The notes under the pieces were generated by a model. That model made no database searches, was not told the origin of the DNA, and worked only from the letters and a program-made list of their open reading frames with translations. Of a DNA stretch of 64,000 bases, positions 1 through 64,000 are shown piece after piece. Position 1 is the stretch's first letter; each line of letters starts with the position of its first letter. The position numbers were made by a program, and so were the translations under genes. The DNA lies in contig DATNQN010000151.1 in assembly GCA_036703985.1 (NCBI GenBank), positions 1-64,000 of the forward strand, read 5' to 3'. The stretch is from Leptolyngbyaceae cyanobacterium. GTDB taxonomy: Bacteria; Cyanobacteriota; Cyanobacteriia; Cyanobacteriales; Aerosakkonemataceae.

Positions 1-29
1 CCCTAGCCCCTAGCCCCTAGCCCCTACCC
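1..29. repeat. 7-bp tandem repeat (CCCTAGC) before fmt
   Basis: Three copies of CCCTAGC followed by the variant CCCTACC run from the window edge to just before the fmt start codon. The tract probably continues to the left of the window. It occupies the place where a ribosome binding site would be expected, and no purine-rich site is visible. Confidence 0.85.
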
Positions 30-31
30 AC

Positions 32-1036
32 ATGAAAATCATCTTCTTCGGCACGCCTCAATTTGCAGTGCCTACCTTAGAACGCTTATTAAACGATCGT
101 AAATTTGAAGTTTTAGCAGTTGTTACCCAACCGGATAAACGGCGAGGAAGAGGTAACGAGTTAATTCCCTCACCTGTCAAAAAAGTCGCATCAGACCATG
201 AATTACCGATTTGGCAACCCCAGCGAATCAAAAAAGACCCCGAAACGATCGCTAAATTACAGCAAGCTCAAGCCGATGCCTTTGTGGTAGTAGCCTACGG
301 GCAAATTCTCTCTCAAGAAATCCTCGATCTGCCCAAACTCGGCTGCATCAACGTTCACGGTTCGATTTTGCCCGAATACCGAGGTGCTGCCCCCATTCAA
401 TGGTGCCTTTATCATGGCAAAACAAAAACAGGCATCACCACTATGCTGATGGATGCTGGTATGGATACTGGTGCCATGCTGTTCAAGGCTTATAGAGAAA
501 TCGGATTATTAGACAACGCCGAAGATTTAGCCGCCAGCTTATCGGAATTAGGGGCAAACTTATTAATCGAGACACTCATCAAATTAGAACGCCAAGAAAT
601 AGAACCAATTCCGCAAGATTCCGCCGTGGCTACTTACGCGCCTCTGATTAAAAAAGAAAATTACTATCTGGATTGGTCAAAGCCAGCCATCCAACTGCAT
701 AACCAAGTACGGGGATTTTATCCCAACTCAGCCGCTATATTTCGGGGAAATCCGCTCAAAATTAGCGCAACAGTACCCCTTAGCCCGGATTATTGGCCGC
801 ATCTGCCCCCGGAATTGAAAGTGCTAGAACAGAGTTGGCCTTCTCTATCTTCCCTGTCTGGAAATATTGGAGAAGTCGTTAAAATTGCCAAGGGGATTGG
901 CCCGATCGTACAAACTGGCGACGGACTTCTGCTACTACGAGAAGTGCAGATGGCTGGTAAGCGCCTGCAATCGGGAGCGGATTTTGCTAATGGCAGTCGT
1001 TTAGAAATAGGCGAAATATTGGGAAACGGTCAGTAG
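32..1036 (+). CDS. fmt: methionyl-tRNA formyltransferase
   Basis: This enzyme transfers a formyl group from 10-formyltetrahydrofolate to the amino group of Met-tRNA(fMet), making the initiator for translation in the cytosol. The 334-residue length is normal for the family. The N-terminal Rossmann-type segment begins [15 protein letters not shown]. The folate-binding signature of the family (SLLPxxRG) appears as [15 protein letters not shown] near residue 110, and GMDTGAML lies about 30 residues later. The C-terminal OB-like domain follows from about residue 205. The ATG at 32 is the first in frame and gives the conserved N-terminus. It follows a 7-bp tandem repeat and has no clear Shine-Dalgarno site. 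The next gene converges on it with an 11-bp gap. Confidence 0.97.
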
Positions 1037-1047
1037 TTAGGGCTTGC

Positions 1048-1404
1048 TTAGGATGATTGTTCGTAATAGCGACATCGATCGCATGGCCCCTCTGGATTAA
1101 CAGCACAGCGAAGGATTTCAGAACGTGCATTGAAGCGACAACTAGCATCTCCCAGCACCCATCGTCCTTCTACCAAACTTTTTTCTGTCGGACGGGGTGC
1201 AGATTGCACGTATAGGGCGACGTTCTGTAATCGATAACGACCAGACCTTAGCTGATAGCGGTGGCGACGTTCCAGAACAGCATAAGTTTTGCCTTCGAGA
1301 TCCAAATAGTTACCGGGTTGTGGTGTCCAGTCAAGGTTTACTTTACCAAGGGACTGACGCGGATGCGTCAGAATCACCTCAGTCGGTAGTGAATCTGACT
1401 CCAT
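1048..1404 (-). CDS. conserved cyanobacterial protein, DUF6464-like
   Basis: A 118-residue soluble protein that I associate with the cyanobacterial DUF6464 family; the biochemical role is unknown. The C-terminal half carries four cysteines (DASCRFNARSEILRCAVNPEG, then CDRC), which could bind a metal or iron-sulfur centre. The start is the ATG at 1404. It converges on fmt with only 11 bp between the stops, so the two genes likely share a termination region. An overlapping reading frame on the plus strand (1197-1406) is a shadow of this gene. Confidence 0.75.
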   Translation of the reverse strand: MESDSLPTEVILTHPRQSLGKVNLDWTPQPGNYLDLEGKTYAVLERRHRYQLRSGRYRLQNVALYVQSAPRPTEKSLVEGRWVLGDASCRFNARSEILRCAVNPEGPCDRCRYYEQSS

Positions 1405-1802
1405 AACTCTCCAAAGATGTGTTGGGTACTACATCTTTTAAGGTATCGCGATATTTACAAAAAGCTACCAACGATATCAATTTCCTTTTGTGTTATATCT
1501 ATCATGCCCGGTATTATTGGTTGCCTGACAAACATCGCTTTCTTATCTGCTTTTATCCCACATCCCGCACTCTGAACTGTCACGATCGTAAATTATCATT
1601 TTTTGAATTCAAAATTAAAAATTCAAAATGCTTGCATTAAGAAGAAGATTTATTTTGAATATATTAATTCTGGGTACAAGTTCCCACTGAACGGAAGTTT
1701 TGTATTGATTTGACACTACTTTGGGTTAACAATCTCCCGTTATGCGTTAGCTTAACGGGAGATTATTGATAATTCACAATGAAATGACCGACACCTTTGA
1801 AA
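1405..1802. other. gene-free stretch, AT-rich
   Basis: Nearly 400 bp between two leftward genes. It should hold the promoter of the DUF6464-like gene near its left end. A low-complexity segment of the form ttcaaaattaaaaattcaaaa lies around 1606-1628, a type common between cyanobacterial genes. A strong hairpin lies at 1731-1764. A short plus-strand reading frame at 1419-1640 shows no family resemblance and is not called. Confidence 0.6.
1731..1764. terminator. perfect 12-bp stem-loop, possible terminator
   Basis: AATCTCCCGTTA at 1731-1742 pairs perfectly with TAACGGGAGATT at 1753-1764 around a 10-nt loop. It sits about 40 bp beyond the stop of the leftward ATPase gene. There is no clear U-tract on either strand, so it may act as a transcript 3' end or RNA-stabilising hairpin instead of a canonical intrinsic terminator. 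Confidence 0.55.
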
Positions 1803-2918
1803 CTACAAAATACGATGTTTGAGCCAAAAGGATAGAAGTGGTAATGCCACTCGATACCCTGCTTTAGCTCCATAAATTAATCCTTTTTGTTCCAATCCTG
1901 TCAGAGCGCCCTGAAAACCACCACCTCTGGAAAACTGGTGTTTCTGAAGATAGGGGCGTGAATGAGGACTATCAGTGGGATCGATCGCTAAACTCTCCAG
2001 TACTCGTGCCTGAATGGGAGGCAGGAGTAACAGGAGAGATTCAAAGGTAACAGACAAATCCTCGACCAATCGTAACGTGCTGCAATGTACGTGATGAAGT
2101 TGGATCGATTGTGGGTAAAATTGAGGCGAAAAACTGATTTCTTCATGTTGATAAAAAGAACGATGGTCGCTCCAAATTCGCCGCGCCAGAGCGATCGCAT
2201 CTCCAATATGTCCTTGTGAATAGTCCAAAAACAATTTCAAGGCATCCACTTCAAACTTTAAGCCTGCTGCTGCCATTGCTTCCACAACCCAAGTTTCTAT
2301 TTCCCGATCCTGCACGGGAAGCAAGGAGACAAGTTCAACCGAGCTATCCTCCACCCAATCTTCTGGCGTCGTCGCTAAAACAACGTAGCTGACTCGGTTT
2401 TGCCGTTGAATTTCTTGTCGCAAATACGATTCCCACTCACCTGTCCGATCCCAAGAGCGAATATGGGGAAAATTCTGAAAGACAAACACTACCCGACAGC
2501 TTAACTGTTCTGCCATCATCTGGGGTAATTTCAACAAGGCTTGCAGAATCAGCCATTCATCACTGCGGGGAACCTGCCAAACCAAGCGGGGTTGATGTGT
2601 GGTTGGTTGCTCTAATTGCAACGGATAGGCAGCAATCCACTGCTGGATCGAAGTTCGTTCTTCCGATGTGCCAAAGATGTGCAGAATCCCGGAAGCCATC
2701 AACTCTAAAAAGCGAGAAGAAGTGGTGGCTCGCAGACAGTCGATCTCCAAAACTCTGGCTCCAATTTGCTGCGCCCCATAGCGAATCAACGATCGCCGTC
2801 CGCTTCCCGTCACGCCTGTCAGCATCAAATCTCGGTCAGCTGCCAAAATTTCACGGATTTGTTCTAGCTCACTCTGCCTGCCAATCAACCCCTGCGGCTT
2901 AAAAACATCGTTTATCAC
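1803..2918 (-). CDS. P-loop ATPase of the AAA/STAND type
   Basis: A 371-residue cytosolic ATPase. After an N-terminal segment matching the start of ORC/CDC6-like ATPases (GLIGRQSELEQIREIL, residues 10-25), a Walker A-like loop reads LTGVTGSGRRSLIRYGA near residue 40; the usual lysine of GKS/T is replaced by arginine (GSGRRS). A Walker B-like stretch CRVVFVFQNF lies near residue 140, lacking the usual acidic DE pair. The C-terminal third looks like a winged-helix domain (GGGFQGALTGLEQKGLIYG). The start is GTG at 2918, supported by a strong GAGGAGG site 11 nt upstream. With the altered Walker motifs it may bind nucleotide without hydrolysing it. The partner is unknown. Confidence 0.75.
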   Translation of the reverse strand: MINDVFKPQGLIGRQSELEQIREILAADRDLMLTGVTGSGRRSLIRYGAQQIGARVLEIDCLRATTSSRFLELMASGILHIFGTSEERTSIQQWIAAYPLQLEQPTTHQPRLVWQVPRSDEWLILQALLKLPQMMAEQLSCRVVFVFQNFPHIRSWDRTGEWESYLRQEIQRQNRVSYVVLATTPEDWVEDSSVELVSLLPVQDREIETWVVEAMAAAGLKFEVDALKLFLDYSQGHIGDAIALARRIWSDHRSFYQHEEISFSPQFYPQSIQLHHVHCSTLRLVEDLSVTFESLLLLLPPIQARVLESLAIDPTDSPHSRPYLQKHQFSRGGGFQGALTGLEQKGLIYGAKAGYRVALPLLSFWLKHRIL

Positions 2919-3077
2919 GATCGACTAATCCTCCTCACTTTTAACCAACCTGAACTGAGAAACCATCTACTTTTCTCTAACAACCCCAAAAGAATTTTCA
3001 ATGCACCCATGCTTGTACTAGAAAATAGTGCAATGTAATAATGAAAGAACTAATTTTTAGTGCAATTCATTTTACCC

Positions 3078-5897
3078 ATGTCTGCTAACCTACCGCATCC
3101 TCAAATTTCTCAACCCCTTGAGAACCACTTGTGGCATACTATTGAGGCTGAAAAAGCGCTTTGGCTGCTCAAGAGCGATCGCACGTATGGTTTAACCCAA
3201 GAACAGATTGACCAGAATTTACAGCACTACGGTACAAACGAACTCATCGAAACAGGCGGGCGATCGCCTCTAGAAATTTTCTGGGATCAGTTTAAGAACA
3301 TCATGTTACTGATGCTGATCGCCGTCGCCATTATTTCCACAATTCTGGACGTGCGCGAATCTCTAATCAAGGGACAGTTTATTTTTCCCAAAGATGCGGT
3401 AGCGATCTTTGCGGTGGTGTTGCTGAATGGATTACTGGGATACCTTCAGGAGAGTGGAGCCGAAAAAGCACTCTCCGCCCTGAAAAATATGGCTTCGTCG
3501 AAAGTGCGATCGATCCGCGCAGGTAAACCAGTGGAAGTGGAATCCAAAGAACTGGTTCCCGGCGACATTATGCTGCTGGAAGCGGGGGTGAAGGTGGCAG
3601 CAGATGGGCGCATTCTGGAAGCAGCGAACTTGCAAGTGCGAGAAGCAGCCCTCACTGGAGAGGCACACGCAGTGGAAAAACAAGCCAATGCCATCCTGCC
3701 AGAAGATGCGCCTCTGGGCGATCGGATCAATTTAGTGTTTTCTGGAACAGAGGTGGTGCAGGGACGGGCAACGGTGCTGGTGACAGGCACGGGAATGCAG
3801 ACCGAATTGGGCAAGATCGCCACCGCGCTGCAATCAGTCGAGACAGAGCCAACACCTTTGCAAAAACGCATGACCCAACTGGGCAATACCTTGGTCACGG
3901 GATCGTTGATTATCGTGGCGATCGTGATTCTGGGGGGGACTTTGTTCAACCCCTCCCTATTTGAAGAACTGGTCAAAGTCTCTCTCAGTATGGCGGTGGC
4001 GGTTGTACCAGAAGGCTTACCCGCCGTCATCACCGTTACCCTAGCATTGGGTACGCAACGCATGGTGAAGCGAAATGCCCTGATCCGGAAACTGCCTGCG
4101 GTGGAAACCCTCGGTTCTGTCACGACCATTTGCTCGGATAAAACCGGAACTTTGACTCAGAACAAAATGGTAGTGCAGGCAGTTCATACCGATCGCTTTG
4201 CTGCGAGCGTAACGGGCGAGGGATACAGTCCTGAAGGCGGGTTTTATCAGCAGACCGATCGCACGGAAATTTCCGTTGAGACAGAGCCAGAATTGCGATC
4301 GCTCCTGATGGCGTGCGTGCTGTGCAATGATGCCGTGTTGCAAAAAGAGAATGGCGAGTGGGCAATATTGGGCGATCCGACCGAAGGCGCACTGCTGGCA
4401 GTTGCCGGGAAAGGAGGGTTTCGCAAAGACCAACAGGAGCAAGCATTACCCCGCGTGGCAGAGTTTCCGTTTTCGTCCGAACGCAAGCGGATGAGCGTTG
4501 TCGTGCAGGATGCGTCCAGCCAACTGGGAAACAGCCCGTTTGTGATGTTTACCAAAGGTTCGACCGAACTGGTTCTCGAACGTTGCACTCACATTCAACA
4601 GGACGATCGCTCTCAACCGATTACAGCACAACAACGGCAACAGATTTTAGAGCAGAACGATCGGTTAGCAAGTCGAGGGTTGCGGGTTTTAGGATTTGCT
4701 AGTAAGAACTTAACAGAATTATCGGATCGCGATACAGAGGATACGGCTGAAATTAACTTAACTTGGTTGGGATTGGTGGGAATGCTGGATGCCCCCCGTC
4801 CTGAAGTGCGCGATGCGGTGGCTAAATGCCGTGCCGCAGGCATTCGTCCGGTGATGATTACAGGGGATCACCAGCTAACGGCACAGGCGATCGCAGAAGA
4901 TTTGGGTATTGCTAAAATGGGCGATCGCTGCTTGACGGGGCAGGAACTGCAAAAGCTCACTCAGCCAGAACTGGAAGCACAAGTACAGCAAGTCAGCGTA
5001 TATGCTCGCGTAGCACCAGAGCATAAGTTGCGAATTGTCCAAGCTCTCCAACATCAGGGACAGATCGTTGCCATGACAGGGGATGGAGTTAATGATGCTC
5101 CCGCCTTGAAACAAGCAGACATTGGGGTGGCAATGGGCATCACGGGTACGGATGTGAGTAAAGAGGCTAGCGATATGGTGCTGCTGGATGACAACTTTGC
5201 CACCATTGTTTCAGCCGTTGAAGAAGGACGAGTTGTTTACATCAACATTCGTCGCTTTATTCGCTACATCTTGGGCAGCAATATCGGTGAGGTATTGACG
5301 ATCGCCGCCGCTCCGTTGTTGGGGTTGGGTGGTGTACCGTTGTCTCCTTTGCAAATTCTCTGGATGAACTTGGTAACTGATGGACTTCCTGCTTTAGCAC
5401 TAGCAGTAGAACCCGGTAGGCCGATCGTTATGCAACAACCGCCTAAAGATCCAAAAGAGAGCATTTTTGCCAGAGGCTTAGGCTCTTACATGGTACGGAT
5501 TGGCATTATTTTGGCAGTAATTACGATCTTGATGATGGTCTGGGCATACGATTACACAGCCCAGGTACAAAGTGAATTGTTAGATCGCGATCGCTGGCAA
5601 ACAATGGTGTTCACCACCCTTTGTTTAGCGCAAATGGGACACGCGCTGGCGATTCGTTCCAATACTCGGTTGATGTTGGAAGTCAACCCATTCTCGAATC
5701 GCTATGTTTTGCTATCCGTTGCCGTTACTAGCATCCTGCAACTGACGCTTATTTACGTTGAACCACTACGAAACTTCTTCAATACTCATTACCTGAGTGG
5801 ATTAGAACTATTGGTTTGTATTGGATTTAGTTCTCTAGTATTTGTCTGGATTGAAGCAGAGAAGTTGTTTATCCGGTGGTATGTCTCTCGCCAATAG
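3078..5897 (+). CDS. calcium-transporting P-type ATPase (type IIA, PacL-like)
   Basis: A cation pump in the cytoplasmic or thylakoid membrane, about 939 residues, a full-length SERCA/PMR1-like P2A ATPase. The N-terminal cation-transporter domain ([19 protein letters not shown]) is followed by the TGEA actuator motif, the ion-binding PEGLP motif in the fourth membrane helix ([17 protein letters not shown]), the phosphorylation site [13 protein letters not shown] with Asp near residue 354, the hinge [10 protein letters not shown] with Asp near 669, and a C-terminal hydrophobic block with about four to six helices ([21 protein letters not shown]). PEGL and the NxxTD motif favour Ca2+ or Mn2+ over Na+/K+. 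I chose the ATG at 3078 over an in-frame GTG at 3060 because it begins a typical family N-terminus; neither has a good ribosome binding site. Confidence 0.93.
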
Positions 5898-5935
5898 CCC
5901 AAAACTTGACACATTAGCTCAGTCTATATTATTCA

Positions 5936-6754
5936 ATGAATAAAAATAATTCACCTTTTGGCATTCAAACTTACTACCAAGGGGAAATTACTGTCGATCT
6001 GGAATTTTCCATCTACCAACAATTACATAAACAGTCTGTCAGCATTTCTGAATTCATACAACGGCTGGCTCGCTTCATCGCTATGGTAGAAAACAATAAG
6101 GAAAGATCCAATATCAATCCTTATGCTGAGAAATTTAATCGAGGAATTCACATCTTAGGAAGGTATGATTCTGAGTTAGGAGTTTTCCCTAAACCAAATT
6201 TGGCATTGAAATGTTCGGAAGGTTTTTGGGGTGCGGAAGACCCTAGAAAACAATTTTTGAGGAGCATCCAATTAGCCTGGGAATTTGAAACCAAGTTAAA
6301 CGATCGAGAAAAAGCACTTCTTCAGATTTGTCCTGCTTACTTGCATTTCCAAACAAGTATCAGGAGTACCCTTTTTAAACGAGTACTTTTTATGCCAAAA
6401 ATAGAGGGTACTCCACTGGGAAAAATAGAAACTGGATTTAGTTCTGAATTTTGTCAAACATTCAATATTCCTGAAATTCAGGAAATCAAGCGCAAATTTA
6501 GGTTTTCCCTGCATCGGTTAGGCGATCGCGATCGTCAGCGTCAGTTGCTCAAAATCCAGTCTGCTTACTTATTTCAACGCTTGTTTCAAAGAGGAATTAG
6601 AATTTTAAGCTTGAATCAGAAAAACATTCTAGCTACATTCAATACTAGTGGTAACCCAAGTCAATACGTCATTATCGATCCGGTTGCAGATTATTGTTTA
6701 CCAATTTCTCCTGCCTATAATCTCTTGACAGGTCAACTGTGCAAACTTAAATAA
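5936..6754 (+). CDS. uncharacterised 272-residue protein
   Basis: I do not recognise this family. It is a soluble, mildly basic protein of 272 residues with no signal peptide or membrane segment. Visible elements are GRYDSELGVFPKPNLALKCS near residue 75, a mixed helical middle, and a C-terminal stretch reading YVIIDPVADYCLPISPAYN that recalls the end of some kinase- or phosphotransferase-like folds (an ID-x-D-like ending), but no catalytic loop is clear. It starts 38 bp after the calcium ATPase stop on the same strand, so co-transcription is possible. The ATG at 5936 is the first in frame. Confidence 0.6.
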   Translation: MNKNNSPFGIQTYYQGEITVDLEFSIYQQLHKQSVSISEFIQRLARFIAMVENNKERSNINPYAEKFNRGIHILGRYDSELGVFPKPNLALKCSEGFWGAEDPRKQFLRSIQLAWEFETKLNDREKALLQICPAYLHFQTSIRSTLFKRVLFMPKIEGTPLGKIETGFSSEFCQTFNIPEIQEIKRKFRFSLHRLGDRDRQRQLLKIQSAYLFQRLFQRGIRILSLNQKNILATFNTSGNPSQYVIIDPVADYCLPISPAYNLLTGQLCKLK

Positions 6755-6768
6755 CTTTACTAGGTCTT

Positions 6769-6869
6769 TATAGCGATCGTAAATTAATTGGAACAACCAA
6801 ACCCCTCCCAACCCTTCCCTTACCAAGGGGAGGACGGGTGGAGTTGATTACTTAAATAGGATCGCTATA
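6769..6869. repeat. MITE-like palindromic element, about 101 bp
   Basis: The ends TATAGCGATC (6769-6778) and GATCGCTATA (6860-6869) are perfect inverted repeats, with partial similarity continuing inward. The centre has CCCCTCCC paired with a GGGGAGG block, so the whole element can fold on itself. This class of small palindromic element is common in cyanobacterial intergenic DNA. No coding capacity. Confidence 0.6.
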
Positions 6870-7101
6870 GCAACCAATCCTTTATAAAAATTCTGAATTC
6901 TGGCTCCAGATACCAAATCTGGGTTAGTTAACCCCTATATCTTCTCTTCTTTCCTGGAGCGTCTTGGAGCGGTTCATTAATAAAGGGGGTTTTTTACCCG
7001 GGTTTAGTATGACTTCTGAATTCTGTTTTGATAATAACTAAAGCTAAACCAGAGGCGAGAGGTTTAATGCTAATTCATCAGTTAATTGAAAATTTTTATA
7101 A

Positions 7102-7137
7102 AGGCGATCGCCCACAAGCTGGTAAGTGCGATCGCCT
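7102..7137. terminator. hairpin built from two HIP1 sites
   Basis: AGGCGATCGC at 7102-7111 and GCGATCGCCT at 7128-7137 form a perfect 10-bp stem with a 16-nt loop. It lies 35 bp beyond the stop of the leftward small gene, where a termination or 3'-stabilising structure would be expected. There is no U-tract. Confidence 0.45.
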
Positions 7138-7171
7138 AAATCAATTTACACCTAGCTCGGCAACTTTTAAC

Positions 7172-7432
7172 TCAACCTTTTTCATCCTCTCCAGAAAATG
7201 GATGATTGCCAATCCCTAATTGTTGTTTAGTATTAGTCAACTCTTTCCACAAAGATTCAATATCAGTAAATGCCTGTTCTATGGGAATTTTCCCATTGGT
7301 TGCCAAGTTACTGATAAAACCTACTCGTTGGGCAAATTCTTGTAGATTAGCATCAAATACTAAATTTTCTGGTTTAACATCACCGTAATAGCGGCTTTTC
7401 GGATATAAAAAAGTAGATGATTTAGCTAACAT
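7172..7432 (-). CDS. small conserved cyanobacterial protein, 86 residues
   Basis: A small soluble protein of a type that recurs in cyanobacteria (FLYPKSRYYGDVKPENLVFDANLQEFAQ). No biochemical function is known to me. I chose the ATG at 7432 over an upstream in-frame start at 7489 because AGGAG lies 8 nt before it (AGGAGTTGAGAATATG) and the conserved part begins right after it. The C-terminal tail after KQQLGI is probably variable. It is monocistronic, facing a long gene-free region upstream. Confidence 0.7.
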   Translation of the reverse strand: MLAKSSTFLYPKSRYYGDVKPENLVFDANLQEFAQRVGFISNLATNGKIPIEQAFTDIESLWKELTNTKQQLGIGNHPFSGEDEKG

Positions 7433-7882
7433 ATTCTCAACTCCTATACTTTTTCCCTCTATATTTCTATAATAAACCTCGATCCCCAAATGGTATTAGT
7501 GATAACACTATGCTAAAGACGTGATTGTTGACACTTTTTTTTGTGATGTCAATACGGCAATAAATCCGATCTAGATCGGCAAGTTAAGTGATATCTGTTA
7601 GATATTGGCAGTGATATAAATCACAATGATAATTCTCGGGAAAAGTACTTAAGTAAGTTTACGAAAAAAATCGATGTTCTAAACCGATACCTCATTAGAC
7701 TTCTCTAAAAAAACTGTAGAGACGTTTCGTGAAACGTCTCTACAAAGATTCTAGGCTATGCACTTTTAATTTCTGGAGGTCTCTACTGCTTTAACAACCT
7801 ATTTTGGTGAATAAACCCAGTTTTAATCGTAAGTAATACGGAATTTATCGCTTACCTTTTCAGTAAATAGAAATAAGTTTTT
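7433..7882. other. gene-free stretch upstream of a small gene
   Basis: About 450 bp separating two leftward genes. It should hold the promoter of the 86-residue gene at its left end. A dispersed palindrome occurs at 7714-7744. I see no RNA gene or further reading frame of note. Confidence 0.6.
7714..7744. repeat. dispersed palindrome (GTAGAGACGTTTC type)
   Basis: AGAGACGTTTC pairs with GAAACGTCTCT over 11 bp around a 2-nt loop, then TGT/ACA pairs after a one-base bulge. Palindromes with the GTAGAGACGTT core are very common in cyanobacterial intergenic DNA. The bulge suggests an ageing copy. Confidence 0.7.
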
Positions 7883-8971
7883 TTACTTACTTAAATCCGG
7901 GAAAACTTCACTGACGGCTGGATGAACTAACTGATAGTTACGAACGTTCAAACCTTTAGCTAAAGCTAAATCTAACTCCAAAGCTTTTACGCCATAATTA
8001 GCCAGTTTGACAACGTAAGGTAAAGTGCTATTGTTAAGAGATTGGGTAGCAGTCCAAGGAACGGCTCCCGGCATATTTGGTACGCCATAATGCACGACAC
8101 CTTCTTCAAGGTAAACGGGATTGGTGTGAGAGGTGGCTCGTAATGTTTCTACACAACCGCCTTGGTCTACTGCTACGTCAACAATGACAGAACCGGGGCG
8201 CATTTTTTGGACAAAAGCTCGCGATACGAGTATGGGTGCTTTTCGTCCCGGTACTAAAACGGCACCGATGAGTAAATCGGTGTCGGGAACGTTAGCTTCA
8301 ATTACAGAAGAGTTACTGTAGAGAAGTTCGATTCGAGAGCCAAAGAGAGTTTCCAAATAAGCTAAACGATCGACGTTTATATCTAAAATCTGGACTCTGG
8401 CACCCATGCCTATAGCTATTCTGGCAGCTTCCGTACCTACTACGCCAGCACCTAAAATCATCACTTTACCCGGTCTCACCCCAGGTACGCCGCCAAGCAG
8501 GACGCCTCGACCTCCTTGCTGCCTTTCTAGAAACCTAGCGCCAAATTGCACGGCTAAACGTCCGGCGATAATGCTCATGGGGGTAAGCAAGGGCAGTTTG
8601 CCGTCTGGTAATTCTACGGTTTCGTAAGCTAGAGCAGTTACTCCACAATCTATTAAGTGTTCGGTTAATTTGCGATCGGCTGCTAAATGTAAGTAAGTAA
8701 ACAGTAATTGTCCTTTTTGAATCAATTGGTATTCTGCTGGCAGTGGTTCTTTTACCTTAACTACCAATTCTCTATTCCAAGCATCTTCGGCAGTCGCAAC
8801 AATTTTTGCTCCCACCTGAATATAATCTTCATCTGTAAAACCAGCACCCGTACCCGCACCAGTTTCGACAAAAACGGTATGACCCGCTTCATGCAAAACT
8901 CTGATGCTACTCGGACTTAATCCAACTCGATATTCTCGATCCTTAGTTTCTTTTGGTACACCTATTTCCAT
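7883..8971 (-). CDS. ald: alanine dehydrogenase
   Basis: This enzyme catalyses the NAD-linked reversible deamination of L-alanine to pyruvate and ammonium in the cytosol. The 362-residue length is normal. The N-terminus MEIGVPKETKDREYRVGL is the family signature, with KVKEPLPAEY near residue 72 and the NAD-binding glycine loop VMILGAGVVGTEAARIAIGMGA near residue 168. LPGRKAP-like and VDVAVDQGGCVET segments complete the catalytic domain. I chose the ATG at 8971 over a TTG at 8983 because GAGG lies 6-7 nt before it and the conserved N-terminus starts there. The gene is monocistronic. Confidence 0.95.
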   Translation of the reverse strand: MEIGVPKETKDREYRVGLSPSSIRVLHEAGHTVFVETGAGTGAGFTDEDYIQVGAKIVATAEDAWNRELVVKVKEPLPAEYQLIQKGQLLFTYLHLAADRKLTEHLIDCGVTALAYETVELPDGKLPLLTPMSIIAGRLAVQFGARFLERQQGGRGVLLGGVPGVRPGKVMILGAGVVGTEAARIAIGMGARVQILDINVDRLAYLETLFGSRIELLYSNSSVIEANVPDTDLLIGAVLVPGRKAPILVSRAFVQKMRPGSVIVDVAVDQGGCVETLRATSHTNPVYLEEGVVHYGVPNMPGAVPWTATQSLNNSTLPYVVKLANYGVKALELDLALAKGLNVRNYQLVHPAVSEVFPDLSK

Positions 8972-9269
8972 TTGTAACCTCAAATCAGTCCTATATTTTT
9001 AGCTTATGTTGCTTAAACCGATTCTGCTTAGAAAGGAGCTAGAGGCTATAAACTATAGCTAATCTGGCTTTCTGCCCCTACATCGGTTACTTTTCCTACT
9101 TTTTGACTAATCAACCGGAAGATAGAAATTTTGTGTTGACTAAGGGTGAAGCCTCTCTAAAATAGAAAAGGTAAAGATTTGTAACTAGGCAACGCTGTGC
9201 ATAACCTCCCGTTGGCAGCCCCGCATAGCCTGGTTGTTCACCACTTGTTGAAATTGGGTATTAAAATAT

Positions 9270-9464
9270 ATGGCACAAGGTTTCCAACCAACAACGGCAC
9301 AACCGCAACCAACTGCTACTCCCAAGCTGGAGGAGCCAAAGTTTGGTTTCAATGAATATGCAGAGCGCTTGAATGGGAGAGCCGCGATGATCGGCTTTGT
9401 CCTAACTTTGTTAATTGAATACTTAACCGGTCAAGGACTTTTATCCTGGTTGGGTTTAACTTAA
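9270..9464 (+). CDS. high-light-inducible protein (HLIP/SCP)
   Basis: A 64-residue single-helix member of the chlorophyll a/b-binding superfamily in the thylakoid membrane. These proteins bind chlorophyll and carotenoid and protect photosystem II assembly under light stress. The signature FGFNEYAERLNGRAAMIGF carries the pigment-binding E-x-x-N-x-R residues, followed by the hydrophobic helix VLTLLIEYLTG. The N-terminal 25 residues are a Pro/Thr/Gln-rich linker. The gene stands alone. Confidence 0.93.
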   Translation: MAQGFQPTTAQPQPTATPKLEEPKFGFNEYAERLNGRAAMIGFVLTLLIEYLTGQGLLSWLGLT

Positions 9465-9560
9465 AGAATGGGAATTGAGAAGGATGAAGGATAAAGGATG
9501 AAGTCTGAAGGATAAAAATCAAATAATTCTTCCCATCCCCCCATCCTCTCATCCCCCTAC
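9465..9560. repeat. degenerate GGATGAAGGATAAA repeat tract
   Basis: The stretch after the HLIP stop contains repeated AAGGATGAAGGATAAAGGATG-like units, then a pyrimidine-rich CCCATCCCCCCATCC segment. A second copy of the same style follows the WD40 gene near 11630-11665. These are low-complexity spacer repeats typical of large cyanobacterial genomes. Confidence 0.6.
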
Positions 9561-9654
9561 CTTATTCCCACGGCCATTTCTCTCTTCTGGTGCTGGGAGT
9601 ATTACAATAGGAAGCGCTAAGATCGTATATAAAATAGGAATAAAAATAATTGTG

Positions 9655-9954
9655 ATGAATGCTGCTTGGGCTAGGTTTTTGAAGTCAGCCTACCGCAGGG
9701 AACCGATAACTAGCTTTGTGGTTACTGTTGGGGCGGTCGATGCTGCAATTGGTGGTTTAGGCGAACGGTGGTCGTTGTTTACGATCGGATTAGGAACGGT
9801 AGGATTAGCGATCGTGCTACGTTGGTTAATGATGCAACAGCGCAGTACTGCCGAAGTTACTTCAAAAATCCCCGATTTGTATTTACCTCCCTCTTCTTCT
9901 CGACCTCAATTACCTAATTTGAACGCTTCTAGTAAGAGACATCCACCCCGTTAG
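9655..9954 (+). CDS. small predicted membrane protein, 99 residues
   Basis: I do not recognise the family. Two hydrophobic segments are visible, SFVVTVGAVDAAIGGLG near residues 20-37 and SLFTIGLGTVGLAIVLRWLM near 41-61, followed by a hydrophilic Ser/Pro-rich tail, so it is probably a two-helix membrane protein with a cytoplasmic tail. The ATG at 9655 is preceded immediately by an in-frame GTG; an AGGA site lies about 15 nt upstream. It sits alone between the HLIP and the MerR gene. Confidence 0.65.
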   Translation: MNAAWARFLKSAYRREPITSFVVTVGAVDAAIGGLGERWSLFTIGLGTVGLAIVLRWLMMQQRSTAEVTSKIPDLYLPPSSSRPQLPNLNASSKRHPPR

Positions 9955-10080
9955 TGCGAAATTTAATTTAATCTGGATAAGTAAAAAGTCAAAGGTGGAA
10001 GAGTGGGAGAGCGGGAGAACGGCACGAATTGCGATCGCCCGTCATCCATTTCTCATCACCGCTAGTTTCTCAATTGAAAT

Positions 10081-10524
10081 ATGAATACTGCTTTAGCAAG
10101 CAAACTGCTGAAAATTGGGGAAGTAGCAGCCTCTAGCGGTTTGCCAGTAAAAACTATTCGGTATTATGAAGATTTAGGATTATTGTCTCCTGTGGCTCTT
10201 CGTGCCGAATCAGGTTATCGTTTGTTCAATCCTCAAGTATTGAAACGGCTTGATTTTATCAAACGCGCTCAATCGCTGGGGATGAGTTTGAAAGAAATTC
10301 AAGCATTCCTAGAAATTCACGATCGCGGAAAGCTACCTTGTCAAGAAGTCAAGGAACATTTAGAGGGAAAGATCGAAGCGATCGCCAAACAAATCGAAGC
10401 TCTAGAAACCTTAAAATTTGAATTACAAGAACTACTATCGGATTGGCAAGAACAACCGGAAAACAATTGTTCAGACGAAATCATCTGTCCTAATATTCAA
10501 TCGGAATTAGATGAAAAAATTTAA
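10081..10524 (+). CDS. MerR-family heavy-metal-responsive regulator
   Basis: A 147-residue DNA-binding regulator. Residues 10-50 form the winged-helix MerR domain (KIGEVAASSGLPVKTIRYYEDLGLLSP, written here with its RYYE signature). A long coiled coil spans about 85-120, where members dimerise. Cysteines at about 87, 130 and 136 (LPCQEV, NNC, ICPNIQ) sit where metal-binding residues lie in ZntR/CadR-like members, so a divalent metal or thiol-reactive ligand is likely. The stop overlaps the start of the next gene by 14 nt, which implies translational coupling to a secreted WD40 protein, an unusual partner for this family. The target operon is not obvious. Confidence 0.88.
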   Translation: MNTALASKLLKIGEVAASSGLPVKTIRYYEDLGLLSPVALRAESGYRLFNPQVLKRLDFIKRAQSLGMSLKEIQAFLEIHDRGKLPCQEVKEHLEGKIEAIAKQIEALETLKFELQELLSDWQEQPENNCSDEIICPNIQSELDEKI

Positions 10525-11623
10525 GTTAAGCAATCATCAACTCAGCCTAATTTGTGCGTTTTTAGCCACAGTTGGATTAACTATTAGTACTACAACCCTA
10601 GCCCAAAGAAAGCCTTTACCAGCGCCACCTTTACCCGTACCAGTTCCACCACCGCAACTCAATTCTCCCGTTCCATCTTTTCCGAATGTTCCTAATTTTC
10701 CCAATCAAAATGGTGGATGGCAAAGAGTTAAATTATTGCACCTGCTCAAAGCCCATTGGGGGCCAATATACGCTCTTACCTTTAGCCCGGATGGTAAAAT
10801 TCTGGCTAGCGGGGGAACGGATATCGATACGAAGATTAGATTATGGAACCCCCTGAAAGGGAAAAGAATTCGCACTATAAAAGCTCATAGTAATCGGGTA
10901 CTCAGTCTGGCAATTACTCCTGATAATCTAACTATGGCTAGTGGAAGCGAAGACGCTACCGTTAATATTTGGAGCTTGAAGAATGGAGAATTAAGCCGCC
11001 GTTTAACTCATGATTTTAGTAATATCTTATCCCTGGCAATTACACCAGATGGTCAAACTTTAGTAAGCGGCGGTTTAGATGGAATTAGATTAATAGATTT
11101 GCGAACGGAAAGGCTTCTTTATACGCGAGTTCCTTTATCTCAACCGATTACTTACGCATTAGCAATTAGTCCGGACGGACAAACTTTGGCAACCGGAGGA
11201 AGAGATAAAAGCATTCAATTATGGAACTTAACTACTAGCCAGTTTCTCGGTGCTATTCCAGGACATGAAGGGGCAATTTCTTCTTTGGCTTTTACTCCCG
11301 ATGGCAGCAAATTAATCAGTAGCAGTTACGACCATACAATTAAAGTATGGGATTTGGTAAGAAGACGGTCTTATACGCTGTTCGGACATGACAATATAGT
11401 AAATGCGATCGCAGTTAACCCAGATGGGCAAACATTAGCTAGTGCTGGTAGAGATGGTTTAAAACTTTGGAACTTGGCAACCGGACAATTAATAGGTTCA
11501 ATTCCTTTAGATACAGACTGGGTACAAACAGTGGCTTTTAGTCCCGATGGAAAATTACTGGCAAGTGGTGCTTATGATGGAACGCTGAAAATTTGGGAAG
11601 TAGAAAACGATTTTAGATTTTAG
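10511..11623 (+). CDS. secreted WD40-repeat protein
   Basis: A 370-residue protein with a signal peptide (MKKFKLS then a hydrophobic core and a TTLAQ cleavage-like site near residue 32), a short Pro-rich linker, then about seven WD40 units forming one beta-propeller. The units carry the cyanobacterial signature FSPDGKxLASG and end in xLWN or xIWE. It is probably a periplasmic or membrane-anchored scaffold with no enzymatic role. The ATG overlaps the MerR gene by 14 nt, so both are expected on one transcript. The spacer after it carries the GGATGAAGGATAAA-type repeat. Confidence 0.88.
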   Translation: MKKFKLSNHQLSLICAFLATVGLTISTTTLAQRKPLPAPPLPVPVPPPQLNSPVPSFPNVPNFPNQNGGWQRVKLLHLLKAHWGPIYALTFSPDGKILASGGTDIDTKIRLWNPLKGKRIRTIKAHSNRVLSLAITPDNLTMASGSEDATVNIWSLKNGELSRRLTHDFSNILSLAITPDGQTLVSGGLDGIRLIDLRTERLLYTRVPLSQPITYALAISPDGQTLATGGRDKSIQLWNLTTSQFLGAIPGHEGAISSLAFTPDGSKLISSSYDHTIKVWDLVRRRSYTLFGHDNIVNAIAVNPDGQTLASAGRDGLKLWNLATGQLIGSIPLDTDWVQTVAFSPDGKLLASGAYDGTLKIWEVENDFRF

Positions 11624-11725
11624 ATTGGAAAAGGATGAAATATGAAGGATAAAGGATAAAAATTAAATAATTTACTCCTTTTCCCTTTCACCCTGCCCCT
11701 GCCAAAATAGAAAATGTGACAATGT

Positions 11726-12220
11726 ATGGTTCTTAATTGGTTCTGGGAAGTTGAACTCAATCGAACTGGGCCAGATTACTTATTTTTTGCTACCTTCAAG
11801 CCCGCTGAAGCACCACTGCTAGCTGAATTAGTCAGGAAACACCCTCTGCCTGGATTTAAACATTACACGGCTACTAATTCCCCCTGTTGGTTACACAACC
11901 ATAACGCAACTTACGATTTATATGTTGACGAATATCATTATGAGCAGATGGTTGCAAATATAGAGGGTAGAAACCCTGGAAATGTGTGGATTTATAACAT
12001 AATTACAGTCTGCGGCTCTGACTTAAAAATTGAGCGAGGTTATGGTGGGTCTGTGGGGGGAGAAGGTGAAACTGACCTCATCGTAAAGCTTTCGCAATCA
12101 CCAAATTTGATGATGGTTAAATGGGCAGTTGTGTATGGTGGTGATGGGTATAACTATACAAACATGGCTACTGGGACGAGTACAGCAGAGTTGTTAGATT
12201 ACTTGGTCGCTCAAGTTTAG
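11726..12220 (+). CDS. uncharacterised 164-residue protein
   Basis: I do not recognise this family. The protein is soluble and rich in aromatic residues, with no signal peptide. The sequence alternates short beta-type segments (GPDYLFFATF, NVWIYNIITVCG, LMMVKWAVVYGG), suggesting a small beta-rich fold. The ATG at 11726 overlaps another ATG in a different frame. It is followed by a strong palindrome at 12274-12310. Confidence 0.55.
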   Translation: MVLNWFWEVELNRTGPDYLFFATFKPAEAPLLAELVRKHPLPGFKHYTATNSPCWLHNHNATYDLYVDEYHYEQMVANIEGRNPGNVWIYNIITVCGSDLKIERGYGGSVGGEGETDLIVKLSQSPNLMMVKWAVVYGGDGYNYTNMATGTSTAELLDYLVAQV

Positions 12221-12273
12221 CTTCCGGTAGCTTGGCTTCGTTATGGTAGATACTGACGCCGATGAAGTACAAG

Positions 12274-12310
12274 ATAGAAACCCGGTTTCTTAAAGAAACC
12301 GGGTTTCTAT
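12274..12310. terminator. perfect 18-bp palindrome between convergent genes
   Basis: ATAGAAACCCGGTTTCTT and its exact complement AAGAAACCGGGTTTCTAT face each other around a single base. The AGAAACCCGGTTTCT core is a widespread cyanobacterial intergenic palindrome. Its place between two converging stops suits a bidirectional terminator, or a small non-autonomous element that came to serve as one. Confidence 0.65.
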
Positions 12311-12355
12311 GTACGACATTAACCTGGAAAGCGCTGTAAATTCTCTGTTTTCTCA

Positions 12356-12589
12356 TCACCGCGTCACCATCCCCCATCTCCCCATCAAAAAAACAGGGAG
12401 AGAACTTGCATTCCCTCCCGGTGAGTCTTTGTTATTTTGCTTGTCTGGAGATTGAGAGCGTTCTTGGAGTTTCTGGCGGAGCATTTTTTCTCGTTTTTTG
12501 AGTTGTCTAGCGCGAGCGGAACCGCCTCTGCCTTTATCGTTTCTGCCCTCTCGCCGGGGTGACTCCCAGCGCTTGAGTAGTCGAGCCAT
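12356..12589 (-). CDS. small basic protein, 77 residues
   Basis: A short, highly basic protein (MARLLKRWESPRREGRNDKG, then runs of K and R to residue 50), compatible with RNA, ribosome or DNA contact. AGGA lies about 6 nt before the ATG at 12589, which supports expression. The C-terminal third (after residue 50) is low in charge and may be extra. I have no family name for it, and the composition could also arise by chance in GC-rich antisense DNA. Confidence 0.45.
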   Translation of the reverse strand: MARLLKRWESPRREGRNDKGRGGSARARQLKKREKMLRQKLQERSQSPDKQNNKDSPGGNASSLPVFLMGRWGMVTR

Positions 12590-12933
12590 AGTTTTTTCCT
12601 GTTTGCGATCGTATTTTTTAGCTTCTTACCTTCATTGTAACAAAATTTAACAATGGTTGCTTTCTCAACTTTCCTAGAACTGAATCTAAGTAGGTTAACA
12701 CCAAGTAAACTCAGTAAATTGCCAGGGATGAAAATCCCTAGCAACCTAGAGCTATGAAGGAGCAAGATCTCATATCTATAAATTTATACGATTCGATCGG
12801 TTGATATTCCAGACGAGGTATGTACAGATTTGCATAAAAAATGAGAAATTTTTCAGTACAAACTGACTAACTTATTTCCAAAACGACTATCAACTAATAC
12901 AATTAGCTGGTATAGTGCAAAGAAAAAAGCGCT
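12590..12933. other. divergent gene-free stretch
   Basis: About 344 bp between a leftward small gene and the rightward pentapeptide gene, so it should hold both promoters. The only structure seen is a 6-bp hairpin with a GAAA tetraloop at 12724-12739 (AGGGAT/ATCCCT). No tRNA-like fold was seen. Confidence 0.5.
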
Positions 12934-13611
12934 ATGCTGGAGAATCTCAATCAACCTAGAAGGTACGATGTCGTTCTCGGTGGTAAAGCTCCACCTCCCT
13001 TAAGTGGCGCGGTTTTGGGAGGTTTAGCAGGAGTCAAGCACCGCTTAAAGAGTCACGTTGCACAGTATCGGTTAGCGGCGCTAACGGAAGCGCTCAATTA
13101 TAAAGATGCCGGCTTTGAGTTGGTAATTCAAGCATTAGATGATGAAGTAGAGCAGGTGCGGGATACAGCTTGCATATTGTTGCAGGGAAAATTGGCAAAG
13201 CTGACGCTACTAAAAACCGATGCTGCTACTTGGAATAAGTGGAGAGAACATTCTATCCGTCTAGAAGAGGGTGTGAATGTCAACTTGAGCGGGTTAAATT
13301 TAGGTGGTTTTAATTTGAGTGGTTTTAATCTGAGTAGCGTTAATTTGATTGGCGCAAATTTGTGCGGTGCTAAGTTGATGGGGGCGAATCTCTGGGGTGC
13401 TAACTTGAGCGAGGTTAACTTGAAAGAGGCAGATCTCAGTGAGGCTAATTTAACAGCAGCGTTGCTTTACAAAGCTAATTTGGCTGGTGCTAATTTGACT
13501 GACGCTAATTTGATGGGAGCTAATTTACAAAGAGCGAATCTGAACGGCAGTAATGTTGAGGGAGCAACTTTTCAAAGAGCAATTATGCCTGATGGAATAA
13601 TTCATGATTGA
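12934..13611 (+). CDS. HEAT-like N-domain plus pentapeptide-repeat protein
   Basis: A 225-residue protein. Residues 1-75 form a domain typical of cyanobacteria (DVVLGGKAPPPLSGAVLGG then a HEAT-like pair with ALNYKDAGFELVIQALDDEVEQVRD). Residues 105-215 are about twenty pentapeptide repeats of the A(N/D)LxG type, which fold into a right-handed quadrilateral beta-helix. Function is not predictable from the fold; pentapeptide proteins act as scaffolds or DNA mimics in known cases. It is a paralogue of the gene at 19333-20127 on the other side of the giant kinase gene. Confidence 0.85.
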   Translation: MLENLNQPRRYDVVLGGKAPPPLSGAVLGGLAGVKHRLKSHVAQYRLAALTEALNYKDAGFELVIQALDDEVEQVRDTACILLQGKLAKLTLLKTDAATWNKWREHSIRLEEGVNVNLSGLNLGGFNLSGFNLSSVNLIGANLCGAKLMGANLWGANLSEVNLKEADLSEANLTAALLYKANLAGANLTDANLMGANLQRANLNGSNVEGATFQRAIMPDGIIHD

Positions 13612-13942
13612 TAGGGAGATGGGGAGACGCAAAGACACTCTTGACGTGGTGATGATATAATTGAAAGTTTGACAAAAAAAATATGATTTAATTGCGAAAT
13701 ATTTCTCTCTTTTGCCCAAAGTATAATAAAAGACTAGAGAGTCTCACTGCTACTATTGCTGCTTTAAAAATCAAAATTCAACAGATTTTTGATGAGGGTG
13801 AAGTGGCTCCTTTCGTGTTGCTATGTAGCCGTTATCAAGTACCTGGAAATTTGACATTTGCATCTACTTTTCAGACGGGTAAATAATCGAAAGCTACCAT
13901 TTAATCTTTTCGATCGATAAATTTCTGACCAAAAACTTAAAT
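13612..13942. other. gene-free stretch before the giant kinase gene
   Basis: About 331 bp. It is AT-rich and should include the kinase-gene promoter. A 64-codon plus-strand reading frame at 13692-13886 (starting MRNISLFCPKYNK) has no recognisable features and no ribosome binding site I can support, so it is not called. Confidence 0.5.
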
Positions 13943-16900
13943 ATGCTTAATATTCCCGACGTTTCCGTACAAACCAAAATCTATGAAAGTGCCAACTCCC
14001 TAGTTTATCGAGCTATCCGGGAGTCAGACAACCAACCCATCATCCTGAAACTCCTCAAAGAAAATTATCCCACTCCCCAAGAACTCGCTCGCTACCGCAC
14101 CGAATATGAAATTACTAAGTCCCTTAATCTGACGGGTGTTGTTAAAGTTTATGACTTGCAGAAATATCAAAATACCCTCGTCATGTTTTTGGAAGACTTT
14201 GGCGGGGAGTCATTGAGAGTTTGGATGCAGCAGCGTTCCTTTACTTTAGAGGAATTTCTGAAAATTGCCATAGCTACAACTGATACATTAGGTCAAATTC
14301 ATGCCGCCAACATCATCCACAAAGACATTAACCCCTCGAATATCGTTTACCATCCAGCTACCGGACAGCTAAAAATCATCGATTTCGGCATTTCCACTAA
14401 GTTGACAAGAGAAAACCCAACTATCAAAAATCCCAACGTTTTAGAAGGAACTCTCGCCTATATGTCGCCCGAACAAACGGGACGAATGAACCGCAGTTTG
14501 GATTACCGCACTGACTTTTATTCTCTCGGCGTCACCTTTTACGAATTGCTGACAGGAAAACTGCCTTTCGAGACAACCGACGCGCTGGAATTGGTACACT
14601 GTCATATTGCTAAACAGCCATTATCGCCATCAGAGTTAAACTCAGAAATTCCGCAACTCATTGCAGATATTGTAATGAAACTTATGGCAAAAACTGCTGA
14701 AGATCGATATCAAAGTGCTTTGGGAATCAAAGCAGATTTAGAAGAATGCCTTTATCAACTAAATCAGAATGGAAATATATCACATTTTAGGATAGCTCAA
14801 CAAGATATTTCCGATAAATTTCAACTACCGCAGAAACTTTACGGCAGAGAGCAAGAGATTGAAACTTTACTAACTGCGTTCGCTCGCGTTACATTCCAAA
14901 GTGAAATGATCCTGATTGCTGGATATTCCGGCATTGGTAAGACAGCTTTAGTGCAGGAAATCTACAAACCAATTACCGAGAAGCGGGGGTATTTCATTTC
15001 AGGTAAATTTGACCAGTATCAGCGCAACATTCCCTATAGTGCGATCGCCGCCGCCTTGCGAGAATTAATCAAACAACTATTAAGTGAACCTGAAACAAAA
15101 CTCAACGAGTGGCGATCACAACTGCAAGCTGCTTTGGGTAACAACGGACAAGTAATTGTAGAAGCGATCCCAGAAGTAGAATTAATAATTGGCAAACAGC
15201 CTGCCGTGCCAGAAGTTGGCCTAAACGAGTCTCAGAATCGCTTTAATTTAGTCTTTCAAAATTTTATCAAGGTCTTCACCAAAACCGAACATCCATTAGC
15301 AATATTTATCGACGATTTGCAGTGGGCAGATGGGGCATCTTTAAAACTAATACAACTGCTGATGAGCGGCGCGTCAACGGGATTATTTTTAATAGGCGCG
15401 TATCGAGATAACGAAGTTTCATCAGCACATCCATTCATACTAACCGTTGAGGAACTTGCTAAAACTGGAGCAAAAATAGAACGAGTTTTTCTGTCACCTT
15501 TGCCACTAACAACTGTTACTCAAATCATTTCAGATATTTTCAAGTATTCTAAGGAAAGAGCTAAACCGCTTGCCGAGTTAGTGGTTTTGAAAACCGGGGG
15601 TAATCCCTTCTTTCTCAATGAATTTCTCAAATCGCTTTATACAGAAGGGCTGTTAGTGTTTGATTTGGATAATCGCTGCTGGCAGTGGAATTTGGAGGAA
15701 ATTCAAAGGCGAGGATTTACTGATAACGTCGTCGAATTGATGACAGGTAAAATTCAAAAATTGCCAGAAACAGCACAAGAAATGTTAAAATTAGCGGCTT
15801 GTATTGGCAATCAGTTTGACTTAGAAACGTTAGGTTTGATAGCGGAAAAGTCTCTGAAAGAAACAGCTAATGGCTTATATGCAGCATTAGTCGAAAGTTT
15901 AGTAGTTCCTCTTGGCAATATGGGAAATGTAGAATTAGCTATTGCTGCCGCAGAGTTTCCCTCTCGCCAATCGCCAACGGCCTTATCTCAATCGGTAGAA
16001 TATAAATTCGTTCACGACCGCATTCAACAAGCTGCCTATTCTCTAATTCCCGATCATACTAAGAAAATATTTCACCAACAAATCGGACAAGTTTTGCTGA
16101 AGAATACTTCTCCAGAAGACCGGGAAGAAAAAATCTTTGATATTGTCAATCAACTGAATTTTAGTCTGTCGTTAATTACCGAGCAGTCAGAGAGAGATGA
16201 ACTGGCGCAATTAAATCTCATAGCAGGCAAGAAAGCCAAATTATCCGCCGCGTATCAACCGGCATTAAATTATTTACAAGTGGGAATAGAACTGTTAGAT
16301 ACCGATAGTTGGCAACAGCAGTATTCTCTCACCCTTTCACTCTACGAAGAAGCGGCGGAAGTTGCCTATCTCAATGCCAATTTTGAATTGATGGAGAGAT
16401 TGGTTGAAGCGGTGCTGTCCGATGCCAAAACAGTGCTAGATAAAGTGAAAGTGTCTGAAGTGAAAATTCTGGCATACATGGCTCAGGCTAATTTCCTTTC
16501 TGCGATTGATGTCGCATTAAAAGTGTTGAAAATGTTGGGAGTAAGATTGCCAAGGAACCCCAGTCAGATCGATATTTTGTGGGGATTACTTGAGATAAAA
16601 GCCAGGGTAGGATTTCGACCGATTGCCAGCTTAGTTAACCTGCCCGTGATGTCCAATCCTTACCCTAAAGCAGCGATGCGTATCCTCAGTGCAATTGGTA
16701 CTTCTAGCTTTCAGGCTGTGCCTATGCTGTACTTGTTGATGGTGTTTAAAATGGTTAGCTTATCCATCAAATGGGGTAATGCCGCTGAATCTGCTGTTGG
16801 TTATAATGCCTATGGACCGATTCTCTGTAACATTCTGAACGATATTGAGACGGGCTGTCAATTTGGTCAACTCGCTCTTAATTTGCAAGTCGTTTTTAAT

Positions 16901-19258
16901 CCAACAGAAGTTAAAACTAAGGTGGCGGTATATTTCTTTAGCAAACACTGGATAGAGCCACTCAAAGAAATATTCAATCCCTTGCGAGAACTGTACGCGG
17001 CTGGACTGGAAACCGGAGAATTAGAATATGCTTGCTGGGCTGCTAATCAGTACTGCGTAGTTGCTTTTCTAAGCGGTTCCGAATTGAAGCAAATAGCCTC
17101 AGAAATGAGTACCTACAGTTCGTTTTTTAGGGAAAAAGGGCAAAAAACTATTAGTGAGTATCATAGTATATATCACCAGACAGTCCTAAATTTGCTAGGG
17201 GAGGCGAAAAATCCCTGTTATTTGATAGGCAATTTCTTTGACGAGCGGGCGATGATACCCCTACTTCAAAGCAGAAATGACTATTTTGCTCTATTATGTG
17301 TGTACTTAAAAAAATTAATGCTTTGCTTCCTCTTTGGTGAGATAACCTTGGCGGTGAACACTGCTAAAGTCGCCAAGCCTTACGTAGATAGTCTCAGAGT
17401 CAGTCCCTTAATCTTTCACTTTTATTTTTATGAATCCCTAGCGTATCTGGCAGCGGTCAATGCCAAGGACTCCGTGAGTGAAGTTACTACGGAGTTTCCC
17501 CGACAACAACTGCTCCAAAAAGTGCAGCAAAATCAGAACCAATTGCGGAAATGCGCCCATTACGCTCCTATGAACTATTTGCAGAAATATCTGCTAGTGG
17601 AAGCTGAACGTTATCGGGTACTGGGGAAAGACAATTTGGCAATGGAGATGTACGACAAAGCTATCACCAAAGCCAAAGAAAACGACTACATCCACGAAGT
17701 TGCTATAGCTTACGAACTCGCCGCCAAATTTTATCTATCCAAAGGGAAAGAACTGATAGCAAAAGCTTATATGCAAGAAGCTCGCTATCACTATCAACTC
17801 TGGGGTGCAGCTGCTAAAGTCAAACATTTAGACCAACAATACTCGCAATTATTAAGTACAACTCAAACAAAAATCAAAGACGCTAAAACTTCCGCCGGAG
17901 TAACGACTACTGGTTCTGGTAGCAACCTCGATCTTGCCTCAGTAATGAAAGCATCCCAAGCAATTTCTGGCGAAATCGTGCTGGATAAATTACTTTCTAG
18001 CTTGATGAAGATTCTCATCGAGAATGCCGGAGCGCAAACGGGCTACCTGATTTTGTCAGAGCGGGGAAAACTACTAATTGAAGCATCAGGAACAATAGAC
18101 GAAGAACAGGTGACAGTGTTGCGATCGCTTCCCGTTTCCAAATGTCAAACACTTTCTGAAACGATTGTCAATTATGTGGCACGAACTCAAGAAACTGTAG
18201 TGCTAAATGATGCTACCCGTGAAGGCAAATTTACCAACGATTCTTATATCAAGGAGCATCAGCCTAAGTCAATTTTATGCTTACCTCTGATTAATCAAGG
18301 CAGACTAATCAGTATAGTTTATTTGGAAAATAACCGCTCGATCGGGGCTTTTGCACCTGAAAGACAGGAAATTTTAAATCTGCTTTCATCTCAAGCAGCA
18401 ATTTCTATAGAAAACGCTCAACTCTACAATAATATGGCGAAACTGAACCGAGCTTACGAGCGTTTTGTCCCCAGTCAATTTCTCCAATTTTTAGATAAAT
18501 CAAGCATTGTTGACGTGGAATTAGGCGATCAAGTGCAGTTAGAAATGTCGGTGCTGTTTTCCGACATTCGCGATTTCACTACTTTGTCAGAAAAAATGAC
18601 GCCAGAAGAGAATTTCAAGTTTATCAATTCCTATCTTTCACGCATGGAACCTGTCATTACTGAAAATCACGGTTTTATTGATAAATATATTGGCGATGCA
18701 ATTATGGCTTTATTTAGTGGCGAAGCTGATAATGCAGTGAAAGCTGGCATTGCCATGCTAAACCAACTGCCACAATACAATCAACATCGCGCTAATTGTG
18801 GCTACGTGCCAATTCAAATTGGGATTGGCATTAATACAGGTTTGTTGATGTTGGGAACCGTTGGCGGACAAAATCGCATGGATGGTACGGTGATTAGCGA
18901 TGCGGTGAATTTAGCTTCTCGCGTGGAAGGGTTAACTAAAAATTATGGCGTGTCGCTGTTAATCACCGAACAAACTTATTCGCGTTTGACAAATCCGGCT
19001 AACTATGCGATTCGCACGATCGACACGGTGAAAGTCAAGGGGAAATCTCAAGGGGTGACGGTTTATGAGGTTTTCGATGCCGATTTACCGGAAATTAAAG
19101 AGGGGAAATTAACTACTCTGCCATTGTTTGCAGAAGCTTTGTCATTGTACGCTGAAGGGAAGTTCGCTGAAGCAGGACGGCTGTTTGCAGATTGTTGGCA
19201 AAAAAATCCTGGCGATCGCGTTGCTAAAATCTATTTGGAACGTTGCCAAAATAACTAG
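13943..19258 (+). CDS. giant Ser/Thr kinase-AAA ATPase-GAF-adenylate cyclase
   Basis: A 1771-residue signalling protein. Residues 5-270 are a Hanks-type kinase with VLK-type lysine at 36, HKDINPSN with catalytic Asp at 128, DFG Asp at 147 and an MSPEQTGR activation segment. Residues 300-620 are an AAA/STAND ATPase (GYSGIGKT near 326, LAIFIDDLQWAD near 455). Residues 650-1300 are a TPR-like helical region. A GAF domain spans about 1335-1495. A class III cyclase spans about 1530-1710: FSDIRDF and YIGDAIMALF hold the two metal-binding Asp, and DAVNLASRVE supplies the transition-state Asn and Arg. Fusions of kinase, ATPase and GAF are common in filamentous cyanobacteria, usually ending in a histidine kinase; here the output is a cyclase, so phosphorylation and cAMP may be joined in one chain. 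Confidence 0.93.
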   Translation: MLNIPDVSVQTKIYESANSLVYRAIRESDNQPIILKLLKENYPTPQELARYRTEYEITKSLNLTGVVKVYDLQKYQNTLVMFLEDFGGESLRVWMQQRSFTLEEFLKIAIATTDTLGQIHAANIIHKDINPSNIVYHPATGQLKIIDFGISTKLTRENPTIKNPNVLEGTLAYMSPEQTGRMNRSLDYRTDFYSLGVTFYELLTGKLPFETTDALELVHCHIAKQPLSPSELNSEIPQLIADIVMKLMAKTAEDRYQSALGIKADLEECLYQLNQNGNISHFRIAQQDISDKFQLPQKLYGREQEIETLLTAFARVTFQSEMILIAGYSGIGKTALVQEIYKPITEKRGYFISGKFDQYQRNIPYSAIAAALRELIKQLLSEPETKLNEWRSQLQAALGNNGQVIVEAIPEVELIIGKQPAVPEVGLNESQNRFNLVFQNFIKVFTKTEHPLAIFIDDLQWADGASLKLIQLLMSGASTGLFLIGAYRDNEVSSAHPFILTVEELAKTGAKIERVFLSPLPLTTVTQIISDIFKYSKERAKPLAELVVLKTGGNPFFLNEFLKSLYTEGLLVFDLDNRCWQWNLEEIQRRGFTDNVVELMTGKIQKLPETAQEMLKLAACIGNQFDLETLGLIAEKSLKETANGLYAALVESLVVPLGNMGNVELAIAAAEFPSRQSPTALSQSVEYKFVHDRIQQAAYSLIPDHTKKIFHQQIGQVLLKNTSPEDREEKIFDIVNQLNFSLSLITEQSERDELAQLNLIAGKKAKLSAAYQPALNYLQVGIELLDTDSWQQQYSLTLSLYEEAAEVAYLNANFELMERLVEAVLSDAKTVLDKVKVSEVKILAYMAQANFLSAIDVALKVLKMLGVRLPRNPSQIDILWGLLEIKARVGFRPIASLVNLPVMSNPYPKAAMRILSAIGTSSFQAVPMLYLLMVFKMVSLSIKWGNAAESAVGYNAYGPILCNILNDIETGCQFGQLALNLQVVFNPTEVKTKVAVYFFSKHWIEPLKEIFNPLRELYAAGLETGELEYACWAANQYCVVAFLSGSELKQIASEMSTYSSFFREKGQKTISEYHSIYHQTVLNLLGEAKNPCYLIGNFFDERAMIPLLQSRNDYFALLCVYLKKLMLCFLFGEITLAVNTAKVAKPYVDSLRVSPLIFHFYFYESLAYLAAVNAKDSVSEVTTEFPRQQLLQKVQQNQNQLRKCAHYAPMNYLQKYLLVEAERYRVLGKDNLAMEMYDKAITKAKENDYIHEVAIAYELAAKFYLSKGKELIAKAYMQEARYHYQLWGAAAKVKHLDQQYSQLLSTTQTKIKDAKTSAGVTTTGSGSNLDLASVMKASQAISGEIVLDKLLSSLMKILIENAGAQTGYLILSERGKLLIEASGTIDEEQVTVLRSLPVSKCQTLSETIVNYVARTQETVVLNDATREGKFTNDSYIKEHQPKSILCLPLINQGRLISIVYLENNRSIGAFAPERQEILNLLSSQAAISIENAQLYNNMAKLNRAYERFVPSQFLQFLDKSSIVDVELGDQVQLEMSVLFSDIRDFTTLSEKMTPEENFKFINSYLSRMEPVITENHGFIDKYIGDAIMALFSGEADNAVKAGIAMLNQLPQYNQHRANCGYVPIQIGIGINTGLLMLGTVGGQNRMDGTVISDAVNLASRVEGLTKNYGVSLLITEQTYSRLTNPANYAIRTIDTVKVKGKSQGVTVYEVFDADLPEIKEGKLTTLPLFAEALSLYAEGKFAEAGRLFADCWQKNPGDRVAKIYLERCQNN

Positions 19259-19332
19259 CAACTGTCACGTATCACGGTAAATAGGTTCTTACGCAGATTC
19301 TAGAACTGGGATAGTGCATAATCAAAAGTATT

Positions 19333-20127
19333 ATGCTGGAAAACTCCAATCAGCCTCAAGAAGATGATGTCGTACTTGGCGGACAAACTCCTCCTCCCTT
19401 GGATGCGGCGGTATTGGGAGGAGTAGAAGGCGTTAAGCATCGGCTGAAGAGTGACGTAATAGACCATCGAGTTGGGGCGTTAGAAGAAGCGCTCGGTTAT
19501 GGAGATGCAGGTTTAGAATTAATCATTCAGGCGTTGGATGATCAAGTAGAAGAGGTGCGAAATCTTGCTGCTTTATTGTTCGGACAAACGGCACAAATTT
19601 ATTTACTTAAGAATAATGTCGGTCTTTGGAATAAGTGGAGAGCGCGGAATTTTTTTGAAGCCGATTTGCGAGAGGCTAATTTAAGCGGAATTAATCTCAG
19701 TGGTGCTGATTTGAGGAGGGCAAAATTGAGCGATGCTAATTTGAGTGGGGCTGACCTGTCTTTTGCTAATTTACACTCGGCTAATTTAAAAGGAGCTAAT
19801 CTGCAAGGTGCGGATTTGCGAAAGGCGAAACTGATCGAAGCTAATTTGTGGGGAGTTAATTTGACATCTGCGAAATTGAGTGAGGCTACTTTTTGGAAAG
19901 CTGATTTGAGGAAAGCTAAGTTAATTAACGCGGATCTGACATTAGCAGATTTGTGTGAAGCTAAATTGAGTGAAGCTAACTTTACGTTTGCGAATCTTAG
20001 TGAAGCTGATTTGCAAAAGGCTAATTTGAGTAAGACTTGTTTTTGGAAGGCAAATCTTTGGAAGGTTGAATTGAGAGGGGCTAATTTTCAGGGGACAACT
20101 ATGCCGGATGGGAAAATTCTTGATTAG
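19333..20127 (+). CDS. HEAT-like N-domain plus pentapeptide-repeat protein, paralogue
   Basis: A 264-residue paralogue of the gene at 12934-13611. The N-terminal domain ([20 protein letters not shown], then [18 protein letters not shown]) matches closely, and residues 110-255 carry about 28 pentapeptide units with A(N/D)L at the centre. It starts 75 bp after the giant kinase stop on the same strand and may be co-transcribed with it. The two pentapeptide genes also end alike (GATFQ or GANFQ, then MPDG and a final D), showing that they arose by duplication. Confidence 0.85.
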
Positions 20128-20189
20128 CGCTCCGCCTATACGTATAATATTACGTAAACATTGGCCGAAGTGCAGTCCGCATTATAACT

Positions 20190-20699
20190 ATGCTTATCAG
20201 AGCTTCAGGTAGTATTTACGGTGATGAGTTAATTACAGCAACTGAATTGAATCGGCAGCCAGGGCGGGTGTTAGATACGGCTTGGGAACGTCCGGTGACA
20301 ATTACTCGCAACGAACAACATTTTGCCTTGTTGCGTCGCGATCGCATGACGTATATGGTGAAGGCAGCTACGATGAGCCAAGTTGTATTTGAGGCGATCG
20401 ATGTTGCCTATAGATTACGCTTGGGAGAACAAATTGATTCGGCGCATTCATTCGGATGGCTAAGGGAATTTGATTCGGATGAACTAACTGAATTTATTAC
20501 AGAAGTAGAAAGTGCGTATCGCCTTGTGGGAGAGGAATCAGAAGGGTGGGATAAGCTGGATGCACTGATTCATGAGTGGCATGAAAGCGCGATCGCAATT
20601 AGTAGCGAAGCACTCGCCGCAGCTTTCGATGATGAAGTTGATGAAGCGTTACTGACAAAGCCAATCAGTGAAAACACTCTAGAATCAGCTGAAGTATGA
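20190..20699 (+). CDS. Phd/YefM-like antitoxin
   Basis: A 169-residue predicted antitoxin. The N-terminal 50 residues match the Phd/YefM DNA-binding fold (ITATELNRQPGRVLDTAWER then PVTITRNEQHFALLRRD). The remaining 120 residues are acidic and helical, longer than a typical 80-90-residue YefM, and presumably neutralise the toxin. Its stop overlaps the start of the toxin gene in an ATGA arrangement (20696-20699). Antitoxins of this type usually repress their own promoter, which would lie at 20128-20189. Confidence 0.78.
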   Translation: MLIRASGSIYGDELITATELNRQPGRVLDTAWERPVTITRNEQHFALLRRDRMTYMVKAATMSQVVFEAIDVAYRLRLGEQIDSAHSFGWLREFDSDELTEFITEVESAYRLVGEESEGWDKLDALIHEWHESAIAISSEALAAAFDDEVDEALLTKPISENTLESAEV

Positions 20700-21163
20700 C
20701 TCATTCCTCTCCAAAAGAACCCAATGAAGAAGGAAATGTGGGGCAGCCAGAGGAACAACTAACAGGATATATTTCCTCTAGTTTGGTGATACCACCAGAG
20801 GAACAATTAACAACACCACCAATTACGGCTGATACTGAAGAAAACTTTGCCGAAGAAGCAACAAAAGTACCTGCATCGACTTGGTTAGTAGTTGCCAAAA
20901 ATCGACGAGTTAATCGAGATTGGGAAGCGTTGCTCGTGCGTGCGCCAGAAAGTGCTAAACGCTGTTATCAGGATTTATGTACTGTTCCTATGGTGAGAAA
21001 ACCAAAACGAGTTTTTCCCTTGAAAGGAAAGCGTTATCAGGGCGCGTGGGAATATGAGGTAACTAGTTCCGATCGGGTATTTTATGTACCTGATGAAGAA
21101 AAACGCAAAGTACTTGTTTATTATGCAGGAAAACATCCAAAAACGGCTCCTATTCCTCCTTAA
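20696..21163 (+). CDS. RelE/ParE-like toxin with acidic N-terminal extension
   Basis: A 155-residue predicted toxin. The C-terminal 90 residues form a RelE-like domain (RRVNRDWEALLVRAPESAKR, then FPLKGKRYQGAWEYEV and a final DRVFYVPDEEKRKVLVYYAGKH), consistent with an mRNA interferase or gyrase poison. The first 60 residues are acidic, Pro/Glu-rich and disordered-looking, an addition not usual in RelE. Translation is coupled to the antitoxin by a 4-nt overlap. The dnd helicase starts 70 bp downstream, which places this pair at the left border of the defence island. Confidence 0.78.
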   Translation: MTHSSPKEPNEEGNVGQPEEQLTGYISSSLVIPPEEQLTTPPITADTEENFAEEATKVPASTWLVVAKNRRVNRDWEALLVRAPESAKRCYQDLCTVPMVRKPKRVFPLKGKRYQGAWEYEVTSSDRVFYVPDEEKRKVLVYYAGKHPKTAPIPP

Positions 21164-21233
21164 TAAGGGATAAAAGTGAACTAGAAAAAACTAAAATAAA
21201 TCAAATAACTGAAATAATAGGGGCAGTGCGGTT

Positions 21234-22760
21234 GTGAAGTCGTCCTCCAAGGGTGTGTATAAAGTCCAAAATCAGAAGGGTTTAGCTAAAAATAACGATG
21301 AAGCTTACCCGTTGTTGGAAATCAATAGAATTCTCAGGGTAGCTGCTTCTAAAGGTACTTATCATGTATCGCCAGGGAAACAAGCAGCGCCGGGATGTCC
21401 GAGAATACCGTCATGGCTACAGTTGCGGGGATATCAGCAACAAGCGATCGCAAATTGGTTTGGCAATAATGGAAGAGGGACGTTGAAGATGGCGACTGGT
21501 AGCGGAAAGACGATTACCGGATTAGCGATCGCAACTGAACTTTATCATAAAATTGGTTTGCAAGTTCTTTTAGTAGTTTGTCCTTATCGCCATTTAGTTA
21601 GCCAATGGGCGCGAGAATGCGAGAAATTTGGTATTAACGAGCCAATTTTAGCATTTGAAAGTTTGCGGCGCTGGCAAGATAAACTTTCCACTCAACTATA
21701 TAATGTGCACTCTGGTAATCAACCATTTTTGACCGTAATTACTACCAATTCAACATTAATTAGTGATGGTTTTCAATCACAACTAAATTATTTGCCCCAA
21801 AAAACCTTAATTATCGGAGATGAAGCGCATAATTTAGGTGCACCTCGCTTAGAAGAAAGTTTACCTCGTAATATTGGATTGCGGCTAGCTTTATCTGCAA
21901 CACCAGAAAGATATTTTGATGAAGACGGTACGCAATCTTTATTTGATTATTTTGGCACGGTTTTGCAACCTGAATTTACCTTGAGAGATGCGATTCAACA
22001 AGGAGCGTTAGTACATTATCTTTATCATCCAATTTTAGTAGAATTAACTGAAGCAGAGAGTCAGAGTTATATAAAAATAACTAAAAAAATTGGTCGTTCT
22101 TTGATATATCGTCAGCGGGAAGGACAACCAGATAGCATTTTCGATGAAGAAAATGAAGACCTCAAAACATTGTTGATGAAAAGAGCGAGAATCATCGGTT
22201 CTGCTGCTAATAAGTTAGATGCTTTACGCGACTTAATGTATAACAGATTAGATACTAGCCACACTTTATTTTATTGCGGTGATGGTTCGATGGAAAGCAC
22301 CCATCAATTAAAGGCAGTAACCAGAATTTTAGGAACTGAATTAGGATATAGAGTCAACACTTATACAGCAGAAACTTCTTTGGAAGAAAGAGAGATTTTG
22401 CGATGCCAATTTGAAACAGGAGAATTGCAAGGTTTAGTGGCAATTCGATGTTTAGATGAAGGAGTAGATATTCCCGCCATTCAAACAGCCGTAATTTTAG
22501 CAAGTAGTGGAAATCCTCGCCAATTTATTCAGCGACGCGGTAGAGTTTTGCGTCCTCATCCAGGGAAAGAAAGAGCAACTTTATTTGACATGATAGTATT
22601 ACCTCCAGAGTTAGATAGAGAAACCTTGCAAGTCGAACGCAACTTATTAAGAAGAGAATTAAGAAGACTAGTTGAATTTGCTGATTTAGCAGATAACGCA
22701 GGAGAAGCAAGAATGAAATTACTTAGTTTGCAAAAACGATATGGCTTATTAGATATTTGA
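21234..22760 (+). CDS. SF2 DEAH helicase, dnd-associated restriction protein
   Basis: A 508-residue superfamily 2 helicase of the type that I recall as linked to DNA phosphorothioation (TIGRFAM family 'DNA phosphorothioation system restriction enzyme'). The Q-like motif LRGYQQQAIANWF precedes motif I ATGSGKT near residue 87, motif II GDEAH with Asp at 196, motif III LSATPER, and motif VI QFIQRRGRVLRP near 435. No nuclease domain is visible in the chain, so cutting would need a partner such as the Uma2-type protein downstream. The start is GTG at 21234. Homologues of similar size are found beside dnd genes in cyanobacteria. Loss of the usual dndFGH genes here makes this the candidate restriction motor. 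Confidence 0.82.
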   Translation: MKSSSKGVYKVQNQKGLAKNNDEAYPLLEINRILRVAASKGTYHVSPGKQAAPGCPRIPSWLQLRGYQQQAIANWFGNNGRGTLKMATGSGKTITGLAIATELYHKIGLQVLLVVCPYRHLVSQWARECEKFGINEPILAFESLRRWQDKLSTQLYNVHSGNQPFLTVITTNSTLISDGFQSQLNYLPQKTLIIGDEAHNLGAPRLEESLPRNIGLRLALSATPERYFDEDGTQSLFDYFGTVLQPEFTLRDAIQQGALVHYLYHPILVELTEAESQSYIKITKKIGRSLIYRQREGQPDSIFDEENEDLKTLLMKRARIIGSAANKLDALRDLMYNRLDTSHTLFYCGDGSMESTHQLKAVTRILGTELGYRVNTYTAETSLEEREILRCQFETGELQGLVAIRCLDEGVDIPAIQTAVILASSGNPRQFIQRRGRVLRPHPGKERATLFDMIVLPPELDRETLQVERNLLRRELRRLVEFADLADNAGEARMKLLSLQKRYGLLDI

Positions 22761-22769
22761 TAATTTAAG

Positions 22770-22944
22770 AACCGCAGATGAAATCCTTTATCCATGAACC
22801 TCACAAAAAAGATAACACCAACATCTGCATTCATATGTGGACATCTGCGGTAAAAAGCACCAACCTAACATCCCACAAAAAATATCAAAACAACATCTGT
22901 GTTTATCTGTGTTCATCTGTGGACATCTGTGGTAAAAAAAATAT
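22770..22944. repeat. 12-bp-period repeat, copy A (mixed orientation)
   Basis: After the helicase stop comes one short forward unit (accgcagatg, 22770-22780), then two reverse-strand blocks at 22820-22857 and 22892-22942. On the minus strand the second block reads ACCACAGATGTCCACAGATG and continues with 12-bp units, followed by a GTGGGATGTTAGG spacer that recurs in other copies. It fills most of the gap before the 57-residue gene. Confidence 0.85.
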
Positions 22945-22969
22945 ATAGCTTTCACCGAATCTTATCATA

Positions 22970-23143
22970 ATGAACGAAGAAATCAGTCTAAGCTACGTCC
23001 AAGAACCCATTACAACCGCACCTCCAGAAGTGCGACAAATTATTGAACGAGTAAAACAAGCTGAAAAAGATAAACTTTATATGCCAAAACCAAAAGGCAT
23101 TAATGACGACATTCTCACGATTATTAAGGAATGCGTTAAATGA
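22970..23143 (+). CDS. 57-residue protein coupled to SMC-like ATPase
   Basis: A short gene, MNEEISLSYVQEPITTAPPE to the C-terminus IIKECVK. It is charged, with a Pro-rich N-terminal half and a helical segment (VRQIIERVKQAEKDKL). The stop overlaps the ATG of the SMC-like ATPase gene (ATGA, 23140-23143), so the two are translationally coupled and probably form a complex. I do not recognise the family. Small partners are common beside SMC-like defence ATPases, which supports a structural or regulatory subunit. The start is the ATG at 22970. Confidence 0.7.
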   Translation: MNEEISLSYVQEPITTAPPEVRQIIERVKQAEKDKLYMPKPKGINDDILTIIKECVK

Positions 23144-25203
23144 GGTTAATTTCTATTAAACTTTGTAATTTTCGTTGTTTTTATGGTAAAACGCCAGAAA
23201 TTTTACTGGCTGGAGAAGAACAGCGAAATACTACAGTTATTCACGGTAATAACGGTGCTGGTAAAACTACTCTTTTGAATGGGTTTACTTGGGTGCTATA
23301 TGAAAAATTTACGGCTGCTTTTGCTTCGGAAGAACAATTAGTAAATAAAAGAGCGATCGCAGAAGCAAAAACCGGAGAAACTATCGAATGTTGGGTAGAA
23401 ATTGTTTGGGAACACTTCGGTAAACGCTATCGCGCCAAACGGGAATGTCGCGCCTACAAAGGTGACATCATCGAACAAGGAGAAAGCAAACTATATATGC
23501 AGATAGCTGGCGATGATGGCAGATGGCAATTTCCTCAACAGCTTCCGGAAGATATTATCGGACGAATTTTACCGGAAAGTTTGCATCAATATTTCTTTTT
23601 CGATGGAGAAAGAATCGAAAGATTTGTTCGTTCTGATAACAAAATCGAAATTGCGGAAGCAACGAAAACCATGCTGGGGATGGAAGTATTGGAACGTTCC
23701 ATCAAGCATTTGAAGGAAGCTAGAAAAACTTTGGAAGAAGAGTTAAAGGCAATTGGCAATACAGAAACGCGCAAACTCTTAAAGCAAAAGGAACAAAAAG
23801 AAAAAGAAATTGACCGATTAACTAATCGCCAAACTGAAATTAGTCAGGAATTAGCACATCAACAGACTTTGAAGAAAGAAACTAGTACTCGTTTTCGCGA
23901 TGTCAGCGGTGCGAAAGATTTAGAAGAAAGACGCAAGGAGTTAGGAGAAGAAAAAGGAAGAAATGTTACTAAGTTGAAACAAAGTCAGGAAACATTGCAA
24001 AAAGCTATTTCCACTAGAGGTTATACAGTTTTACTGCCAGAAATTACTGCTGAGTTCCGTGCGATCGTGAACGATCTAAAACAGCGGGGTGATTTAACAT
24101 CTGGCATTTCACGAGAATTTATTTATGATTTATTGAATTCTCAAATCTGCATTTGTGGCGCTGAATTAAATGAGGGAAATCATTTCCATCAAAATGTAAT
24201 TAATTGGCTGAATAAAGCAAGTATTGCAGCGGTGGAAGAAACGGCTATCCGCACGATCGCACAAGTGGATGAAGTGGACAAGCAAGCACTAAATTTTTGG
24301 GAAGATGTCGATCGAGAACAAGCTAATATTAACCAGATCAAGCAGGAAATATCGCGGATTGAAACTCAGATTGAGGATATTAGCGATCGATTGCGAAAAA
24401 ACCCCGCCGAAGAAATTCGCAATTTGCAAAAGCGATTGGATGAAATCGAAGGAAAAATCCGAGAATTAACTTTGGAAGAGGGCGAAAATAAGCAAAAAAT
24501 TACGGATTTAACCAACGAAGTAGAAGTTTTGGCTAAGCAAATTGCTAAACAAGAAATGAATGAAGCAAGGCAAGTGCTTACTCAACGGCGAATTGAAGCG
24601 ACTCAAGATGCGATCGATCGACTTATCCTATTTAGAACTAGGTTAGATCATCATTTCCGATCGCAGTTAGAAAAGCGAGTACAAGAGATTTTTAGTTCTA
24701 TATCTTTTAAGCCTTACTCGCCAAAAATTAGTGAAAAATACGAACTAAGTTTAGTAGAAAATACTGCTGGGAACGAAGCAAATGTGGCTGCTTCCACGGG
24801 AGAAAATCAAATCCTCAGTTTGTCTTTCATTGGCGGTATTATCGACAGAGTGCGCGAATGGAGTAAAGAAGAAATGATGGTACCCGATAGCAGCACCTTT
24901 CCCATCGTAATGGATTCACCTTTTGGCAGTTTGGATGAAATTTACCGCCGACAAATTGCCAAAATTATTCCCCAATTGGCTAATCAATTGGTGGTGTTAG
25001 TTACTAATACTCAATGGCGGGGTGAGGTAAAAGAGGAAATGACTAAACGTATTGGTAGAGAATACGTACTGACTTATTATTCTTCTAAGCCAGATTGTCA
25101 GGAGGATTTGATAGAGTTGGATGGGGTGCGTTATGCTTTGATAAAACAAAGTCCGAATGAATTTGAATATACGGAAATTGTGGAGGTAGAATATGAGTTT
25201 TAG
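23140..25203 (+). CDS. SMC/Rad50-like ATPase, DndD paralogue
   Basis: A 687-residue ABC-type ATPase. The N-terminal lobe holds GNNGAGKTTL (Walker A, residues 36-44). Two coiled-coil arms occupy about 180-280 and 385-500, with a hinge-like region that includes CIC at 337-339 in place of the CxxC of a zinc hook. The C-terminal lobe has an ABC signature-like STGENQILSLSFIGG near 548 and Walker B VMDSPFGSLDE near 590. It resembles DndD in layout but is clearly divergent from the DndD at 33543-35525. Placed between the helicase and a Uma2-type nuclease, it is more likely part of the restriction or sensing arm than of sulfur insertion. Translation is coupled on both sides. Confidence 0.85.
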   Translation: MRLISIKLCNFRCFYGKTPEILLAGEEQRNTTVIHGNNGAGKTTLLNGFTWVLYEKFTAAFASEEQLVNKRAIAEAKTGETIECWVEIVWEHFGKRYRAKRECRAYKGDIIEQGESKLYMQIAGDDGRWQFPQQLPEDIIGRILPESLHQYFFFDGERIERFVRSDNKIEIAEATKTMLGMEVLERSIKHLKEARKTLEEELKAIGNTETRKLLKQKEQKEKEIDRLTNRQTEISQELAHQQTLKKETSTRFRDVSGAKDLEERRKELGEEKGRNVTKLKQSQETLQKAISTRGYTVLLPEITAEFRAIVNDLKQRGDLTSGISREFIYDLLNSQICICGAELNEGNHFHQNVINWLNKASIAAVEETAIRTIAQVDEVDKQALNFWEDVDREQANINQIKQEISRIETQIEDISDRLRKNPAEEIRNLQKRLDEIEGKIRELTLEEGENKQKITDLTNEVEVLAKQIAKQEMNEARQVLTQRRIEATQDAIDRLILFRTRLDHHFRSQLEKRVQEIFSSISFKPYSPKISEKYELSLVENTAGNEANVAASTGENQILSLSFIGGIIDRVREWSKEEMMVPDSSTFPIVMDSPFGSLDEIYRRQIAKIIPQLANQLVVLVTNTQWRGEVKEEMTKRIGREYVLTYYSSKPDCQEDLIELDGVRYALIKQSPNEFEYTEIVEVEYEF

Positions 25204-25849
25204 TTCGTCCCCAGTTTCGGAAAAGTTGGTAACAGATACTTGGATGAAGGCTAGTTGGGAAGAGTTTCTCGCTTTAGCGGATCATCCTGATTACGAAAAG
25301 GGTAAATTTTATTATCATCAAGATTACATGAGGATTGAAATGGCAGCAGTTGGCCCACTTCACGGACGCGAAAATTCGGTTGTTTCTAGAGTCGTCAATT
25401 TTCACACAGCGTTTAGAAATATCCGAATGGTGGAATTGATTAATGCTAGTTTTCGCAAACCGAGTATCGTTGAATTTCAACCTGATTTATCTTATTATAT
25501 TGGTTCTGAATTTAGATTACCACCGCGAACTAATACACCAATTAATTTGAATGAATTCGATCCGCCAGCGTTAGTTATAGAAATTGGTGCGAGTTCGATT
25601 AGCGATGATTTAGGACAAAAACGGTTGATTTACGAACGTTCTGGCGTGCAAGAATATTGGGTGGTTGATGCTAGTATTTACGATACGATCGCATTTGAAA
25701 TTTCTGATAGGCGTAGTGGTGAAATTCAGGAATCGCGAGTGTTACCAGGTTTAAGTATGGCGTTAGTTGAAGAGGCATTAAAACGCAGCGAAACGCAAGA
25801 TGATGGGGAAATTAATCGCTGGTTAATTCAAACATTTAGTCAAATTTGA
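25193..25849 (+). CDS. Uma2-family PD-(D/E)XK-like nuclease
   Basis: A 218-residue Uma2 (DUF820) protein, a family with a restriction-endonuclease-like fold that is greatly expanded in cyanobacteria. The core shows PDLSYYIG near residue 98, PALVIEIGASSISDDLGQK around 122-141 with the family's Asp...Glu-x-x arrangement, and the QEYWVVD ending strand. Nuclease activity of the family is a structural prediction. The start overlaps the SMC-like ATPase by 11 nt, so it belongs to the same transcript. Uma2 genes usually stand alone; coupling to a DndD-like ATPase inside a dnd island suggests recruitment as the cutting subunit. Confidence 0.85.
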   Translation: MSFSSSPVSEKLVTDTWMKASWEEFLALADHPDYEKGKFYYHQDYMRIEMAAVGPLHGRENSVVSRVVNFHTAFRNIRMVELINASFRKPSIVEFQPDLSYYIGSEFRLPPRTNTPINLNEFDPPALVIEIGASSISDDLGQKRLIYERSGVQEYWVVDASIYDTIAFEISDRRSGEIQESRVLPGLSMALVEEALKRSETQDDGEINRWLIQTFSQI

Positions 25850-25867
25850 TAATGAAATAAAACGAGT

Positions 25868-26338
25868 ATGGGTGCTAGTAAAATTAAAATTGCTAAAGAT
25901 AAAGCTGATTTAGTAAAAGCTTTATCTTTCTCTAAGGAAACGACCGGGCCTTTTCAAACTTATGCTGATGTAATGGTGTTTGCTGCGGCGTTGGGTGCGA
26001 GGAGAAAAAAGCGCGTTCCTTTGGGGGAGATTTCTAAGCGAGACCCTTTGCCAATTGGGATTGAAATTTTTATTTCTAGGGGTTATGATACGACGATCAA
26101 GTTATTAGCGATCGCAGAAACTAAAGATATCAATATTATATCGCCTCATGATGAAAATTCGGAAGAACAACGTATCGCTATTTTTGAAGAATATGCTAAT
26201 GGTGGATTGGAGATTTTGCAGGAAGAGTTGCGGGGTGCGGTTGATTATTCGGAACGGCTTTTGTTAATTTTAGTTTCGGAACGGAGTAAGCAGAATAGAA
26301 TTGAAGGGGAGTTTGATTTGAGTAGTTTTTTGAGTTGA
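25868..26338 (+). CDS. DNA phosphorothioation-associated protein 4
   Basis: A 156-residue protein matching my memory of the dnd system-associated protein 4 family (TIGRFAM), with FQTYADVMVFAAALGARRKK near residues 29-48, followed by RVPLGEISKRDPLPIGIEIF and an acidic IFEEYANGGLEIL segment. The role is not known; the family is recognised by its co-occurrence with dnd genes. It follows the Uma2 gene by 18 bp and closes the left-hand operon of helicase, small protein, SMC-like ATPase and nuclease. Repeat copy B begins 11 bp after its stop. Confidence 0.75.
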   Translation: MGASKIKIAKDKADLVKALSFSKETTGPFQTYADVMVFAAALGARRKKRVPLGEISKRDPLPIGIEIFISRGYDTTIKLLAIAETKDINIISPHDENSEEQRIAIFEEYANGGLEILQEELRGAVDYSERLLLILVSERSKQNRIEGEFDLSSFLS

Positions 26339-26348
26339 TTTTAAGTTT

Positions 26349-26478
26349 GGGTGGGGTGTTTGGGATTAGTTTTTTACCACAGATGTCCACAGATGAACAC
26401 AGATGAACACAGATGTTACTTCGATGTTTTCGGTGGGATTTTAGAGATTAGTTTTTACCGCAGATATTATCAGAAATC
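26349..26478. repeat. 12-bp-period repeat, copy B (forward)
   Basis: The core arm at 26370-26421 begins TTTTTTACCACAGATGTCC, then has repeated 12-bp CAGATGAACACA units and ends TTACTT. A spacer of GGTGGGATTTTAG type follows, then a second partial unit (TTTTTACCGCAGAT, to 26468). The 52-nt arm is an inverted copy of 26912-26963 with one mismatch by eye. Confidence 0.9.
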
Positions 26479-26503
26479 AAATTTTTTTCTATTTTACTAA
26501 TCC

Positions 26504-26830
26504 CTAACCCTCAACTTTTGTTCCATCAAGCATCACAATTGGTTCGTTACCGATGATTTCTGCGCTGTGGACTACTCCCCGATTTACATAAACGCTATCT
26601 CCCCCTTTCAAAATTACAGTTTCTCCGTCGATTGTCATGCGAAATTGTCCTGAAACTATGCCAGTCATTTTATCAACATCATGACTGTGATCCGGAAAAT
26701 CAGTACCGGGAGGAAACGTATAACTTTCAGATGGATAACCAAGTTTTTCTAACTTTTTCTGCAAAGCAGCTTCCGATAATTCACCATCTTGTTCCGGATT
26801 CCAATATTCAACTTGCATAACTCGAATCAT
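26504..26830 (-). CDS. small cupin-domain protein
   Basis: A 108-residue single cupin. The two cupin motifs are visible: PGTDFPDHSHDVDKMTGIVSG (motif 1, with His-x-His and a following Asp) and the later GDSVYVNRGVVHSAEII (motif 2 with the metal-binding His). It is probably a metal-binding beta-barrel; substrate unknown. The ATG at 26830 sits directly against an AGGAG site, too close for good initiation, so the ATG at 26818, 12 nt beyond the site, may be the real start. It is antisense to its left neighbours and sits between 52-nt inverted repeats, with no visible link to phosphorothioation. Confidence 0.85.
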   Translation of the reverse strand: MIRVMQVEYWNPEQDGELSEAALQKKLEKLGYPSESYTFPPGTDFPDHSHDVDKMTGIVSGQFRMTIDGETVILKGGDSVYVNRGVVHSAEIIGNEPIVMLDGTKVEG

Positions 26831-26832
26831 CT

Positions 26833-26970
26833 CCTATCTATCTTTCATCTGCGTTAATCTGCGGACATCTGCGTTAAAAAACTAACCCCCAACATCCCAC
26901 CCAAAATTGGAAAGTAACATCTGTGTTAATCTGTGTTCATCTGTGGACATCTGTGGTAAAAAAAAATTCC
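26833..26970. repeat. 12-bp-period repeat, copy C (reverse)
   Basis: On the minus strand this reads TTTTTTACCACAGATGTCC, then 12-bp units, TTACTT, a GGTGGGATGTTGGGGGTTAG spacer, and a second block with GCAGAT units ending beside the cupin start. The 52-nt arm (26912-26963) mirrors copy B. It ends 15 bp before the stop of the leftward DGQHR gene. Confidence 0.9.
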
Positions 26971-26977
26971 CAATCAC

Positions 26978-28579
26978 CTACGACAAAATAGCCGGCAATC
27001 CCACCTCCTTCGGCGCAACAAACTTACCGCTAAAACTCACCGCTTTATTCTCATAAGTTCTCGCCTCCGCCAACTCCCGCCGCAACTGCGCCCGTTCTAA
27101 ATCATCATCAACTCCCCCCAAAATATACACTATCAACTTAGTAGCTAAATCTCTGCCAGCAACCAAAACTCGCTTTTTATTCGGGTCATACAAAACACCA
27201 TACCAAAGCGATTCCGGATATTCCATATTACTAAAACCATCATCCGCGTCAAATTTATGCAATTTATCAAACACGGTTTGAAGCGAAAATCGGTTTTTAA
27301 ATACCACAATTCCCAAAGCTTGGGCCAAAGCTACTTGTCCTACCGGACGGAAAAGGATGTTACCTTCGCCGCCTTCTTTTTCAAAGCTGAAACGGCGCAT
27401 TTCTGGGGTTTCCGTACCGGATTCCAAACGACGAAAACTGGGCAGATTGGCTAAATTGTCAAATAATTTGGTAAATTCTGCAATGCCTTCTTCTAATTCC
27501 TCATCCTCCGGACGCATGGGAATTAAACCTTTTTTCTGGGGCAATTTCCATTGAGGAAATTTTGGCATCAGGTAACGTTCCGCCATTTCAGTTAATGCTT
27601 GCAAGGTGGTTAAAACTGTTGATTTGGCGGCGACGGTGGCACTATCCCAATTGACGCGGGGATTGCGTTTTTCTACATCTTTTAATATGGGATGAGTGAC
27701 AGCAATTTTTCTAGCAACAATCGCAAAACCGTTGTTTTCATCGAGTTGGGCTAGTTGTCCTTTAGTGAGGGGAACTGCCATTAAGTTGACGTGGACGAAA
27801 ACTGACCGGACTCTTCTTCTTGCTTCGTCGCGAGTTTCTCCCGGAACGACAGCAGAAATAAATTCAATACCGATTTTTTCTTTAGCTAAGTTTTGCAAAT
27901 AAGCGGGGTCGATTTGGAATTCGTCTCGCAAATCATCAACGGTAATGAAGCTACCAGCAGGTTTTTTCTCCTTTTTATATCGCTGGAGTTTACCTGTTTG
28001 GATTAACTCCATTAAACCTTGTACTCCCATTAAACGATGTTGTCCGTCTAAGGCAAAAATTGTGACATCTTCGGAAACGTTTAATAATCCTGCTTTGCCA
28101 TCTTTATCTAATGGAATAAAGTCAGCAGCGGATTTAATTGCTTTGCCATTACTTCCCCATTCTGGTGATTTTGGTTCGTCTACCCAAGGTTGATTTATGA
28201 CTACTAAAACTGGTGGGAATTTGTGATGTTTTCGGGCGGCTAAATATTGGGCTAATGATGCTTGGCGCGACCAATCTAAGGGACGTTGTTGAATTTCTTC
28301 GATTGTTTCGGCGTCGATTTCTACATTTTGGGTGTCGGCGTTGAATTTGGGACGGAAAAGGGGGAGGCGGGAGGCGAAGCGAACTCGACTGGCAAACCAT
28401 TCTAGGGTGACGGAACCGATATAAGCATCGCTGCCGCCCATTTCGATTTTTTGTACTAATATTTGGTCGTTTCGGCTGAGATATCTATCTAATAGTAAAG
28501 CTAGCGCCTGTTTTTCTTGATTTTCTCGTTCTAGGATTTGGCTGGCGAGGTCTGTTCCTGAGTTGCTGGGTATGGACAT
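26978..28579 (-). CDS. DGQHR-domain protein, dnd-associated
   Basis: A 533-residue protein with the DGQHR motif at residues 178-182 (FALDGQHRLMGVQ), flanked by the family blocks VTLEWFASRVRFASRLP and VFVHVNLMAVPLTKGQLAQLDENNGF. It belongs to the wider DndB/DGQHR family; the larger size and the location suggest the branch named DNA phosphorothioation-associated DGQHR protein 1. DndB itself is a repressor of dnd expression, so this one may regulate or sense modification. It is transcribed away from dndB, with a 215-bp divergent region. It contrasts with the other two DGQHR relatives here in length and in its C-terminal half. Confidence 0.82.
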   Translation of the reverse strand: MSIPSNSGTDLASQILERENQEKQALALLLDRYLSRNDQILVQKIEMGGSDAYIGSVTLEWFASRVRFASRLPLFRPKFNADTQNVEIDAETIEEIQQRPLDWSRQASLAQYLAARKHHKFPPVLVVINQPWVDEPKSPEWGSNGKAIKSAADFIPLDKDGKAGLLNVSEDVTIFALDGQHRLMGVQGLMELIQTGKLQRYKKEKKPAGSFITVDDLRDEFQIDPAYLQNLAKEKIGIEFISAVVPGETRDEARRRVRSVFVHVNLMAVPLTKGQLAQLDENNGFAIVARKIAVTHPILKDVEKRNPRVNWDSATVAAKSTVLTTLQALTEMAERYLMPKFPQWKLPQKKGLIPMRPEDEELEEGIAEFTKLFDNLANLPSFRRLESGTETPEMRRFSFEKEGGEGNILFRPVGQVALAQALGIVVFKNRFSLQTVFDKLHKFDADDGFSNMEYPESLWYGVLYDPNKKRVLVAGRDLATKLIVYILGGVDDDLERAQLRRELAEARTYENKAVSFSGKFVAPKEVGLPAILS

Positions 28580-28794
28580 TCGATTTTAGTTTTTCTTTGG
28601 GATGGGCCATTGGGGAATGGAGGCTGGAAAAAGCCTAGTCTATTTGTAAAACTTACCTATAAATAAAATTTTTGTCAATTTTGTTTTTAAAAACTTTAAG
28701 GTTTGTGATAAGATGATTGTAATGTAAACGCTTTAATACATACAAAGTAGATTTTGTCAATCAAAACTTATAAAATTTACTAAGATATGATGAG
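28580..28794. promoter_or_regulatory. divergent regulatory region, DGQHR / dndB operon
   Basis: This 215-bp AT-rich gap separates the leftward 533-residue DGQHR gene from the rightward coiled-coil and dndB genes, so promoters for both should lie here. No clear operator palindrome was seen. It is a natural place for DndB-type autoregulation. Confidence 0.55.
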
Positions 28795-29244
28795 ATGACG
28801 CAAACACCAGGTAATAACGGAAATTCCAGCAGATTAGACCGTATTGAGGCGATTTTAGAACGATCGGTCCAAGATAGTGCCGAATTGCGATCGGCCCTTA
28901 CCCAGCTAACTCAGCGGGTAGATACTCTTACCGATCGAGTAGATATCGTCACCAGGCGGATGGACAATTTTGTGGAGAGAGTGGCGCGATATGAGGAACA
29001 AAATACTCTCAATCACTCTGAATTAGTGCGAGGGCAATCAATGATGACCGAAGTAATCAGACAACTTACCCTTGGACAAGCACAAATTGCTCAAAATATC
29101 ACGCAAATACAGCAAAATATGACCCAATTGCAACAAACAGTAGTGCAAATAGAAGAAACTCAAGCATCTTTAGCAGCAGGACAAGAAAGACAAGACCGAA
29201 TTTTAGATTATTTAATCCGAAAAATTGAGGGAGAAAATGCTTAA
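28795..29244 (+). CDS. coiled-coil protein upstream of dndB
   Basis: A 149-residue protein, helical throughout, with heptad-like repeats: LTQLTQRVDTLTDRVDIVTRR then FVERVARYEEQN and ITQIQQNMTQLQQTVVQIEE. It has no enzymatic motif. Such Gln-rich coiled coils occur in cyanobacteria in many contexts, so the family says little. Its stop overlaps the dndB start by 8 nt, so the two are translationally coupled, which hints that it works with DndB, perhaps by oligomerising it. Confidence 0.72.
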   Translation: MTQTPGNNGNSSRLDRIEAILERSVQDSAELRSALTQLTQRVDTLTDRVDIVTRRMDNFVERVARYEEQNTLNHSELVRGQSMMTEVIRQLTLGQAQIAQNITQIQQNMTQLQQTVVQIEETQASLAAGQERQDRILDYLIRKIEGENA

Positions 29245-30349
29245 AACTCCTACACCTTCGTTTGAATATGTATTACCAGTAATTCGGGGGATTCAATCAG
29301 GGCGCGAGTACTACGTTTCCATGTGTCCGGTACGATTGTTGCCGAAACTTTTTCCGATGGATGATGAAGAAATACTGCCTCAAATGCGGGTAGGGCGTAG
29401 TCTCAATCGCCAAAGATTATCAGAAATTAGAGAATATATTTTAGATAATCGAAATAATTATACTTTTTCGGCAATCACCGCTTCCATTGATGCGGATATT
29501 GTTTTTGAACCAATTGATACTGATAAGGAAGGGCGCAAAATCGGGCGATTGCGTGTACCGATGGATGGGCGATTTATTATTAATGATGGCAAACATCGAC
29601 GGGCGGCGTTAGAATTGGCGTTGAAGGAAAACCCGGATTTGGGATATGAAACGATCGCACTTGTCCTATTTTTGGATATCGGTTTGCAGCGTTCTCAACA
29701 GATTTTTGCCGATCTGAACCGTTATTCCGTCCCTCCCGATCCTAGTTTAAATATTCTTTACGATCGCCGGGATGAACAAGCTATCGTGGTAAAAGCTGCG
29801 ATCGAACAAGTTGCCGTTTTTCGCACTCTCACCGATCTCGAACGTAGCAACTTACCAGCGCGATCGAGTAAGCTATTTACCCTCAATAACATTTATAATG
29901 CTACTCTTGCCCTGTTAGTTAATCATCGCGATCGCGAATTGGCAAAACAGATCCAAATTGCGGTAGATTTTTGGAACGCGGTTAGCAGCTACATCCCTGA
30001 TTGGCAAAGGGTTTTAGCGAAAAATGTAGAGGCTGGGGAGATTCGACGAGATTACGTACACTGTCATGCGATCGCACTTTCCGCTTTGGGCGCAATTGGC
30101 GCTACTCTCCTGTCTGTTTATCCCGAAAATTGGTCTGAATATTTAGGAGGTTTACAGCAAATCGATTGGACGCGAACTAATCCAGATTGGGTAGGACACA
30201 TTCTCTCTAAAAGTGGTTTTTCTCAGTCTCGTCATAGTGTTAATTGGATGGTTGTTTATTTGAAAAAGAGGTTGAATTTACCGCTGACATCGGATGAGGA
30301 AAAGTTGGGAGTTTTTGGGGATTTAAAAACCGCAGATGAAAACAGATGA
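29237..30349 (+). CDS. dndB: DNA sulfur modification protein DndB
   Basis: A 370-residue DndB, the regulator of phosphorothioation genes. The N-terminus FEYVLPVIRGIQSGREYYVSM (split here by a variable site) and the block RLSEIREYILDNRNNYTFSAI are typical. The DGQHR motif is present as DGKHR at residues 117-121 with Lys replacing Gln. In other bacteria DndB represses the dnd operon and reduces modification. I chose the ATG at 29237, preceded by GAGGGAG, over a TTG at 29225. The last seven codons (KTADENR) lie inside repeat copy D, so the C-terminus has been shaped by the repeat. Confidence 0.92.
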   Translation: MLKTPTPSFEYVLPVIRGIQSGREYYVSMCPVRLLPKLFPMDDEEILPQMRVGRSLNRQRLSEIREYILDNRNNYTFSAITASIDADIVFEPIDTDKEGRKIGRLRVPMDGRFIINDGKHRRAALELALKENPDLGYETIALVLFLDIGLQRSQQIFADLNRYSVPPDPSLNILYDRRDEQAIVVKAAIEQVAVFRTLTDLERSNLPARSSKLFTLNNIYNATLALLVNHRDRELAKQIQIAVDFWNAVSSYIPDWQRVLAKNVEAGEIRRDYVHCHAIALSALGAIGATLLSVYPENWSEYLGGLQQIDWTRTNPDWVGHILSKSGFSQSRHSVNWMVVYLKKRLNLPLTSDEEKLGVFGDLKTADENR

Positions 30350-30390
30350 ACGCAGATGTAGGCGATAGCCTTGCCTTAGGCTACGCAGAT
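30325..30390. repeat. 12-bp-period repeat, copy D, with embedded palindrome
   Basis: Forward GCAGATGAAAACAGATGAAC units start inside the dndB C-terminus and continue past its stop. They are then broken by the palindrome TAGCCT-TGCCTT-AGGCTA (30366-30383), a type of small palindromic cyanobacterial repeat, before a final CGCAGAT. The smaller palindrome appears to have inserted into the older repeat. Confidence 0.8.
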
Positions 30391-30398
30391 TTGTTGGC

Positions 30399-31574
30399 TT
30401 ATATCCATCCGAGATGCGCTTTTGCGGTGTTAACGGCGATTCTTACTGCATTAGCGCTAGCTGTTATTTTGTATGACTTGACTTGATTGTTAGTATCATA
30501 GCTAGACAAAACAATATTTCCATCCCAAACATTACTTCCTCTTAACCAACTAAGTTGAGCAATTTGTGAAACTTTTTCAGCATCAAAACTTATGCTATTT
30601 TTCTCATATGTATAGTATAATAGTCGTCCTAAAACTTCTAAACCAACACTTCTACCTAAGAGACAGTTTTCCTTGAATGCAGCTATTTCTTGAATTGTTA
30701 ATTCTTCAGCAGTTTTTTCAAAAATTGTTCGTGTATCGTTGCATTCTGAGAAAAGCTGATTTAGGCAACCCATTAGAGCTTCAGAAGCTTCTTTAATATC
30801 ATAATCTTTTAAATCATTATTTGGCTCATCAGTAAAAGCACAGCTTACCATCTTGGCGATATAATTTGTGGTGTAAATCAATTTCTTTTTAGTTTCAGGG
30901 GAGAGTTTTATTTTTTCAGTCTTACCGTGAAACATGGGTACTTTTTCAATTAATGTTTTAGTAATACCAACCCTACCCTCAAACTCACCAAATGATAACA
31001 GTAAAGTTTGATCAAGCTGTCTTGTTTGCGCCATATCTCGAAAATCTACTTGGCACTGATTGAAGTCTTCCTCTAAAACTAGAGTAATAGGAAAATCGTT
31101 ATCACCAATTAACTCGCCTTCAGGACTTTCGATCAATTCATGAATAGCGCGTTTGCGATGTTGCCCATCAGTAATATCTAACTTAACACCACGAGGAATG
31201 ATAACTAAGCAAATTCCTCTGCTCAATTCAATCACATCTATCTTGTTTGGGGCAACATTTGCTGTCAATGTCCCCAAAATCCACGGTTTGCCCTTCTTAG
31301 CTCTTTTAAGAATATATTCTTTAATTTCCTCAGCATGGCCTTTCACTTCTGGGCGATTTTTTCCTGTATCAGGATCATTATCAGTCGAAGGCTTTGCTTG
31401 CAGAAGAGTTGGTAAGTCTTCTGCTGGGACATTAATTTGTACCATTTTACGTCTGCCTTGCTGGAAAATTAACCCAGGATAGCATTTCTGGCGATGATAT
31501 TTTGCAAATAATGGCTCAAGCACATCATTAAGTTTTTGCTCCAGTTCAGGCTGAGGATAGTTGTTTTCAGACAT
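30399..31574 (-). CDS. DGQHR-domain protein, DndB paralogue
   Basis: A 391-residue relative of DndB with a canonical DGQHR motif at residues 136-140 (LDITDGQHRKRAIHEL). Supporting blocks are ILGTLTANVAPNKIDVIELS before and FRDMAQTRQLDQTLLLSFGE after. The start at 31574 is preferred to a TTG at 31592. It is transcribed towards dndB and diverges from dndC with about 170 bp between them. Three DGQHR-type genes in one island is more than the single dndB of described systems; this one is placed to control the dndCDE promoter. Confidence 0.82.
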   Translation of the reverse strand: MSENNYPQPELEQKLNDVLEPLFAKYHRQKCYPGLIFQQGRRKMVQINVPAEDLPTLLQAKPSTDNDPDTGKNRPEVKGHAEEIKEYILKRAKKGKPWILGTLTANVAPNKIDVIELSRGICLVIIPRGVKLDITDGQHRKRAIHELIESPEGELIGDNDFPITLVLEEDFNQCQVDFRDMAQTRQLDQTLLLSFGEFEGRVGITKTLIEKVPMFHGKTEKIKLSPETKKKLIYTTNYIAKMVSCAFTDEPNNDLKDYDIKEASEALMGCLNQLFSECNDTRTIFEKTAEELTIQEIAAFKENCLLGRSVGLEVLGRLLYYTYEKNSISFDAEKVSQIAQLSWLRGSNVWDGNIVLSSYDTNNQVKSYKITASANAVRIAVNTAKAHLGWI

Positions 31575-31655
31575 ATAAAGGAATAAAATCAAAAAAAGCT
31601 ATTTAATTATCATAGCGCTATTAGGGGGTGTAAATTACAGATGATATATGATAAG

Positions 31656-31683
31656 TTGACAAAATAACAACAAAAAATATTTT
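31656..31683 (+). promoter_or_regulatory. candidate dndC promoter
   Basis: TTGACA at 31656-31661 matches the -35 consensus and TATTTT at 31678-31683 (four of six to TATAAT) follows after 16 bp. AGGAG at 31735-31739 then sits 9 nt before the dndC ATG. The divergent DGQHR gene begins within 85 bp on the other side. Confidence 0.4.
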
Positions 31684-31748
31684 CTGTAAGAAAATGAACA
31701 ATAATTTAATATCTTGTAAAACAATCAGTAATATAGGAGTTTTTAAAT

Positions 31749-33377
31749 ATGACAAATACTCAGAAAAATTTGCTTTTTACGTCTCGTACAATAGAAGAAT
31801 TAATCGACGACATAGAAAAGCTGAATCAAGAAATACAAGAGTTGTACTCTTTAGATGAAATTCCCTGGATTTTAGGGTATAGTGGTGGCAAAGATAGCAC
31901 AGCAACTTTACAGCTTGTATGGAATGCTATTAGCTGTATTCCAGTGGAAAAACGCACTAAAACTATTTACGTAATTACAACAGATACTCTGGTAGAAAAT
32001 CCTATAGTTTCTGCTTGGGTACGCCAATCTGTAGAACGAATTAAAAAAGCAGCAAAAGAACAAAATATCCCTATACAGCCTCATTTACTTCATCCAGAAG
32101 TTAAAGATACTTTCTGGGTAAATTTAATTGGAAAAGGCTATCCAGCACCTCGAAATGGATTTCGTTGGTGTACCGATCGGATGAAAATTGAGCCAGTTAA
32201 CCAATTTATTCGCAATGTGGTTAGAGTAAATGGTGAAACCATTGTTGTCTTAGGTACACGCAAGGCTGAAAGCAGCAAACGTGCAGCAACAATGCTCAAG
32301 CATGAAGCTGGTAGAGTACGCGATCGTCTTAGCCCTAATGCACGTCTACCTAATTCCTTGATTTACAGTCCTATCGAAGATTGGCGTAATGATGAAGTTT
32401 GGATTTATTTAAATCAGTGGAAAAATCCTTGGGGAAATAGTAACAAAGATTTATTTACTATGTACCGGGGTGCAACAGCAGATAATGAATGTCCTTTAGT
32501 TGTCGATACTTCTACGCCTAGCTGTGGTGATTCTCGCTTTGGCTGTTGGGTTTGCACAATGGTAAATCAAGATAAATCTATGGAGGCAATGATTCAAAAT
32601 GATGAAGAAAAAGAATGGATGTTGCCTTTGCTTAATATTAGGAATGAATTAGATATCAAAGATGATCGCGAAAAAAGAGATTTCCGTCGTATCTATGGAA
32701 AAGTAGAGCTTTTTGAGCGAAACCTTGAGGGTGAAACCTCTGTCGAACCAATCCCTGGCCCATATACTAAATTTTGGCGCGAACATTGGCTAAGAAGAGT
32801 ATTAAAAGCACAAACCGAAGTTCGTCAAACTGCGCCACCAGAAATGCGCGATATCACCCTCATTACTCCTGAAGAACTTAGCGAAATTCGACGCATTTGG
32901 CTAGAAGAAAAACACGAGTTCGATGATAGCTTACCCCGAATTTATGAAGAAGTCACGGGCGAACCATTCCAAGATGTTCGTCCCGGCGCAGAAAGAACCT
33001 TATTAGGTAGCGATGAATGGGCGGTATTAGAAGAAGTTTGTGATGACGATAATATGCACCTCGAACTGATGTCAAGACTTATCGACACAGAACGGCAATA
33101 CTATACCAAATCTCGCCGAACTGGTATCTATGACGATTTAGAAAAATGCTTTGAAACTAGTTCTCGTTCCAAAGAAGATGCTATTCAAAAAGCCCACGAT
33201 AAACGAAACTACCAAGAAGCAGCTAATGAAGGTGATGCGGAAAAGTTAAAAAGTACGGTTCATGGTTTGAAAACGGTTGAAAATCCAGTCAAAAAGTCTG
33301 AAAAGGATATTACGCAATTGGGGTGGGGGAGTTTGAAGTTCCCGGTGAAGGATGTGGATAGTTTAGATGAGGAGTAG
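31749..33377 (+). CDS. dndC: DNA sulfur modification protein DndC
   Basis: A 542-residue PP-loop ATPase of the PAPS-reductase family that activates the DNA backbone for sulfur insertion. The PP-loop SGGKDST starts at residue 45 (ILGYSGGKDSTATLQLVW). FRWCTDRMKIEP near residue 140 holds the first conserved cysteine, and the cluster CPLVVDTSTPSCGDSRFGC then WVC holds the others, which in DndC bind a 4Fe-4S cluster. It takes sulfur from a cysteine desulfurase (DndA or IscS); no desulfurase gene is in the window, so a housekeeping one must serve. Repeat copy E starts within 6 bp of the stop. Confidence 0.96.
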   Translation: MTNTQKNLLFTSRTIEELIDDIEKLNQEIQELYSLDEIPWILGYSGGKDSTATLQLVWNAISCIPVEKRTKTIYVITTDTLVENPIVSAWVRQSVERIKKAAKEQNIPIQPHLLHPEVKDTFWVNLIGKGYPAPRNGFRWCTDRMKIEPVNQFIRNVVRVNGETIVVLGTRKAESSKRAATMLKHEAGRVRDRLSPNARLPNSLIYSPIEDWRNDEVWIYLNQWKNPWGNSNKDLFTMYRGATADNECPLVVDTSTPSCGDSRFGCWVCTMVNQDKSMEAMIQNDEEKEWMLPLLNIRNELDIKDDREKRDFRRIYGKVELFERNLEGETSVEPIPGPYTKFWREHWLRRVLKAQTEVRQTAPPEMRDITLITPEELSEIRRIWLEEKHEFDDSLPRIYEEVTGEPFQDVRPGAERTLLGSDEWAVLEEVCDDDNMHLELMSRLIDTERQYYTKSRRTGIYDDLEKCFETSSRSKEDAIQKAHDKRNYQEAANEGDAEKLKSTVHGLKTVENPVKKSEKDITQLGWGSLKFPVKDVDSLDEE

Positions 33378-33382
33378 GATGG

Positions 33383-33466
33383 TTTTTTTTACCACAGATG
33401 TCCACAGATGAACACAGATGAACACAGATGTAAGTGTTATGTTTTTTGTGGGATGGAGAGATTAAG
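33383..33466. repeat. 12-bp-period repeat, copy E (forward)
   Basis: TTTTTTTTACCACAGATGTC opens the copy at 33383, followed by three CAGATG units spaced 12 bp and the GTGGGATGGAGAGATTA spacer seen in other copies. It occupies half the gap between dndC and dndD and would be transcribed with them. Confidence 0.9.
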
Positions 33467-33542
33467 GATTTGCTATAGTTTTTATGGCTGATGGTAAAAT
33501 TCTTAAGGCAGTTATTCGTTACCAATTACTTATTACTAAATC

Positions 33543-35525
33543 GTGAAATTCATTGAACTTGTCCTGCAAAATTTTGGCCCTTACGCAGGACGACAAGTGA
33601 TTAATTTATCTCCGGAAGAAAACGGCAAGAGTTGCCCGATTATTTTGTTTGGGGGTATGAATGGGGGTGGTAAAACTACTCTGATGGATGCGATTCGTCT
33701 GGCGCTTTACGGACAACGGGCTCAATGTTCTACTCGTGGCAATTTAGGTTATAGCGATTTCCTCACTCAATGCGTTAATCGTCACACTCCACCCACGGAA
33801 AAAACGCGCATTGAATTGTTATTTGAACATATCGAATATAACCAAGTCATCGAATTACGTATCGTTCGTTATTGGACGGCTAACCCCAAAGATGGTAAGG
33901 ATCATTTGGGTATTCTGGATGGAGAATGGCCCGATACTGCTTTAGCGGAAACTTGGGATGAATATATCGAGAATTTGTTACCTTTAGGGATTTCTAATTT
34001 ATTTTTATTTGACGGCGAACAAGTCAAGGAATTGGCAGACCTCGATACGCCACCCCCCCTGGTAGTGGATGCCATCAAGTCACTTTTAGGATTAGAATTA
34101 GTTGACCGCCTTTCAGTAGATTTAGATATTCTAGTTAGCCGCAAACGCAAACAATTAGCAGGGGCAAAAGAACTAGCAGATTTAGATGAAATCGATCGCC
34201 AACTTAAACAGTATAATGAAGATTTGCAAGGCGTTACTCAAAATATCGCAAATCTCAACAATCAATTAGAAATCAACAATAAAAATCATCGAGAAGCTTA
34301 TCACAAATTCCTGTCTGAAGGTGGTAAAATTGCCGCTGAAAAAACTCAGATTGACCTGCAATTAGAACAAACCAGGAAAGCCACCCAAAATCAGCGAGAA
34401 AGTCTGTGTGAACTAGCCGCAGGAAGCCTCCCCTTAGCTTTGATTCAACCCCTCCTGATCGCTGCCGAAAAGCAAGGAGACAAGGAAACTCGCTATGCCC
34501 AAGCCCAAGCAGCGCAGGAGTTGATTAAAGAACGCGATCGACGTTTATTAGATAAACTCAATCAGCTAAAAATAACTGCCCCAAAAATCAAACAAATTCA
34601 AACATTTCTGGATGCCGAAAATGAAAACCTCATCCAAGATATTGACATATCGGAAGACCTCTGGTTAGGGGCTGATAGCGAGACTCTAAAAAAACTCGAT
34701 ATCTTATTAAATCACGAACTCGATCGAGAAATCAAAACCGCCCAAGACCAACTAACATATCTGCAACAATTAGAAACAGAAATCGACTCCCTGGAAAGAC
34801 AACTCGCCGCTGCTGCTGCCCCCGAAATATATCAGCAATTAGTTGATGCCGTCAGCGAAACCAAGAACCAAGTATTAAAAGTAGAAATTGCCATAGAAAA
34901 AGCCGAACGATTAAAAAAAGACATCGAAATTGCGATCGCGCAACTCAAAAAAGACCTCCTTGCCTATGGCGAAGAAGTAATGAACCGCAAAAACACCGAC
35001 CACATCATCGCTTCCGCCGCCAAAGTGCAAAGAACCTTGCAACTATTCCGCGAGAAACTTACCCTCAAAAAACTCAACAAACTAGAAATTCAAGTAACCG
35101 AATGTTTCCGCTATCTCCTGCACAAATCCAACTTAGTCCATCGCGTCGTCATCGATGCCAATAACTACAGCCTTTCCCTCTTCGATCCCGAAGGAAAACC
35201 AGTACCCAAACATCGCCTATCCGCTGGAGAAAAACAACTATTAGCCATTGCCTTCTTATGGGGATTAGCCAGAGTTTCCGGACGGCAATTACCTGTTGCG
35301 ATCGATACTCCATTAGGACGATTAGATTCATCCCATCGCAGCAATTTAGTCGAGAAATATTTCCCCTCAGCTTCTCATCAAGTCATCTTACTTTCCACCG
35401 ATACAGAGATAGGAAAAACCGAAGTAGAGAACTTAGAAAAACAAGAAGCGATCGCGCGGAAATACTTGTTGAAATATAATGTTGATGAGAGACAGACAGT
35501 TGTAGAGGAGGGATATTTTTGGTAG
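33543..35525 (+). CDS. dndD: DNA sulfur modification protein DndD
   Basis: A 660-residue SMC-like ATPase of the phosphorothioation machinery, thought to use ATP to open or nick DNA for sulfur exchange. Walker A reads GGMNGGGKTTLMDAIRLALY near residues 37-56. Coiled coils run through about 205-290 and 395-500. The ABC signature LSAGEKQLLAIAFLWGLARV starts near 560 and Walker B with D-loop (VAIDTPLGRLDSSHR) near 586. No zinc-hook CxxC is seen. The start is GTG at 33543. It is much closer to described DndD proteins than the paralogue at 23140-25203. Confidence 0.95.
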   Translation: MKFIELVLQNFGPYAGRQVINLSPEENGKSCPIILFGGMNGGGKTTLMDAIRLALYGQRAQCSTRGNLGYSDFLTQCVNRHTPPTEKTRIELLFEHIEYNQVIELRIVRYWTANPKDGKDHLGILDGEWPDTALAETWDEYIENLLPLGISNLFLFDGEQVKELADLDTPPPLVVDAIKSLLGLELVDRLSVDLDILVSRKRKQLAGAKELADLDEIDRQLKQYNEDLQGVTQNIANLNNQLEINNKNHREAYHKFLSEGGKIAAEKTQIDLQLEQTRKATQNQRESLCELAAGSLPLALIQPLLIAAEKQGDKETRYAQAQAAQELIKERDRRLLDKLNQLKITAPKIKQIQTFLDAENENLIQDIDISEDLWLGADSETLKKLDILLNHELDREIKTAQDQLTYLQQLETEIDSLERQLAAAAAPEIYQQLVDAVSETKNQVLKVEIAIEKAERLKKDIEIAIAQLKKDLLAYGEEVMNRKNTDHIIASAAKVQRTLQLFREKLTLKKLNKLEIQVTECFRYLLHKSNLVHRVVIDANNYSLSLFDPEGKPVPKHRLSAGEKQLLAIAFLWGLARVSGRQLPVAIDTPLGRLDSSHRSNLVEKYFPSASHQVILLSTDTEIGKTEVENLEKQEAIARKYLLKYNVDERQTVVEEGYFW

Positions 35526-35535
35526 AGTAGGATAG

Positions 35536-35586
35536 TTTTTTTTTACCGCAGATGAAGACAGATGAACGCAGATGAACGCAGATGGG
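35536..35586. repeat. 12-bp-period repeat, copy F (forward)
   Basis: TTTTTTTTTACCGCAGATGA opens the copy 11 bp after the dndD stop, followed by GACAGATGAACGCAGATGAA units. The GxxExxY start codon (35562) lies inside it. The 46-nt segment 35538-35583 is an inverted match to 35981-36026 with two mismatches by eye. Confidence 0.9.
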
Positions 35587-35951
35587 AAATAAACCAGATT
35601 ACGGAGAAGATTATCGGTTGTGCTTTTACGGTGGGGAATAATTTGGGGTGTGGTTTTTTGGAGAAAGTTTACGAAAATGCTTTGGCATACGAATTACGTA
35701 AGACGGGACTACGAGTTCAAACACAGTATCAAATTAGAGTTTATTATGATGGCATAGTCGTTGGAGAATTTGCCGCAGACTTATTAGTAGAAGAATGCGT
35801 TTTAGTAGAACTAAAAGCCATCAAAACCATGACTGAAAAAGATAGGTCTCAATGCCTAAACTACCTTAAAGCAACCAACCTAACCATTTGCCTACTCATC
35901 AACTTCGGCAACCCCCAAGTCGAAATCAAACGAATAGCCCGCAACTTTTAA
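35562..35951 (+). CDS. GxxExxY protein (PD-(D/E)XK-like)
   Basis: A 129-residue member of the GxxExxY family, named for the motif seen here as GFLEKVYENALAYELR near residue 28. EFAADLLVEECVLVELKAIK around 65-85 has the Asp...Glu-x-Lys layout of the PD-(D/E)XK nuclease fold. Function is unknown. Its first seven residues, MNADERR, are encoded by repeat copy F, and an inverted copy G follows the gene, so gene and repeats look like one mobile or shuffled unit dropped between dndD and dndE. It is transcribed with the dnd genes if no terminator intervenes. Confidence 0.88.
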   Translation: MNADERRWEINQITEKIIGCAFTVGNNLGCGFLEKVYENALAYELRKTGLRVQTQYQIRVYYDGIVVGEFAADLLVEECVLVELKAIKTMTEKDRSQCLNYLKATNLTICLLINFGNPQVEIKRIARNF

Positions 35952-35977
35952 CCCCCAACCAAAAAAACAATCAAAAT

Positions 35978-36027
35978 CTTATCTGCGTTCATCTGCGTTC
36001 ATCCCTCTTCATCTGCGGTAAAAAAAT
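35978..36027. repeat. 12-bp-period repeat, copy G (reverse)
   Basis: ATCTGCGTTCATCTGCGTTC followed by ATCCCTCTTCATCTGCGG and a run of A is the inverse of copy F. It ends one or two bases before the dndE ATG, leaving no room for a normal Shine-Dalgarno site. Confidence 0.9.
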
Positions 36028-36028
36028 C

Positions 36029-36430
36029 ATGGAACCTCCAATCAACACCATCAAACTATCCCAAACAGCCAAAGACCAACTCCTCAAACTCCGACGCTTC
36101 ACCAAAATCGACCAATGGAACATCCTGTGTCGCTGGGCATTTTGTCGTTCCCTAGCCGAACCCAGCATCCCCTCCCCCGTCCCCATCATCACCGACAGCA
36201 ACGTCGAAATGTCCTGGCGAGTCTTCGGGGGTGAAATCTCCGATATCTTAATCCTCGCCCTCAAACAACGCTGCCAAAAAGACAACTTAGGCTGTGACAA
36301 AGAAACCCTTGCCAACCAATTTCGCCTCCACCTCCATCGAGGTATCGGCTACCTAGCAGGTGACCCAAATATTAAAAAGATCGAAGACTTAATTGCGATC
36401 GCAACTCAGGGGCTAAGTACTAAAAACTAA
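36029..36430 (+). CDS. dndE: DNA sulfur modification protein DndE
   Basis: A 133-residue DndE, a small helical protein that forms tetramers binding nicked DNA in the modification complex. Recognisable blocks are IKLSQTAKDQLLKLRRFTKI near the N-terminus, then WNILCRWAFCRSLAEPS and the C-terminal FRLHLHRGIGYLAGD. I chose the ATG at 36029 because earlier in-frame codons (from 35888) run through the GxxExxY gene and the repeat. Copy G abuts the start codon, so the usual ribosome binding site is absent and expression may depend on upstream translation. Confidence 0.93.
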   Translation: MEPPINTIKLSQTAKDQLLKLRRFTKIDQWNILCRWAFCRSLAEPSIPSPVPIITDSNVEMSWRVFGGEISDILILALKQRCQKDNLGCDKETLANQFRLHLHRGIGYLAGDPNIKKIEDLIAIATQGLSTKN

Positions 36431-36553
36431 AGAAAAGCAAATACTCGTACTTGGCAATGCCCGTCGAAAAAAGCTTCCGGAGAAGGAGTAAGACCAACTA
36501 AAGGCACTGTTTTACAACGGGTTTTTTTGCGAAGAAAGAATCCCTACGTATGA
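36431..36553 (+). pseudogene. C-terminal remnant of a TnpB-type transposase
   Basis: An open frame directly after the dndE stop reads KANTRTWQCPSKKASGEGVR, then PTKGTVLQRVFLRRKNPYV and stop at 36551. The GEGVRP...GTVLQ ending is the C-terminal style of cyanobacterial IS200/IS605 TnpB proteins. No catalytic part remains, so only the last 30-40 codons survive. It is immediately followed by a right-end-like hairpin. Confidence 0.6.
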
Positions 36554-36580
36554 GAGGTTGGGGAGTTGTCAAATATTCCT
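36536..36580 (+). mobile_element. IS200/IS605-like right end (relic)
   Basis: The stretch AAAGAATCCCTAC, a short loop, then GTTGGGGAGTTGTCAA matches the form of IS605-type right ends in cyanobacteria (GAATCCC...hairpin...GGGGAGTGTCAA), which also form the 3' end of the TnpB guide RNA. The stem is TCCCTA with TGGGGA-type pairing. No left end or tnpA was found; dnd genes occupy the space where it would be. Confidence 0.5.
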
Positions 36581-36616
36581 TTACAATTAGGTGCGGGTAA
36601 GCCTATCTAAATAATT

Positions 36617-37582
36617 ATGCGAGTAGTAGCCCTAGTTCCTGGCGGAATTGGCGATCAAATTCTGTTTTTTCCGACCCTGGACGACCTGAAGCGTAACCAT
36701 CCAGAAGCCGAGATCGATGTAGTGGTCGAACCTCGATCGAAGGGTGCCTATCGGATCTGCAAGTCCGTTCAAGATGTCATACCTTTTGACTTTAAAGACC
36801 GCAATAGTTTGGCAGATTGGGGCAACATACTCGGTACGATCCGCGATCGCGAGTATGACATCGCCCTTTCCTTGGGGAAAAGCTGGCTGGTCGGTCTATT
36901 ATTGTGGATGACAGGTATTCCCGTCCGGGTCGGTTATGCTGGTAGCCCCGGTTCTACCATATTTATCAGTAATCCGGTTACCTTAAAAACCGAACAATCC
37001 GCAGCTAGTATGTATCACGACCTGCTAAGCGGTTTGGGAATTCATACAGCTTGTCCGGATTTATCGATTAACGTACCCAAACAAGACATTCAATGGGCAG
37101 AAGCAGAACAAAAACGGCTGGGTATTGGCGAAAGCGGTTACGTTCTGATTCACGGCGGTTCTAGCGAACTCTCCAAAGAGAAAGGAATTGATAAACTCTA
37201 CCCAACAACTCATTGGCGGGAAATCATTCAAGATTTCCAACAACGTCAACCGGATATGCCAGTGGTAGTAGTGCAAGGCCCAGATGATGTCCCCTACGTC
37301 AGCCAACTGTTGCAATCTTTCTCTAATTTGAAAGTAACTGCACCAGCCGATATCGGTAAATTGGCGGCAACGATCGCAGGTGCTAATTTGATGCTGTGTA
37401 CCGATAGTGCGCCAATGCACTTGGGAGTAGCAGTACAAACTTACACGATCGCTTTATTTGGCCCTACCGACCCGAGTAAACTGCTGCCGAAAAGCGATCG
37501 CGTTCTCACCATTAAATCCCCAACTGGCAAAATGGCCGATATCTCGCCTCAAGAAGTTTTACAAAAAGTTTGGGGAGGCTGA
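36617..37582 (+). CDS. glycosyltransferase family 9 (heptosyltransferase-like)
   Basis: A 321-residue GT-B enzyme of the ADP-heptose:LPS heptosyltransferase family, acting at the cytoplasmic face of the inner membrane. The N-terminus MRVVALVPGGIGDQILFFPT is the family start (xPGGIGDxIL). The nucleotide-sugar half has YVLIHGGSS near residue 175 and LMLCTDSAPMHLGVAVQTYT near 255, with the D-S-xxxH motif. It is followed by a GmhB-like phosphatase gene, a pairing that suits heptose addition to lipopolysaccharide or another glycan. No repeats of the dnd type follow it, so it marks the return to ordinary chromosome. Confidence 0.9.
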   Translation: MRVVALVPGGIGDQILFFPTLDDLKRNHPEAEIDVVVEPRSKGAYRICKSVQDVIPFDFKDRNSLADWGNILGTIRDREYDIALSLGKSWLVGLLLWMTGIPVRVGYAGSPGSTIFISNPVTLKTEQSAASMYHDLLSGLGIHTACPDLSINVPKQDIQWAEAEQKRLGIGESGYVLIHGGSSELSKEKGIDKLYPTTHWREIIQDFQQRQPDMPVVVVQGPDDVPYVSQLLQSFSNLKVTAPADIGKLAATIAGANLMLCTDSAPMHLGVAVQTYTIALFGPTDPSKLLPKSDRVLTIKSPTGKMADISPQEVLQKVWGG

Positions 37583-37596
37583 ACCGATTCTAGATT

Positions 37597-37646
37597 TTAG
37601 ATTTTAGATTTTAGATTAAAAGTGCCTTCTAAAATCTAAAATCTAA
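37597..37646. terminator. AT-rich 19-bp inverted repeat with 9-bp period
   Basis: TTAGATTTTAGATTTTAGA (37597-37615) is the exact inverse of TCTAAAATCTAAAATCTAA (37628-37646) around a 12-nt loop. Each arm is itself a tandem ATTTTAG-type repeat. It lies between the GT9 and HAD genes and may attenuate or terminate transcription, though it is too AT-rich for a strong intrinsic terminator. Confidence 0.5.
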
Positions 37647-37738
37647 GATTAAACTCGCCATACATCTAAATTTGGATATTTCTCCTCTTGCTAGGTAAAA
37701 ACTTTCCCCCCATCCCCCCATCTCCCCATCAGTCTAAT

Positions 37739-38338
37739 ATGCCTAGCAGCTTAAAACCAGCCGTATTTCTCGATCGCGATGGCGTTCTCAACATCGAAGC
37801 AGGTTACATTCACAATGTCGAAGACCTCCACTTAATACCCGGTGTGGCGAAAGCATTACGGCAGTTAAATGACCGAGAAATATTTTGTTGTTTAGTTTCC
37901 AATCAATCTGGCCCAGCGAGAAGCTACTATCCGGTAAATCACGTAGAAGCATTGCATCACCGACTTTGCCATCTCTTGGAAACCGAAGCAGGGGCCAAAT
38001 TAAATGCTTTGTACTATTGTCCCTACCTCAGCCCACCAGAAGGAGGAATCAATCCAGAATTTACGCGCTGGAGTACTTGGCGCAAACCAAACACGGGTAT
38101 GCTAGTAGCAGCCGCTTGGGATTGGAATCTCGATTTAAGCCAAAGTTTTATGGTTGGCGATAAAGCAACCGATGTAGATATGGCTCACAATGCTGGATGT
38201 AAGGGAATTTTAGTGCAAACTGGATTTGGGGAAAGCGTCCTCAGTGGTAAATACCAACACCATACCAAACCCGATTACGTAGCTGCTGATTTGGCAGATG
38301 CAGTTGATTGGATTTTCTGCCAAATGGGTAAGTTATAA
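37739..38338 (+). CDS. HAD-IIIA phosphatase, GmhB-like
   Basis: A 199-residue HAD-superfamily hydrolase similar to D-glycero-D-manno-heptose-1,7-bisphosphate 7-phosphatase. Motif I is FLDRDGVLN with the nucleophilic and acid Asp; motif II is LVSNQSG near residue 52; motif IV is FMVGDKATDVDMAHNAGCKG near 138. Cys and His residues at CPYLSPPEGG match the loop that binds zinc in GmhB. The ATG at 37739 is chosen over one at 37688 because the conserved domain begins ten residues after it. Together with the GT9 gene it points to heptose metabolism. Histidinol-phosphatase of the same fold is an alternative. Confidence 0.85.
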   Translation: MPSSLKPAVFLDRDGVLNIEAGYIHNVEDLHLIPGVAKALRQLNDREIFCCLVSNQSGPARSYYPVNHVEALHHRLCHLLETEAGAKLNALYYCPYLSPPEGGINPEFTRWSTWRKPNTGMLVAAAWDWNLDLSQSFMVGDKATDVDMAHNAGCKGILVQTGFGESVLSGKYQHHTKPDYVAADLADAVDWIFCQMGKL

Positions 38339-38366
38339 GTAGAGCTACTCCAGAAGCAAAGTTTCC

Positions 38367-38993
38367 ATGAAAACACTAGTTTCCATGCCATTAACCAAAA
38401 GTCCCGCCGGAACTTGGACGATCGCAACTGCTAAAACTGCTGATGAAAAACCCTATTTCGGTACGGTGCAAATTCATCCGATGGGGCAAATTTATACCGT
38501 TTCCTGGCTGACCACTTTAGGTGATTACACTGGTCTGGCTTTTTATGAAGATGGTTATATTTTTGCCGGTTGTGCTTTTCATAATTCCTATGGGGTAACT
38601 CTCTATACAATTAACGATGATGGCACTCTCGATGGAAAGTGGACTTCTCCATCTTATAAAGGTGCGATCGGTACCGAGAAATTGGTAGGCGGTATCCCCG
38701 GTCAACTGGAAGGAACTTACCACGCTACCAGCAGTTCTCCTCCCCCAAACAGCGCGAATTACGAAGGTACTCTCAATATCCAGCAGCTAAATGATATTTA
38801 TCAAGTTTCTTGGTCGGTGGGAATCGATTACCAAGGTACGGGCTTGCGCGTTGGCAATAAGTTAGTGGTTGCTTGGGGAGAAGGTAACGTTTTCTGCATG
38901 AATTACCAAATTGAGAATAACGCCGCATTAGGTCGCTGGGCTTATCTTGGTAATTCAGCTTTGGCAATGGAAAATTTACACAAAATTTGCTGA
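38367..38993 (+). CDS. uncharacterised two-repeat protein, 208 residues
   Basis: I do not recognise the family. The chain is beta-rich and internally duplicated: YFGTVQIHPMGQIYTVSWLT near residue 30 is echoed by YEGTLNIQQLNDIYQVSWSV near 131, each followed by a G-x-G-L-x strand. The two halves are joined by a Ser/Pro linker (HATSSSPPPNSANY). There is no signal peptide. A sugar- or ligand-binding beta-barrel pair is plausible but unproven. Its stop is 6 bp from the stop of the converging CRR6 gene. Confidence 0.7.
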   Translation: MKTLVSMPLTKSPAGTWTIATAKTADEKPYFGTVQIHPMGQIYTVSWLTTLGDYTGLAFYEDGYIFAGCAFHNSYGVTLYTINDDGTLDGKWTSPSYKGAIGTEKLVGGIPGQLEGTYHATSSSPPPNSANYEGTLNIQQLNDIYQVSWSVGIDYQGTGLRVGNKLVVAWGEGNVFCMNYQIENNAALGRWAYLGNSALAMENLHKIC

Positions 38994-38999
38994 TTTGGT

Positions 39000-39479
39000 T
39001 TAATTGTTAATCACTTCAAACAAACCATCATCTAATTCATAACCAAACATCTGCGCCATTGCTTTTAATCGGGATGGACTTTCAATTCCTCGATCCTTCA
39101 TCCATTCCGTTAAAACAAATAACTTTTGCATCACAAAAATTTCTAAGGCTTCCGGATTATACTGGATGCCTTCTTTTCGATTGAATTGGTGCGGCACTAG
39201 CATGGCGGCATACCGAGCCAGTTCACCACCTTTCCAGTCTAACAGAAATGGCAACCAGGGATAACGAGCATCTAAGCGAATAAACCACAGGCGCACTTCG
39301 GGAATTTCTGATAGTTCGCGAGGATCGTTGGGATCGAGGGAAATTCCGATATTAAATTGCAATTGCTGTTCGCCAGATGCGATCGCATTTTCTTGCAGCA
39401 GTTTTTCGATCGCCTCTACAGCTGGCGAAATATCTAAGTTATTTAAATGGTTGGCATCCAGCGCGATCGCAATAGTCAT
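39000..39479 (-). CDS. CRR6-type NdhI maturation factor
   Basis: A 159-residue protein of the CRR6 family (DUF1817), needed in chloroplasts for assembly of the NDH-1 complex, specifically maturation of NdhI. The long conserved core reads DPNDPRELSEIPEVRLWFIR, then LDARYPWLPFLLDWKGGELAR, and then the AAMLVPHQFNRKEGIQYNPE block and EIFVMQKLFVLTEWM, all typical of cyanobacterial members. It acts in the cytosol beside the thylakoid membrane in cyclic electron flow and respiration. The gene stands alone and converges on the two-repeat protein. Confidence 0.9.
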   Translation of the reverse strand: MTIAIALDANHLNNLDISPAVEAIEKLLQENAIASGEQQLQFNIGISLDPNDPRELSEIPEVRLWFIRLDARYPWLPFLLDWKGGELARYAAMLVPHQFNRKEGIQYNPEALEIFVMQKLFVLTEWMKDRGIESPSRLKAMAQMFGYELDDGLFEVINN

Positions 39480-39836
39480 CGAGTCTCACAATGTACAAAA
39501 AAGGACATATCCCATTTTCCTTCCACTCTGCCACAAATTGGTTTCAAAGCGAACAGAAGTTAAAATCATAACCTGGGACAACTGTATCAATACTCGACAT
39601 TTTACGATAAATAAGGTAAAGTGGATATGAGTTTACTTTATTAGCTACCCAAACGATTGTTAATTTAAACCTGCTTGCATCTAGCTGGAGTTTACCAATA
39701 AAAAGAAAAAATACGCTTAGAAGAGAGCGAGCCGGTTACTTGCGGTTCGCCATCACCCATAGCAGGAAATTGTAGCAAAGTTAAAATAGTAGACAAACAT
39801 ATAAAAACTTACCAATAAAAATCAAGAGCAATCAGT
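39480..39836. other. divergent gene-free stretch (CRR6 / fur)
   Basis: About 357 bp between the leftward CRR6 gene and the rightward Fur-family gene, so it should contain both promoters. No clear Fur box, tRNA or palindrome was seen. Fur-family genes often regulate themselves, so an operator probably lies close to 39836. Confidence 0.5.
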
Positions 39837-40277
39837 ATGAAAAATGAAGCGATCGCTGTTAAACCAATTCGTTCCTTAGAGGACGCCTTAGACAGGTGTC
39901 AAGCAATGGGAATGCGCTTGAGCCGTCAGCGTCGCTTTATACTGGAACTGCTCTGGCAAGCTCAAGAACACTTATCGGCCAGAGAAATATACGATCGTCT
40001 GAATTACCAAGGAAAAAATATCGGTCATACCTCTGTTTATCAAAATTTAGAGGCATTATCTGCACAAGGCATTATCGAGTGTATCGAAAGATCCGATGGT
40101 CGTTTGTACGGTAACATCAGCGACTCTCACAGCCACGTCAACTGCTTGGATACCAATCAAATTTTAGACGTTCACATCGAACTACCCCCAGAATTACTCC
40201 AGCAAGTCGAACAACAAACCGGAGTAAAAATTACCGAATATAGTATTAATTTCTTCGGTTATCGAAAAAGGGACTAA
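39837..40277 (+). CDS. Fur-family regulator, FurC/PerR-like
   Basis: A 146-residue metalloregulator. The winged-helix half contains RLSRQRRFILELLWQAQEHL, then SAREIYDRLNYQG and IGHTSVYQNLEALSAQGIIE. The metal-binding half has SDSHSHVNCLDTNQILDVHIELPPEL in parts, giving the His-x-His and Cys ligands, but no CxxC structural zinc pairs. That pattern and the N-terminus KPIRSLEDALDRCQ match my memory of FurC (PerR) of Anabaena, which senses peroxide. Zur or a different Fur paralogue cannot be excluded by reading alone. Confidence 0.85.
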   Translation: MKNEAIAVKPIRSLEDALDRCQAMGMRLSRQRRFILELLWQAQEHLSAREIYDRLNYQGKNIGHTSVYQNLEALSAQGIIECIERSDGRLYGNISDSHSHVNCLDTNQILDVHIELPPELLQQVEQQTGVKITEYSINFFGYRKRD

Positions 40278-40402
40278 GGGCTCGGTAAAAAGGGGAAATG
40301 GCTGATTCTAGAATAGTTTTTTTCCCCATCTCTTCCTTCTCCCTCTCTTTCTCAGTGCGAAAAACGTCCGCGTACCTCCTTCGTCGAAAGAAACTATTAA
40401 AG

Positions 40403-41533
40403 TCACTTAAAAATATCGCTTTTTATCCTTTTTATACCTTTAAGAGTAACTAGAAATGGAACTGACCATAAATTGTCCAGCCCCCAAACATCTTGTAAAT
40501 ACCTGGGAAACCCCATCATCTTAAATTTCAACCCACTACTTTGAACAGACTTCAAATATTGAGAATATCTCATAATAAAAGTTTTGATGACAGGCAGAGG
40601 TTCTCCGGCGCTTACTTGATACTCCAGAAGTTCAAAAGCTGAAGGTTTCAAATCTCGAACTTTTGCGATAATTGGATCGGGAATAGGTACTAATAGTAAC
40701 TCAGATAAAATCGCGATCGCCTTTTTTAACGGCAAAATAAATCGATTCTTTTCTGCCTCCATTACTAGGAAATCCCAATCGATTGAATCGGCAAATGAAT
40801 TAATAATTATCATCCCGTCAGCCACCAAGCGAATTGGTGGAACTAAATGCCATATCGTTCCCTGCTGACAAAGCTGTAATAACTGATAAGTTGGGTTGAA
40901 AATATAACTTGATAAATCTTTAATTGGCGTTACTATTACTCCCGCTCCAAAATCAGTATTTGCTGGCAAAGGATACCAATATATATGCCTGTAAAGATTA
41001 AGTGTTTTACCAGATTCATCTACAAAACTAATTACAGACAACTTAGATAGAACTTTATCTGGTACTTTTTCTTTTAATTTCCAGCCCAACTTATTCAATA
41101 AACCGATCGCTGCATCTCCATCTGCCCAACGCACAAATATATCCAAACTATCTATAGCACGAAGTCCATCATCTTGGTAATAATGTAAAAGCAAAGCAAC
41201 ATCTTTAAGAATTATTGCCTCAATCCCAGCATCTTGAAAAGAACGCAGAAGTGCGGTTAATTTAGAAACTAAAAGTTGATTTTCATACCATCTACGACGG
41301 TAGACACCCTTAAGTCTTACCATCTCAGAATCTTCAACACCATGAGCAGATAAATTGCGATACAGTAATGGCAGCAACCGATAAGATTCTGGATCGAGTT
41401 CCTCAATATCGACAGTGGTTTTCCATTGGTGCCAAGCATCAGTCGCATCTTTTCCCTCCTGAAAGGCAGCCCGTAAAAGCAATTCATGCTCGGAAGTAAG
41501 CCACTCAAATTTTCGAGCGTTTTTAGAATTCAT
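40403..41533 (-). CDS. nucleotidyltransferase-family protein (NTP_transf_5 type)
   Basis: A 376-residue protein of the family found with lasso-peptide and polysaccharide clusters. The core pattern is LKDVALLLHYYQDDGLRAIDS then LDIFVRWADGDAAIGLLNKLGW, matching KGxxL...R..xDxDxL. The second half is helical. In this copy the expected K-G pair is KD (ILKDVALL) and the D-x-D pair reads DSLDIF, so one acidic residue may be lost, which suggests altered activity. Starts 11 bp from the divergent paralogue at 41545. Confidence 0.75.
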   Translation of the reverse strand: MNSKNARKFEWLTSEHELLLRAAFQEGKDATDAWHQWKTTVDIEELDPESYRLLPLLYRNLSAHGVEDSEMVRLKGVYRRRWYENQLLVSKLTALLRSFQDAGIEAIILKDVALLLHYYQDDGLRAIDSLDIFVRWADGDAAIGLLNKLGWKLKEKVPDKVLSKLSVISFVDESGKTLNLYRHIYWYPLPANTDFGAGVIVTPIKDLSSYIFNPTYQLLQLCQQGTIWHLVPPIRLVADGMIIINSFADSIDWDFLVMEAEKNRFILPLKKAIAILSELLLVPIPDPIIAKVRDLKPSAFELLEYQVSAGEPLPVIKTFIMRYSQYLKSVQSSGLKFKMMGFPRYLQDVWGLDNLWSVPFLVTLKGIKRIKSDIFK

Positions 41534-41544
41534 AAGGTGTATAA

Positions 41545-42645
41545 ATGATTCAAAAAGTAAAGGCTAAGGAAATCAAAGTTAAAGAATCGCGCCCGGAAAT
41601 CGAGCTACTTATATGTTGTGCCAGAACTAGCATAGACACTGCAATCGCAGAGAGAATCAAAACCATTCTCCAGGGAAACATTGACTGGACATATTTAATA
41701 GAAATAGCATCTCAACACGCCACAAAGCCACTTTTATACCACAATCTTTCCAGCATTTGTCCACAAGCAGTTCCACAGCCAATTCTCGATCGCCTTCGCA
41801 ACGATTACCGCGCCAATGCTCTCCGAAATATGTCCCTGACTAAAGAATTGTTAAAACTCCTAAATTTATTTGAAAAGCATCAAATTCCCGCCATCACCTA
41901 CAAAGGAGCAGCCTTGACTGCTGCCATTTATGGCAACCTATCGCTCAGGCAGTTCGGAGATTTAGATATTTTAATTCAGCCGCAGGACTTTTCCAGAGCA
42001 AAAGAACTACTGATTTCTCAAGGATATCACCCAGATTTAAAATTTGAGTGGGAAGAAAGTTGGATAAATAATAAAAATAAAGTTAATGTAGACCTCCATC
42101 AAAGAATAGCACCAAAATACTTCCCTCTTTCACTCGATTTTGAGGAATTGTGGCAACGTCTTGAGCTTGTATCTATTATCGGTACAACAGTAAATACTAT
42201 TTCCACGGAAGACTTATTGATTATTCTTGCCTTGCAGATAGCAAAAGACTCTTGGGAGCAGGAGCAAAAGCTTTCTCAACTCTGCGATATTGCTGAATTA
42301 ATTCGCTCTCATCAACAGTTAGATTGGGGACGGATCATCAAGCAAGCTAAAAGTTTAGGCAGCGAACGAATGCTGTTAGTTAGTCTCCTCTTAGCCAAAG
42401 ATATTTTGGATGCAAAACTATCAGCAGAAATAGAACAAAGATTGCAAGGAGATTGGTTGATAAAACTACTTGCAGACAAACTACGGCGATGGCTTTTTGA
42501 TAGTTCTGACAGCACGATCGACAAAGTGCAAAAATTATTCTTCTTCCCTTTTGCAATAAGGGAACGTTTACAGGATAAAATTAATTATGGTCGTCGTTTG
42601 ACATACCTCTCTTACCTGGCAGTAAAAAATCGGGCGGAAGGATAG
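41545..42645 (+). CDS. nucleotidyltransferase-family protein, paralogue
   Basis: A 366-residue paralogue of the preceding gene with a better-kept active site: ITYKGAALTAAIYGNLSLRQ then FGDLDILIQPQDFSRAKELL, giving the KG and D-x-D residues expected of the nucleotidyltransferase fold. The N-terminal part (ELLICCARTSIDTAIAERI) is typical of the cyanobacterial members. The substrate is unknown. It is the only rightward gene of the 40-53 kb accessory region, head to head with its paralogue over 11 bp and converging on the SMP-30 gene. Confidence 0.8.
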   Translation: MIQKVKAKEIKVKESRPEIELLICCARTSIDTAIAERIKTILQGNIDWTYLIEIASQHATKPLLYHNLSSICPQAVPQPILDRLRNDYRANALRNMSLTKELLKLLNLFEKHQIPAITYKGAALTAAIYGNLSLRQFGDLDILIQPQDFSRAKELLISQGYHPDLKFEWEESWINNKNKVNVDLHQRIAPKYFPLSLDFEELWQRLELVSIIGTTVNTISTEDLLIILALQIAKDSWEQEQKLSQLCDIAELIRSHQQLDWGRIIKQAKSLGSERMLLVSLLLAKDILDAKLSAEIEQRLQGDWLIKLLADKLRRWLFDSSDSTIDKVQKLFFFPFAIRERLQDKINYGRRLTYLSYLAVKNRAEG

Positions 42646-42657
42646 AAGCGTTACTTA

Positions 42658-43653
42658 TCAAGCAAGGCTGAGGCCGGGAATATTTACTCTAATTTTGTAT
42701 ACTGAAGTGCGAGCGGTGATATAAAGACTTTGCCAATCTTCATCTCCCCAAGCACAATTTGCTGGTTGTTCGGGAGTCACAATTGTTCCTAAATGATTGC
42801 CTTCGCGATCGAATACCCACACGCCGCCTGCACCCGTACAGTATATGTGTCCCTGCACGTCTACTTTCATCCCATCCGGTGAACCTGGTTTTTTGATGTT
42901 CATATCGTAAAAAATCCGACCATTAGCAAGCGTACCATCTGTTTTAACATCAAAAATTCGGATATGACGGCGTTCTGAATCATCAATATAAAGCTGCTTT
43001 TCATCAGGTGAAAATGCCAAACCATTTGGTTTATCAAAATCATCGGCTACGATCATAATTTGATTCCCATCAGGGGAAAGGCGATAAACTCCTTGGATTG
43101 GTTGTTCTTGCTGTTCGGGTTTAATGCCATAAGGAGGATCGGTAAAATAAATAGCGCCGTCACTTTTGACTACAACATCATTGGGACTATTGAGGTTTTT
43201 GCCTTGGAATTTATCGGCTAAGATGGTAATTGAACCGTCTGTTTCGGTGCGGGTAACTCGGCGCGTACCGTGTTCGCAAGCAATTAATCTTCCTTGTTTA
43301 TCTCTAGTTAAACCGTTGGAATGATTACTAGGTTTTCTGAATATTTTTACTTGAACATCAGTAGTCAGTTTCAAAATTTTGTTGGCAGGAATATCGCTAA
43401 AGAGGAGATACTTTTCTTCGGCAAACCAAATTGGCCCTTCAGTAAACTCAAATCCGGTAGCCACGCGATCGATCTTTACTTTTTTAGGAAAGAGGGTTTT
43501 AAATGCTGGAGATTTGGCTTCTAAGGAACCTGTATTAAACTGTAACTTTATGCGATCGATTCTTTTTTCCAGCCTCTGCATCACTCGTTTAATTCGATGC
43601 TTAATATTTGAAATTCGAGCTTTCAAATAAGTTTGACTTGATTTTTGTGCCAT
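42658..43653 (-). CDS. SMP-30/gluconolactonase-like protein
   Basis: A 331-residue six-bladed beta-propeller lactonase-like protein. Signatures are GFEFTEGPIWFAEEKYLLFSD near residue 70, SNDV-like NSPNDVVVKSDGAIYFTDPP near 155, FDKPNGLAFSPDEKQLYIDD near 205 and GSPDGMKVDVQGHIYCTG near 245, which supply the metal-binding Glu, Asn and Asp. It would open a sugar lactone or similar ester. The first 45 residues are a basic helix not found in the core family, a feature shared with the SDR protein upstream. I chose the ATG at 43653 with AAAGG five nt upstream. Last gene of the leftward operon. Confidence 0.88.
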   Translation of the reverse strand: MAQKSSQTYLKARISNIKHRIKRVMQRLEKRIDRIKLQFNTGSLEAKSPAFKTLFPKKVKIDRVATGFEFTEGPIWFAEEKYLLFSDIPANKILKLTTDVQVKIFRKPSNHSNGLTRDKQGRLIACEHGTRRVTRTETDGSITILADKFQGKNLNSPNDVVVKSDGAIYFTDPPYGIKPEQQEQPIQGVYRLSPDGNQIMIVADDFDKPNGLAFSPDEKQLYIDDSERRHIRIFDVKTDGTLANGRIFYDMNIKKPGSPDGMKVDVQGHIYCTGAGGVWVFDREGNHLGTIVTPEQPANCAWGDEDWQSLYITARTSVYKIRVNIPGLSLA

Positions 43654-43672
43654 TTTCACCTTTCTATTTAAA

Positions 43673-44926
43673 TTAACGAAATATCGGGACTTCGATCGCG
43701 CGGCTACTTAATTCTTCAAACAGGCTATCATACTCTTCTCGATCGATTGGAAAATCTACTGTTTTGTTTCGGAGTGCAGAAAGTATAATCGCGTTAATCA
43801 ATTCAATAGTAGGCAAGGTATTTTCTCCATTTACTATAGGCTCTCCTCCATTGAGGATGGCATCGATAAAGCTGTCCATTAAAATTAAATGATGGGGAGG
43901 GTCTTCTTTCTTTAACAAACCCAATCGCTGTAATAAACTTGGATATTTCAGTAATTTTATTTCTTTTAATTTTTGGGAAGCTTGACGATCCCATTGGCGA
44001 ATCAAATTTTCCAAATTAGGATCTTTTTTAATATCTAGAGTTTGCCACTTTGTTTTTGGCTGATCGTGATTTCCTCCCAGATCGATCGCCATTTTGGAAA
44101 GTCGATCTTCATAAGTCCCCAGCAAAATACGATCGTAGCGATCGCTAGTTAAACTTTGAACATCCTGAACGACAACTATTCCTTTATCTCCAGCTATTTG
44201 ACGAATGCTATAACCTCTAGGTTGATTAATAGTAAGTTGGAGCGAACCAAAAGCACCATTTTCAAACAGGACATTCGCGCAGACGATATCTTCAATTTCT
44301 GCTTTGTGAAGTTGATTACCAATCAGCGCAGAAACTTGTTTGGGTTTACCAATTAGCCAGCAAATCAAATCTAGGTCGTGACTGGCTTGATTCATCAGCA
44401 CGCCACCACCTGAATGTTGCCAAGTAGAGTGCCAACGATCGCGATAATAGCTTTCTGGACGAAATTCAACCCATGACCAAAGTATGCGCGAAATTTTACC
44501 AATTGCTCCCTCTTCAATCAAATGCTTGATTTTCTGAGGACTTCGATAGGTACGATATTGATGAGCAACACCAATTTTTAGGTTGTTGACCTTTGCTGCT
44601 GCAATCATCGCGTCAGCTTCTGAGACGCGGTTAGCAAATGGTTTTTCCATAAAAATATGAACTCCTGCCTTCAAGCAGGCTAAACCAATTTCGCTATGAA
44701 GATGGTGGGGAGTTGCGATCGAAACTGCATCAACAATTCCAGCGTCCAGTAAGTCACGGTAATCTGTAAACCACCGCACGCGATGTTTGTTTGCCTGTTC
44801 TTTGACTGCCGTTTCATCAATATCGACCAGAGCAACTAACTCGACATTTTCGTGTTTTTTGGCTAAGTAAGAGTGAAGTACACCAATACCTTTGGTTCCA
44901 ATTACAGCGTAACGAATTTTTCTCAT
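43673..44926 (-). CDS. Gfo/Idh/MocA-family oxidoreductase
   Basis: A 417-residue NAD(P)-dependent sugar or cyclitol oxidoreductase. The N-terminal Rossmann domain begins IRYAVIGTKGIGVLHSYLAKK, with the EKPFANRVSEADAM motif near residue 93 holding the catalytic Lys. The C-terminal half contains GGGVLMNQASHDLDLICWLIG near 170, with the conserved His-Asp. It probably oxidises or reduces a nucleotide-sugar or free sugar made by this cluster. Flanked by an SDR and an SMP-30 lactonase, it fits an oxidation-then-lactone-opening series. Confidence 0.9.
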   Translation of the reverse strand: MRKIRYAVIGTKGIGVLHSYLAKKHENVELVALVDIDETAVKEQANKHRVRWFTDYRDLLDAGIVDAVSIATPHHLHSEIGLACLKAGVHIFMEKPFANRVSEADAMIAAAKVNNLKIGVAHQYRTYRSPQKIKHLIEEGAIGKISRILWSWVEFRPESYYRDRWHSTWQHSGGGVLMNQASHDLDLICWLIGKPKQVSALIGNQLHKAEIEDIVCANVLFENGAFGSLQLTINQPRGYSIRQIAGDKGIVVVQDVQSLTSDRYDRILLGTYEDRLSKMAIDLGGNHDQPKTKWQTLDIKKDPNLENLIRQWDRQASQKLKEIKLLKYPSLLQRLGLLKKEDPPHHLILMDSFIDAILNGGEPIVNGENTLPTIELINAIILSALRNKTVDFPIDREEYDSLFEELSSRAIEVPIFR

Positions 44927-44971
44927 AGTAATTTTTATTTTTAGTATTAAAATATAGTGAAAAGTCTGCTA

Positions 44972-45868
44972 TCAAGGTGGATCTTGAGCAACGCGATGAT
45001 TATATAATGTTGTTCCTCCATCAATTTTAAGAACCGTTCCTGTGGTGAATTTTGAAAAATAATCTGAAGCCAAATAAACGGCTGCTCTGCCAATATAACA
45101 AGGATTAATCGAACTTTCGTACAACATGGTATGTTCTTGACGGTAAGGGTTTCCTTGCTCGTCTTCTTCAACCCAACCGGGAGCGATTCCATTTACTCTT
45201 ATCCCATAGGGAGCTAAGTCTACTGCTAATTCTTTGATGATCATACCTAACGCTGCTTTTGAAGAACTATAACTAGGCCAACGGGCAATTATTTCTTGGT
45301 GTATTGATGTAATAAAAATAATAGAACCACTAATAGAATTAGCCACCATCATTTGGGAAATAAGTTTGGTAAGGTAGAGCGGGCCAAATATATTAGTTTG
45401 AAAGGTTTTTTGCCATTCTGCTAAATCCAAATTATTTATACCAATAGTTTCAAATTGAATACCTACATTATCGATCAGAATATCAATTATAATTTTATTT
45501 TCGGACAGACTAGCAAACAAAGAATCAATATCTTCAGGTTTAGATATGTCAGATACAAAGCCTCTAAACTTAACAGGATAAGTATTTAATTCTTTTTTTA
45601 AGTTTAATATTCCTTCTTCTAGGATATCGGTGAAAAAAATATTTGCGCCTTGTTTTGCCATTTCAATAGCGATACTTCTGCCAATATTTTTTGCGGCTCC
45701 AGTAATCAGGATGTTTTTGCCAGCTAAAAGCTGATTATCTAAAACTATTGAAGGCTCTACTGTTTTGACAATCACTTTTGGCTTGAGAGTAGGAGCCGGA
45801 TTGAGGAAGGCTTTAAATGCTGCTTTGAAGCGAGTTTTGATGTTATTTAACCGATTTTTTAAGTTCAT
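44972..45868 (-). CDS. short-chain dehydrogenase/reductase
   Basis: A 298-residue classical SDR. The cofactor motif NILITGAAKNIGRSIAIEMA (TGxxxxIG) begins near residue 52, NNVG-like DNVGIQ near 137, catalytic Ser in IIFITSIHQE and YSSSK with catalytic Tyr and Lys near 203-207. The end PGWVEEDEQGNPYRQEH and the tail DGGTTL are typical. The first 45 residues are a basic helix plus linker, as in the SMP-30 protein. Substrate unknown; a sugar alcohol is likely from context. Confidence 0.9.
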   Translation of the reverse strand: MNLKNRLNNIKTRFKAAFKAFLNPAPTLKPKVIVKTVEPSIVLDNQLLAGKNILITGAAKNIGRSIAIEMAKQGANIFFTDILEEGILNLKKELNTYPVKFRGFVSDISKPEDIDSLFASLSENKIIIDILIDNVGIQFETIGINNLDLAEWQKTFQTNIFGPLYLTKLISQMMVANSISGSIIFITSIHQEIIARWPSYSSSKAALGMIIKELAVDLAPYGIRVNGIAPGWVEEDEQGNPYRQEHTMLYESSINPCYIGRAAVYLASDYFSKFTTGTVLKIDGGTTLYNHRVAQDPP

Positions 45869-45878
45869 TAGCGAAATC

Positions 45879-46673
45879 TTAGAAATGATATAATGAACGC
45901 AATTTACGATTGACGCGCAGCAGAGTTGAGCGAAAATAATTCAGACTAAGAGTAAATTGCTGATAAACCGCCACTGATAATTTGCGACGATAAGACTTAG
46001 GTGCGATCGAGAACGAATATTCTTCTTTGCCTTGTTTGCTGAGTTCTCGATGAGTTTTAGCTAAAAGAGTTTCTTGAAATGCTGCTTCTAGTTCAGCAGC
46101 CAAAGTGGGGAAGCCAATTTTTTGACTCATTTCTATCATAATAGAACCCATCTCTTGAAAGAATTTCTGACGACTCTTGCAATTCGGGCAATATATAATA
46201 CTCAAGTCTAGGTTATCTTCTAGTTGATCGGCTAGGCGAATTAAAAGAACATCGCGATCGATCCGATCGAGTTTGTCAAGGCGATCGCGAATGGCTAGAA
46301 TATTTTGTGCATTCCATTTCCAGGCTGCATATCTGCATACATACTCTTCAATTTCTTCACCTACAACAGACCTTACTTGTTTGCGCTTGGCATTCGAGAT
46401 GCCCTTTCCCCAACTGCCAAAATCACCGTGAGCATATATAGAATGGATCAGACCCGCAGCTACTATTTTTGCAGAAACGTGAAGTGAAGCTAGAATACTA
46501 GCTGTACCTACGACATGAGCAATAAAAGTTTTGCCAGAGGGTCGATAGCAACCTGTAAACAGTTTCATTGCCAAATCGTAAGTATTGCTAATGCTAATAA
46601 GGTCTTCTTTGGAGTAACCCTCACGTTGTAGCTGATTTAAAAGTTGGATGTTAGTTTGTGCGTAAGATTGCAT
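45879..46673 (-). CDS. HD-like helical protein (DUF6817-type)
   Basis: A 264-residue protein. Residues 40-130 resemble an HD phosphohydrolase core (FIAHVVGTASILASLHVSAK then IVAAGLIHSIYAHGDFG), but the diagnostic His-Asp reads His-Ser, so metal-dependent hydrolysis may be lost or use other residues. VLLIRLADQLEDNLDLSIIY near 140 supplies the downstream Asp. I associate this layout with DUF6817, function unknown. It lies in the middle of the operon 10 bp from the SDR gene. Confidence 0.7.
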   Translation of the reverse strand: MQSYAQTNIQLLNQLQREGYSKEDLISISNTYDLAMKLFTGCYRPSGKTFIAHVVGTASILASLHVSAKIVAAGLIHSIYAHGDFGSWGKGISNAKRKQVRSVVGEEIEEYVCRYAAWKWNAQNILAIRDRLDKLDRIDRDVLLIRLADQLEDNLDLSIIYCPNCKSRQKFFQEMGSIMIEMSQKIGFPTLAAELEAAFQETLLAKTHRELSKQGKEEYSFSIAPKSYRRKLSVAVYQQFTLSLNYFRSTLLRVNRKLRSLYHF

Positions 46674-46694
46674 AGTTTTCCTCTAACTTTCATG

Positions 46695-47915
46695 TTAATT
46701 TATTATCAAAGCGCGTTTAATAATTACAACATATTCTTCCAGCATTCGTTCTTCTCTAAACATTTTTTCGGCGCGAATTTTGCCAGCTTGTCCTATAGAA
46801 TAGCGTAATTCTGCATCCGCAGCTAAGGTTTCTATTGCAATTGCTAATTCTCGAATTGTTGCTTCTGGATCTAGTTTAGGATCGCTTAATAATTTTCCGG
46901 TATTTCCCAACTGTTCGGGAATGCCACTAACCGCACTGGCGATCGCAGGTTTTCCCTTCGCCATTGCTTCCATAATTGCTAACGGCATTCCCTCAAATTG
47001 TGAGGGTAAAATAAAGATATCGGCAGCATCTAACAAATCGGGAATATCTGCACGTTCTCCGACAAATTTGATCCGATCGCTGATTCCTAGTTCGGCTGCT
47101 ACAGTTTGCAATTGAATTGATAAATTACCCGTACCTGCCCAAATAAAGTAAAGTTGCGACCAAATTTTGCGTTGTTTAAGTTGCTCGATCGCCTTAATTT
47201 GATATTGATAACCTTTCGAGATATCCATACGAGCGGCGGTAAAACAAACTACAGCATCATGGGGTATACTAAACTGTTGACGTAGGCGATCGCGTACCTC
47301 TAGATTGGGTGGATTAAAATACTGTGCGGGTCTTCCATTATAGATAACTCGACCTAAATTTTCTGGTAACTTGAACTTTTGATGCAGTAAATCTAAATTC
47401 TCCTGAGAAACCGTAAAAATTCCTCGTGCTTGCTGATAAATATCAGGTAAGTAATGTAAGTAAGCTACAAATTTTTTGACCCAAGAATGAGTTACAGCAT
47501 GAATGAGAATTATGTAAGGAATTTCCATCTGGATCGCCACTTTTTTAGCAACGATGTTGGAGACTGGACAACCATCACTAAAAACGATCAAATCCGGTTT
47601 TGCTAATGCAAAAATCGTTTGAAATTCCGATGTATTTGAAAAAGCGCGTGCTGGTGTACTGGGGAGATAAAGATTGTCATCATTAAGCCAAAAATGTTGA
47701 ATTCCTCGTTGGTTTCTTTGCTCGATCAGATGATGAGAAGCTTGACACTGAGCGCAGCTAACATCATAACCTAAATCTACCAGTTTCATTATCAGCGAGT
47801 GATTCCATTGGGAAGCACCATAGATACCTGGACAGTCTGTATAAAGGAGAATATGCCCAAGTTTATTTTGGTTATTTTCTGCTTCGGATTGTGCCAATGT
47901 TAATATTTCTGCCAT
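46695..47915 (-). CDS. glycosyltransferase family 4
   Basis: A 406-residue GT-B retaining glycosyltransferase. The donor-binding half shows VVCFTAARMDISKGYQYQIK near residue 220, then RIKFVGERADIPDLLDAADI and FILPSQFEGMPLAIMEAMAKG near 310 with the E-x7-E motif. Donor and acceptor are unknown. The ATG at 47915 overlaps the stop of the upstream gene (TGATG), so the two are translationally coupled. Confidence 0.92.
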   Translation of the reverse strand: MAEILTLAQSEAENNQNKLGHILLYTDCPGIYGASQWNHSLIMKLVDLGYDVSCAQCQASHHLIEQRNQRGIQHFWLNDDNLYLPSTPARAFSNTSEFQTIFALAKPDLIVFSDGCPVSNIVAKKVAIQMEIPYIILIHAVTHSWVKKFVAYLHYLPDIYQQARGIFTVSQENLDLLHQKFKLPENLGRVIYNGRPAQYFNPPNLEVRDRLRQQFSIPHDAVVCFTAARMDISKGYQYQIKAIEQLKQRKIWSQLYFIWAGTGNLSIQLQTVAAELGISDRIKFVGERADIPDLLDAADIFILPSQFEGMPLAIMEAMAKGKPAIASAVSGIPEQLGNTGKLLSDPKLDPEATIRELAIAIETLAADAELRYSIGQAGKIRAEKMFREERMLEEYVVIIKRALIIN

Positions 47916-50107
47916 CAACGATTCTCCTGCTGTCGGTATAGGGAAATTAACGCTGCTTCAACTGCGGGTGTGGGAGAGCATTTTAATCCTTCTAAAATAT
48001 TTGCGATCGCTTCTTTATGTTCCGATCGATTTAATTGCTGTTGCGCGAGATGGAGAGCATATTCGGCATAGTATTGCAAAGCTTTGTAGGATAGCTCGTC
48101 AGCGACATCACTGGGTAAATATTGTCGTGAAATTTCAATTGTTCTGCGAGTATCGGCAATTTGGCCTCCAGATTTCAGCAATTGAGAAGTTTCTGTAGTC
48201 GCATCTTTATTAAAACAAACTTGAGTTTTTGGTTCGTACCAAATTGGATAAGAAACGGCGATGCGCTTCCACATTTCCCAATCAAATGCAGATTTAGCTT
48301 GGGGACAAAATCCTCCTAATTGTTCGTAAACATCTCGACGAACAACCATCGAAGAAAACTGCACCCGACACCAAATAGCAATTTTTTCTAACCAGTTTTC
48401 AATGATTCCAGGTGTTTCCCGTTCTAAGGGAGAAAGGCGGGGATTTCCTGTATTATCGGTGTAGAGTTGACGACAAAAAGCCGCACCAACATTAGGAGCT
48501 TTTTCAATACCTGCTTTTAATGAATTATAAAATCCAGGTTCGACCCAATCATCATCATGTAAAATATGAATCCATTGACCTTGCGATCGTTCGATACAGA
48601 TATTAAAGATATGGGGATGACCGACATTTTTAGGGTGTTTGTAAAAGTAGGCCCGATCGCCAGCTACAGATTTAACGATCGCTTCAATTCGATCCTGAAT
48701 TGATTCTTCTGCGCCATCGTTAATTACTTCAATTTGCATTTCTTCAGGACTAGCAGCTTGTTCGATCACGCTTCTCAAAGCTTTTTCAATATGCTGCAAG
48801 CGATTGTAAACGGTAATCGCCACCGACCAAAATGGTCTGTGAGTATTCGCCGGAATTGGATAAATTTTAGGAAAATCAGGCTGAATTTCCTCAGTCTGCA
48901 TTATTCCTAACTCTACTAATTGTTGGCTGTTTTTTAGCTTGATGGAACAATCGCGATCGTATAAAGTTAGAGCCTGATTTTCAGTCAAACTTTTGGCATA
49001 TTCAGCATACTGCATCCCATTACCGTAATGCTCTTTTCTCGTGATTTCTCCCTCCACATAATCCAGAAACGACGAGAAATATTTGAAATGCAGCAAGCAA
49101 CCAGTTTCTAAAGCAATTTCAGCTTGGGAACAATTGGTGAAATGTTGACCACCCGCTAAAACGCGCTCTAAGCTATACTTAATTAGCGGCACTTTACTTA
49201 AATAGTAATCTCCTTCTTTGCCAAAAACTCTTTCTCTAACTCCACCAAAATACACCGTTTGATTTCCGTATAATCCGGCTTGCTCGTATTTGTTATGGTA
49301 AAATTTTTTATCAAAATAAGGGCATACTTCTAGAAAATCTTGTCCTTGAATATAGATCGTTTCATTAACAGGTTTATCTGAATACATATCCAGAAGCACG
49401 GTATTAAAAGCTTTTTTTTGCTTCCGCTCTAATTGTTGACAAAGCTGGCGAATACTTTTAGTTTCGCAATCTGGATAGTAGAGAAGTTCATCTGCATCGA
49501 CAATTAAACACCAATGGTCTATCCCATACTTTTTTAACAAAACTTCAAACCAAGCAGAACCAAAGTTAGCTCGATTAAATGAGAGATCGCTATGCCATAG
49601 ATACACATCTGGTTGACTTAGCAAATAGGATTGAGTTCCATCAGTTGAACCATTATCTACAAAAATAAACTTATTAATTCCTTTTTCTCTGTAATAAGAT
49701 AGAAAATAAGGTAAACGTAATGATTCGTTTCTGACAACCGTACAGCATAAGATGTCATCGGTTTTTAGGGTTAAATTATTTTGATCTATTCGACTTAGTT
49801 GATAATAATTTAAAGCCGCCTCAAACCCGGATTTTTTAATCAAGGTATCGCTGAAATTTTTGTGTAGCTCAGAATCATTAGAGTTTAATTCAAGTGCTTG
49901 ACAATAAACTGCGATCGCTGCCTCTAAATCTCCTTTTTCTACGAGTAAACTGCCAAGTTTGAGAGATGCTTGGGTGTGAGAAGGTTGCAGATTTAAGACT
50001 TTTTTGTAACCTGCGATCGCTATTTCTACCTTCCCCTTCAATTGCCAAGCTTTAGCTAACTTAAAACGAACTTCTGCTACGGCGTTATTTTCTGTTATTT
50101 CCATCAT
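47915..50107 (-). CDS. TPR protein with two glycosyltransferase domains
   Basis: A 730-residue fusion. Residues 8-105 are about three TPR units (AWQLKGKVEIAIAGYKKVLN). Residues 115-360 are a GT2/GT92-like domain (CTVVRNESLRLPYFLSYYRE then FIFVDNGSTDGTQSYLL and DADELLYYPD). Residues 430-650 are a second GT-A domain (FWSVAITVYNRLQHIEKALRS, then IEVINDGAEES and ILHDDDWVEPGFYN). The last part is helical. The two active sites suggest successive sugar additions, with the TPR part docking a partner. It overlaps the GT4 gene. Confidence 0.88.
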   Translation of the reverse strand: MMEITENNAVAEVRFKLAKAWQLKGKVEIAIAGYKKVLNLQPSHTQASLKLGSLLVEKGDLEAAIAVYCQALELNSNDSELHKNFSDTLIKKSGFEAALNYYQLSRIDQNNLTLKTDDILCCTVVRNESLRLPYFLSYYREKGINKFIFVDNGSTDGTQSYLLSQPDVYLWHSDLSFNRANFGSAWFEVLLKKYGIDHWCLIVDADELLYYPDCETKSIRQLCQQLERKQKKAFNTVLLDMYSDKPVNETIYIQGQDFLEVCPYFDKKFYHNKYEQAGLYGNQTVYFGGVRERVFGKEGDYYLSKVPLIKYSLERVLAGGQHFTNCSQAEIALETGCLLHFKYFSSFLDYVEGEITRKEHYGNGMQYAEYAKSLTENQALTLYDRDCSIKLKNSQQLVELGIMQTEEIQPDFPKIYPIPANTHRPFWSVAITVYNRLQHIEKALRSVIEQAASPEEMQIEVINDGAEESIQDRIEAIVKSVAGDRAYFYKHPKNVGHPHIFNICIERSQGQWIHILHDDDWVEPGFYNSLKAGIEKAPNVGAAFCRQLYTDNTGNPRLSPLERETPGIIENWLEKIAIWCRVQFSSMVVRRDVYEQLGGFCPQAKSAFDWEMWKRIAVSYPIWYEPKTQVCFNKDATTETSQLLKSGGQIADTRRTIEISRQYLPSDVADELSYKALQYYAEYALHLAQQQLNRSEHKEAIANILEGLKCSPTPAVEAALISLYRQQENR

Positions 50108-50145
50108 CCTAATAAATTATTTGATAAAGTGATAAAAAAGAGTAT

Positions 50146-50877
50146 TTAAGAATAATTCAAAAAATCTTTATACTCAGTTTTTGATATAGTTTCTATAACT
50201 TCTTCATAGTTTTCAATCAAATCTGACAGGTTTTCAGCAGAGGTTTTAACCAGCTTTGTTTTTACTGGTACAGAGTTAATTCCTAAATAATTAAATATTT
50301 TATCTAGGGTGTCTTGATGTTTATCAGAATTCAAAAGTTCATTTTCATAAACAATTCTTAAATGAGGTACATCTTTTAACACTTTCTGCTCTTCATCGTA
50401 ATTATGCTTGTTTAATTTTATCCTTTTCATGAGTTGCTGACAATTAATGTAAGTTTTATTAATGGAATATTCTCGTTCTCGATCGACAATCCATATATCT
50501 CTATTTACAGCTATTAATTCTGAAATAGCCTGTCTCACAATATTTAATCGATTAATATAAACTATTTCCCACCTTTTTTGATATAAAGTGTCTAAAAAAG
50601 AAGTGTAGTCAGAATATCGCATAATTTGATTTATCTTTATATTACAACCGTAATATTTTTTCATTTTTTTGTGACTTATATTTATACTTCTCCCATTTAA
50701 GTAAAGATAGGGATAAGTAACTTTTTTAATTATTTTGTTTGAAGCATCCCAAAATATTTCTCCCTCACAATAAATTTCTGGATGGGAATTAAACAAATTT
50801 CTAAGTAAATTACTACCTGTTCTTATTTGGGCAAAAATAACAAATTTCTTTTTAGGTAAATTTGCTGGCTCATTCAT
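50146..50877 (-). CDS. sulfotransferase-like protein
   Basis: A 243-residue protein of the sulfotransferase/Stf0-like fold. The PAPS-binding loop is near the N-terminus (FVIFAQIRTGSNLLRNLFNS, with RTGSNLL), then HPEIYCEGEIF. A later YINRLNIVRQAISELIAVNR supplies the second PAPS-binding Arg and Ser. The target would be a sugar or peptide hydroxyl. Low GC in comparison with its neighbours suggests a separate origin. Confidence 0.8.
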   Translation of the reverse strand: MNEPANLPKKKFVIFAQIRTGSNLLRNLFNSHPEIYCEGEIFWDASNKIIKKVTYPYLYLNGRSINISHKKMKKYYGCNIKINQIMRYSDYTSFLDTLYQKRWEIVYINRLNIVRQAISELIAVNRDIWIVDREREYSINKTYINCQQLMKRIKLNKHNYDEEQKVLKDVPHLRIVYENELLNSDKHQDTLDKIFNYLGINSVPVKTKLVKTSAENLSDLIENYEEVIETISKTEYKDFLNYS

Positions 50878-50924
50878 TTCTTTATTATTCTCCTTTGTGA
50901 GCAGCTATATAAATTGAAAATATC

Positions 50925-51614
50925 CTAATTCTTCGCACGTCGCCTATCCAATGAGGCTTTAATCAGACGCACGTAATCTGTCCGCGATTCACGCTGACGA
51001 ATCCCTAGATTTGTTTCATGTAAACGCCGCCACATCAACAATTCTGGTAACATTTTTGCCCGAATTCCTAAGTCAGTTGCCAGTGAATACCAACTGATGA
51101 ATTCTCCCATTTGCAAGTGAGTTTCAAATTTTCCTACTCGCTCAAAAGTTTCCCTTTTGACTAACATAGTTCCCGGATGGTATCCTGCCATTAATCCAGG
51201 CGGACAGTGGATCTTATTTTTAACTGTTTCATCCAATTCTGGACTGTGAAACTGTTGAATATGTCCGAAAACCATATCAATTTCTGGTTCATTTTCCAAT
51301 ACTTGCATTTGCCGGATTAATTTATCCTGTACCCAAAAGTCATCAGCATCAAGAAAGGCGAAAAAATTTCCTTGCGCTACATCTGTACCGTAATTTCTCG
51401 CCGCACCTGCACCGCTTTGAGGTTGGTAATAATATCTGACAGATGCAGAAAATTTTTGAGCTATCTCTGCACTGCGATCGGTTGAACCATCGTTTACTAT
51501 AATAGTTTCAATTGGTTGATAAGTTTGATTGAGTACGCTTTCGATCGCTTCTGCTAGATAGCGATCGCAATTATAAACGGGTATGATGACACTAACTAAC
51601 GGAGAATTTTGCAT
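50925..51614 (-). CDS. glycosyltransferase family 2
   Basis: A 229-residue GT-A inverting glycosyltransferase. LVSVIIPVYNCDRYLAEAIE begins the fold, with IIVNDGSTDRSAEIAQ near residue 35 and the metal-binding FAFLDADDFWVQDKLIRQ near 88. The chain is short for the family and ends just after the catalytic region, so it is a minimal enzyme. It is 14 bp... from the HprK-like gene upstream and probably co-transcribed. Confidence 0.92.
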   Translation of the reverse strand: MQNSPLVSVIIPVYNCDRYLAEAIESVLNQTYQPIETIIVNDGSTDRSAEIAQKFSASVRYYYQPQSGAGAARNYGTDVAQGNFFAFLDADDFWVQDKLIRQMQVLENEPEIDMVFGHIQQFHSPELDETVKNKIHCPPGLMAGYHPGTMLVKRETFERVGKFETHLQMGEFISWYSLATDLGIRAKMLPELLMWRRLHETNLGIRQRESRTDYVRLIKASLDRRRAKN

Positions 51615-51627
51615 TTTTATGCCTGCT

Positions 51628-52722
51628 TCATTTGTTTTGAGAAAGAAACTCGAAAATCACCTGCGGGATTTGCTCTATATCCGTACCGAGTTCTAGATAA
51701 TAACACTGTAATTGATTTACTACGTTCGTCATAATTTCACACGCTTCCTTTCCCGCGCCAGACAACTGCATGATGGTACTCGGAACCAATGCTGCCAATC
51801 CGGTAGCTGTGGATGTGGGTGTTAATGTGGTATTCGGTTTTCCGGTAATGCGGGGAATTAGAAGGGCGCGAAGAGGGAAAGTCGATATAATTTTATTAGG
51901 AAAATAGTCGTTTAAAAAATAAACGGCTTTTTCGGAGTCTAAGCGATCGCGATTGCTAATTGCTGCCGCCAAAAACGGTAATCTTTCGATATCATCGGCA
52001 TTTTTTTTGCCTGTACTGTAAATACTAAAAGCGGTGGGTTTTGGTTCGGCAGTGATTAAACTATAATCATCACTAGCATAGAAAAATTCTGAATTCAAAC
52101 AAGCTAAAGCAGTAGTCGATTTTCCCGATCCTCCTTTACCAACTAGCAACACGCCACCACTCGGCAAACCTACTGCACCTGCATGAACTAATTGAATTTG
52201 GTGCTGACTCATCCAGATGTGAAAAATAGTTCGCAGACAAGCACCTGTTTCCCAATAAGGAATTTGTTTTATACTATCAACCCAATAGATGCCTAAATTG
52301 CGATCGCGATCTAAAAGACTTAACGCATACGCACCCCATTGGAAACTGGTATGAATGCGATCGGTATTGAAACCCTTAATTTCTCCGCGTTTGGGATGAT
52401 AATCGTTTCTCTGCCAAGGTGGAGGTGGCATTACCGTATTTGTCGAGGCGCTATCCCACAAACAAACTGTAAGTGCTGGATCTGAAAATGGTTCTGTTTC
52501 TAAGTGTGCTAAAGCCGGAGTCATGTACGGAATTAAGGCGGCACCAGCAAAACGCAACCGAATTTTAAACCCAGCTATACAATAAAAACGGTCAATACAA
52601 CCCCCCGCCGAAACTTCGGCTTTTTCATATAATTCATAAACATTGTTGAAAAAATCGAGAGGGTTTCTCTGCTCAGTTTCGCTTAAATTATCTGAATTTC
52701 CCAAAGTATTTGGAATCCTCAC
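51628..52722 (-). CDS. HPr-kinase-like serine kinase
   Basis: A 364-residue kinase related to HPr kinase C-terminal domains used in lasso-peptide and PqqD-linked clusters. The P-loop GKGGSGKST is at residues 195-203, following VHAGAVGLPSGGVLL, and ASDDYSLI near 221 carries the acidic pair. No HPr or PTS genes are nearby. In related clusters such kinases phosphorylate a serine at a peptide C-terminus. The start is GTG at 52722. Upstream comes the PqqD gene with an 80-bp gap. Confidence 0.85.
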   Translation of the reverse strand: MRIPNTLGNSDNLSETEQRNPLDFFNNVYELYEKAEVSAGGCIDRFYCIAGFKIRLRFAGAALIPYMTPALAHLETEPFSDPALTVCLWDSASTNTVMPPPPWQRNDYHPKRGEIKGFNTDRIHTSFQWGAYALSLLDRDRNLGIYWVDSIKQIPYWETGACLRTIFHIWMSQHQIQLVHAGAVGLPSGGVLLVGKGGSGKSTTALACLNSEFFYASDDYSLITAEPKPTAFSIYSTGKKNADDIERLPFLAAAISNRDRLDSEKAVYFLNDYFPNKIISTFPLRALLIPRITGKPNTTLTPTSTATGLAALVPSTIMQLSGAGKEACEIMTNVVNQLQCYYLELGTDIEQIPQVIFEFLSQNK

Positions 52723-52801
52723 AGACTTGCTAATTTTATTTTCTGCAAAGCACTAGTTGTTAAAAAATTTGGGAGGATAGTACCTCCCATCATCTCAAGA
52801 A

Positions 52802-53263
52802 TTAATCTTTAATCTTGGCACTAGGCCAACCCATTTGCTCGTCAACTTCATGGATCGGATCTAAAGCCAGCAATTCTTCCATATCCGTGTATTTTTGCAA
52901 GCTTGGCGGCTCAAAAGGTAATTTTTCTGCGTTAGGAATTGCTTGGGTTTGAGCGCTAGATATATTGTTGTTACTTATCTCATTTCCCGTGTCAACAACA
53001 ATCAGTTCTTCCTTTTGTAATTGTTCGATAAAATCGTTGACAGTCTTCTCTATTGTTTCGCGATCGCCTTCGTAGCGCTGAATTATTTTCAATCCAACCT
53101 CGCCTCTAGAAAGTCCTCTTGTCAGGCCATTCCAAATATCGGCTCCAGCTTTCACTAAACTAAAATAATCTCCCTTTTCCAAATTAACTAGTACGACTTC
53201 ACCATCTATTGTTTCGTGAACAACCTTAGGCGCATTAACCCTGAATTTTAAAAAATGATTCAT
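52802..53263 (-). CDS. PqqD-like peptide-binding protein
   Basis: A 153-residue protein whose first 90 residues match the PqqD fold (VHETIDGEVVLVNLEKGDYF, then ADIWNGLTRGLSRGEVGLKI and VNDFIEQLQKEELIV). PqqD and its relatives bind leader peptides of RiPP precursors. The remaining 60 residues are acidic and disordered-looking. It is the first gene of the leftward operon, so the promoter lies to its right. No precursor gene was seen within 450 bp upstream. Confidence 0.85.
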   Translation of the reverse strand: MNHFLKFRVNAPKVVHETIDGEVVLVNLEKGDYFSLVKAGADIWNGLTRGLSRGEVGLKIIQRYEGDRETIEKTVNDFIEQLQKEELIVVDTGNEISNNNISSAQTQAIPNAEKLPFEPPSLQKYTDMEELLALDPIHEVDEQMGWPSAKIKD

Positions 53264-53709
53264 GATAGATTATTTTTATGTTACTTCGATTTTAACAAAG
53301 TGATATTCGGTCGCTCGACCTTACTTAATTATCTGTTAACCTAATACCCGTGTCAAACCAAAATGCGATCGATTTTAAATACTTAAAGAAAATTTATTTA
53401 TTCTTCATCCTTTCCAAACCTAAAATTTAAAATCGAAAGCTCGTAGGAGCGAAGCACCAAATGCTGACCGCCTCTAGCGCGAACTTGCTCCATTAATTTT
53501 ACCCAATCCAATGGGGATGAGAGCGAATATACTTGGCTAGAGCGCAAATGCGAGCAAGTTCAAGCCAACACTCTTTCGTTCTGTGAGACTCTGAAGACTA
53601 GCAACTTAGCACGGGAAAAAGAAGTGTTTTTAGGAATCAGGAGTCGGAACTCAAAATTAAGAATTACCCATGTTTTTCTCTCCTAATCCTTAATTATCAA
53701 ATCACAGTG
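53264..53709. other. gene-free stretch upstream of the PqqD operon
   Basis: About 446 bp holding the promoter of the PqqD-headed operon and the 3' region of the NACHT gene. A 10-bp inverted repeat (GAACTTGCTC at 53481, GAGCAAGTTC at 53552) with a 61-nt spacing is the only structure noted. I searched by eye for a short precursor peptide gene on both strands and found none with a credible start and length. Confidence 0.55.
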
Positions 53710-56700
53710 TCAAATAAACATCGTTTCATCATTATTGCGATCGTCTTCATTCCCATCGTAAGCAGTTGTTGATGCTCCTTCCCGTTCGATCAAGAGAATC
53801 GTAGCATCAGCTTCTGGGACGCTAGCATTTTTATCACTACTAATCATAGGCGAGGGGCGATTTACACTTGACAAGCTAGCCAGAGCTTGCTGACAAGCCC
53901 TATACTGTTTCCAAGAAAATAAAGCACCGCCTTTTTCGGCTAAATCTCTGGTCAGATCGTCTAGTTGAGCTTCAAATAAACAAGCATTCGTAAAGCTGCA
54001 CAGATGAAGATTAGCCCCTAGTAAATTCGCCCCAGAAAGATTAGCACCTTCTAGATTAGCAGCAGAAAGATTAGCGTTGGATAGATTAGCATTAGTGAGG
54101 TTTGACCAAGACAAATTAGCTTCTTGGAGATTCGAGCCGGCTAAATTAGCCCCGATCAGATCCGCCCCAAAAAAATTGGTTTTCCAGAAATTTACTCCCG
54201 GCAGCATAGCATAATTTAAACAAGCTTTAGTTAAATTCAATAACATCAAGTTCGTTTGCGATCGCTGCCAGAAAATATCCGGTGATAAAACAGCAGTGCG
54301 TCCGATCGAACTCAGGAATCGATCCGGATCGAAATCTTCAGGATTATTCGGATCTCCACAAGGAGAAAACGGCATTTGCACTACTTGATAACCAGCAGAA
54401 AGCAGCAGAAAAATATTTAAACCAACTGCGGCTTCGACTTGCAAAACATTTACCGGATTGCCTAGAGATTGGAAATAAGCGCGAGTAGCGTGAGTTACCC
54501 CCTCATCCAACCACCTACTGCGACAATAAGCGCGATAGAAACTATACAAGCGCGGTAGCAAAGCTGCAAAAGAAAATGAAGCGCGATCGCGAGATTCTTC
54601 GCGCCGCAGACGTTCGATCGCTAATTGTTGAATTTCCGCCGAAAGGATGCCATATCCTAACAACTTATATAATTGTTCGGCAACCGCAGTAGGGGAATCG
54701 ATCGCAAAAGTGACTTCTCCATAACTGTCTGCTACTTTGCGAGTGAGAGATTTCAGCACTTGCGCTATTCCTTCCCCACAAAGATATTCTCCCAATTTTG
54801 GATGAGAAAAACAGATACTCGGGCAGTAAGAGGAAAGCGAAGAAGAAACAAAAGAAGAAGCTAAACCGCTTTTTTCTCCTACTTTACTCGATGGGGAGAA
54901 CTGGAAATAAAGGGCAGGTAAAATAGTTCTGGGATCGACCGGGCGAACATCTTCTTTCTGTTCAATTAAAAGGTCGGAAATAATCTGACCGGAACAAGAT
55001 TGACGACCGCTTTGCAGCAGAGTTAGGGCAGCTGCTTGCATTTGGGCGCGGACTACTTCCGGGGAACGACCTTGCAGCATATTGGAGATTGCTTCGGCAG
55101 TCCGGCTGCTATTGGCCATTCCTTCCCGCATGAACAAAGAAACCCGATTACCTACAGGCATACCATCCGGTGATTGCCCCAACAACCAACGGCAAAGTCG
55201 ATCGTAAACTTCAAACTTGACCTGGGAACCGCGCAAAGTAAAGATACTTTCATCCAGCCTTCCGTCTCGATACAACAAACCTAATAACAACAGCGATAGG
55301 GGTTGGTGAACGAGTTCTGCAACATCTTTGATCTCTGGTAACTGACGAAAAACTCCGCTTTGTTTTAAAAAGTTAAAGTAAGCTTGGGCAGTCGATTTTG
55401 GTTGTAATTTTGCCCAAAACTTAAACCATTGTTTCAGTTGCTCCTGCTCGAATGGTTGAATGAGTACCCTCCGGAACGATACGGGTAGACTGTGAGCCAA
55501 ACTGTTGAGAGTTCCATAACGACAAGTCAGGAAAATTTTATGGCGAGGGCGACCGGATGTACCGGAATATTTGAGTTGAAACTGTCGCACCTGTTCTAAA
55601 AAAGCAGAAACTTGCCGTTCGATCCCCGGAAAGCGAGATAATTCATCCAAGCCGTCCAAAATTAACAAACAAGGAGGATTTAAAGGCTCTAGCCAACCAT
55701 CAGCGCAACTAAATTTAGCGACTTTTAAAGCAGAATCGAGGGTTTGTTCGAGGGTTTTGCCTAGAGTGACATCGCGCAGCCGAATCAACACGGGCATCCA
55801 GGTAGGATAAGTTTCTTGGGCGATTTTGGCCGCCCAAATTTGACAAAAACTAGTTTTACCTTGACCCGCTGCCCCTTCGATAATCGCTACGGTTTCTAAA
55901 TCCGACAACTGGCTGGTCGCCCATTCGATTAAATCGACTGGTGGCTGCGAAGTTGAGGGAGTAAAAGGTTGAAGGGGTGCAGTGGGAAACGAAGAATTTC
56001 TGTCCCACTGGGGTAGTTGTCTGTATTCTTGCTCTTCCAGATGTACGGCTTTGAGGGGAACGAACAAATCTTTGAGGGCGTAAAGTTCTCCCAACAATGG
56101 TTCGCAGAGGTTTTCGAGAAGCGTTGCTCGGTAGAGTTCTCGTTCTAGGTCGATTAAACTAGGCGTGGTAGTAGGGACTCCTAAGGCCGCAAATTCTTTT
56201 TCCGCATCGATGGAGATGGTTTCATCGTCGGTTAATATTTGATTGGCCAAAGGATTGTTAGCTAAATTCCCCAATCGGACAAATCTTTGCAGTTGTGCTA
56301 AAGCTAAGGGGTTTTCGGCAATTACAGCTAACAAGTAACCGGGTAAGCCATTAACGAGACGTTGCACGACTAATTTAGCGGCAGTCTCTTCTAAACCGTT
56401 ACTGACGAACCACGCGATCGCTAAATTATTCATCTGCCCCACCAACAAAGACTCGCCCATCATCGACAACGCCTGTTCTGCTTGAGTGTCGCTGAGTCTA
56501 CCGGGGCGCATGGTTTTCAGCAGTGCTTGCAACTGAGGATCGAGAAGGGTTAGCGACCTACTTTCCTCAGTCGTAGTTTCAATGGGTACGTTAGCCCGCG
56601 TTAACCACACTCTTTGGAGTTGGAATTCTTGCTCTAAAATTTTCTGCAAAGCTCTCAGATAAGCAATTTGAAAGGCTAGCCACGTACCTTCATTCCGCTT

Positions 56701-56955
56701 GAGAGGCTTTTTGCGACTCCACGTTCGCAGCAGTTCGGCACTCAAACGACAAATTGGGTCAATGTCTTGCCAAAGGATGGTTAAGGGTAATTCTAGAAGC
56801 TCTGCGAAAGGGCTTATATCAAAAGGTGCAAGGCTTTTGACTTCCATATCTTGTACGATGCGGAAGGCAACACCTGCGGTTTGGGCTCCTGGGGTTTGTA
56901 GCTGAGTAATTGCAATGTTATGCTCTGCTAGCCACTGCCGAATGCTTAAGCTCAT
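53710..56955 (-). CDS. NACHT ATPase with C-terminal pentapeptide repeats
   Basis: A 1081-residue STAND-type protein. Residues 1-340 form a long helical N-terminal region. The NACHT module follows: Walker A GAAGQGKTS at 361-369, Walker B LLILDGLDEL near 430, and a sensor region HKIFLTCRYGTLN near 478. The middle to residue 900 is helical. Residues 925-1000 are pentapeptide repeats (ANLAGSNLQEANLSWSNLTN). The tail is acidic. NACHT proteins act as signalling or defence switches in bacteria; the pentapeptide end takes the place of the usual LRR or TPR sensor. The start is the ATG at 56955, divergent from the DUF3685 gene. Confidence 0.88.
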   Translation of the reverse strand: MSLSIRQWLAEHNIAITQLQTPGAQTAGVAFRIVQDMEVKSLAPFDISPFAELLELPLTILWQDIDPICRLSAELLRTWSRKKPLKRNEGTWLAFQIAYLRALQKILEQEFQLQRVWLTRANVPIETTTEESRSLTLLDPQLQALLKTMRPGRLSDTQAEQALSMMGESLLVGQMNNLAIAWFVSNGLEETAAKLVVQRLVNGLPGYLLAVIAENPLALAQLQRFVRLGNLANNPLANQILTDDETISIDAEKEFAALGVPTTTPSLIDLERELYRATLLENLCEPLLGELYALKDLFVPLKAVHLEEQEYRQLPQWDRNSSFPTAPLQPFTPSTSQPPVDLIEWATSQLSDLETVAIIEGAAGQGKTSFCQIWAAKIAQETYPTWMPVLIRLRDVTLGKTLEQTLDSALKVAKFSCADGWLEPLNPPCLLILDGLDELSRFPGIERQVSAFLEQVRQFQLKYSGTSGRPRHKIFLTCRYGTLNSLAHSLPVSFRRVLIQPFEQEQLKQWFKFWAKLQPKSTAQAYFNFLKQSGVFRQLPEIKDVAELVHQPLSLLLLGLLYRDGRLDESIFTLRGSQVKFEVYDRLCRWLLGQSPDGMPVGNRVSLFMREGMANSSRTAEAISNMLQGRSPEVVRAQMQAAALTLLQSGRQSCSGQIISDLLIEQKEDVRPVDPRTILPALYFQFSPSSKVGEKSGLASSFVSSSLSSYCPSICFSHPKLGEYLCGEGIAQVLKSLTRKVADSYGEVTFAIDSPTAVAEQLYKLLGYGILSAEIQQLAIERLRREESRDRASFSFAALLPRLYSFYRAYCRSRWLDEGVTHATRAYFQSLGNPVNVLQVEAAVGLNIFLLLSAGYQVVQMPFSPCGDPNNPEDFDPDRFLSSIGRTAVLSPDIFWQRSQTNLMLLNLTKACLNYAMLPGVNFWKTNFFGADLIGANLAGSNLQEANLSWSNLTNANLSNANLSAANLEGANLSGANLLGANLHLCSFTNACLFEAQLDDLTRDLAEKGGALFSWKQYRACQQALASLSSVNRPSPMISSDKNASVPEADATILLIEREGASTTAYDGNEDDRNNDETMFI

Positions 56956-57193
56956 CTAACCTCTACAGCAAATGGAGAAACGGCTCCCTAAGGTCATTAT
57001 GAGTCATGTTTTTGATTGACGGTGCTGAAATTTAGAATGAAAAAGGTTTGCCAAGTTTGGTGAGTAGTTTGATTTTTCATTACCGATCCGAGAACTATTA
57101 ATCTAAATATATGATTTTGCCTGGTTATAATGAGAAGATCTCGCACGATCGACTTAATAGAGAATTTATTCGATCTATCTGCACGAAATCCTT

Positions 57194-58999
57194 ATGAGCG
57201 ATCTGGTTCCACCACGTCCGGCTTTGCCGGAGAGCCCTCTAAAGATTGTTTTAGTTAATGATGACCCTATTTATTGTTTGGGACTGCGAGGTGTATTAGA
57301 ACCTTTTCCTGACATAGAGGTAGTTGCAGAGGCAAACAACAGTGCCGGGATTGGAGATATTCTCCAAATGGGTAACCTTGATGTCGATTTAGTAGTTCTA
57401 GACTTAGACTTGGGTCGTTCGGCTGGGAGGGAAACCACAGCCCTAGAACTTTGTCAGCAATTCAAAAGTCTCTACCCCCATTTGTCTATTTTGCTACTGG
57501 TTTCCTGGTTAGACCCGGTTCGGTTGGCAGCCGCACGGCAAATCGGCGTTGAGGGCTATTGCCGAAAAGGTACTGCGGTTTCTCAATTGGTGGATGCAAT
57601 TCGTCAGGTAGGTGCTGGTGAGTTTGTTTGGGATCTGGAGTCGGTCGTCCGAAGTTCAGAGTTCCAACTCCAGCGTTCGCAGTCGGAAACTCAAGCAGGT
57701 TTACTGCCAACTTGGTTAAATAATATACGTTTATCTGGTCTACGGCAAATTGAAGCGGCTTTGGTTGAGGTCGATCGCGAATTGCAAAATTCCCGCTTAT
57801 CAGTACTCGACCGCGCGATCGTCGCGGGACGGCAGCGAGAACTAAAAGCCGCTCGTGGCTTGGTGAAAAAGTTGCTGGGGGAAACCGCGATCGCATCTGT
57901 ACCAGCACGTATTGAGGAGCCAAGTCTTTTCCCATCCCTTAACTTACCACCCAGAGGACAAACTGCTAGGGAGCAACCATACTCCCAACTTCGCTCTACC
58001 CCAGTCAGAGGAGAGGGTGAACTGACAGAAGCTAGTTGGCGATCGCAATTATTTGATAATACTTTCGCTCATCTCCAATACAGCCTGCAAAATTTGACCA
58101 ACGTTCCTTTAGAAATCGATATTTTTCGCGAAGAAAAGAAACGAGAACTACTTTCTTTAGTTTTGCGTAAATTAGAAGGTGTATTCGATGATTTACGCTT
58201 CTCGGAAGTTCAGCCGGAGCAATTAGCCGAAAAACGCTCTGTTATCTTACTGGATTTATGGCAATCTGCCACTACTGATTTTTTTGGCAGATATTATACT
58301 TTGAAAGTGGGGGAGCAACAATTAGAAATCGTCAATATTTTACTAAAAGATGCACCATTTGCCCAAGCAGATGTTCTCGATAAAATTCCCCTAGTAGTCG
58401 ATTTATTCGCTCATCTATTGTTTGAAGTTCCTCTAACGATTGATAATGCTCTTTATCAAGCTGGTAGTACAGAAGCGATCGCGCGATCGGAACTACTATT
58501 GCAAAATTTAATTATTCAAGTTAGTAACGGGATCGTGCAACCGCTATTAAATCATTTTGCTGATGTGGAAATAATTAAACAAAATTTTTACGATAGGCAA
58601 TTGATTTCCACTAGAGAAATCGAACGATTTAGAAATAATTTATCTTGGAAATATCGGCTAGAAAGATATGTGGAAGAACCAACAGCTATGTTTGAAAGCC
58701 GATATGTATTATTTATTTTAAATGGTTCTGGAATCAGAAAAGTTTCTATTTATGCGTCTCGTTCTTCAGAGCTAGAAAAACTTTCTGGTATGCGTTTGGC
58801 AGTTACTTTAGCGTTGGAAGCAAGAGATGCGGTTTCACCTCGTCTGCGTGCATTAGTAGCTTTTGTTGGTAGCGGGGTTGTTTATGTTTTAACTCAGGTA
58901 ATCGGTCGAGGAATCGGTTTAATCGGACGGGGTGTTTTAGAAGGAATTGGTAATTCTTTGCAGGAAAGTAGAGTAGGGAGAAATGGCGGACGGAAATAA
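57194..58999 (+). CDS. response regulator-like DUF3685 (Ycf55-type) protein
   Basis: A 601-residue protein. Residues 17-140 are a receiver-like domain (KIVLVNDDPIYCLGLRGVLE, DLVVLDLDLG with phospho-acceptor-like Asp, and a GYCRKGT motif with the switch Lys). Residues 300-560 are the DUF3685 domain, which also includes the red-algal plastid protein Ycf55. The C-terminus has a hydrophobic segment (ALVAFVGSGVVYVLTQVIGR) that could contact the membrane. Function is unknown, but the family is conserved in cyanobacteria and some plastids. Confidence 0.85.
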   Translation: MSDLVPPRPALPESPLKIVLVNDDPIYCLGLRGVLEPFPDIEVVAEANNSAGIGDILQMGNLDVDLVVLDLDLGRSAGRETTALELCQQFKSLYPHLSILLLVSWLDPVRLAAARQIGVEGYCRKGTAVSQLVDAIRQVGAGEFVWDLESVVRSSEFQLQRSQSETQAGLLPTWLNNIRLSGLRQIEAALVEVDRELQNSRLSVLDRAIVAGRQRELKAARGLVKKLLGETAIASVPARIEEPSLFPSLNLPPRGQTAREQPYSQLRSTPVRGEGELTEASWRSQLFDNTFAHLQYSLQNLTNVPLEIDIFREEKKRELLSLVLRKLEGVFDDLRFSEVQPEQLAEKRSVILLDLWQSATTDFFGRYYTLKVGEQQLEIVNILLKDAPFAQADVLDKIPLVVDLFAHLLFEVPLTIDNALYQAGSTEAIARSELLLQNLIIQVSNGIVQPLLNHFADVEIIKQNFYDRQLISTREIERFRNNLSWKYRLERYVEEPTAMFESRYVLFILNGSGIRKVSIYASRSSELEKLSGMRLAVTLALEARDAVSPRLRALVAFVGSGVVYVLTQVIGRGIGLIGRGVLEGIGNSLQESRVGRNGGRK

Positions 59000-59048
59000 A
59001 AATTCAAAATTCAAAATTCAAAAAATTGGCACTCCCCTATTTATGGTG

Positions 59049-59816
59049 TTACAAGTTATTGGGATCTTCTCCTAATTCTCTTAATCTAGCGGCTAAACGT
59101 TCAGCACGTTGACGTTCTGCTTCAGCTTGTTGTTGAGCAACTTCAGCTTGTTGTTGAGCGGCTTCTTCTGGTAATAAAACTAAATTGCCAGGATTATCGT
59201 AAAATCGCAACCAAATCGCCGTTTCTCTCTGTATTGTTCCTTCCCACGTTCCCAACCAAAAACCTAAACTCTCGCACCACAGCCAACCTTGCTCATTTGG
59301 TAATAATTGTTCGTAACGCTGGTTAGCATTTAACTGCCAACCTTGTAGAGAGTTAGGTTTAAAAGGATCGTAAACAAAATAATCTCTAGTTCTAAACGTC
59401 CGTTCGTAAATATCCTTTTTTCGTCCAGTGTCTTCTTTAGCCGTAGAAGACGACATTAGTTCTACAATGACATCTGGGTAGCGTCCCTCTTCTTCCCAGA
59501 TTACCCAGCCTTGTCGTTCTTTAGTGCCATCCACGTCTAGCACCACGAAAAAATCTGGCCCTCGAAAGTCTTTATTACGCGCTTGGGTGCTGCTGAAATA
59601 AATGAACATATTGCCACCCGTATAGAAGTCGTTGCGATCGCGCCAAGCGTGGTGCAACGATCCGATCAATACATTCATAGCAATCCGGTGGCGGTTACTC
59701 TCCAATGGTTCACCATCATCAAATATTAAATCAGTCGGCGGCATGGGAGGTTCCCACGGATCGATATCTGGATCTGGGGTTTCCAGAATGGGTTCTGTTG
59801 TCGCCTCAACTGACAT
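59049..59816 (-). CDS. Uma2-family protein with C-terminal coiled coil
   Basis: A 255-residue Uma2 (DUF820) protein with a restriction-endonuclease-like fold. The core includes FRGPDFFVVLDVDGTKERQG, then VIWEEEGRYPDVIVELMSSS and KDIYERTFRTRDYFVYDP, containing the Asp, Glu and Tyr of the family. The last 45 residues are a Gln/Ala-rich coiled coil (AAQQQAEVAQQQAEAERQRAE), common on one branch of the family. It is a second Uma2 gene in the window, unrelated in context to the one at 25193, and stands alone. Confidence 0.88.
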   Translation of the reverse strand: MSVEATTEPILETPDPDIDPWEPPMPPTDLIFDDGEPLESNRHRIAMNVLIGSLHHAWRDRNDFYTGGNMFIYFSSTQARNKDFRGPDFFVVLDVDGTKERQGWVIWEEEGRYPDVIVELMSSSTAKEDTGRKKDIYERTFRTRDYFVYDPFKPNSLQGWQLNANQRYEQLLPNEQGWLWCESLGFWLGTWEGTIQRETAIWLRFYDNPGNLVLLPEEAAQQQAEVAQQQAEAERQRAERLAARLRELGEDPNNL

Positions 59817-60070
59817 GATTTTACTCTCCCTAATTTTGGCGCTTTCGTCAATATATTTAGATTAGCTTTAAATCAGCGGGTTGGGGCAAAATCATAACTA
59901 ACCTAGATTCATTCCATATTAACGATTGCAATTACAAATTTATGCTTAATATAATGTCTGCGTTTTCAGCTATCAAGTTAAAAATGCGAGCGCACCTAGC
60001 AGAAAATTGATGATAAGCGCTAAAATTAGGTATATTATTTTAGTGTCGTCGCCTGCAAAAGGAAATAAAA

Positions 60071-60505
60071 ATGACGATCTCAGACTATCAAAAGTGGATA
60101 AAAGAAACGATCAACCAATTAAGAGAACGTAATTTTAATGAGGTTGATTGGGATAATTTAATAGAAGAATTAGAGAGTATGGGAAAAAGTGATAGACGGG
60201 CTATATTAAGTCTCTTAACCCGTTTATTAGAACATCTGCTTAAATTATCCTATTGGGAAGTTGAAAAAGAGCGTTCCGGGAATCATTGGGCGGCTGAAAT
60301 TGTCAATTTTCGCGCTCAAATTCAACATCGTTTAGAAGATAGTCCTAGTTTAAAACCTGAACTGGAAGCAATGTATACCAAAGCATATCCTATAGCGGTT
60401 AAGTCTGTTTCTCAGTTATTCTCACTTCCGGAAAATGCTTATATTTCTCTAGAACAAGCGTTGGATGAGGATTGGTTTTTTGTAGATGAATCTGGAGAAT
60501 TTTGA
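60071..60505 (+). CDS. DUF29 protein
   Basis: A 144-residue helical protein of the DUF29 family, found in multiple copies in cyanobacteria. The start YQKWIKETINQLRERNFNEV is the family signature, followed by DWDNLIEELESMGKSDRRAI and LLTRLLEHLLKLSYWEVE. No biochemical role is established. The purine-rich AAAAGGAAATAAAA run precedes the ATG at 60071 and supports the start. Confidence 0.9.
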   Translation: MTISDYQKWIKETINQLRERNFNEVDWDNLIEELESMGKSDRRAILSLLTRLLEHLLKLSYWEVEKERSGNHWAAEIVNFRAQIQHRLEDSPSLKPELEAMYTKAYPIAVKSVSQLFSLPENAYISLEQALDEDWFFVDESGEF

Positions 60506-60647
60506 GTGAATGTTAAAATTTCAGAGCGATCGCTTATCATCCTAACAGATCGCTTATCTTAACCGTATGGCGATCGATGAAGATGGCATACCGCTTGCCT
60601 ACGACAATTTCATTCTGACTTCTAAATTCTGACTCCTGACTTCTTCT

Positions 60648-61211
60648 TCAAAAATTTGATTCTGCAAGTTTCGATGCGAGAACACCGCAACAGCCATCGC
60701 ATATTAAGCAATTCCCACCTAAAGGAGAAGAAGGTAAATGTCCTTCAGGTGCAGTGAGTGAAAAGCTTAGTTCTTCCCAAATCAACCATTCGTCCTTAAT
60801 ATACCACCCCACCCGTTCACCGAATTTACACTTGACGGGATAACCTACTGGAAGATTTTGATCTAATTCTTGCCAAATGCGTTTTTGGATGGAAAAGCCA
60901 AACCGACCTTGGCTGTATTTTAGCCAAAGTCGATCGATAGTGTGAAGGTCTGTATGGGGAAATTTTTCGATATCTTCTAATTGTAAGTAACCATTACTTT
61001 CTTTACCGATAACTTCTAGCATGACCGATTTTGTTTCTTGATCTGCTTCTTTCCAATTTCCGATCGCTAAGAGGTCACGCAGTCGGCTGTAATCTATTCC
61101 TTTTTCCGAAAGCAGTTGAATTTCTAATTCTACATAATGTTGCCAGGAATTAGGAAATTTTAATTCAGTATCTACTAGTTGTGTTGTATTGCTTGGTGTG
61201 TTATCGCTCAT
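60648..61211 (-). CDS. GUN4-domain protein with Cys-rich tail
   Basis: A 187-residue protein with one GUN4 domain at about 37-150. GUN4 binds Mg-protoporphyrin in chlorophyll synthesis; many cyanobacterial GUN4-domain proteins are regulatory variants. The signature LRDLLAIGNWKEADQETKSV is followed by DIEKFPHTDLHTIDRLWLKY and SQGRFGFSIQKRIWQEL. After the domain the chain ends in a cluster with the order Cys-x-x-Cys-x-x-Cys-Cys (CLICDGCC), which is not part of the family and could bind zinc or an iron-sulfur centre. Confidence 0.88.
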   Translation of the reverse strand: MSDNTPSNTTQLVDTELKFPNSWQHYVELEIQLLSEKGIDYSRLRDLLAIGNWKEADQETKSVMLEVIGKESNGYLQLEDIEKFPHTDLHTIDRLWLKYSQGRFGFSIQKRIWQELDQNLPVGYPVKCKFGERVGWYIKDEWLIWEELSFSLTAPEGHLPSSPLGGNCLICDGCCGVLASKLAESNF

Positions 61212-61335
61212 GTTGGTTTTCCTAGATTACCCTTATTTTTAGACTAATAACTTAATATAATTTAAAAAATGTTTGATTCATATTCTATAGGGGTAACGCC
61301 TATGTGTTTTACCCGTTTTATAACTTGCTTGTGAT

Positions 61336-61362
61336 GTTGGGTTTCGTTTCACTCAACCCAAC
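61336..61362. repeat. dispersed palindrome GTTGGGTT...AACCCAAC
   Basis: GTTGGGTT (61336-61343) and AACCCAAC (61355-61362) form an 8-bp stem around TCGTTTCACTC. The whole is the widespread cyanobacterial intergenic repeat related to GGGTTTCGTTTCACTCAACCC. Confidence 0.75.
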
Positions 61363-61458
61363 CTACAATTTACTTTTCAAGTTAGGGAATATTTTTAATT
61401 TTAAGATAGCACTGGTTTGGCGTAAAAGAAATTTAATAAATATAAAAATTTTAGATAA

Positions 61459-61487
61459 CAAAAAAGGGGAAGGTTTCCGCATCCCCT
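61459..61487 (-). terminator. intrinsic terminator of the murT-gatD operon
   Basis: On the minus strand the sequence is AGGGGA, an 11-nt loop region, TCCCCT and then a run of T, the classical stem plus U-tract. It lies about 46 bp past the gatD stop. Confidence 0.75.
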
Positions 61488-61532
61488 GGTTTTGCTATTT
61501 TGCGATCGCGGAATTTCCCAATACTCCCTCAG

Positions 61533-62348
61533 CTAACGACTTCCAGCCGCCACGGGTTCGCTAACTCCCAACCGCTTAAACATGGCTTCTCGCGCCTGCA
61601 ATGCCAAACTATCATCCAAAGGTTCTAGGGATACAGGGCTTTGATATTTCTCTGTCAAAGCAGTTTTGATTAACCAATCTGCCAAAAAGGGATTTTTCGG
61701 TAAAACTGGGCCATGAGAATAGGTGGCAATGGCATTTCGATAAAATGCGCCTTCCATCCCATCTTCACCGTTATTCCCGTAACCGCTTAACACTTTTCCC
61801 AGTGCTTCTACTTTGCCTAAATAAGTTCTACCGCCATGATTTTCAAATCCGATAATAATTGGCGGTTTCCCTAACATAGCGGTTAATTCTTCTGCTAACC
61901 GAGATGCGGTGATTTCAAACACTACATTCCCGATACAACGCCGCGCGTCAACACCGGGATGTTTGCTGACGAAATCAAGCAAACCCAACCCTTCGATTTT
62001 TTGTCCTAATGCAGGTTCGTAATAATGACCTAGCAATTGGGGTGCGCCACAGGTAAAAACTCCCGGTGTACCAGCTTCGATTTTCTCGCGGATTGCATCA
62101 GCTTTTGCGCCTCGCAAATCGCGCATGACGATTTCTTGCTGTCTATCTTGTGCGCCGCCACCGACAAATATATCGGCTTTGTGGATATCGGCGACGGTGG
62201 ATTGCAAGTCTAGGGGTAATATTTCTACAGTGTATCCTCGCCATTGCGCTCTTTGTTGCAGGCAGATGGCGTTTCCGCGATCGCCATAGGTACTCATCAA
62301 GGTAGGATACAACCAGCCGATCGTTATTTGTCTTTTGTTATTTGTCAT
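61533..62348 (-). CDS. gatD: lipid II isoglutaminyl synthase, glutaminase subunit
   Basis: A 271-residue class I glutamine amidotransferase of the CobB/CobQ-like group that supplies ammonia to MurT for amidating the D-glutamate of lipid II at the cytoplasmic membrane. ITIGWLYPTLMSTYGDRGNA begins the domain. The catalytic Cys is residue 100 (VFTCGAPQ) and the catalytic His lies in IGFENHGGRTYLG near 172. Residues 2-7 are encoded by a CATTTGTCATT-type repeat that runs across the start codon. It shares the strand with murT, separated by a lipoprotein gene. Confidence 0.9.
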   Translation of the reverse strand: MTNNKRQITIGWLYPTLMSTYGDRGNAICLQQRAQWRGYTVEILPLDLQSTVADIHKADIFVGGGAQDRQQEIVMRDLRGAKADAIREKIEAGTPGVFTCGAPQLLGHYYEPALGQKIEGLGLLDFVSKHPGVDARRCIGNVVFEITASRLAEELTAMLGKPPIIIGFENHGGRTYLGKVEALGKVLSGYGNNGEDGMEGAFYRNAIATYSHGPVLPKNPFLADWLIKTALTEKYQSPVSLEPLDDSLALQAREAMFKRLGVSEPVAAGSR

Positions 62349-62377
62349 TTGTCATTGGTCATTGGTTATTTGTCATC
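62323..62377. repeat. TTTGTCATTGGTCATT tandem repeat across gatD start
   Basis: Repeated units of TTTGTCATT and TGGTCATTGGT form a tract from within the gatD 5' end to about 62377. This type of short direct repeat is common in cyanobacterial spacers. Here it creates the start codon and the first codons (MTNNKRQ). Confidence 0.75.
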
Positions 62378-62403
62378 GGCATTTTCTACCCATCTCTTCA
62401 AGA

Positions 62404-63000
62404 TCAGGGACAAGTTGTTAAAGGATTGGGACATTGCTCGGTTTTTGCTAACCATCCTTGTAATTGGTTATGGCTAACATACGCCCATTCTCCACTACAA
62501 CTTATTAGTTTTACACCTGTTTCGGGTGGAATAGTACCTAATACCGAACTGTTGTTATTAGGGCTAGAATGAAGCGAAACGCCTTTCGTACCGTAACCCC
62601 TCGTACTAGTACCTAATAATGGAGTATAAAGCCAACCTTTTCCTTTAAATATGTTGCCGTTATCTCCGACAGCGTTGGAAATTTGTACCCAATAATTCTG
62701 GGAAGCAACTACATCAACAACGATCGCAACGTTATTAGCGGGTAATTTTTTGACAACTGAGGCATTGGGATTAGGTGCGCTTCTCACATTTAAACCTTTG
62801 GGGTCTTTGTTGATTACATAAGCAGAAATTTGGCAATTTCGGAGAGAGGAACTGAGTTGTTTTTCGGCGTTCGATTCTGTTTGATTGTTGTTAGCAACTG
62901 GTGTAGGTTGTTGAACTATTGAGTCTGTTGATACTAGGTGGGGATTTTGGCAACCAACAATACTTCCCAACAACAAGTGGAAAAACAATGAGCGTTTCAT
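62404..63000 (-). CDS. SH3b-domain lipoprotein
   Basis: A 198-residue predicted lipoprotein. The N-terminus MKRSLFFHLLLGSIVGC has a lipobox (IVGC), so the mature protein would be anchored by Cys17 to a membrane. After a Gln/Asn-rich linker come two bacterial SH3 domains, about residues 58-130 (KGLNVRSAPNPNASVVKKLP) and 135-195 (GVSLHSSPNNNSSVLGTIPP). SH3b domains often bind peptidoglycan. It lies between murT and gatD in the same direction, so it probably belongs to their operon. Confidence 0.85.
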   Translation of the reverse strand: MKRSLFFHLLLGSIVGCQNPHLVSTDSIVQQPTPVANNNQTESNAEKQLSSSLRNCQISAYVINKDPKGLNVRSAPNPNASVVKKLPANNVAIVVDVVASQNYWVQISNAVGDNGNIFKGKGWLYTPLLGTSTRGYGTKGVSLHSSPNNNSSVLGTIPPETGVKLISCSGEWAYVSHNQLQGWLAKTEQCPNPLTTCP

Positions 63001-63017
63001 TTAAATTGTTCCTTACC

Positions 63018-64000
63018 TTAGAGTATTTGACGCCCAGTTAGCAATCCCCTGACTTCGAGCATGGCAGAATAGGTAGGTAAAATATGGAGAGTTTCGCCAA
63101 CTGGAGTGTGTTCCAATGCAGTGGCGATCGCTTGTTGTAAATCTTCTTTGACAATCAGTTTACAGCCTTGATTTTGCTCTTTTTGGCTGTATTGTAGACG
63201 CAGCGCCATATCGTAAACTCGATCGCCACTCACCACGATCGTGCCTCCCGACGCTACCAATTTTTCCGTGTCCACATCCCAGATCCAGGACACATCCGTA
63301 CCGTCTGGCGTGCGATCGTTCAGCACCATCAACGTGGTAGAAGCACCGCCAGCACCCTTAATTTCGTTTACCGTGCGGATGGTTTCGTTCATGCCTACGG
63401 GATTTTTCGATAACAAGATTCGCACCCGCTTACCGTCAACGGTTAATTCTTCAGCACGTCCGAAAGCTGCTTTGAAATTTTCAATTGTATCGCGAATAGT
63501 CCGCTCGTCAATGCCAAGTTGTTGCGCTACCAATACCGCCGCTAAAGTATTGTATTTATTGTAAAGTCCGATCAGAATTTGCGGCCATTCTTGACCGTTA
63601 ATCGATAATTTACTTTTCGAGAAACCGCATTTAGGACAATCGTAATCGCCTAAATGGGAGAGGTAAACTCCTTGATAATCTAGGGAGTGACCGCAACTGG
63701 GACAGTAAATGGAGTCTACTGCATGGGGGATTTCATCTAAATAATATTTTGGTTCGTTTAAGCCAAAATATAATACTTTTTGGGGTAATTGCTGGCCTAA
63801 ATGAGAAAGGGTGGGATCGTCTGCATTGGCGATGACGATCGTATTTGCAGATAGTGGTGAAATGGCTTTTTGCCAGCGACGACTGATCGTGTCTACTTCC
63901 CCATAGCGATCGAGTTGATCGCGAAACAAGTTCAAACACAAAATAATCTTCGGCTGACATAAAGGTGCAGCCAAGGGCAATATATTTTCATCTATTTCTA
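63018..64000 (-). CDS. murT: lipid II isoglutaminyl synthase, MurT subunit (partial)
   Basis: The C-terminal 327 residues of a Mur-ligase-like enzyme; the 5' end lies beyond position 64000. MurT uses ATP to amidate lipid II with ammonia from GatD. Visible are IILCLNLFRDQLDRYGEVDT at the ligase core, a four-Cys zinc ribbon (YCPSCGHSLDYQG and YDCPKCGFSKS), then GLYNKYNTLAAVLVAQQLG and the C-terminal domain with LNDRTPDGTDVSWIWDVD, which carries the MurT-specific DxDxSW-like motif. The frame continues upstream of the apparent TTG at 63980 as EIDENIL, so the product is longer than that start would give. Confidence 0.93.
   Translation of the reverse strand, partial: EIDENILPLAAPLCQPKIILCLNLFRDQLDRYGEVDTISRRWQKAISPLSANTIVIANADDPTLSHLGQQLPQKVLYFGLNEPKYYLDEIPHAVDSIYCPSCGHSLDYQGVYLSHLGDYDCPKCGFSKSKLSINGQEWPQILIGLYNKYNTLAAVLVAQQLGIDERTIRDTIENFKAAFGRAEELTVDGKRVRILLSKNPVGMNETIRTVNEIKGAGGASTTLMVLNDRTPDGTDVSWIWDVDTEKLVASGGTIVVSGDRVYDMALRLQYSQKEQNQGCKLIVKEDLQQAIATALEHTPVGETLHILPTYSAMLEVRGLLTGRQIL

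What the first reader, a model, noticed from the sequence alone, without database searches (positions are those of the whole stretch)
21234..26338. Candidate phosphorothioation-dependent restriction module without DndFGH
The island keeps dndB, dndC, dndD and dndE but no dndF, dndG or dndH. In their place is a coupled block: SF2 DEAH helicase, 57-residue protein (ATGA overlap), SMC-like ATPase, Uma2-type PD-(D/E)XK protein (11-nt overlap) and dnd-associated protein 4. Helicase plus SMC-like ATPase plus nuclease is a complete set for sensing and cutting unmodified DNA. The helicase and protein-4 families are known only by co-occurrence; recruitment of a Uma2 protein as the nuclease, with a tiny coupled subunit, has not to my knowledge been described.
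Basis: partly seen in the sequence, partly recalled or inferred. Interest (0 to 1): 0.9.

Follow-up and report, generated by a model that had tools for sequence, protein, structure and literature searches.

The report
Cyanobacterial Pbe defence with Uma2 nuclease
The gene block is a cyanobacterial version of a known virus-defence system that reads sulfur marks on DNA; its usual built-in DNA-cutting domain is missing and a gene for a different predicted DNA cutter sits in the middle of it, an arrangement that recurs in related bacteria.

Summary
Helicase = PbeA, 57-aa protein = PbeB by position, SMC-like ATPase = PbeC, protein 4 = PbeD (DndE-like). Two features are unusual. (1) PbeA lacks the N-terminal HKD/PLD nuclease; no HKD homologue was found elsewhere in the genome. 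(2) A Uma2 PD-(D/E)XK gene overlaps pbeC and precedes pbeD. Of 48 cyanobacterial loci with PbeC and PbeD, 31 carry a same-strand Uma2 between them, against 3 of 206 in five other gene gaps. The window's Uma2 subfamily is tied to PbeC, also in 7 genomes not used to build its profile and in 17 named loci. DndF, DndG and DndH are absent from the genome, with working controls. PbeA, PbeC and DndC occur together in 63 of 80 selected genomes, often unlinked, which challenges a published inference that cyanobacterial dnd lacks a restriction partner. Strict replacement of HKD by Uma2 is unlikely: some loci have both, and 17 of 48 lack Uma2. Best reading: Uma2 is an exchangeable nuclease effector of Pbe. 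No activity is shown. New variant of a known kind.

The parts
21234..22760 (+). PbeA-type SF2 (XPB/RAD25-like) helicase without the N-terminal HKD/PLD nuclease domain
   Evidence: TIGR04095 656 bits; the five PADLOC PbeA models that matched do so only from profile position 224-251 of 626-722; motifs GSGKT, DEAH, QRRGR present; PDB match to RAD25/XPB E 5.6e-25
22970..23143 (+). PbeB-position small protein, 57 aa, overlaps pbeC by 4 nt (ATGA)
   Evidence: no family hit; a relative found at 70 of 72 PbeC loci, 4-nt overlap in 64 of 70
23140..25203 (+). PbeC, CxC-type ABC ATPase
   Evidence: PADLOC PbeC 1093 bits; Walker A GNNGAGKT, CxC at 337-339, MDSPFG; the two cysteines invariant in 16 aligned sequences
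25193..25849 (+). Uma2-family PD-(D/E)XK protein of a Pbe-linked subfamily (here called Uma2W)
   Evidence: PF05685 78 bits; AlphaFold model pLDDT 92.7, best PDB matches are Uma2/DUF820-type structures; D98, K143 invariant and E130 nearly invariant in 34 aligned sequences
25868..26338 (+). PbeD (DNA phosphorothioation-associated protein 4), DndE-like
   Evidence: TIGR04062 201 bits; model matches DndE structures 7x4e, 5wtu, 4lrv at Z 8.6, next entry 2.2; Foldseek alone not significant, best E 0.27, also DndE
26978..28579 (-). DGQHR/DndB-like protein, recurrent companion in Pbe-Dnd loci
   Evidence: TIGR03187 184 bits; recurs on the same side in relatives
29225..30349 (+). DndB
   Evidence: TIGR03233 446 bits
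30399..31592 (-). second DndB-like protein
   Evidence: PADLOC DndB 58 bits
31749..33377 (+). DndC, phosphorothioation enzyme
   Evidence: PADLOC DndC 675 bits; TIGR03183 728 bits
33543..35525 (+). DndD
   Evidence: PADLOC DndD 782 bits (a PbeC-labelled model scores higher, 949, but the protein has no CxC)
35888..36430 (+). DndE (match starts at residue 51 of the ORF, so the true start is probably later)
   Evidence: PADLOC DndE 53 bits

Best explanation
The block is a cyanobacterial PbeABCD-type module that works with the phosphorothioate (PT) marks made by the neighbouring DndCDE. Proposed mechanism: PbeC (CxC ABC ATPase) and PbeD (DndE-like DNA binder) form a clamp that scans DNA for target sites and tells PT-marked host DNA from unmarked DNA; PbeB is a small regulator or adaptor; PbeA supplies helicase/translocase activity in trans; the Uma2 protein, co-translated with PbeC, is an exchangeable nuclease effector that nicks or cuts DNA held by the clamp. 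In this lineage the HKD nuclease that is fused to PbeA elsewhere is absent, so Uma2 is the only predicted nuclease left inside the window's module. Shown here: gene identities, conservation, absence of HKD, slot-specific Uma2 association, genome-wide co-occurrence with DndC. From the literature: PbeABCD blocks virus DNA replication in a PT-dependent way in an archaeon. Inferred: the clamp, the role of Uma2 and its activity.
For: Families and folds. Same-strand Uma2 in the PbeC-PbeD slot in 31 of 48 loci; 0 of 43 between PbeA and PbeB, 0 of 70 between PbeB and PbeC, 0 of 43 between PbeD and DndC (mean 3.5 kb), 3 of 32 between DndC and DndD, 0 of 18 between DndD and DndE. Two distant Uma2 subfamilies (W and N, separated by a long branch) use the same slot, in tandem in 7 loci. 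All 21 Uma2W matches above 340 bits in 386 genomes lie after PbeC (19 next to it, 2 as tandem second copies); 14 of the 21 built the profile and were chosen for that position, but the 7 others, all in loci not used for it, do so too; of the next 11 loci read, none has PbeC directly upstream. 17 of 80 named-genome loci repeat the arrangement. Presumed catalytic positions kept. PbeA and PbeC both in 91 genomes, of 98 and 93 that have each; PbeA, PbeC and DndC together in 63 of 80 selected genomes, in 30 of these 63 with DndC not within 20 kb of PbeC. No DndF, G or H in the window's genome. No HKD homologue in it (controls G193 and G170 ring).
Against: 17 of 48 PbeC-PbeD loci have no Uma2, so it is not an obligate subunit. 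Uma2 is a very common family here (76 matches in this genome) and other cargo also sits in the slot: a DUF3370/SLH protein, a methyltransferase, a PRA-PH-like protein, a YhcG-type nuclease, a polysaccharide deacetylase. Uma2W comes and goes on the PbeC tree (11 changes over 69 rows), and 12 of 51 members of its clade were not next to PbeC in the DNA held. The archaeal Pbe system showed no cleavage of viral DNA. HKD-domain homologues exist in 22 of the 55 other genomes searched, controls included, and two of them (G255, G074) are in short frames of 286 and 323 aa, so a separate HKD nuclease is not excluded there.
Confidence: 0.55

Rival explanations
1. Passenger: the gap between pbeC and pbeD is an insertion hotspot, and Uma2 genes (abundant in this genome) are cargo that does not take part in Pbe function.
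For: 76 Uma2 matches in this genome; unrelated cargo in the same gap in several loci; two Uma2 subfamilies plus a third cluster there; 11 changes of Uma2W on the PbeC tree; some Uma2W relatives live elsewhere; Uma2 also upstream of PbeA in 5 of 44 loci.
Against: Always on the pbe strand (31 of 31), rare in neighbouring gaps, one of them longer on average; start before the pbeC stop by 8-14 nt in window, L117, L123, L124, L130, L136, L085, L077; the 7 top matches independent of the profile all lie next to PbeC.
Confidence: 0.25
2. Strict replacement: Uma2W took over from the HKD nuclease when PbeA lost that domain, and is now the required cutting subunit.
For: Window PbeA lacks HKD; no HKD homologue in G000; Uma2W beside PbeC in many loci whose PbeA is short.
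Against: HKD-fused PbeA and Uma2W occur together in L085 and in 6 of 17 named loci (L085 and L240 are one organism); loci with short PbeA and no Uma2 are common.
Confidence: 0.1
3. No cutting: as reported for archaeal Pbe, the ATPase/helicase complex blocks replication of unmarked DNA; Uma2 is a back-up suicide or housekeeping nuclease.
For: SNJ1 DNA stayed intact in the archaeal study; stand-alone nucleases near Dnd loci were proposed as suicide back-ups (PMC10853773).
Against: That paper says such nucleases tend to lie at the boundaries of the systems; this one lies inside the operon and overlaps pbeC.
Confidence: 0.1

Closest known systems
PbeABCD (Haloterrigena jeotgali; PMC6459918), the CxC-ABC-ATPase/DndE systems of PMC10853773
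   Same: Order A-B-C-D, small B protein, CxC ABC ATPase, DndE-like D, next to dndCDE, no dndFGH in the locus
   Different: PbeA has no HKD/PLD nuclease domain; a Uma2 PD-(D/E)XK gene lies between pbeC and pbeD; in relatives PbeA is near PbeC in 44 of 91 genomes and not in 47, some of these split by contig ends
DndFGH (DptFGH) restriction
   Same: Partner role for PT modification
   Different: None of the three families found in the genome; different proteins
Uma2/DUF820 proteins (1wdj, 3ot2, 6okh, 9y1l)
   Same: Fold (Z 13.6-18.2); D, E, K positions conserved within the subfamily
   Different: Subfamily tied to pbeC; the solved ones bear titles such as putative nuclease or uncharacterized protein
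XPB/RAD25 helicase (2fwr, 6p66; XPB with Bax1 in 6p4w)
   Same: Helicase sequence match E 5.6e-25; XPB also pairs with a separate protein, Bax1 (that Bax1 is a nuclease is recalled)
   Different: Member of TIGR04095, linked to Pbe/Dnd

Membership tests
PbeABCD | PbeA: SF2 helicase of the dnd_restrict_1 kind | tested here: met
PbeABCD | PbeA: N-terminal HKD/PLD nuclease domain | tested here: not met
   matches start at position 224-251 of the PbeA models; upstream ORF ends 70 nt before; no HKD homologue in the genome at E<=1e-5
PbeABCD | PbeB: small protein before pbeC | tested here: inconclusive
   position and conservation met; no sequence link to archaeal PbeB tested, no family hit
PbeABCD | PbeC: CxC-type ABC ATPase | tested here: met
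PbeABCD | PbeD: DndE cognate | tested here: met
   TIGR04062; DndE fold at Z 8.6 against 2.2 for the next entry, Foldseek E not significant
PbeABCD | PT-dependent virus exclusion | not testable with these tools
   needs plating assays
DndFGH | dndF, dndG, dndH present | tested here: not met
   with two positive-control plasmids
Uma2 (PF05685) | PD-(D/E)XK Uma2 fold and conserved D, E, K positions | tested here: met
Uma2 (PF05685) | nuclease activity | not testable with these tools
   needs biochemistry

The most novel reading that the evidence does not exclude
Uma2W is a PT-gated nuclease of a split Pbe machine: PbeC-PbeD load it on unmarked DNA while PbeA, often encoded far away, drives the complex. 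This would give a function to a Uma2 subfamily (76 Uma2 matches in this genome alone), and would mean that the window's order, probably Cyanobacteriales, has a near-core PT restriction system that a survey looking for DndFGH missed.
Probability: 0.35. Interest if true: 0.75.

Novelty: new variant of a known kind. Interest (0 to 1): 0.55.

Why it matters
A 2021 study (PMC8569181, abstract and passages seen) found dnd genes vertically inherited in Cyanobacteriales, saw no DndFGH there, and inferred that PT probably began as an antioxidant device, restriction coming later; 'pbe' does not occur in its main text. Here PbeC is found in 90 of 105 genomes of the window's order and goes with DndC even when unlinked, so a restriction partner is probably present. 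The Uma2 association offers a concrete function to test for a family with 76 matches in this genome. It also reopens whether Pbe cuts DNA: here the HKD nuclease is gone and another nuclease gene is built in.

Tried and rejected
One search used a family accession that turned out to be GmrSD, not a Dnd family; not used. A detached HKD gene in the window's genome: none at E<=1e-5. A chance insertion of one of the genome's 76 Uma2 genes: one per ~101 kb would give about 0.65 in the 48 PbeC-PbeD gaps together (own arithmetic), against 31 loci; other genomes' densities were not measured. Uma2 tied to linkage with DndC: 30 of 43 loci with DndC downstream have Uma2, 2 of 26 without, but tree-corrected pairs are only suggestive (median p 0.06, range 0.008-0.45); no link with nearness of PbeA (22 of 42 and 10 of 27; median p 1). 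DndH over 80 genomes gave 0 hits with a silent control; the later plasmid controls show that the model works, while DndF and DndG were tested only in G000. Neighbours of Uma2W members not next to PbeC: no shared partner seen by eye, families not scanned, several contigs end nearby. Promoter and terminator scan: no more hits than shuffles. Specificity of Uma2 subfamily N was not searched genome-wide.

Rows dropped: of 103 helicase places (102 listed plus the window) 52 loci had a PbeC label; the 8 distant ones (under 300 bits) were left out, whose 72 loci are 44 with PbeA linked (window included) plus 28 of the 29 fetched unlinked ones. One search left out 3 loci with under 2.5 kb downstream. 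Uma2 genes under 120 aa were left out of the tree input; one search used 98 of 166 rows. L228 is titled Tatlockia but carries cyanobacterium-like genes, probably a mis-binned MAG. Literature: Uma2 with phosphorothioation, 0 papers; Uma2 family with cyanobacteria and endonuclease, 9 papers, listing only; Uma2 with defense system and phage, 3 papers, listing only; PMC7159879, fetched as the possible earlier CxC report, has no CxC, Uma2 or HKD in its text (passages). Supplements could not be read, so Supplementary Data S1 of PMC10853773 may list Uma2 among its REase genes.
Full report
What was checked. The five ORFs are present with the stated coordinates and overlaps. Profile searches name four of them: the helicase is TIGR04095 'DNA phosphorothioation system restriction enzyme' (656 bits, cut-off 600), the ATPase is PADLOC PbeC (1093 bits), the 218-aa protein is Pfam Uma2 (78 bits, cut-off 27), the last is TIGR04062 'DNA phosphorothioation-associated protein 4' (201 bits). 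The 57-aa protein has no family hit. DndB, DndC, DndD and DndE lie downstream together with two DndB-like genes on the other strand.

It is a known system. PbeABCD was described in the archaeon Haloterrigena jeotgali: a PLD-Res-helicase (PbeA), a 66-aa protein (PbeB), an AAA/SMC-like ATPase (PbeC) and a 152-aa protein (PbeD), in that order, beside dndCDEA; pbeB, pbeC and pbeD are needed and pbeA partly needed for exclusion of virus SNJ1, the effect needs PT marks, and viral DNA was not seen to be cleaved (PMC6459918, sections 8, 9, 10 read; passages). The same paper counts pbeAC in 235 bacterial dndCD regions and compares PbeC with a protein of the cyanobacterium Hydrococcus rivularis, so Pbe in cyanobacteria as such is not new. 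PMC10853773 (sections 16, 17 read; passages) renames the parts: HKD nuclease plus SF2 helicase, small disordered protein, CxC-type ABC ATPase, DndE cognate. The window meets this: PbeC has CxC at residues 337-339, invariant in 16 aligned sequences, while the window's DndD has none; the PbeD model (pLDDT 83) matches DndE structures at Z 8.6, the next entry at 2.2, though Foldseek alone gives no significant E-value (best 0.27, DndE).

What differs, 1: PbeA has no nuclease domain. The five PADLOC PbeA models that matched do so from position 224-251 of 626-722, and 70 nt separate the helicase start from the ORF before it. In 386 genomes of the phylum, 98 have a TIGR04095 match at E<=1e-60; those of the window's order mostly have open frames of 450-550 aa, while G193, G170, four genomes outside the class and five second copies have 688-757 aa. 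Eight of these 11 long proteins were read: all carry HxK and GSxNE motifs (that these mark HKD nucleases is recalled). Pfam's PLD model matches the G193 protein only weakly, 21 bits with cut-off 27. The HKD domain of G193 finds no homologue in the window's genome at E<=1e-5; 22 of 56 genomes searched have one, controls G193 and G170 included. Besides HKD-fused Pbe copies (54-71% identity), these are proteins at 27-41% identity, two of them in short frames of 286 and 323 aa. The helicase motifs are intact, and the best solved relatives are RAD25/XPB helicases.

What differs, 2: Uma2 in the pbeC-pbeD gap. In 72 loci with PbeC (window included), 48 also have PbeD downstream; 31 of these have a same-strand Uma2 between them (one, L196, a 48-aa fragment) and none an opposite-strand one. 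Other gaps in the same loci: PbeA-PbeB 0 of 43, PbeB-PbeC 0 of 70, PbeD-DndC 0 of 43 (mean 3.5 kb), DndC-DndD 3 of 32, DndD-DndE 0 of 18; 2 kb before PbeA 5 of 44; 2.5 kb after a PbeC without PbeD 1 of 24. The Uma2 genes belong to distinct subfamilies: W (the window's; 19 loci) and N (18 loci), in tandem in 7 loci, plus a third cluster.

Specificity of the W subfamily. A profile of 14 W proteins over 386 genomes gives 21 matches above 340 bits in 19 genomes; 19 lie next to PbeC and 2 are tandem second copies. Fourteen of the 21 built the profile and had been picked for their place, so they prove nothing; the 7 others (G155, G149, G048, G064, G153, G103, G087), found by sequence alone, all lie next to PbeC. 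Of the next 11 loci (L183-L193, about 1.5 kb each side), none has PbeC directly upstream; one has a PbeD-like stretch and one has scraps of PbeA and PbeC nearby. Weaker matches were not read. In the named genome collection, 17 of 80 loci have W directly after PbeC, among them Oscillatoria princeps, Microcoleus, Tychonema, Aphanothece, Hydrococcus, Anabaena, Aphanizomenon, Cuspidothrix, Pseudanabaena and Lyngbya. A Pseudanabaena galeata plasmid shows the same order with a short (77-aa) Uma2 gene. On a tree, W members form a supported clade of 51 rows, 39 beside PbeC and 12 not (quick method, SH-aLRT 96).

Is Uma2 a nuclease? The window's protein is predicted with confidence (pLDDT 92.7) to have the Uma2/DUF820 fold: 6okh Z 18.2, 1wdj 15.3, 3ot2 14.8, 9y1l 13.6, then 9.9 and 7.3 for other restriction-type folds. 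D98 and K143 are invariant and E130 nearly so in 34 aligned sequences; by motif, the corresponding D84, E108 and K122 are invariant in the 9 aligned N sequences. That these are the catalytic residues is recalled knowledge of the family. Activity is not shown.

Results against a simple story. HKD-fused PbeA and Uma2W occur together in L085 and in 6 of the 17 named loci (L085 and L240 are the same organism), so Uma2 did not simply replace HKD. 17 of 48 loci lack Uma2. Unrelated genes also enter the gap: a DUF3370/SLH protein, a methyltransferase, a PRA-PH-like protein, a YhcG-type nuclease, a polysaccharide deacetylase. Uma2W needs 11 changes on the PbeC tree of 69 rows. The passenger model is therefore kept at 0.25.

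A wider pattern. PbeC is found in 93 of 386 genomes at E<=1e-90, one match each, two of them partial (G151, G060); 90 of the 93 are among the 105 genomes of the window's order (own count of the kinship column). PbeA and PbeC are both in 91 genomes, near each other in 44 and not in 47, some of these split by contig ends, such as G262. In 80 genomes, chosen to hold most Pbe-positive and most Pbe-negative genomes of the order plus two outside it, DndC occurs with PbeC in 63, PbeC without DndC in 3, DndC without PbeC in 4, neither in 10; in 30 of the 63 DndC is not within 20 kb of PbeC on the same contig. Shared ancestry inflates the association, yet unlinked parts being kept and lost together suggests dependence. 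PMC8569181 (abstract and passages) reports dnd as vertically inherited in Cyanobacteriales, without DndFGH, and infers that PT restriction is absent there; 'pbe' is not in its main text.

DndFGH. DndH, DndF and DndG models find nothing in the window's genome and ring strongly in plasmids of Aliivibrio wodanis and Massilia sp. H6.

Verdict. A Pbe module (confidence about 0.95 for that filing as a variant, given the missing HKD feature) with a recurrent Uma2 gene as probable exchangeable nuclease effector (0.55). Novelty: new variant of a known kind. 'Not described' rests and on main texts only.

Noticed in passing
window 22822-36005, seven clusters: All 21 matches (up to 2 mismatches) of a 10-nt-unit repeat, CAGATGAACRCAGATG, in the 64-kb window lie in or at the edges of gene gaps of the Pbe-Dnd island (chance 0.04). 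It is also dispersed in the genome (7 of 30 Uma2 flanks, 105 kb) but rare in relatives' loci (9 of 131).
   Followed up: partly
window 20190-21163: Two overlapping small genes directly before the helicase look like an antitoxin-toxin pair by eye, but gave no family hit.
   Followed up: no
window 13943-19258: 1771-aa protein whose N-terminal part matches PADLOC PD-T4-6 (kinase-like, recalled) and whose C-terminal part matches PycC (Pycsar cyclase) models, upstream of the island.
   Followed up: no
L065, L097: Related 1008- and 1049-aa proteins directly after PbeC in two genomes without detected PbeD; the L097 one was scanned and has DUF3854 and a weak ResIII match.
   Followed up: partly
L117, L123, L124, L130, L136 (46-259 nt before PbeA): A further Uma2 gene, not of the W subfamily, directly upstream of PbeA in 5 of 44 PbeA-linked loci, all of family code f7.
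   Followed up: partly
own genome G000: 76 Uma2 matches in 7.68 Mb, some with stop codons inside.
   Followed up: no
L067, L076, L079, L084, L091, L103, L126: One cluster of related genes in the pbeC-pbeD gap; the L084 one (632 aa) was scanned and is a DUF3370 protein with S-layer homology domains; shorter pieces in L067, L079 and L126.
   Followed up: partly
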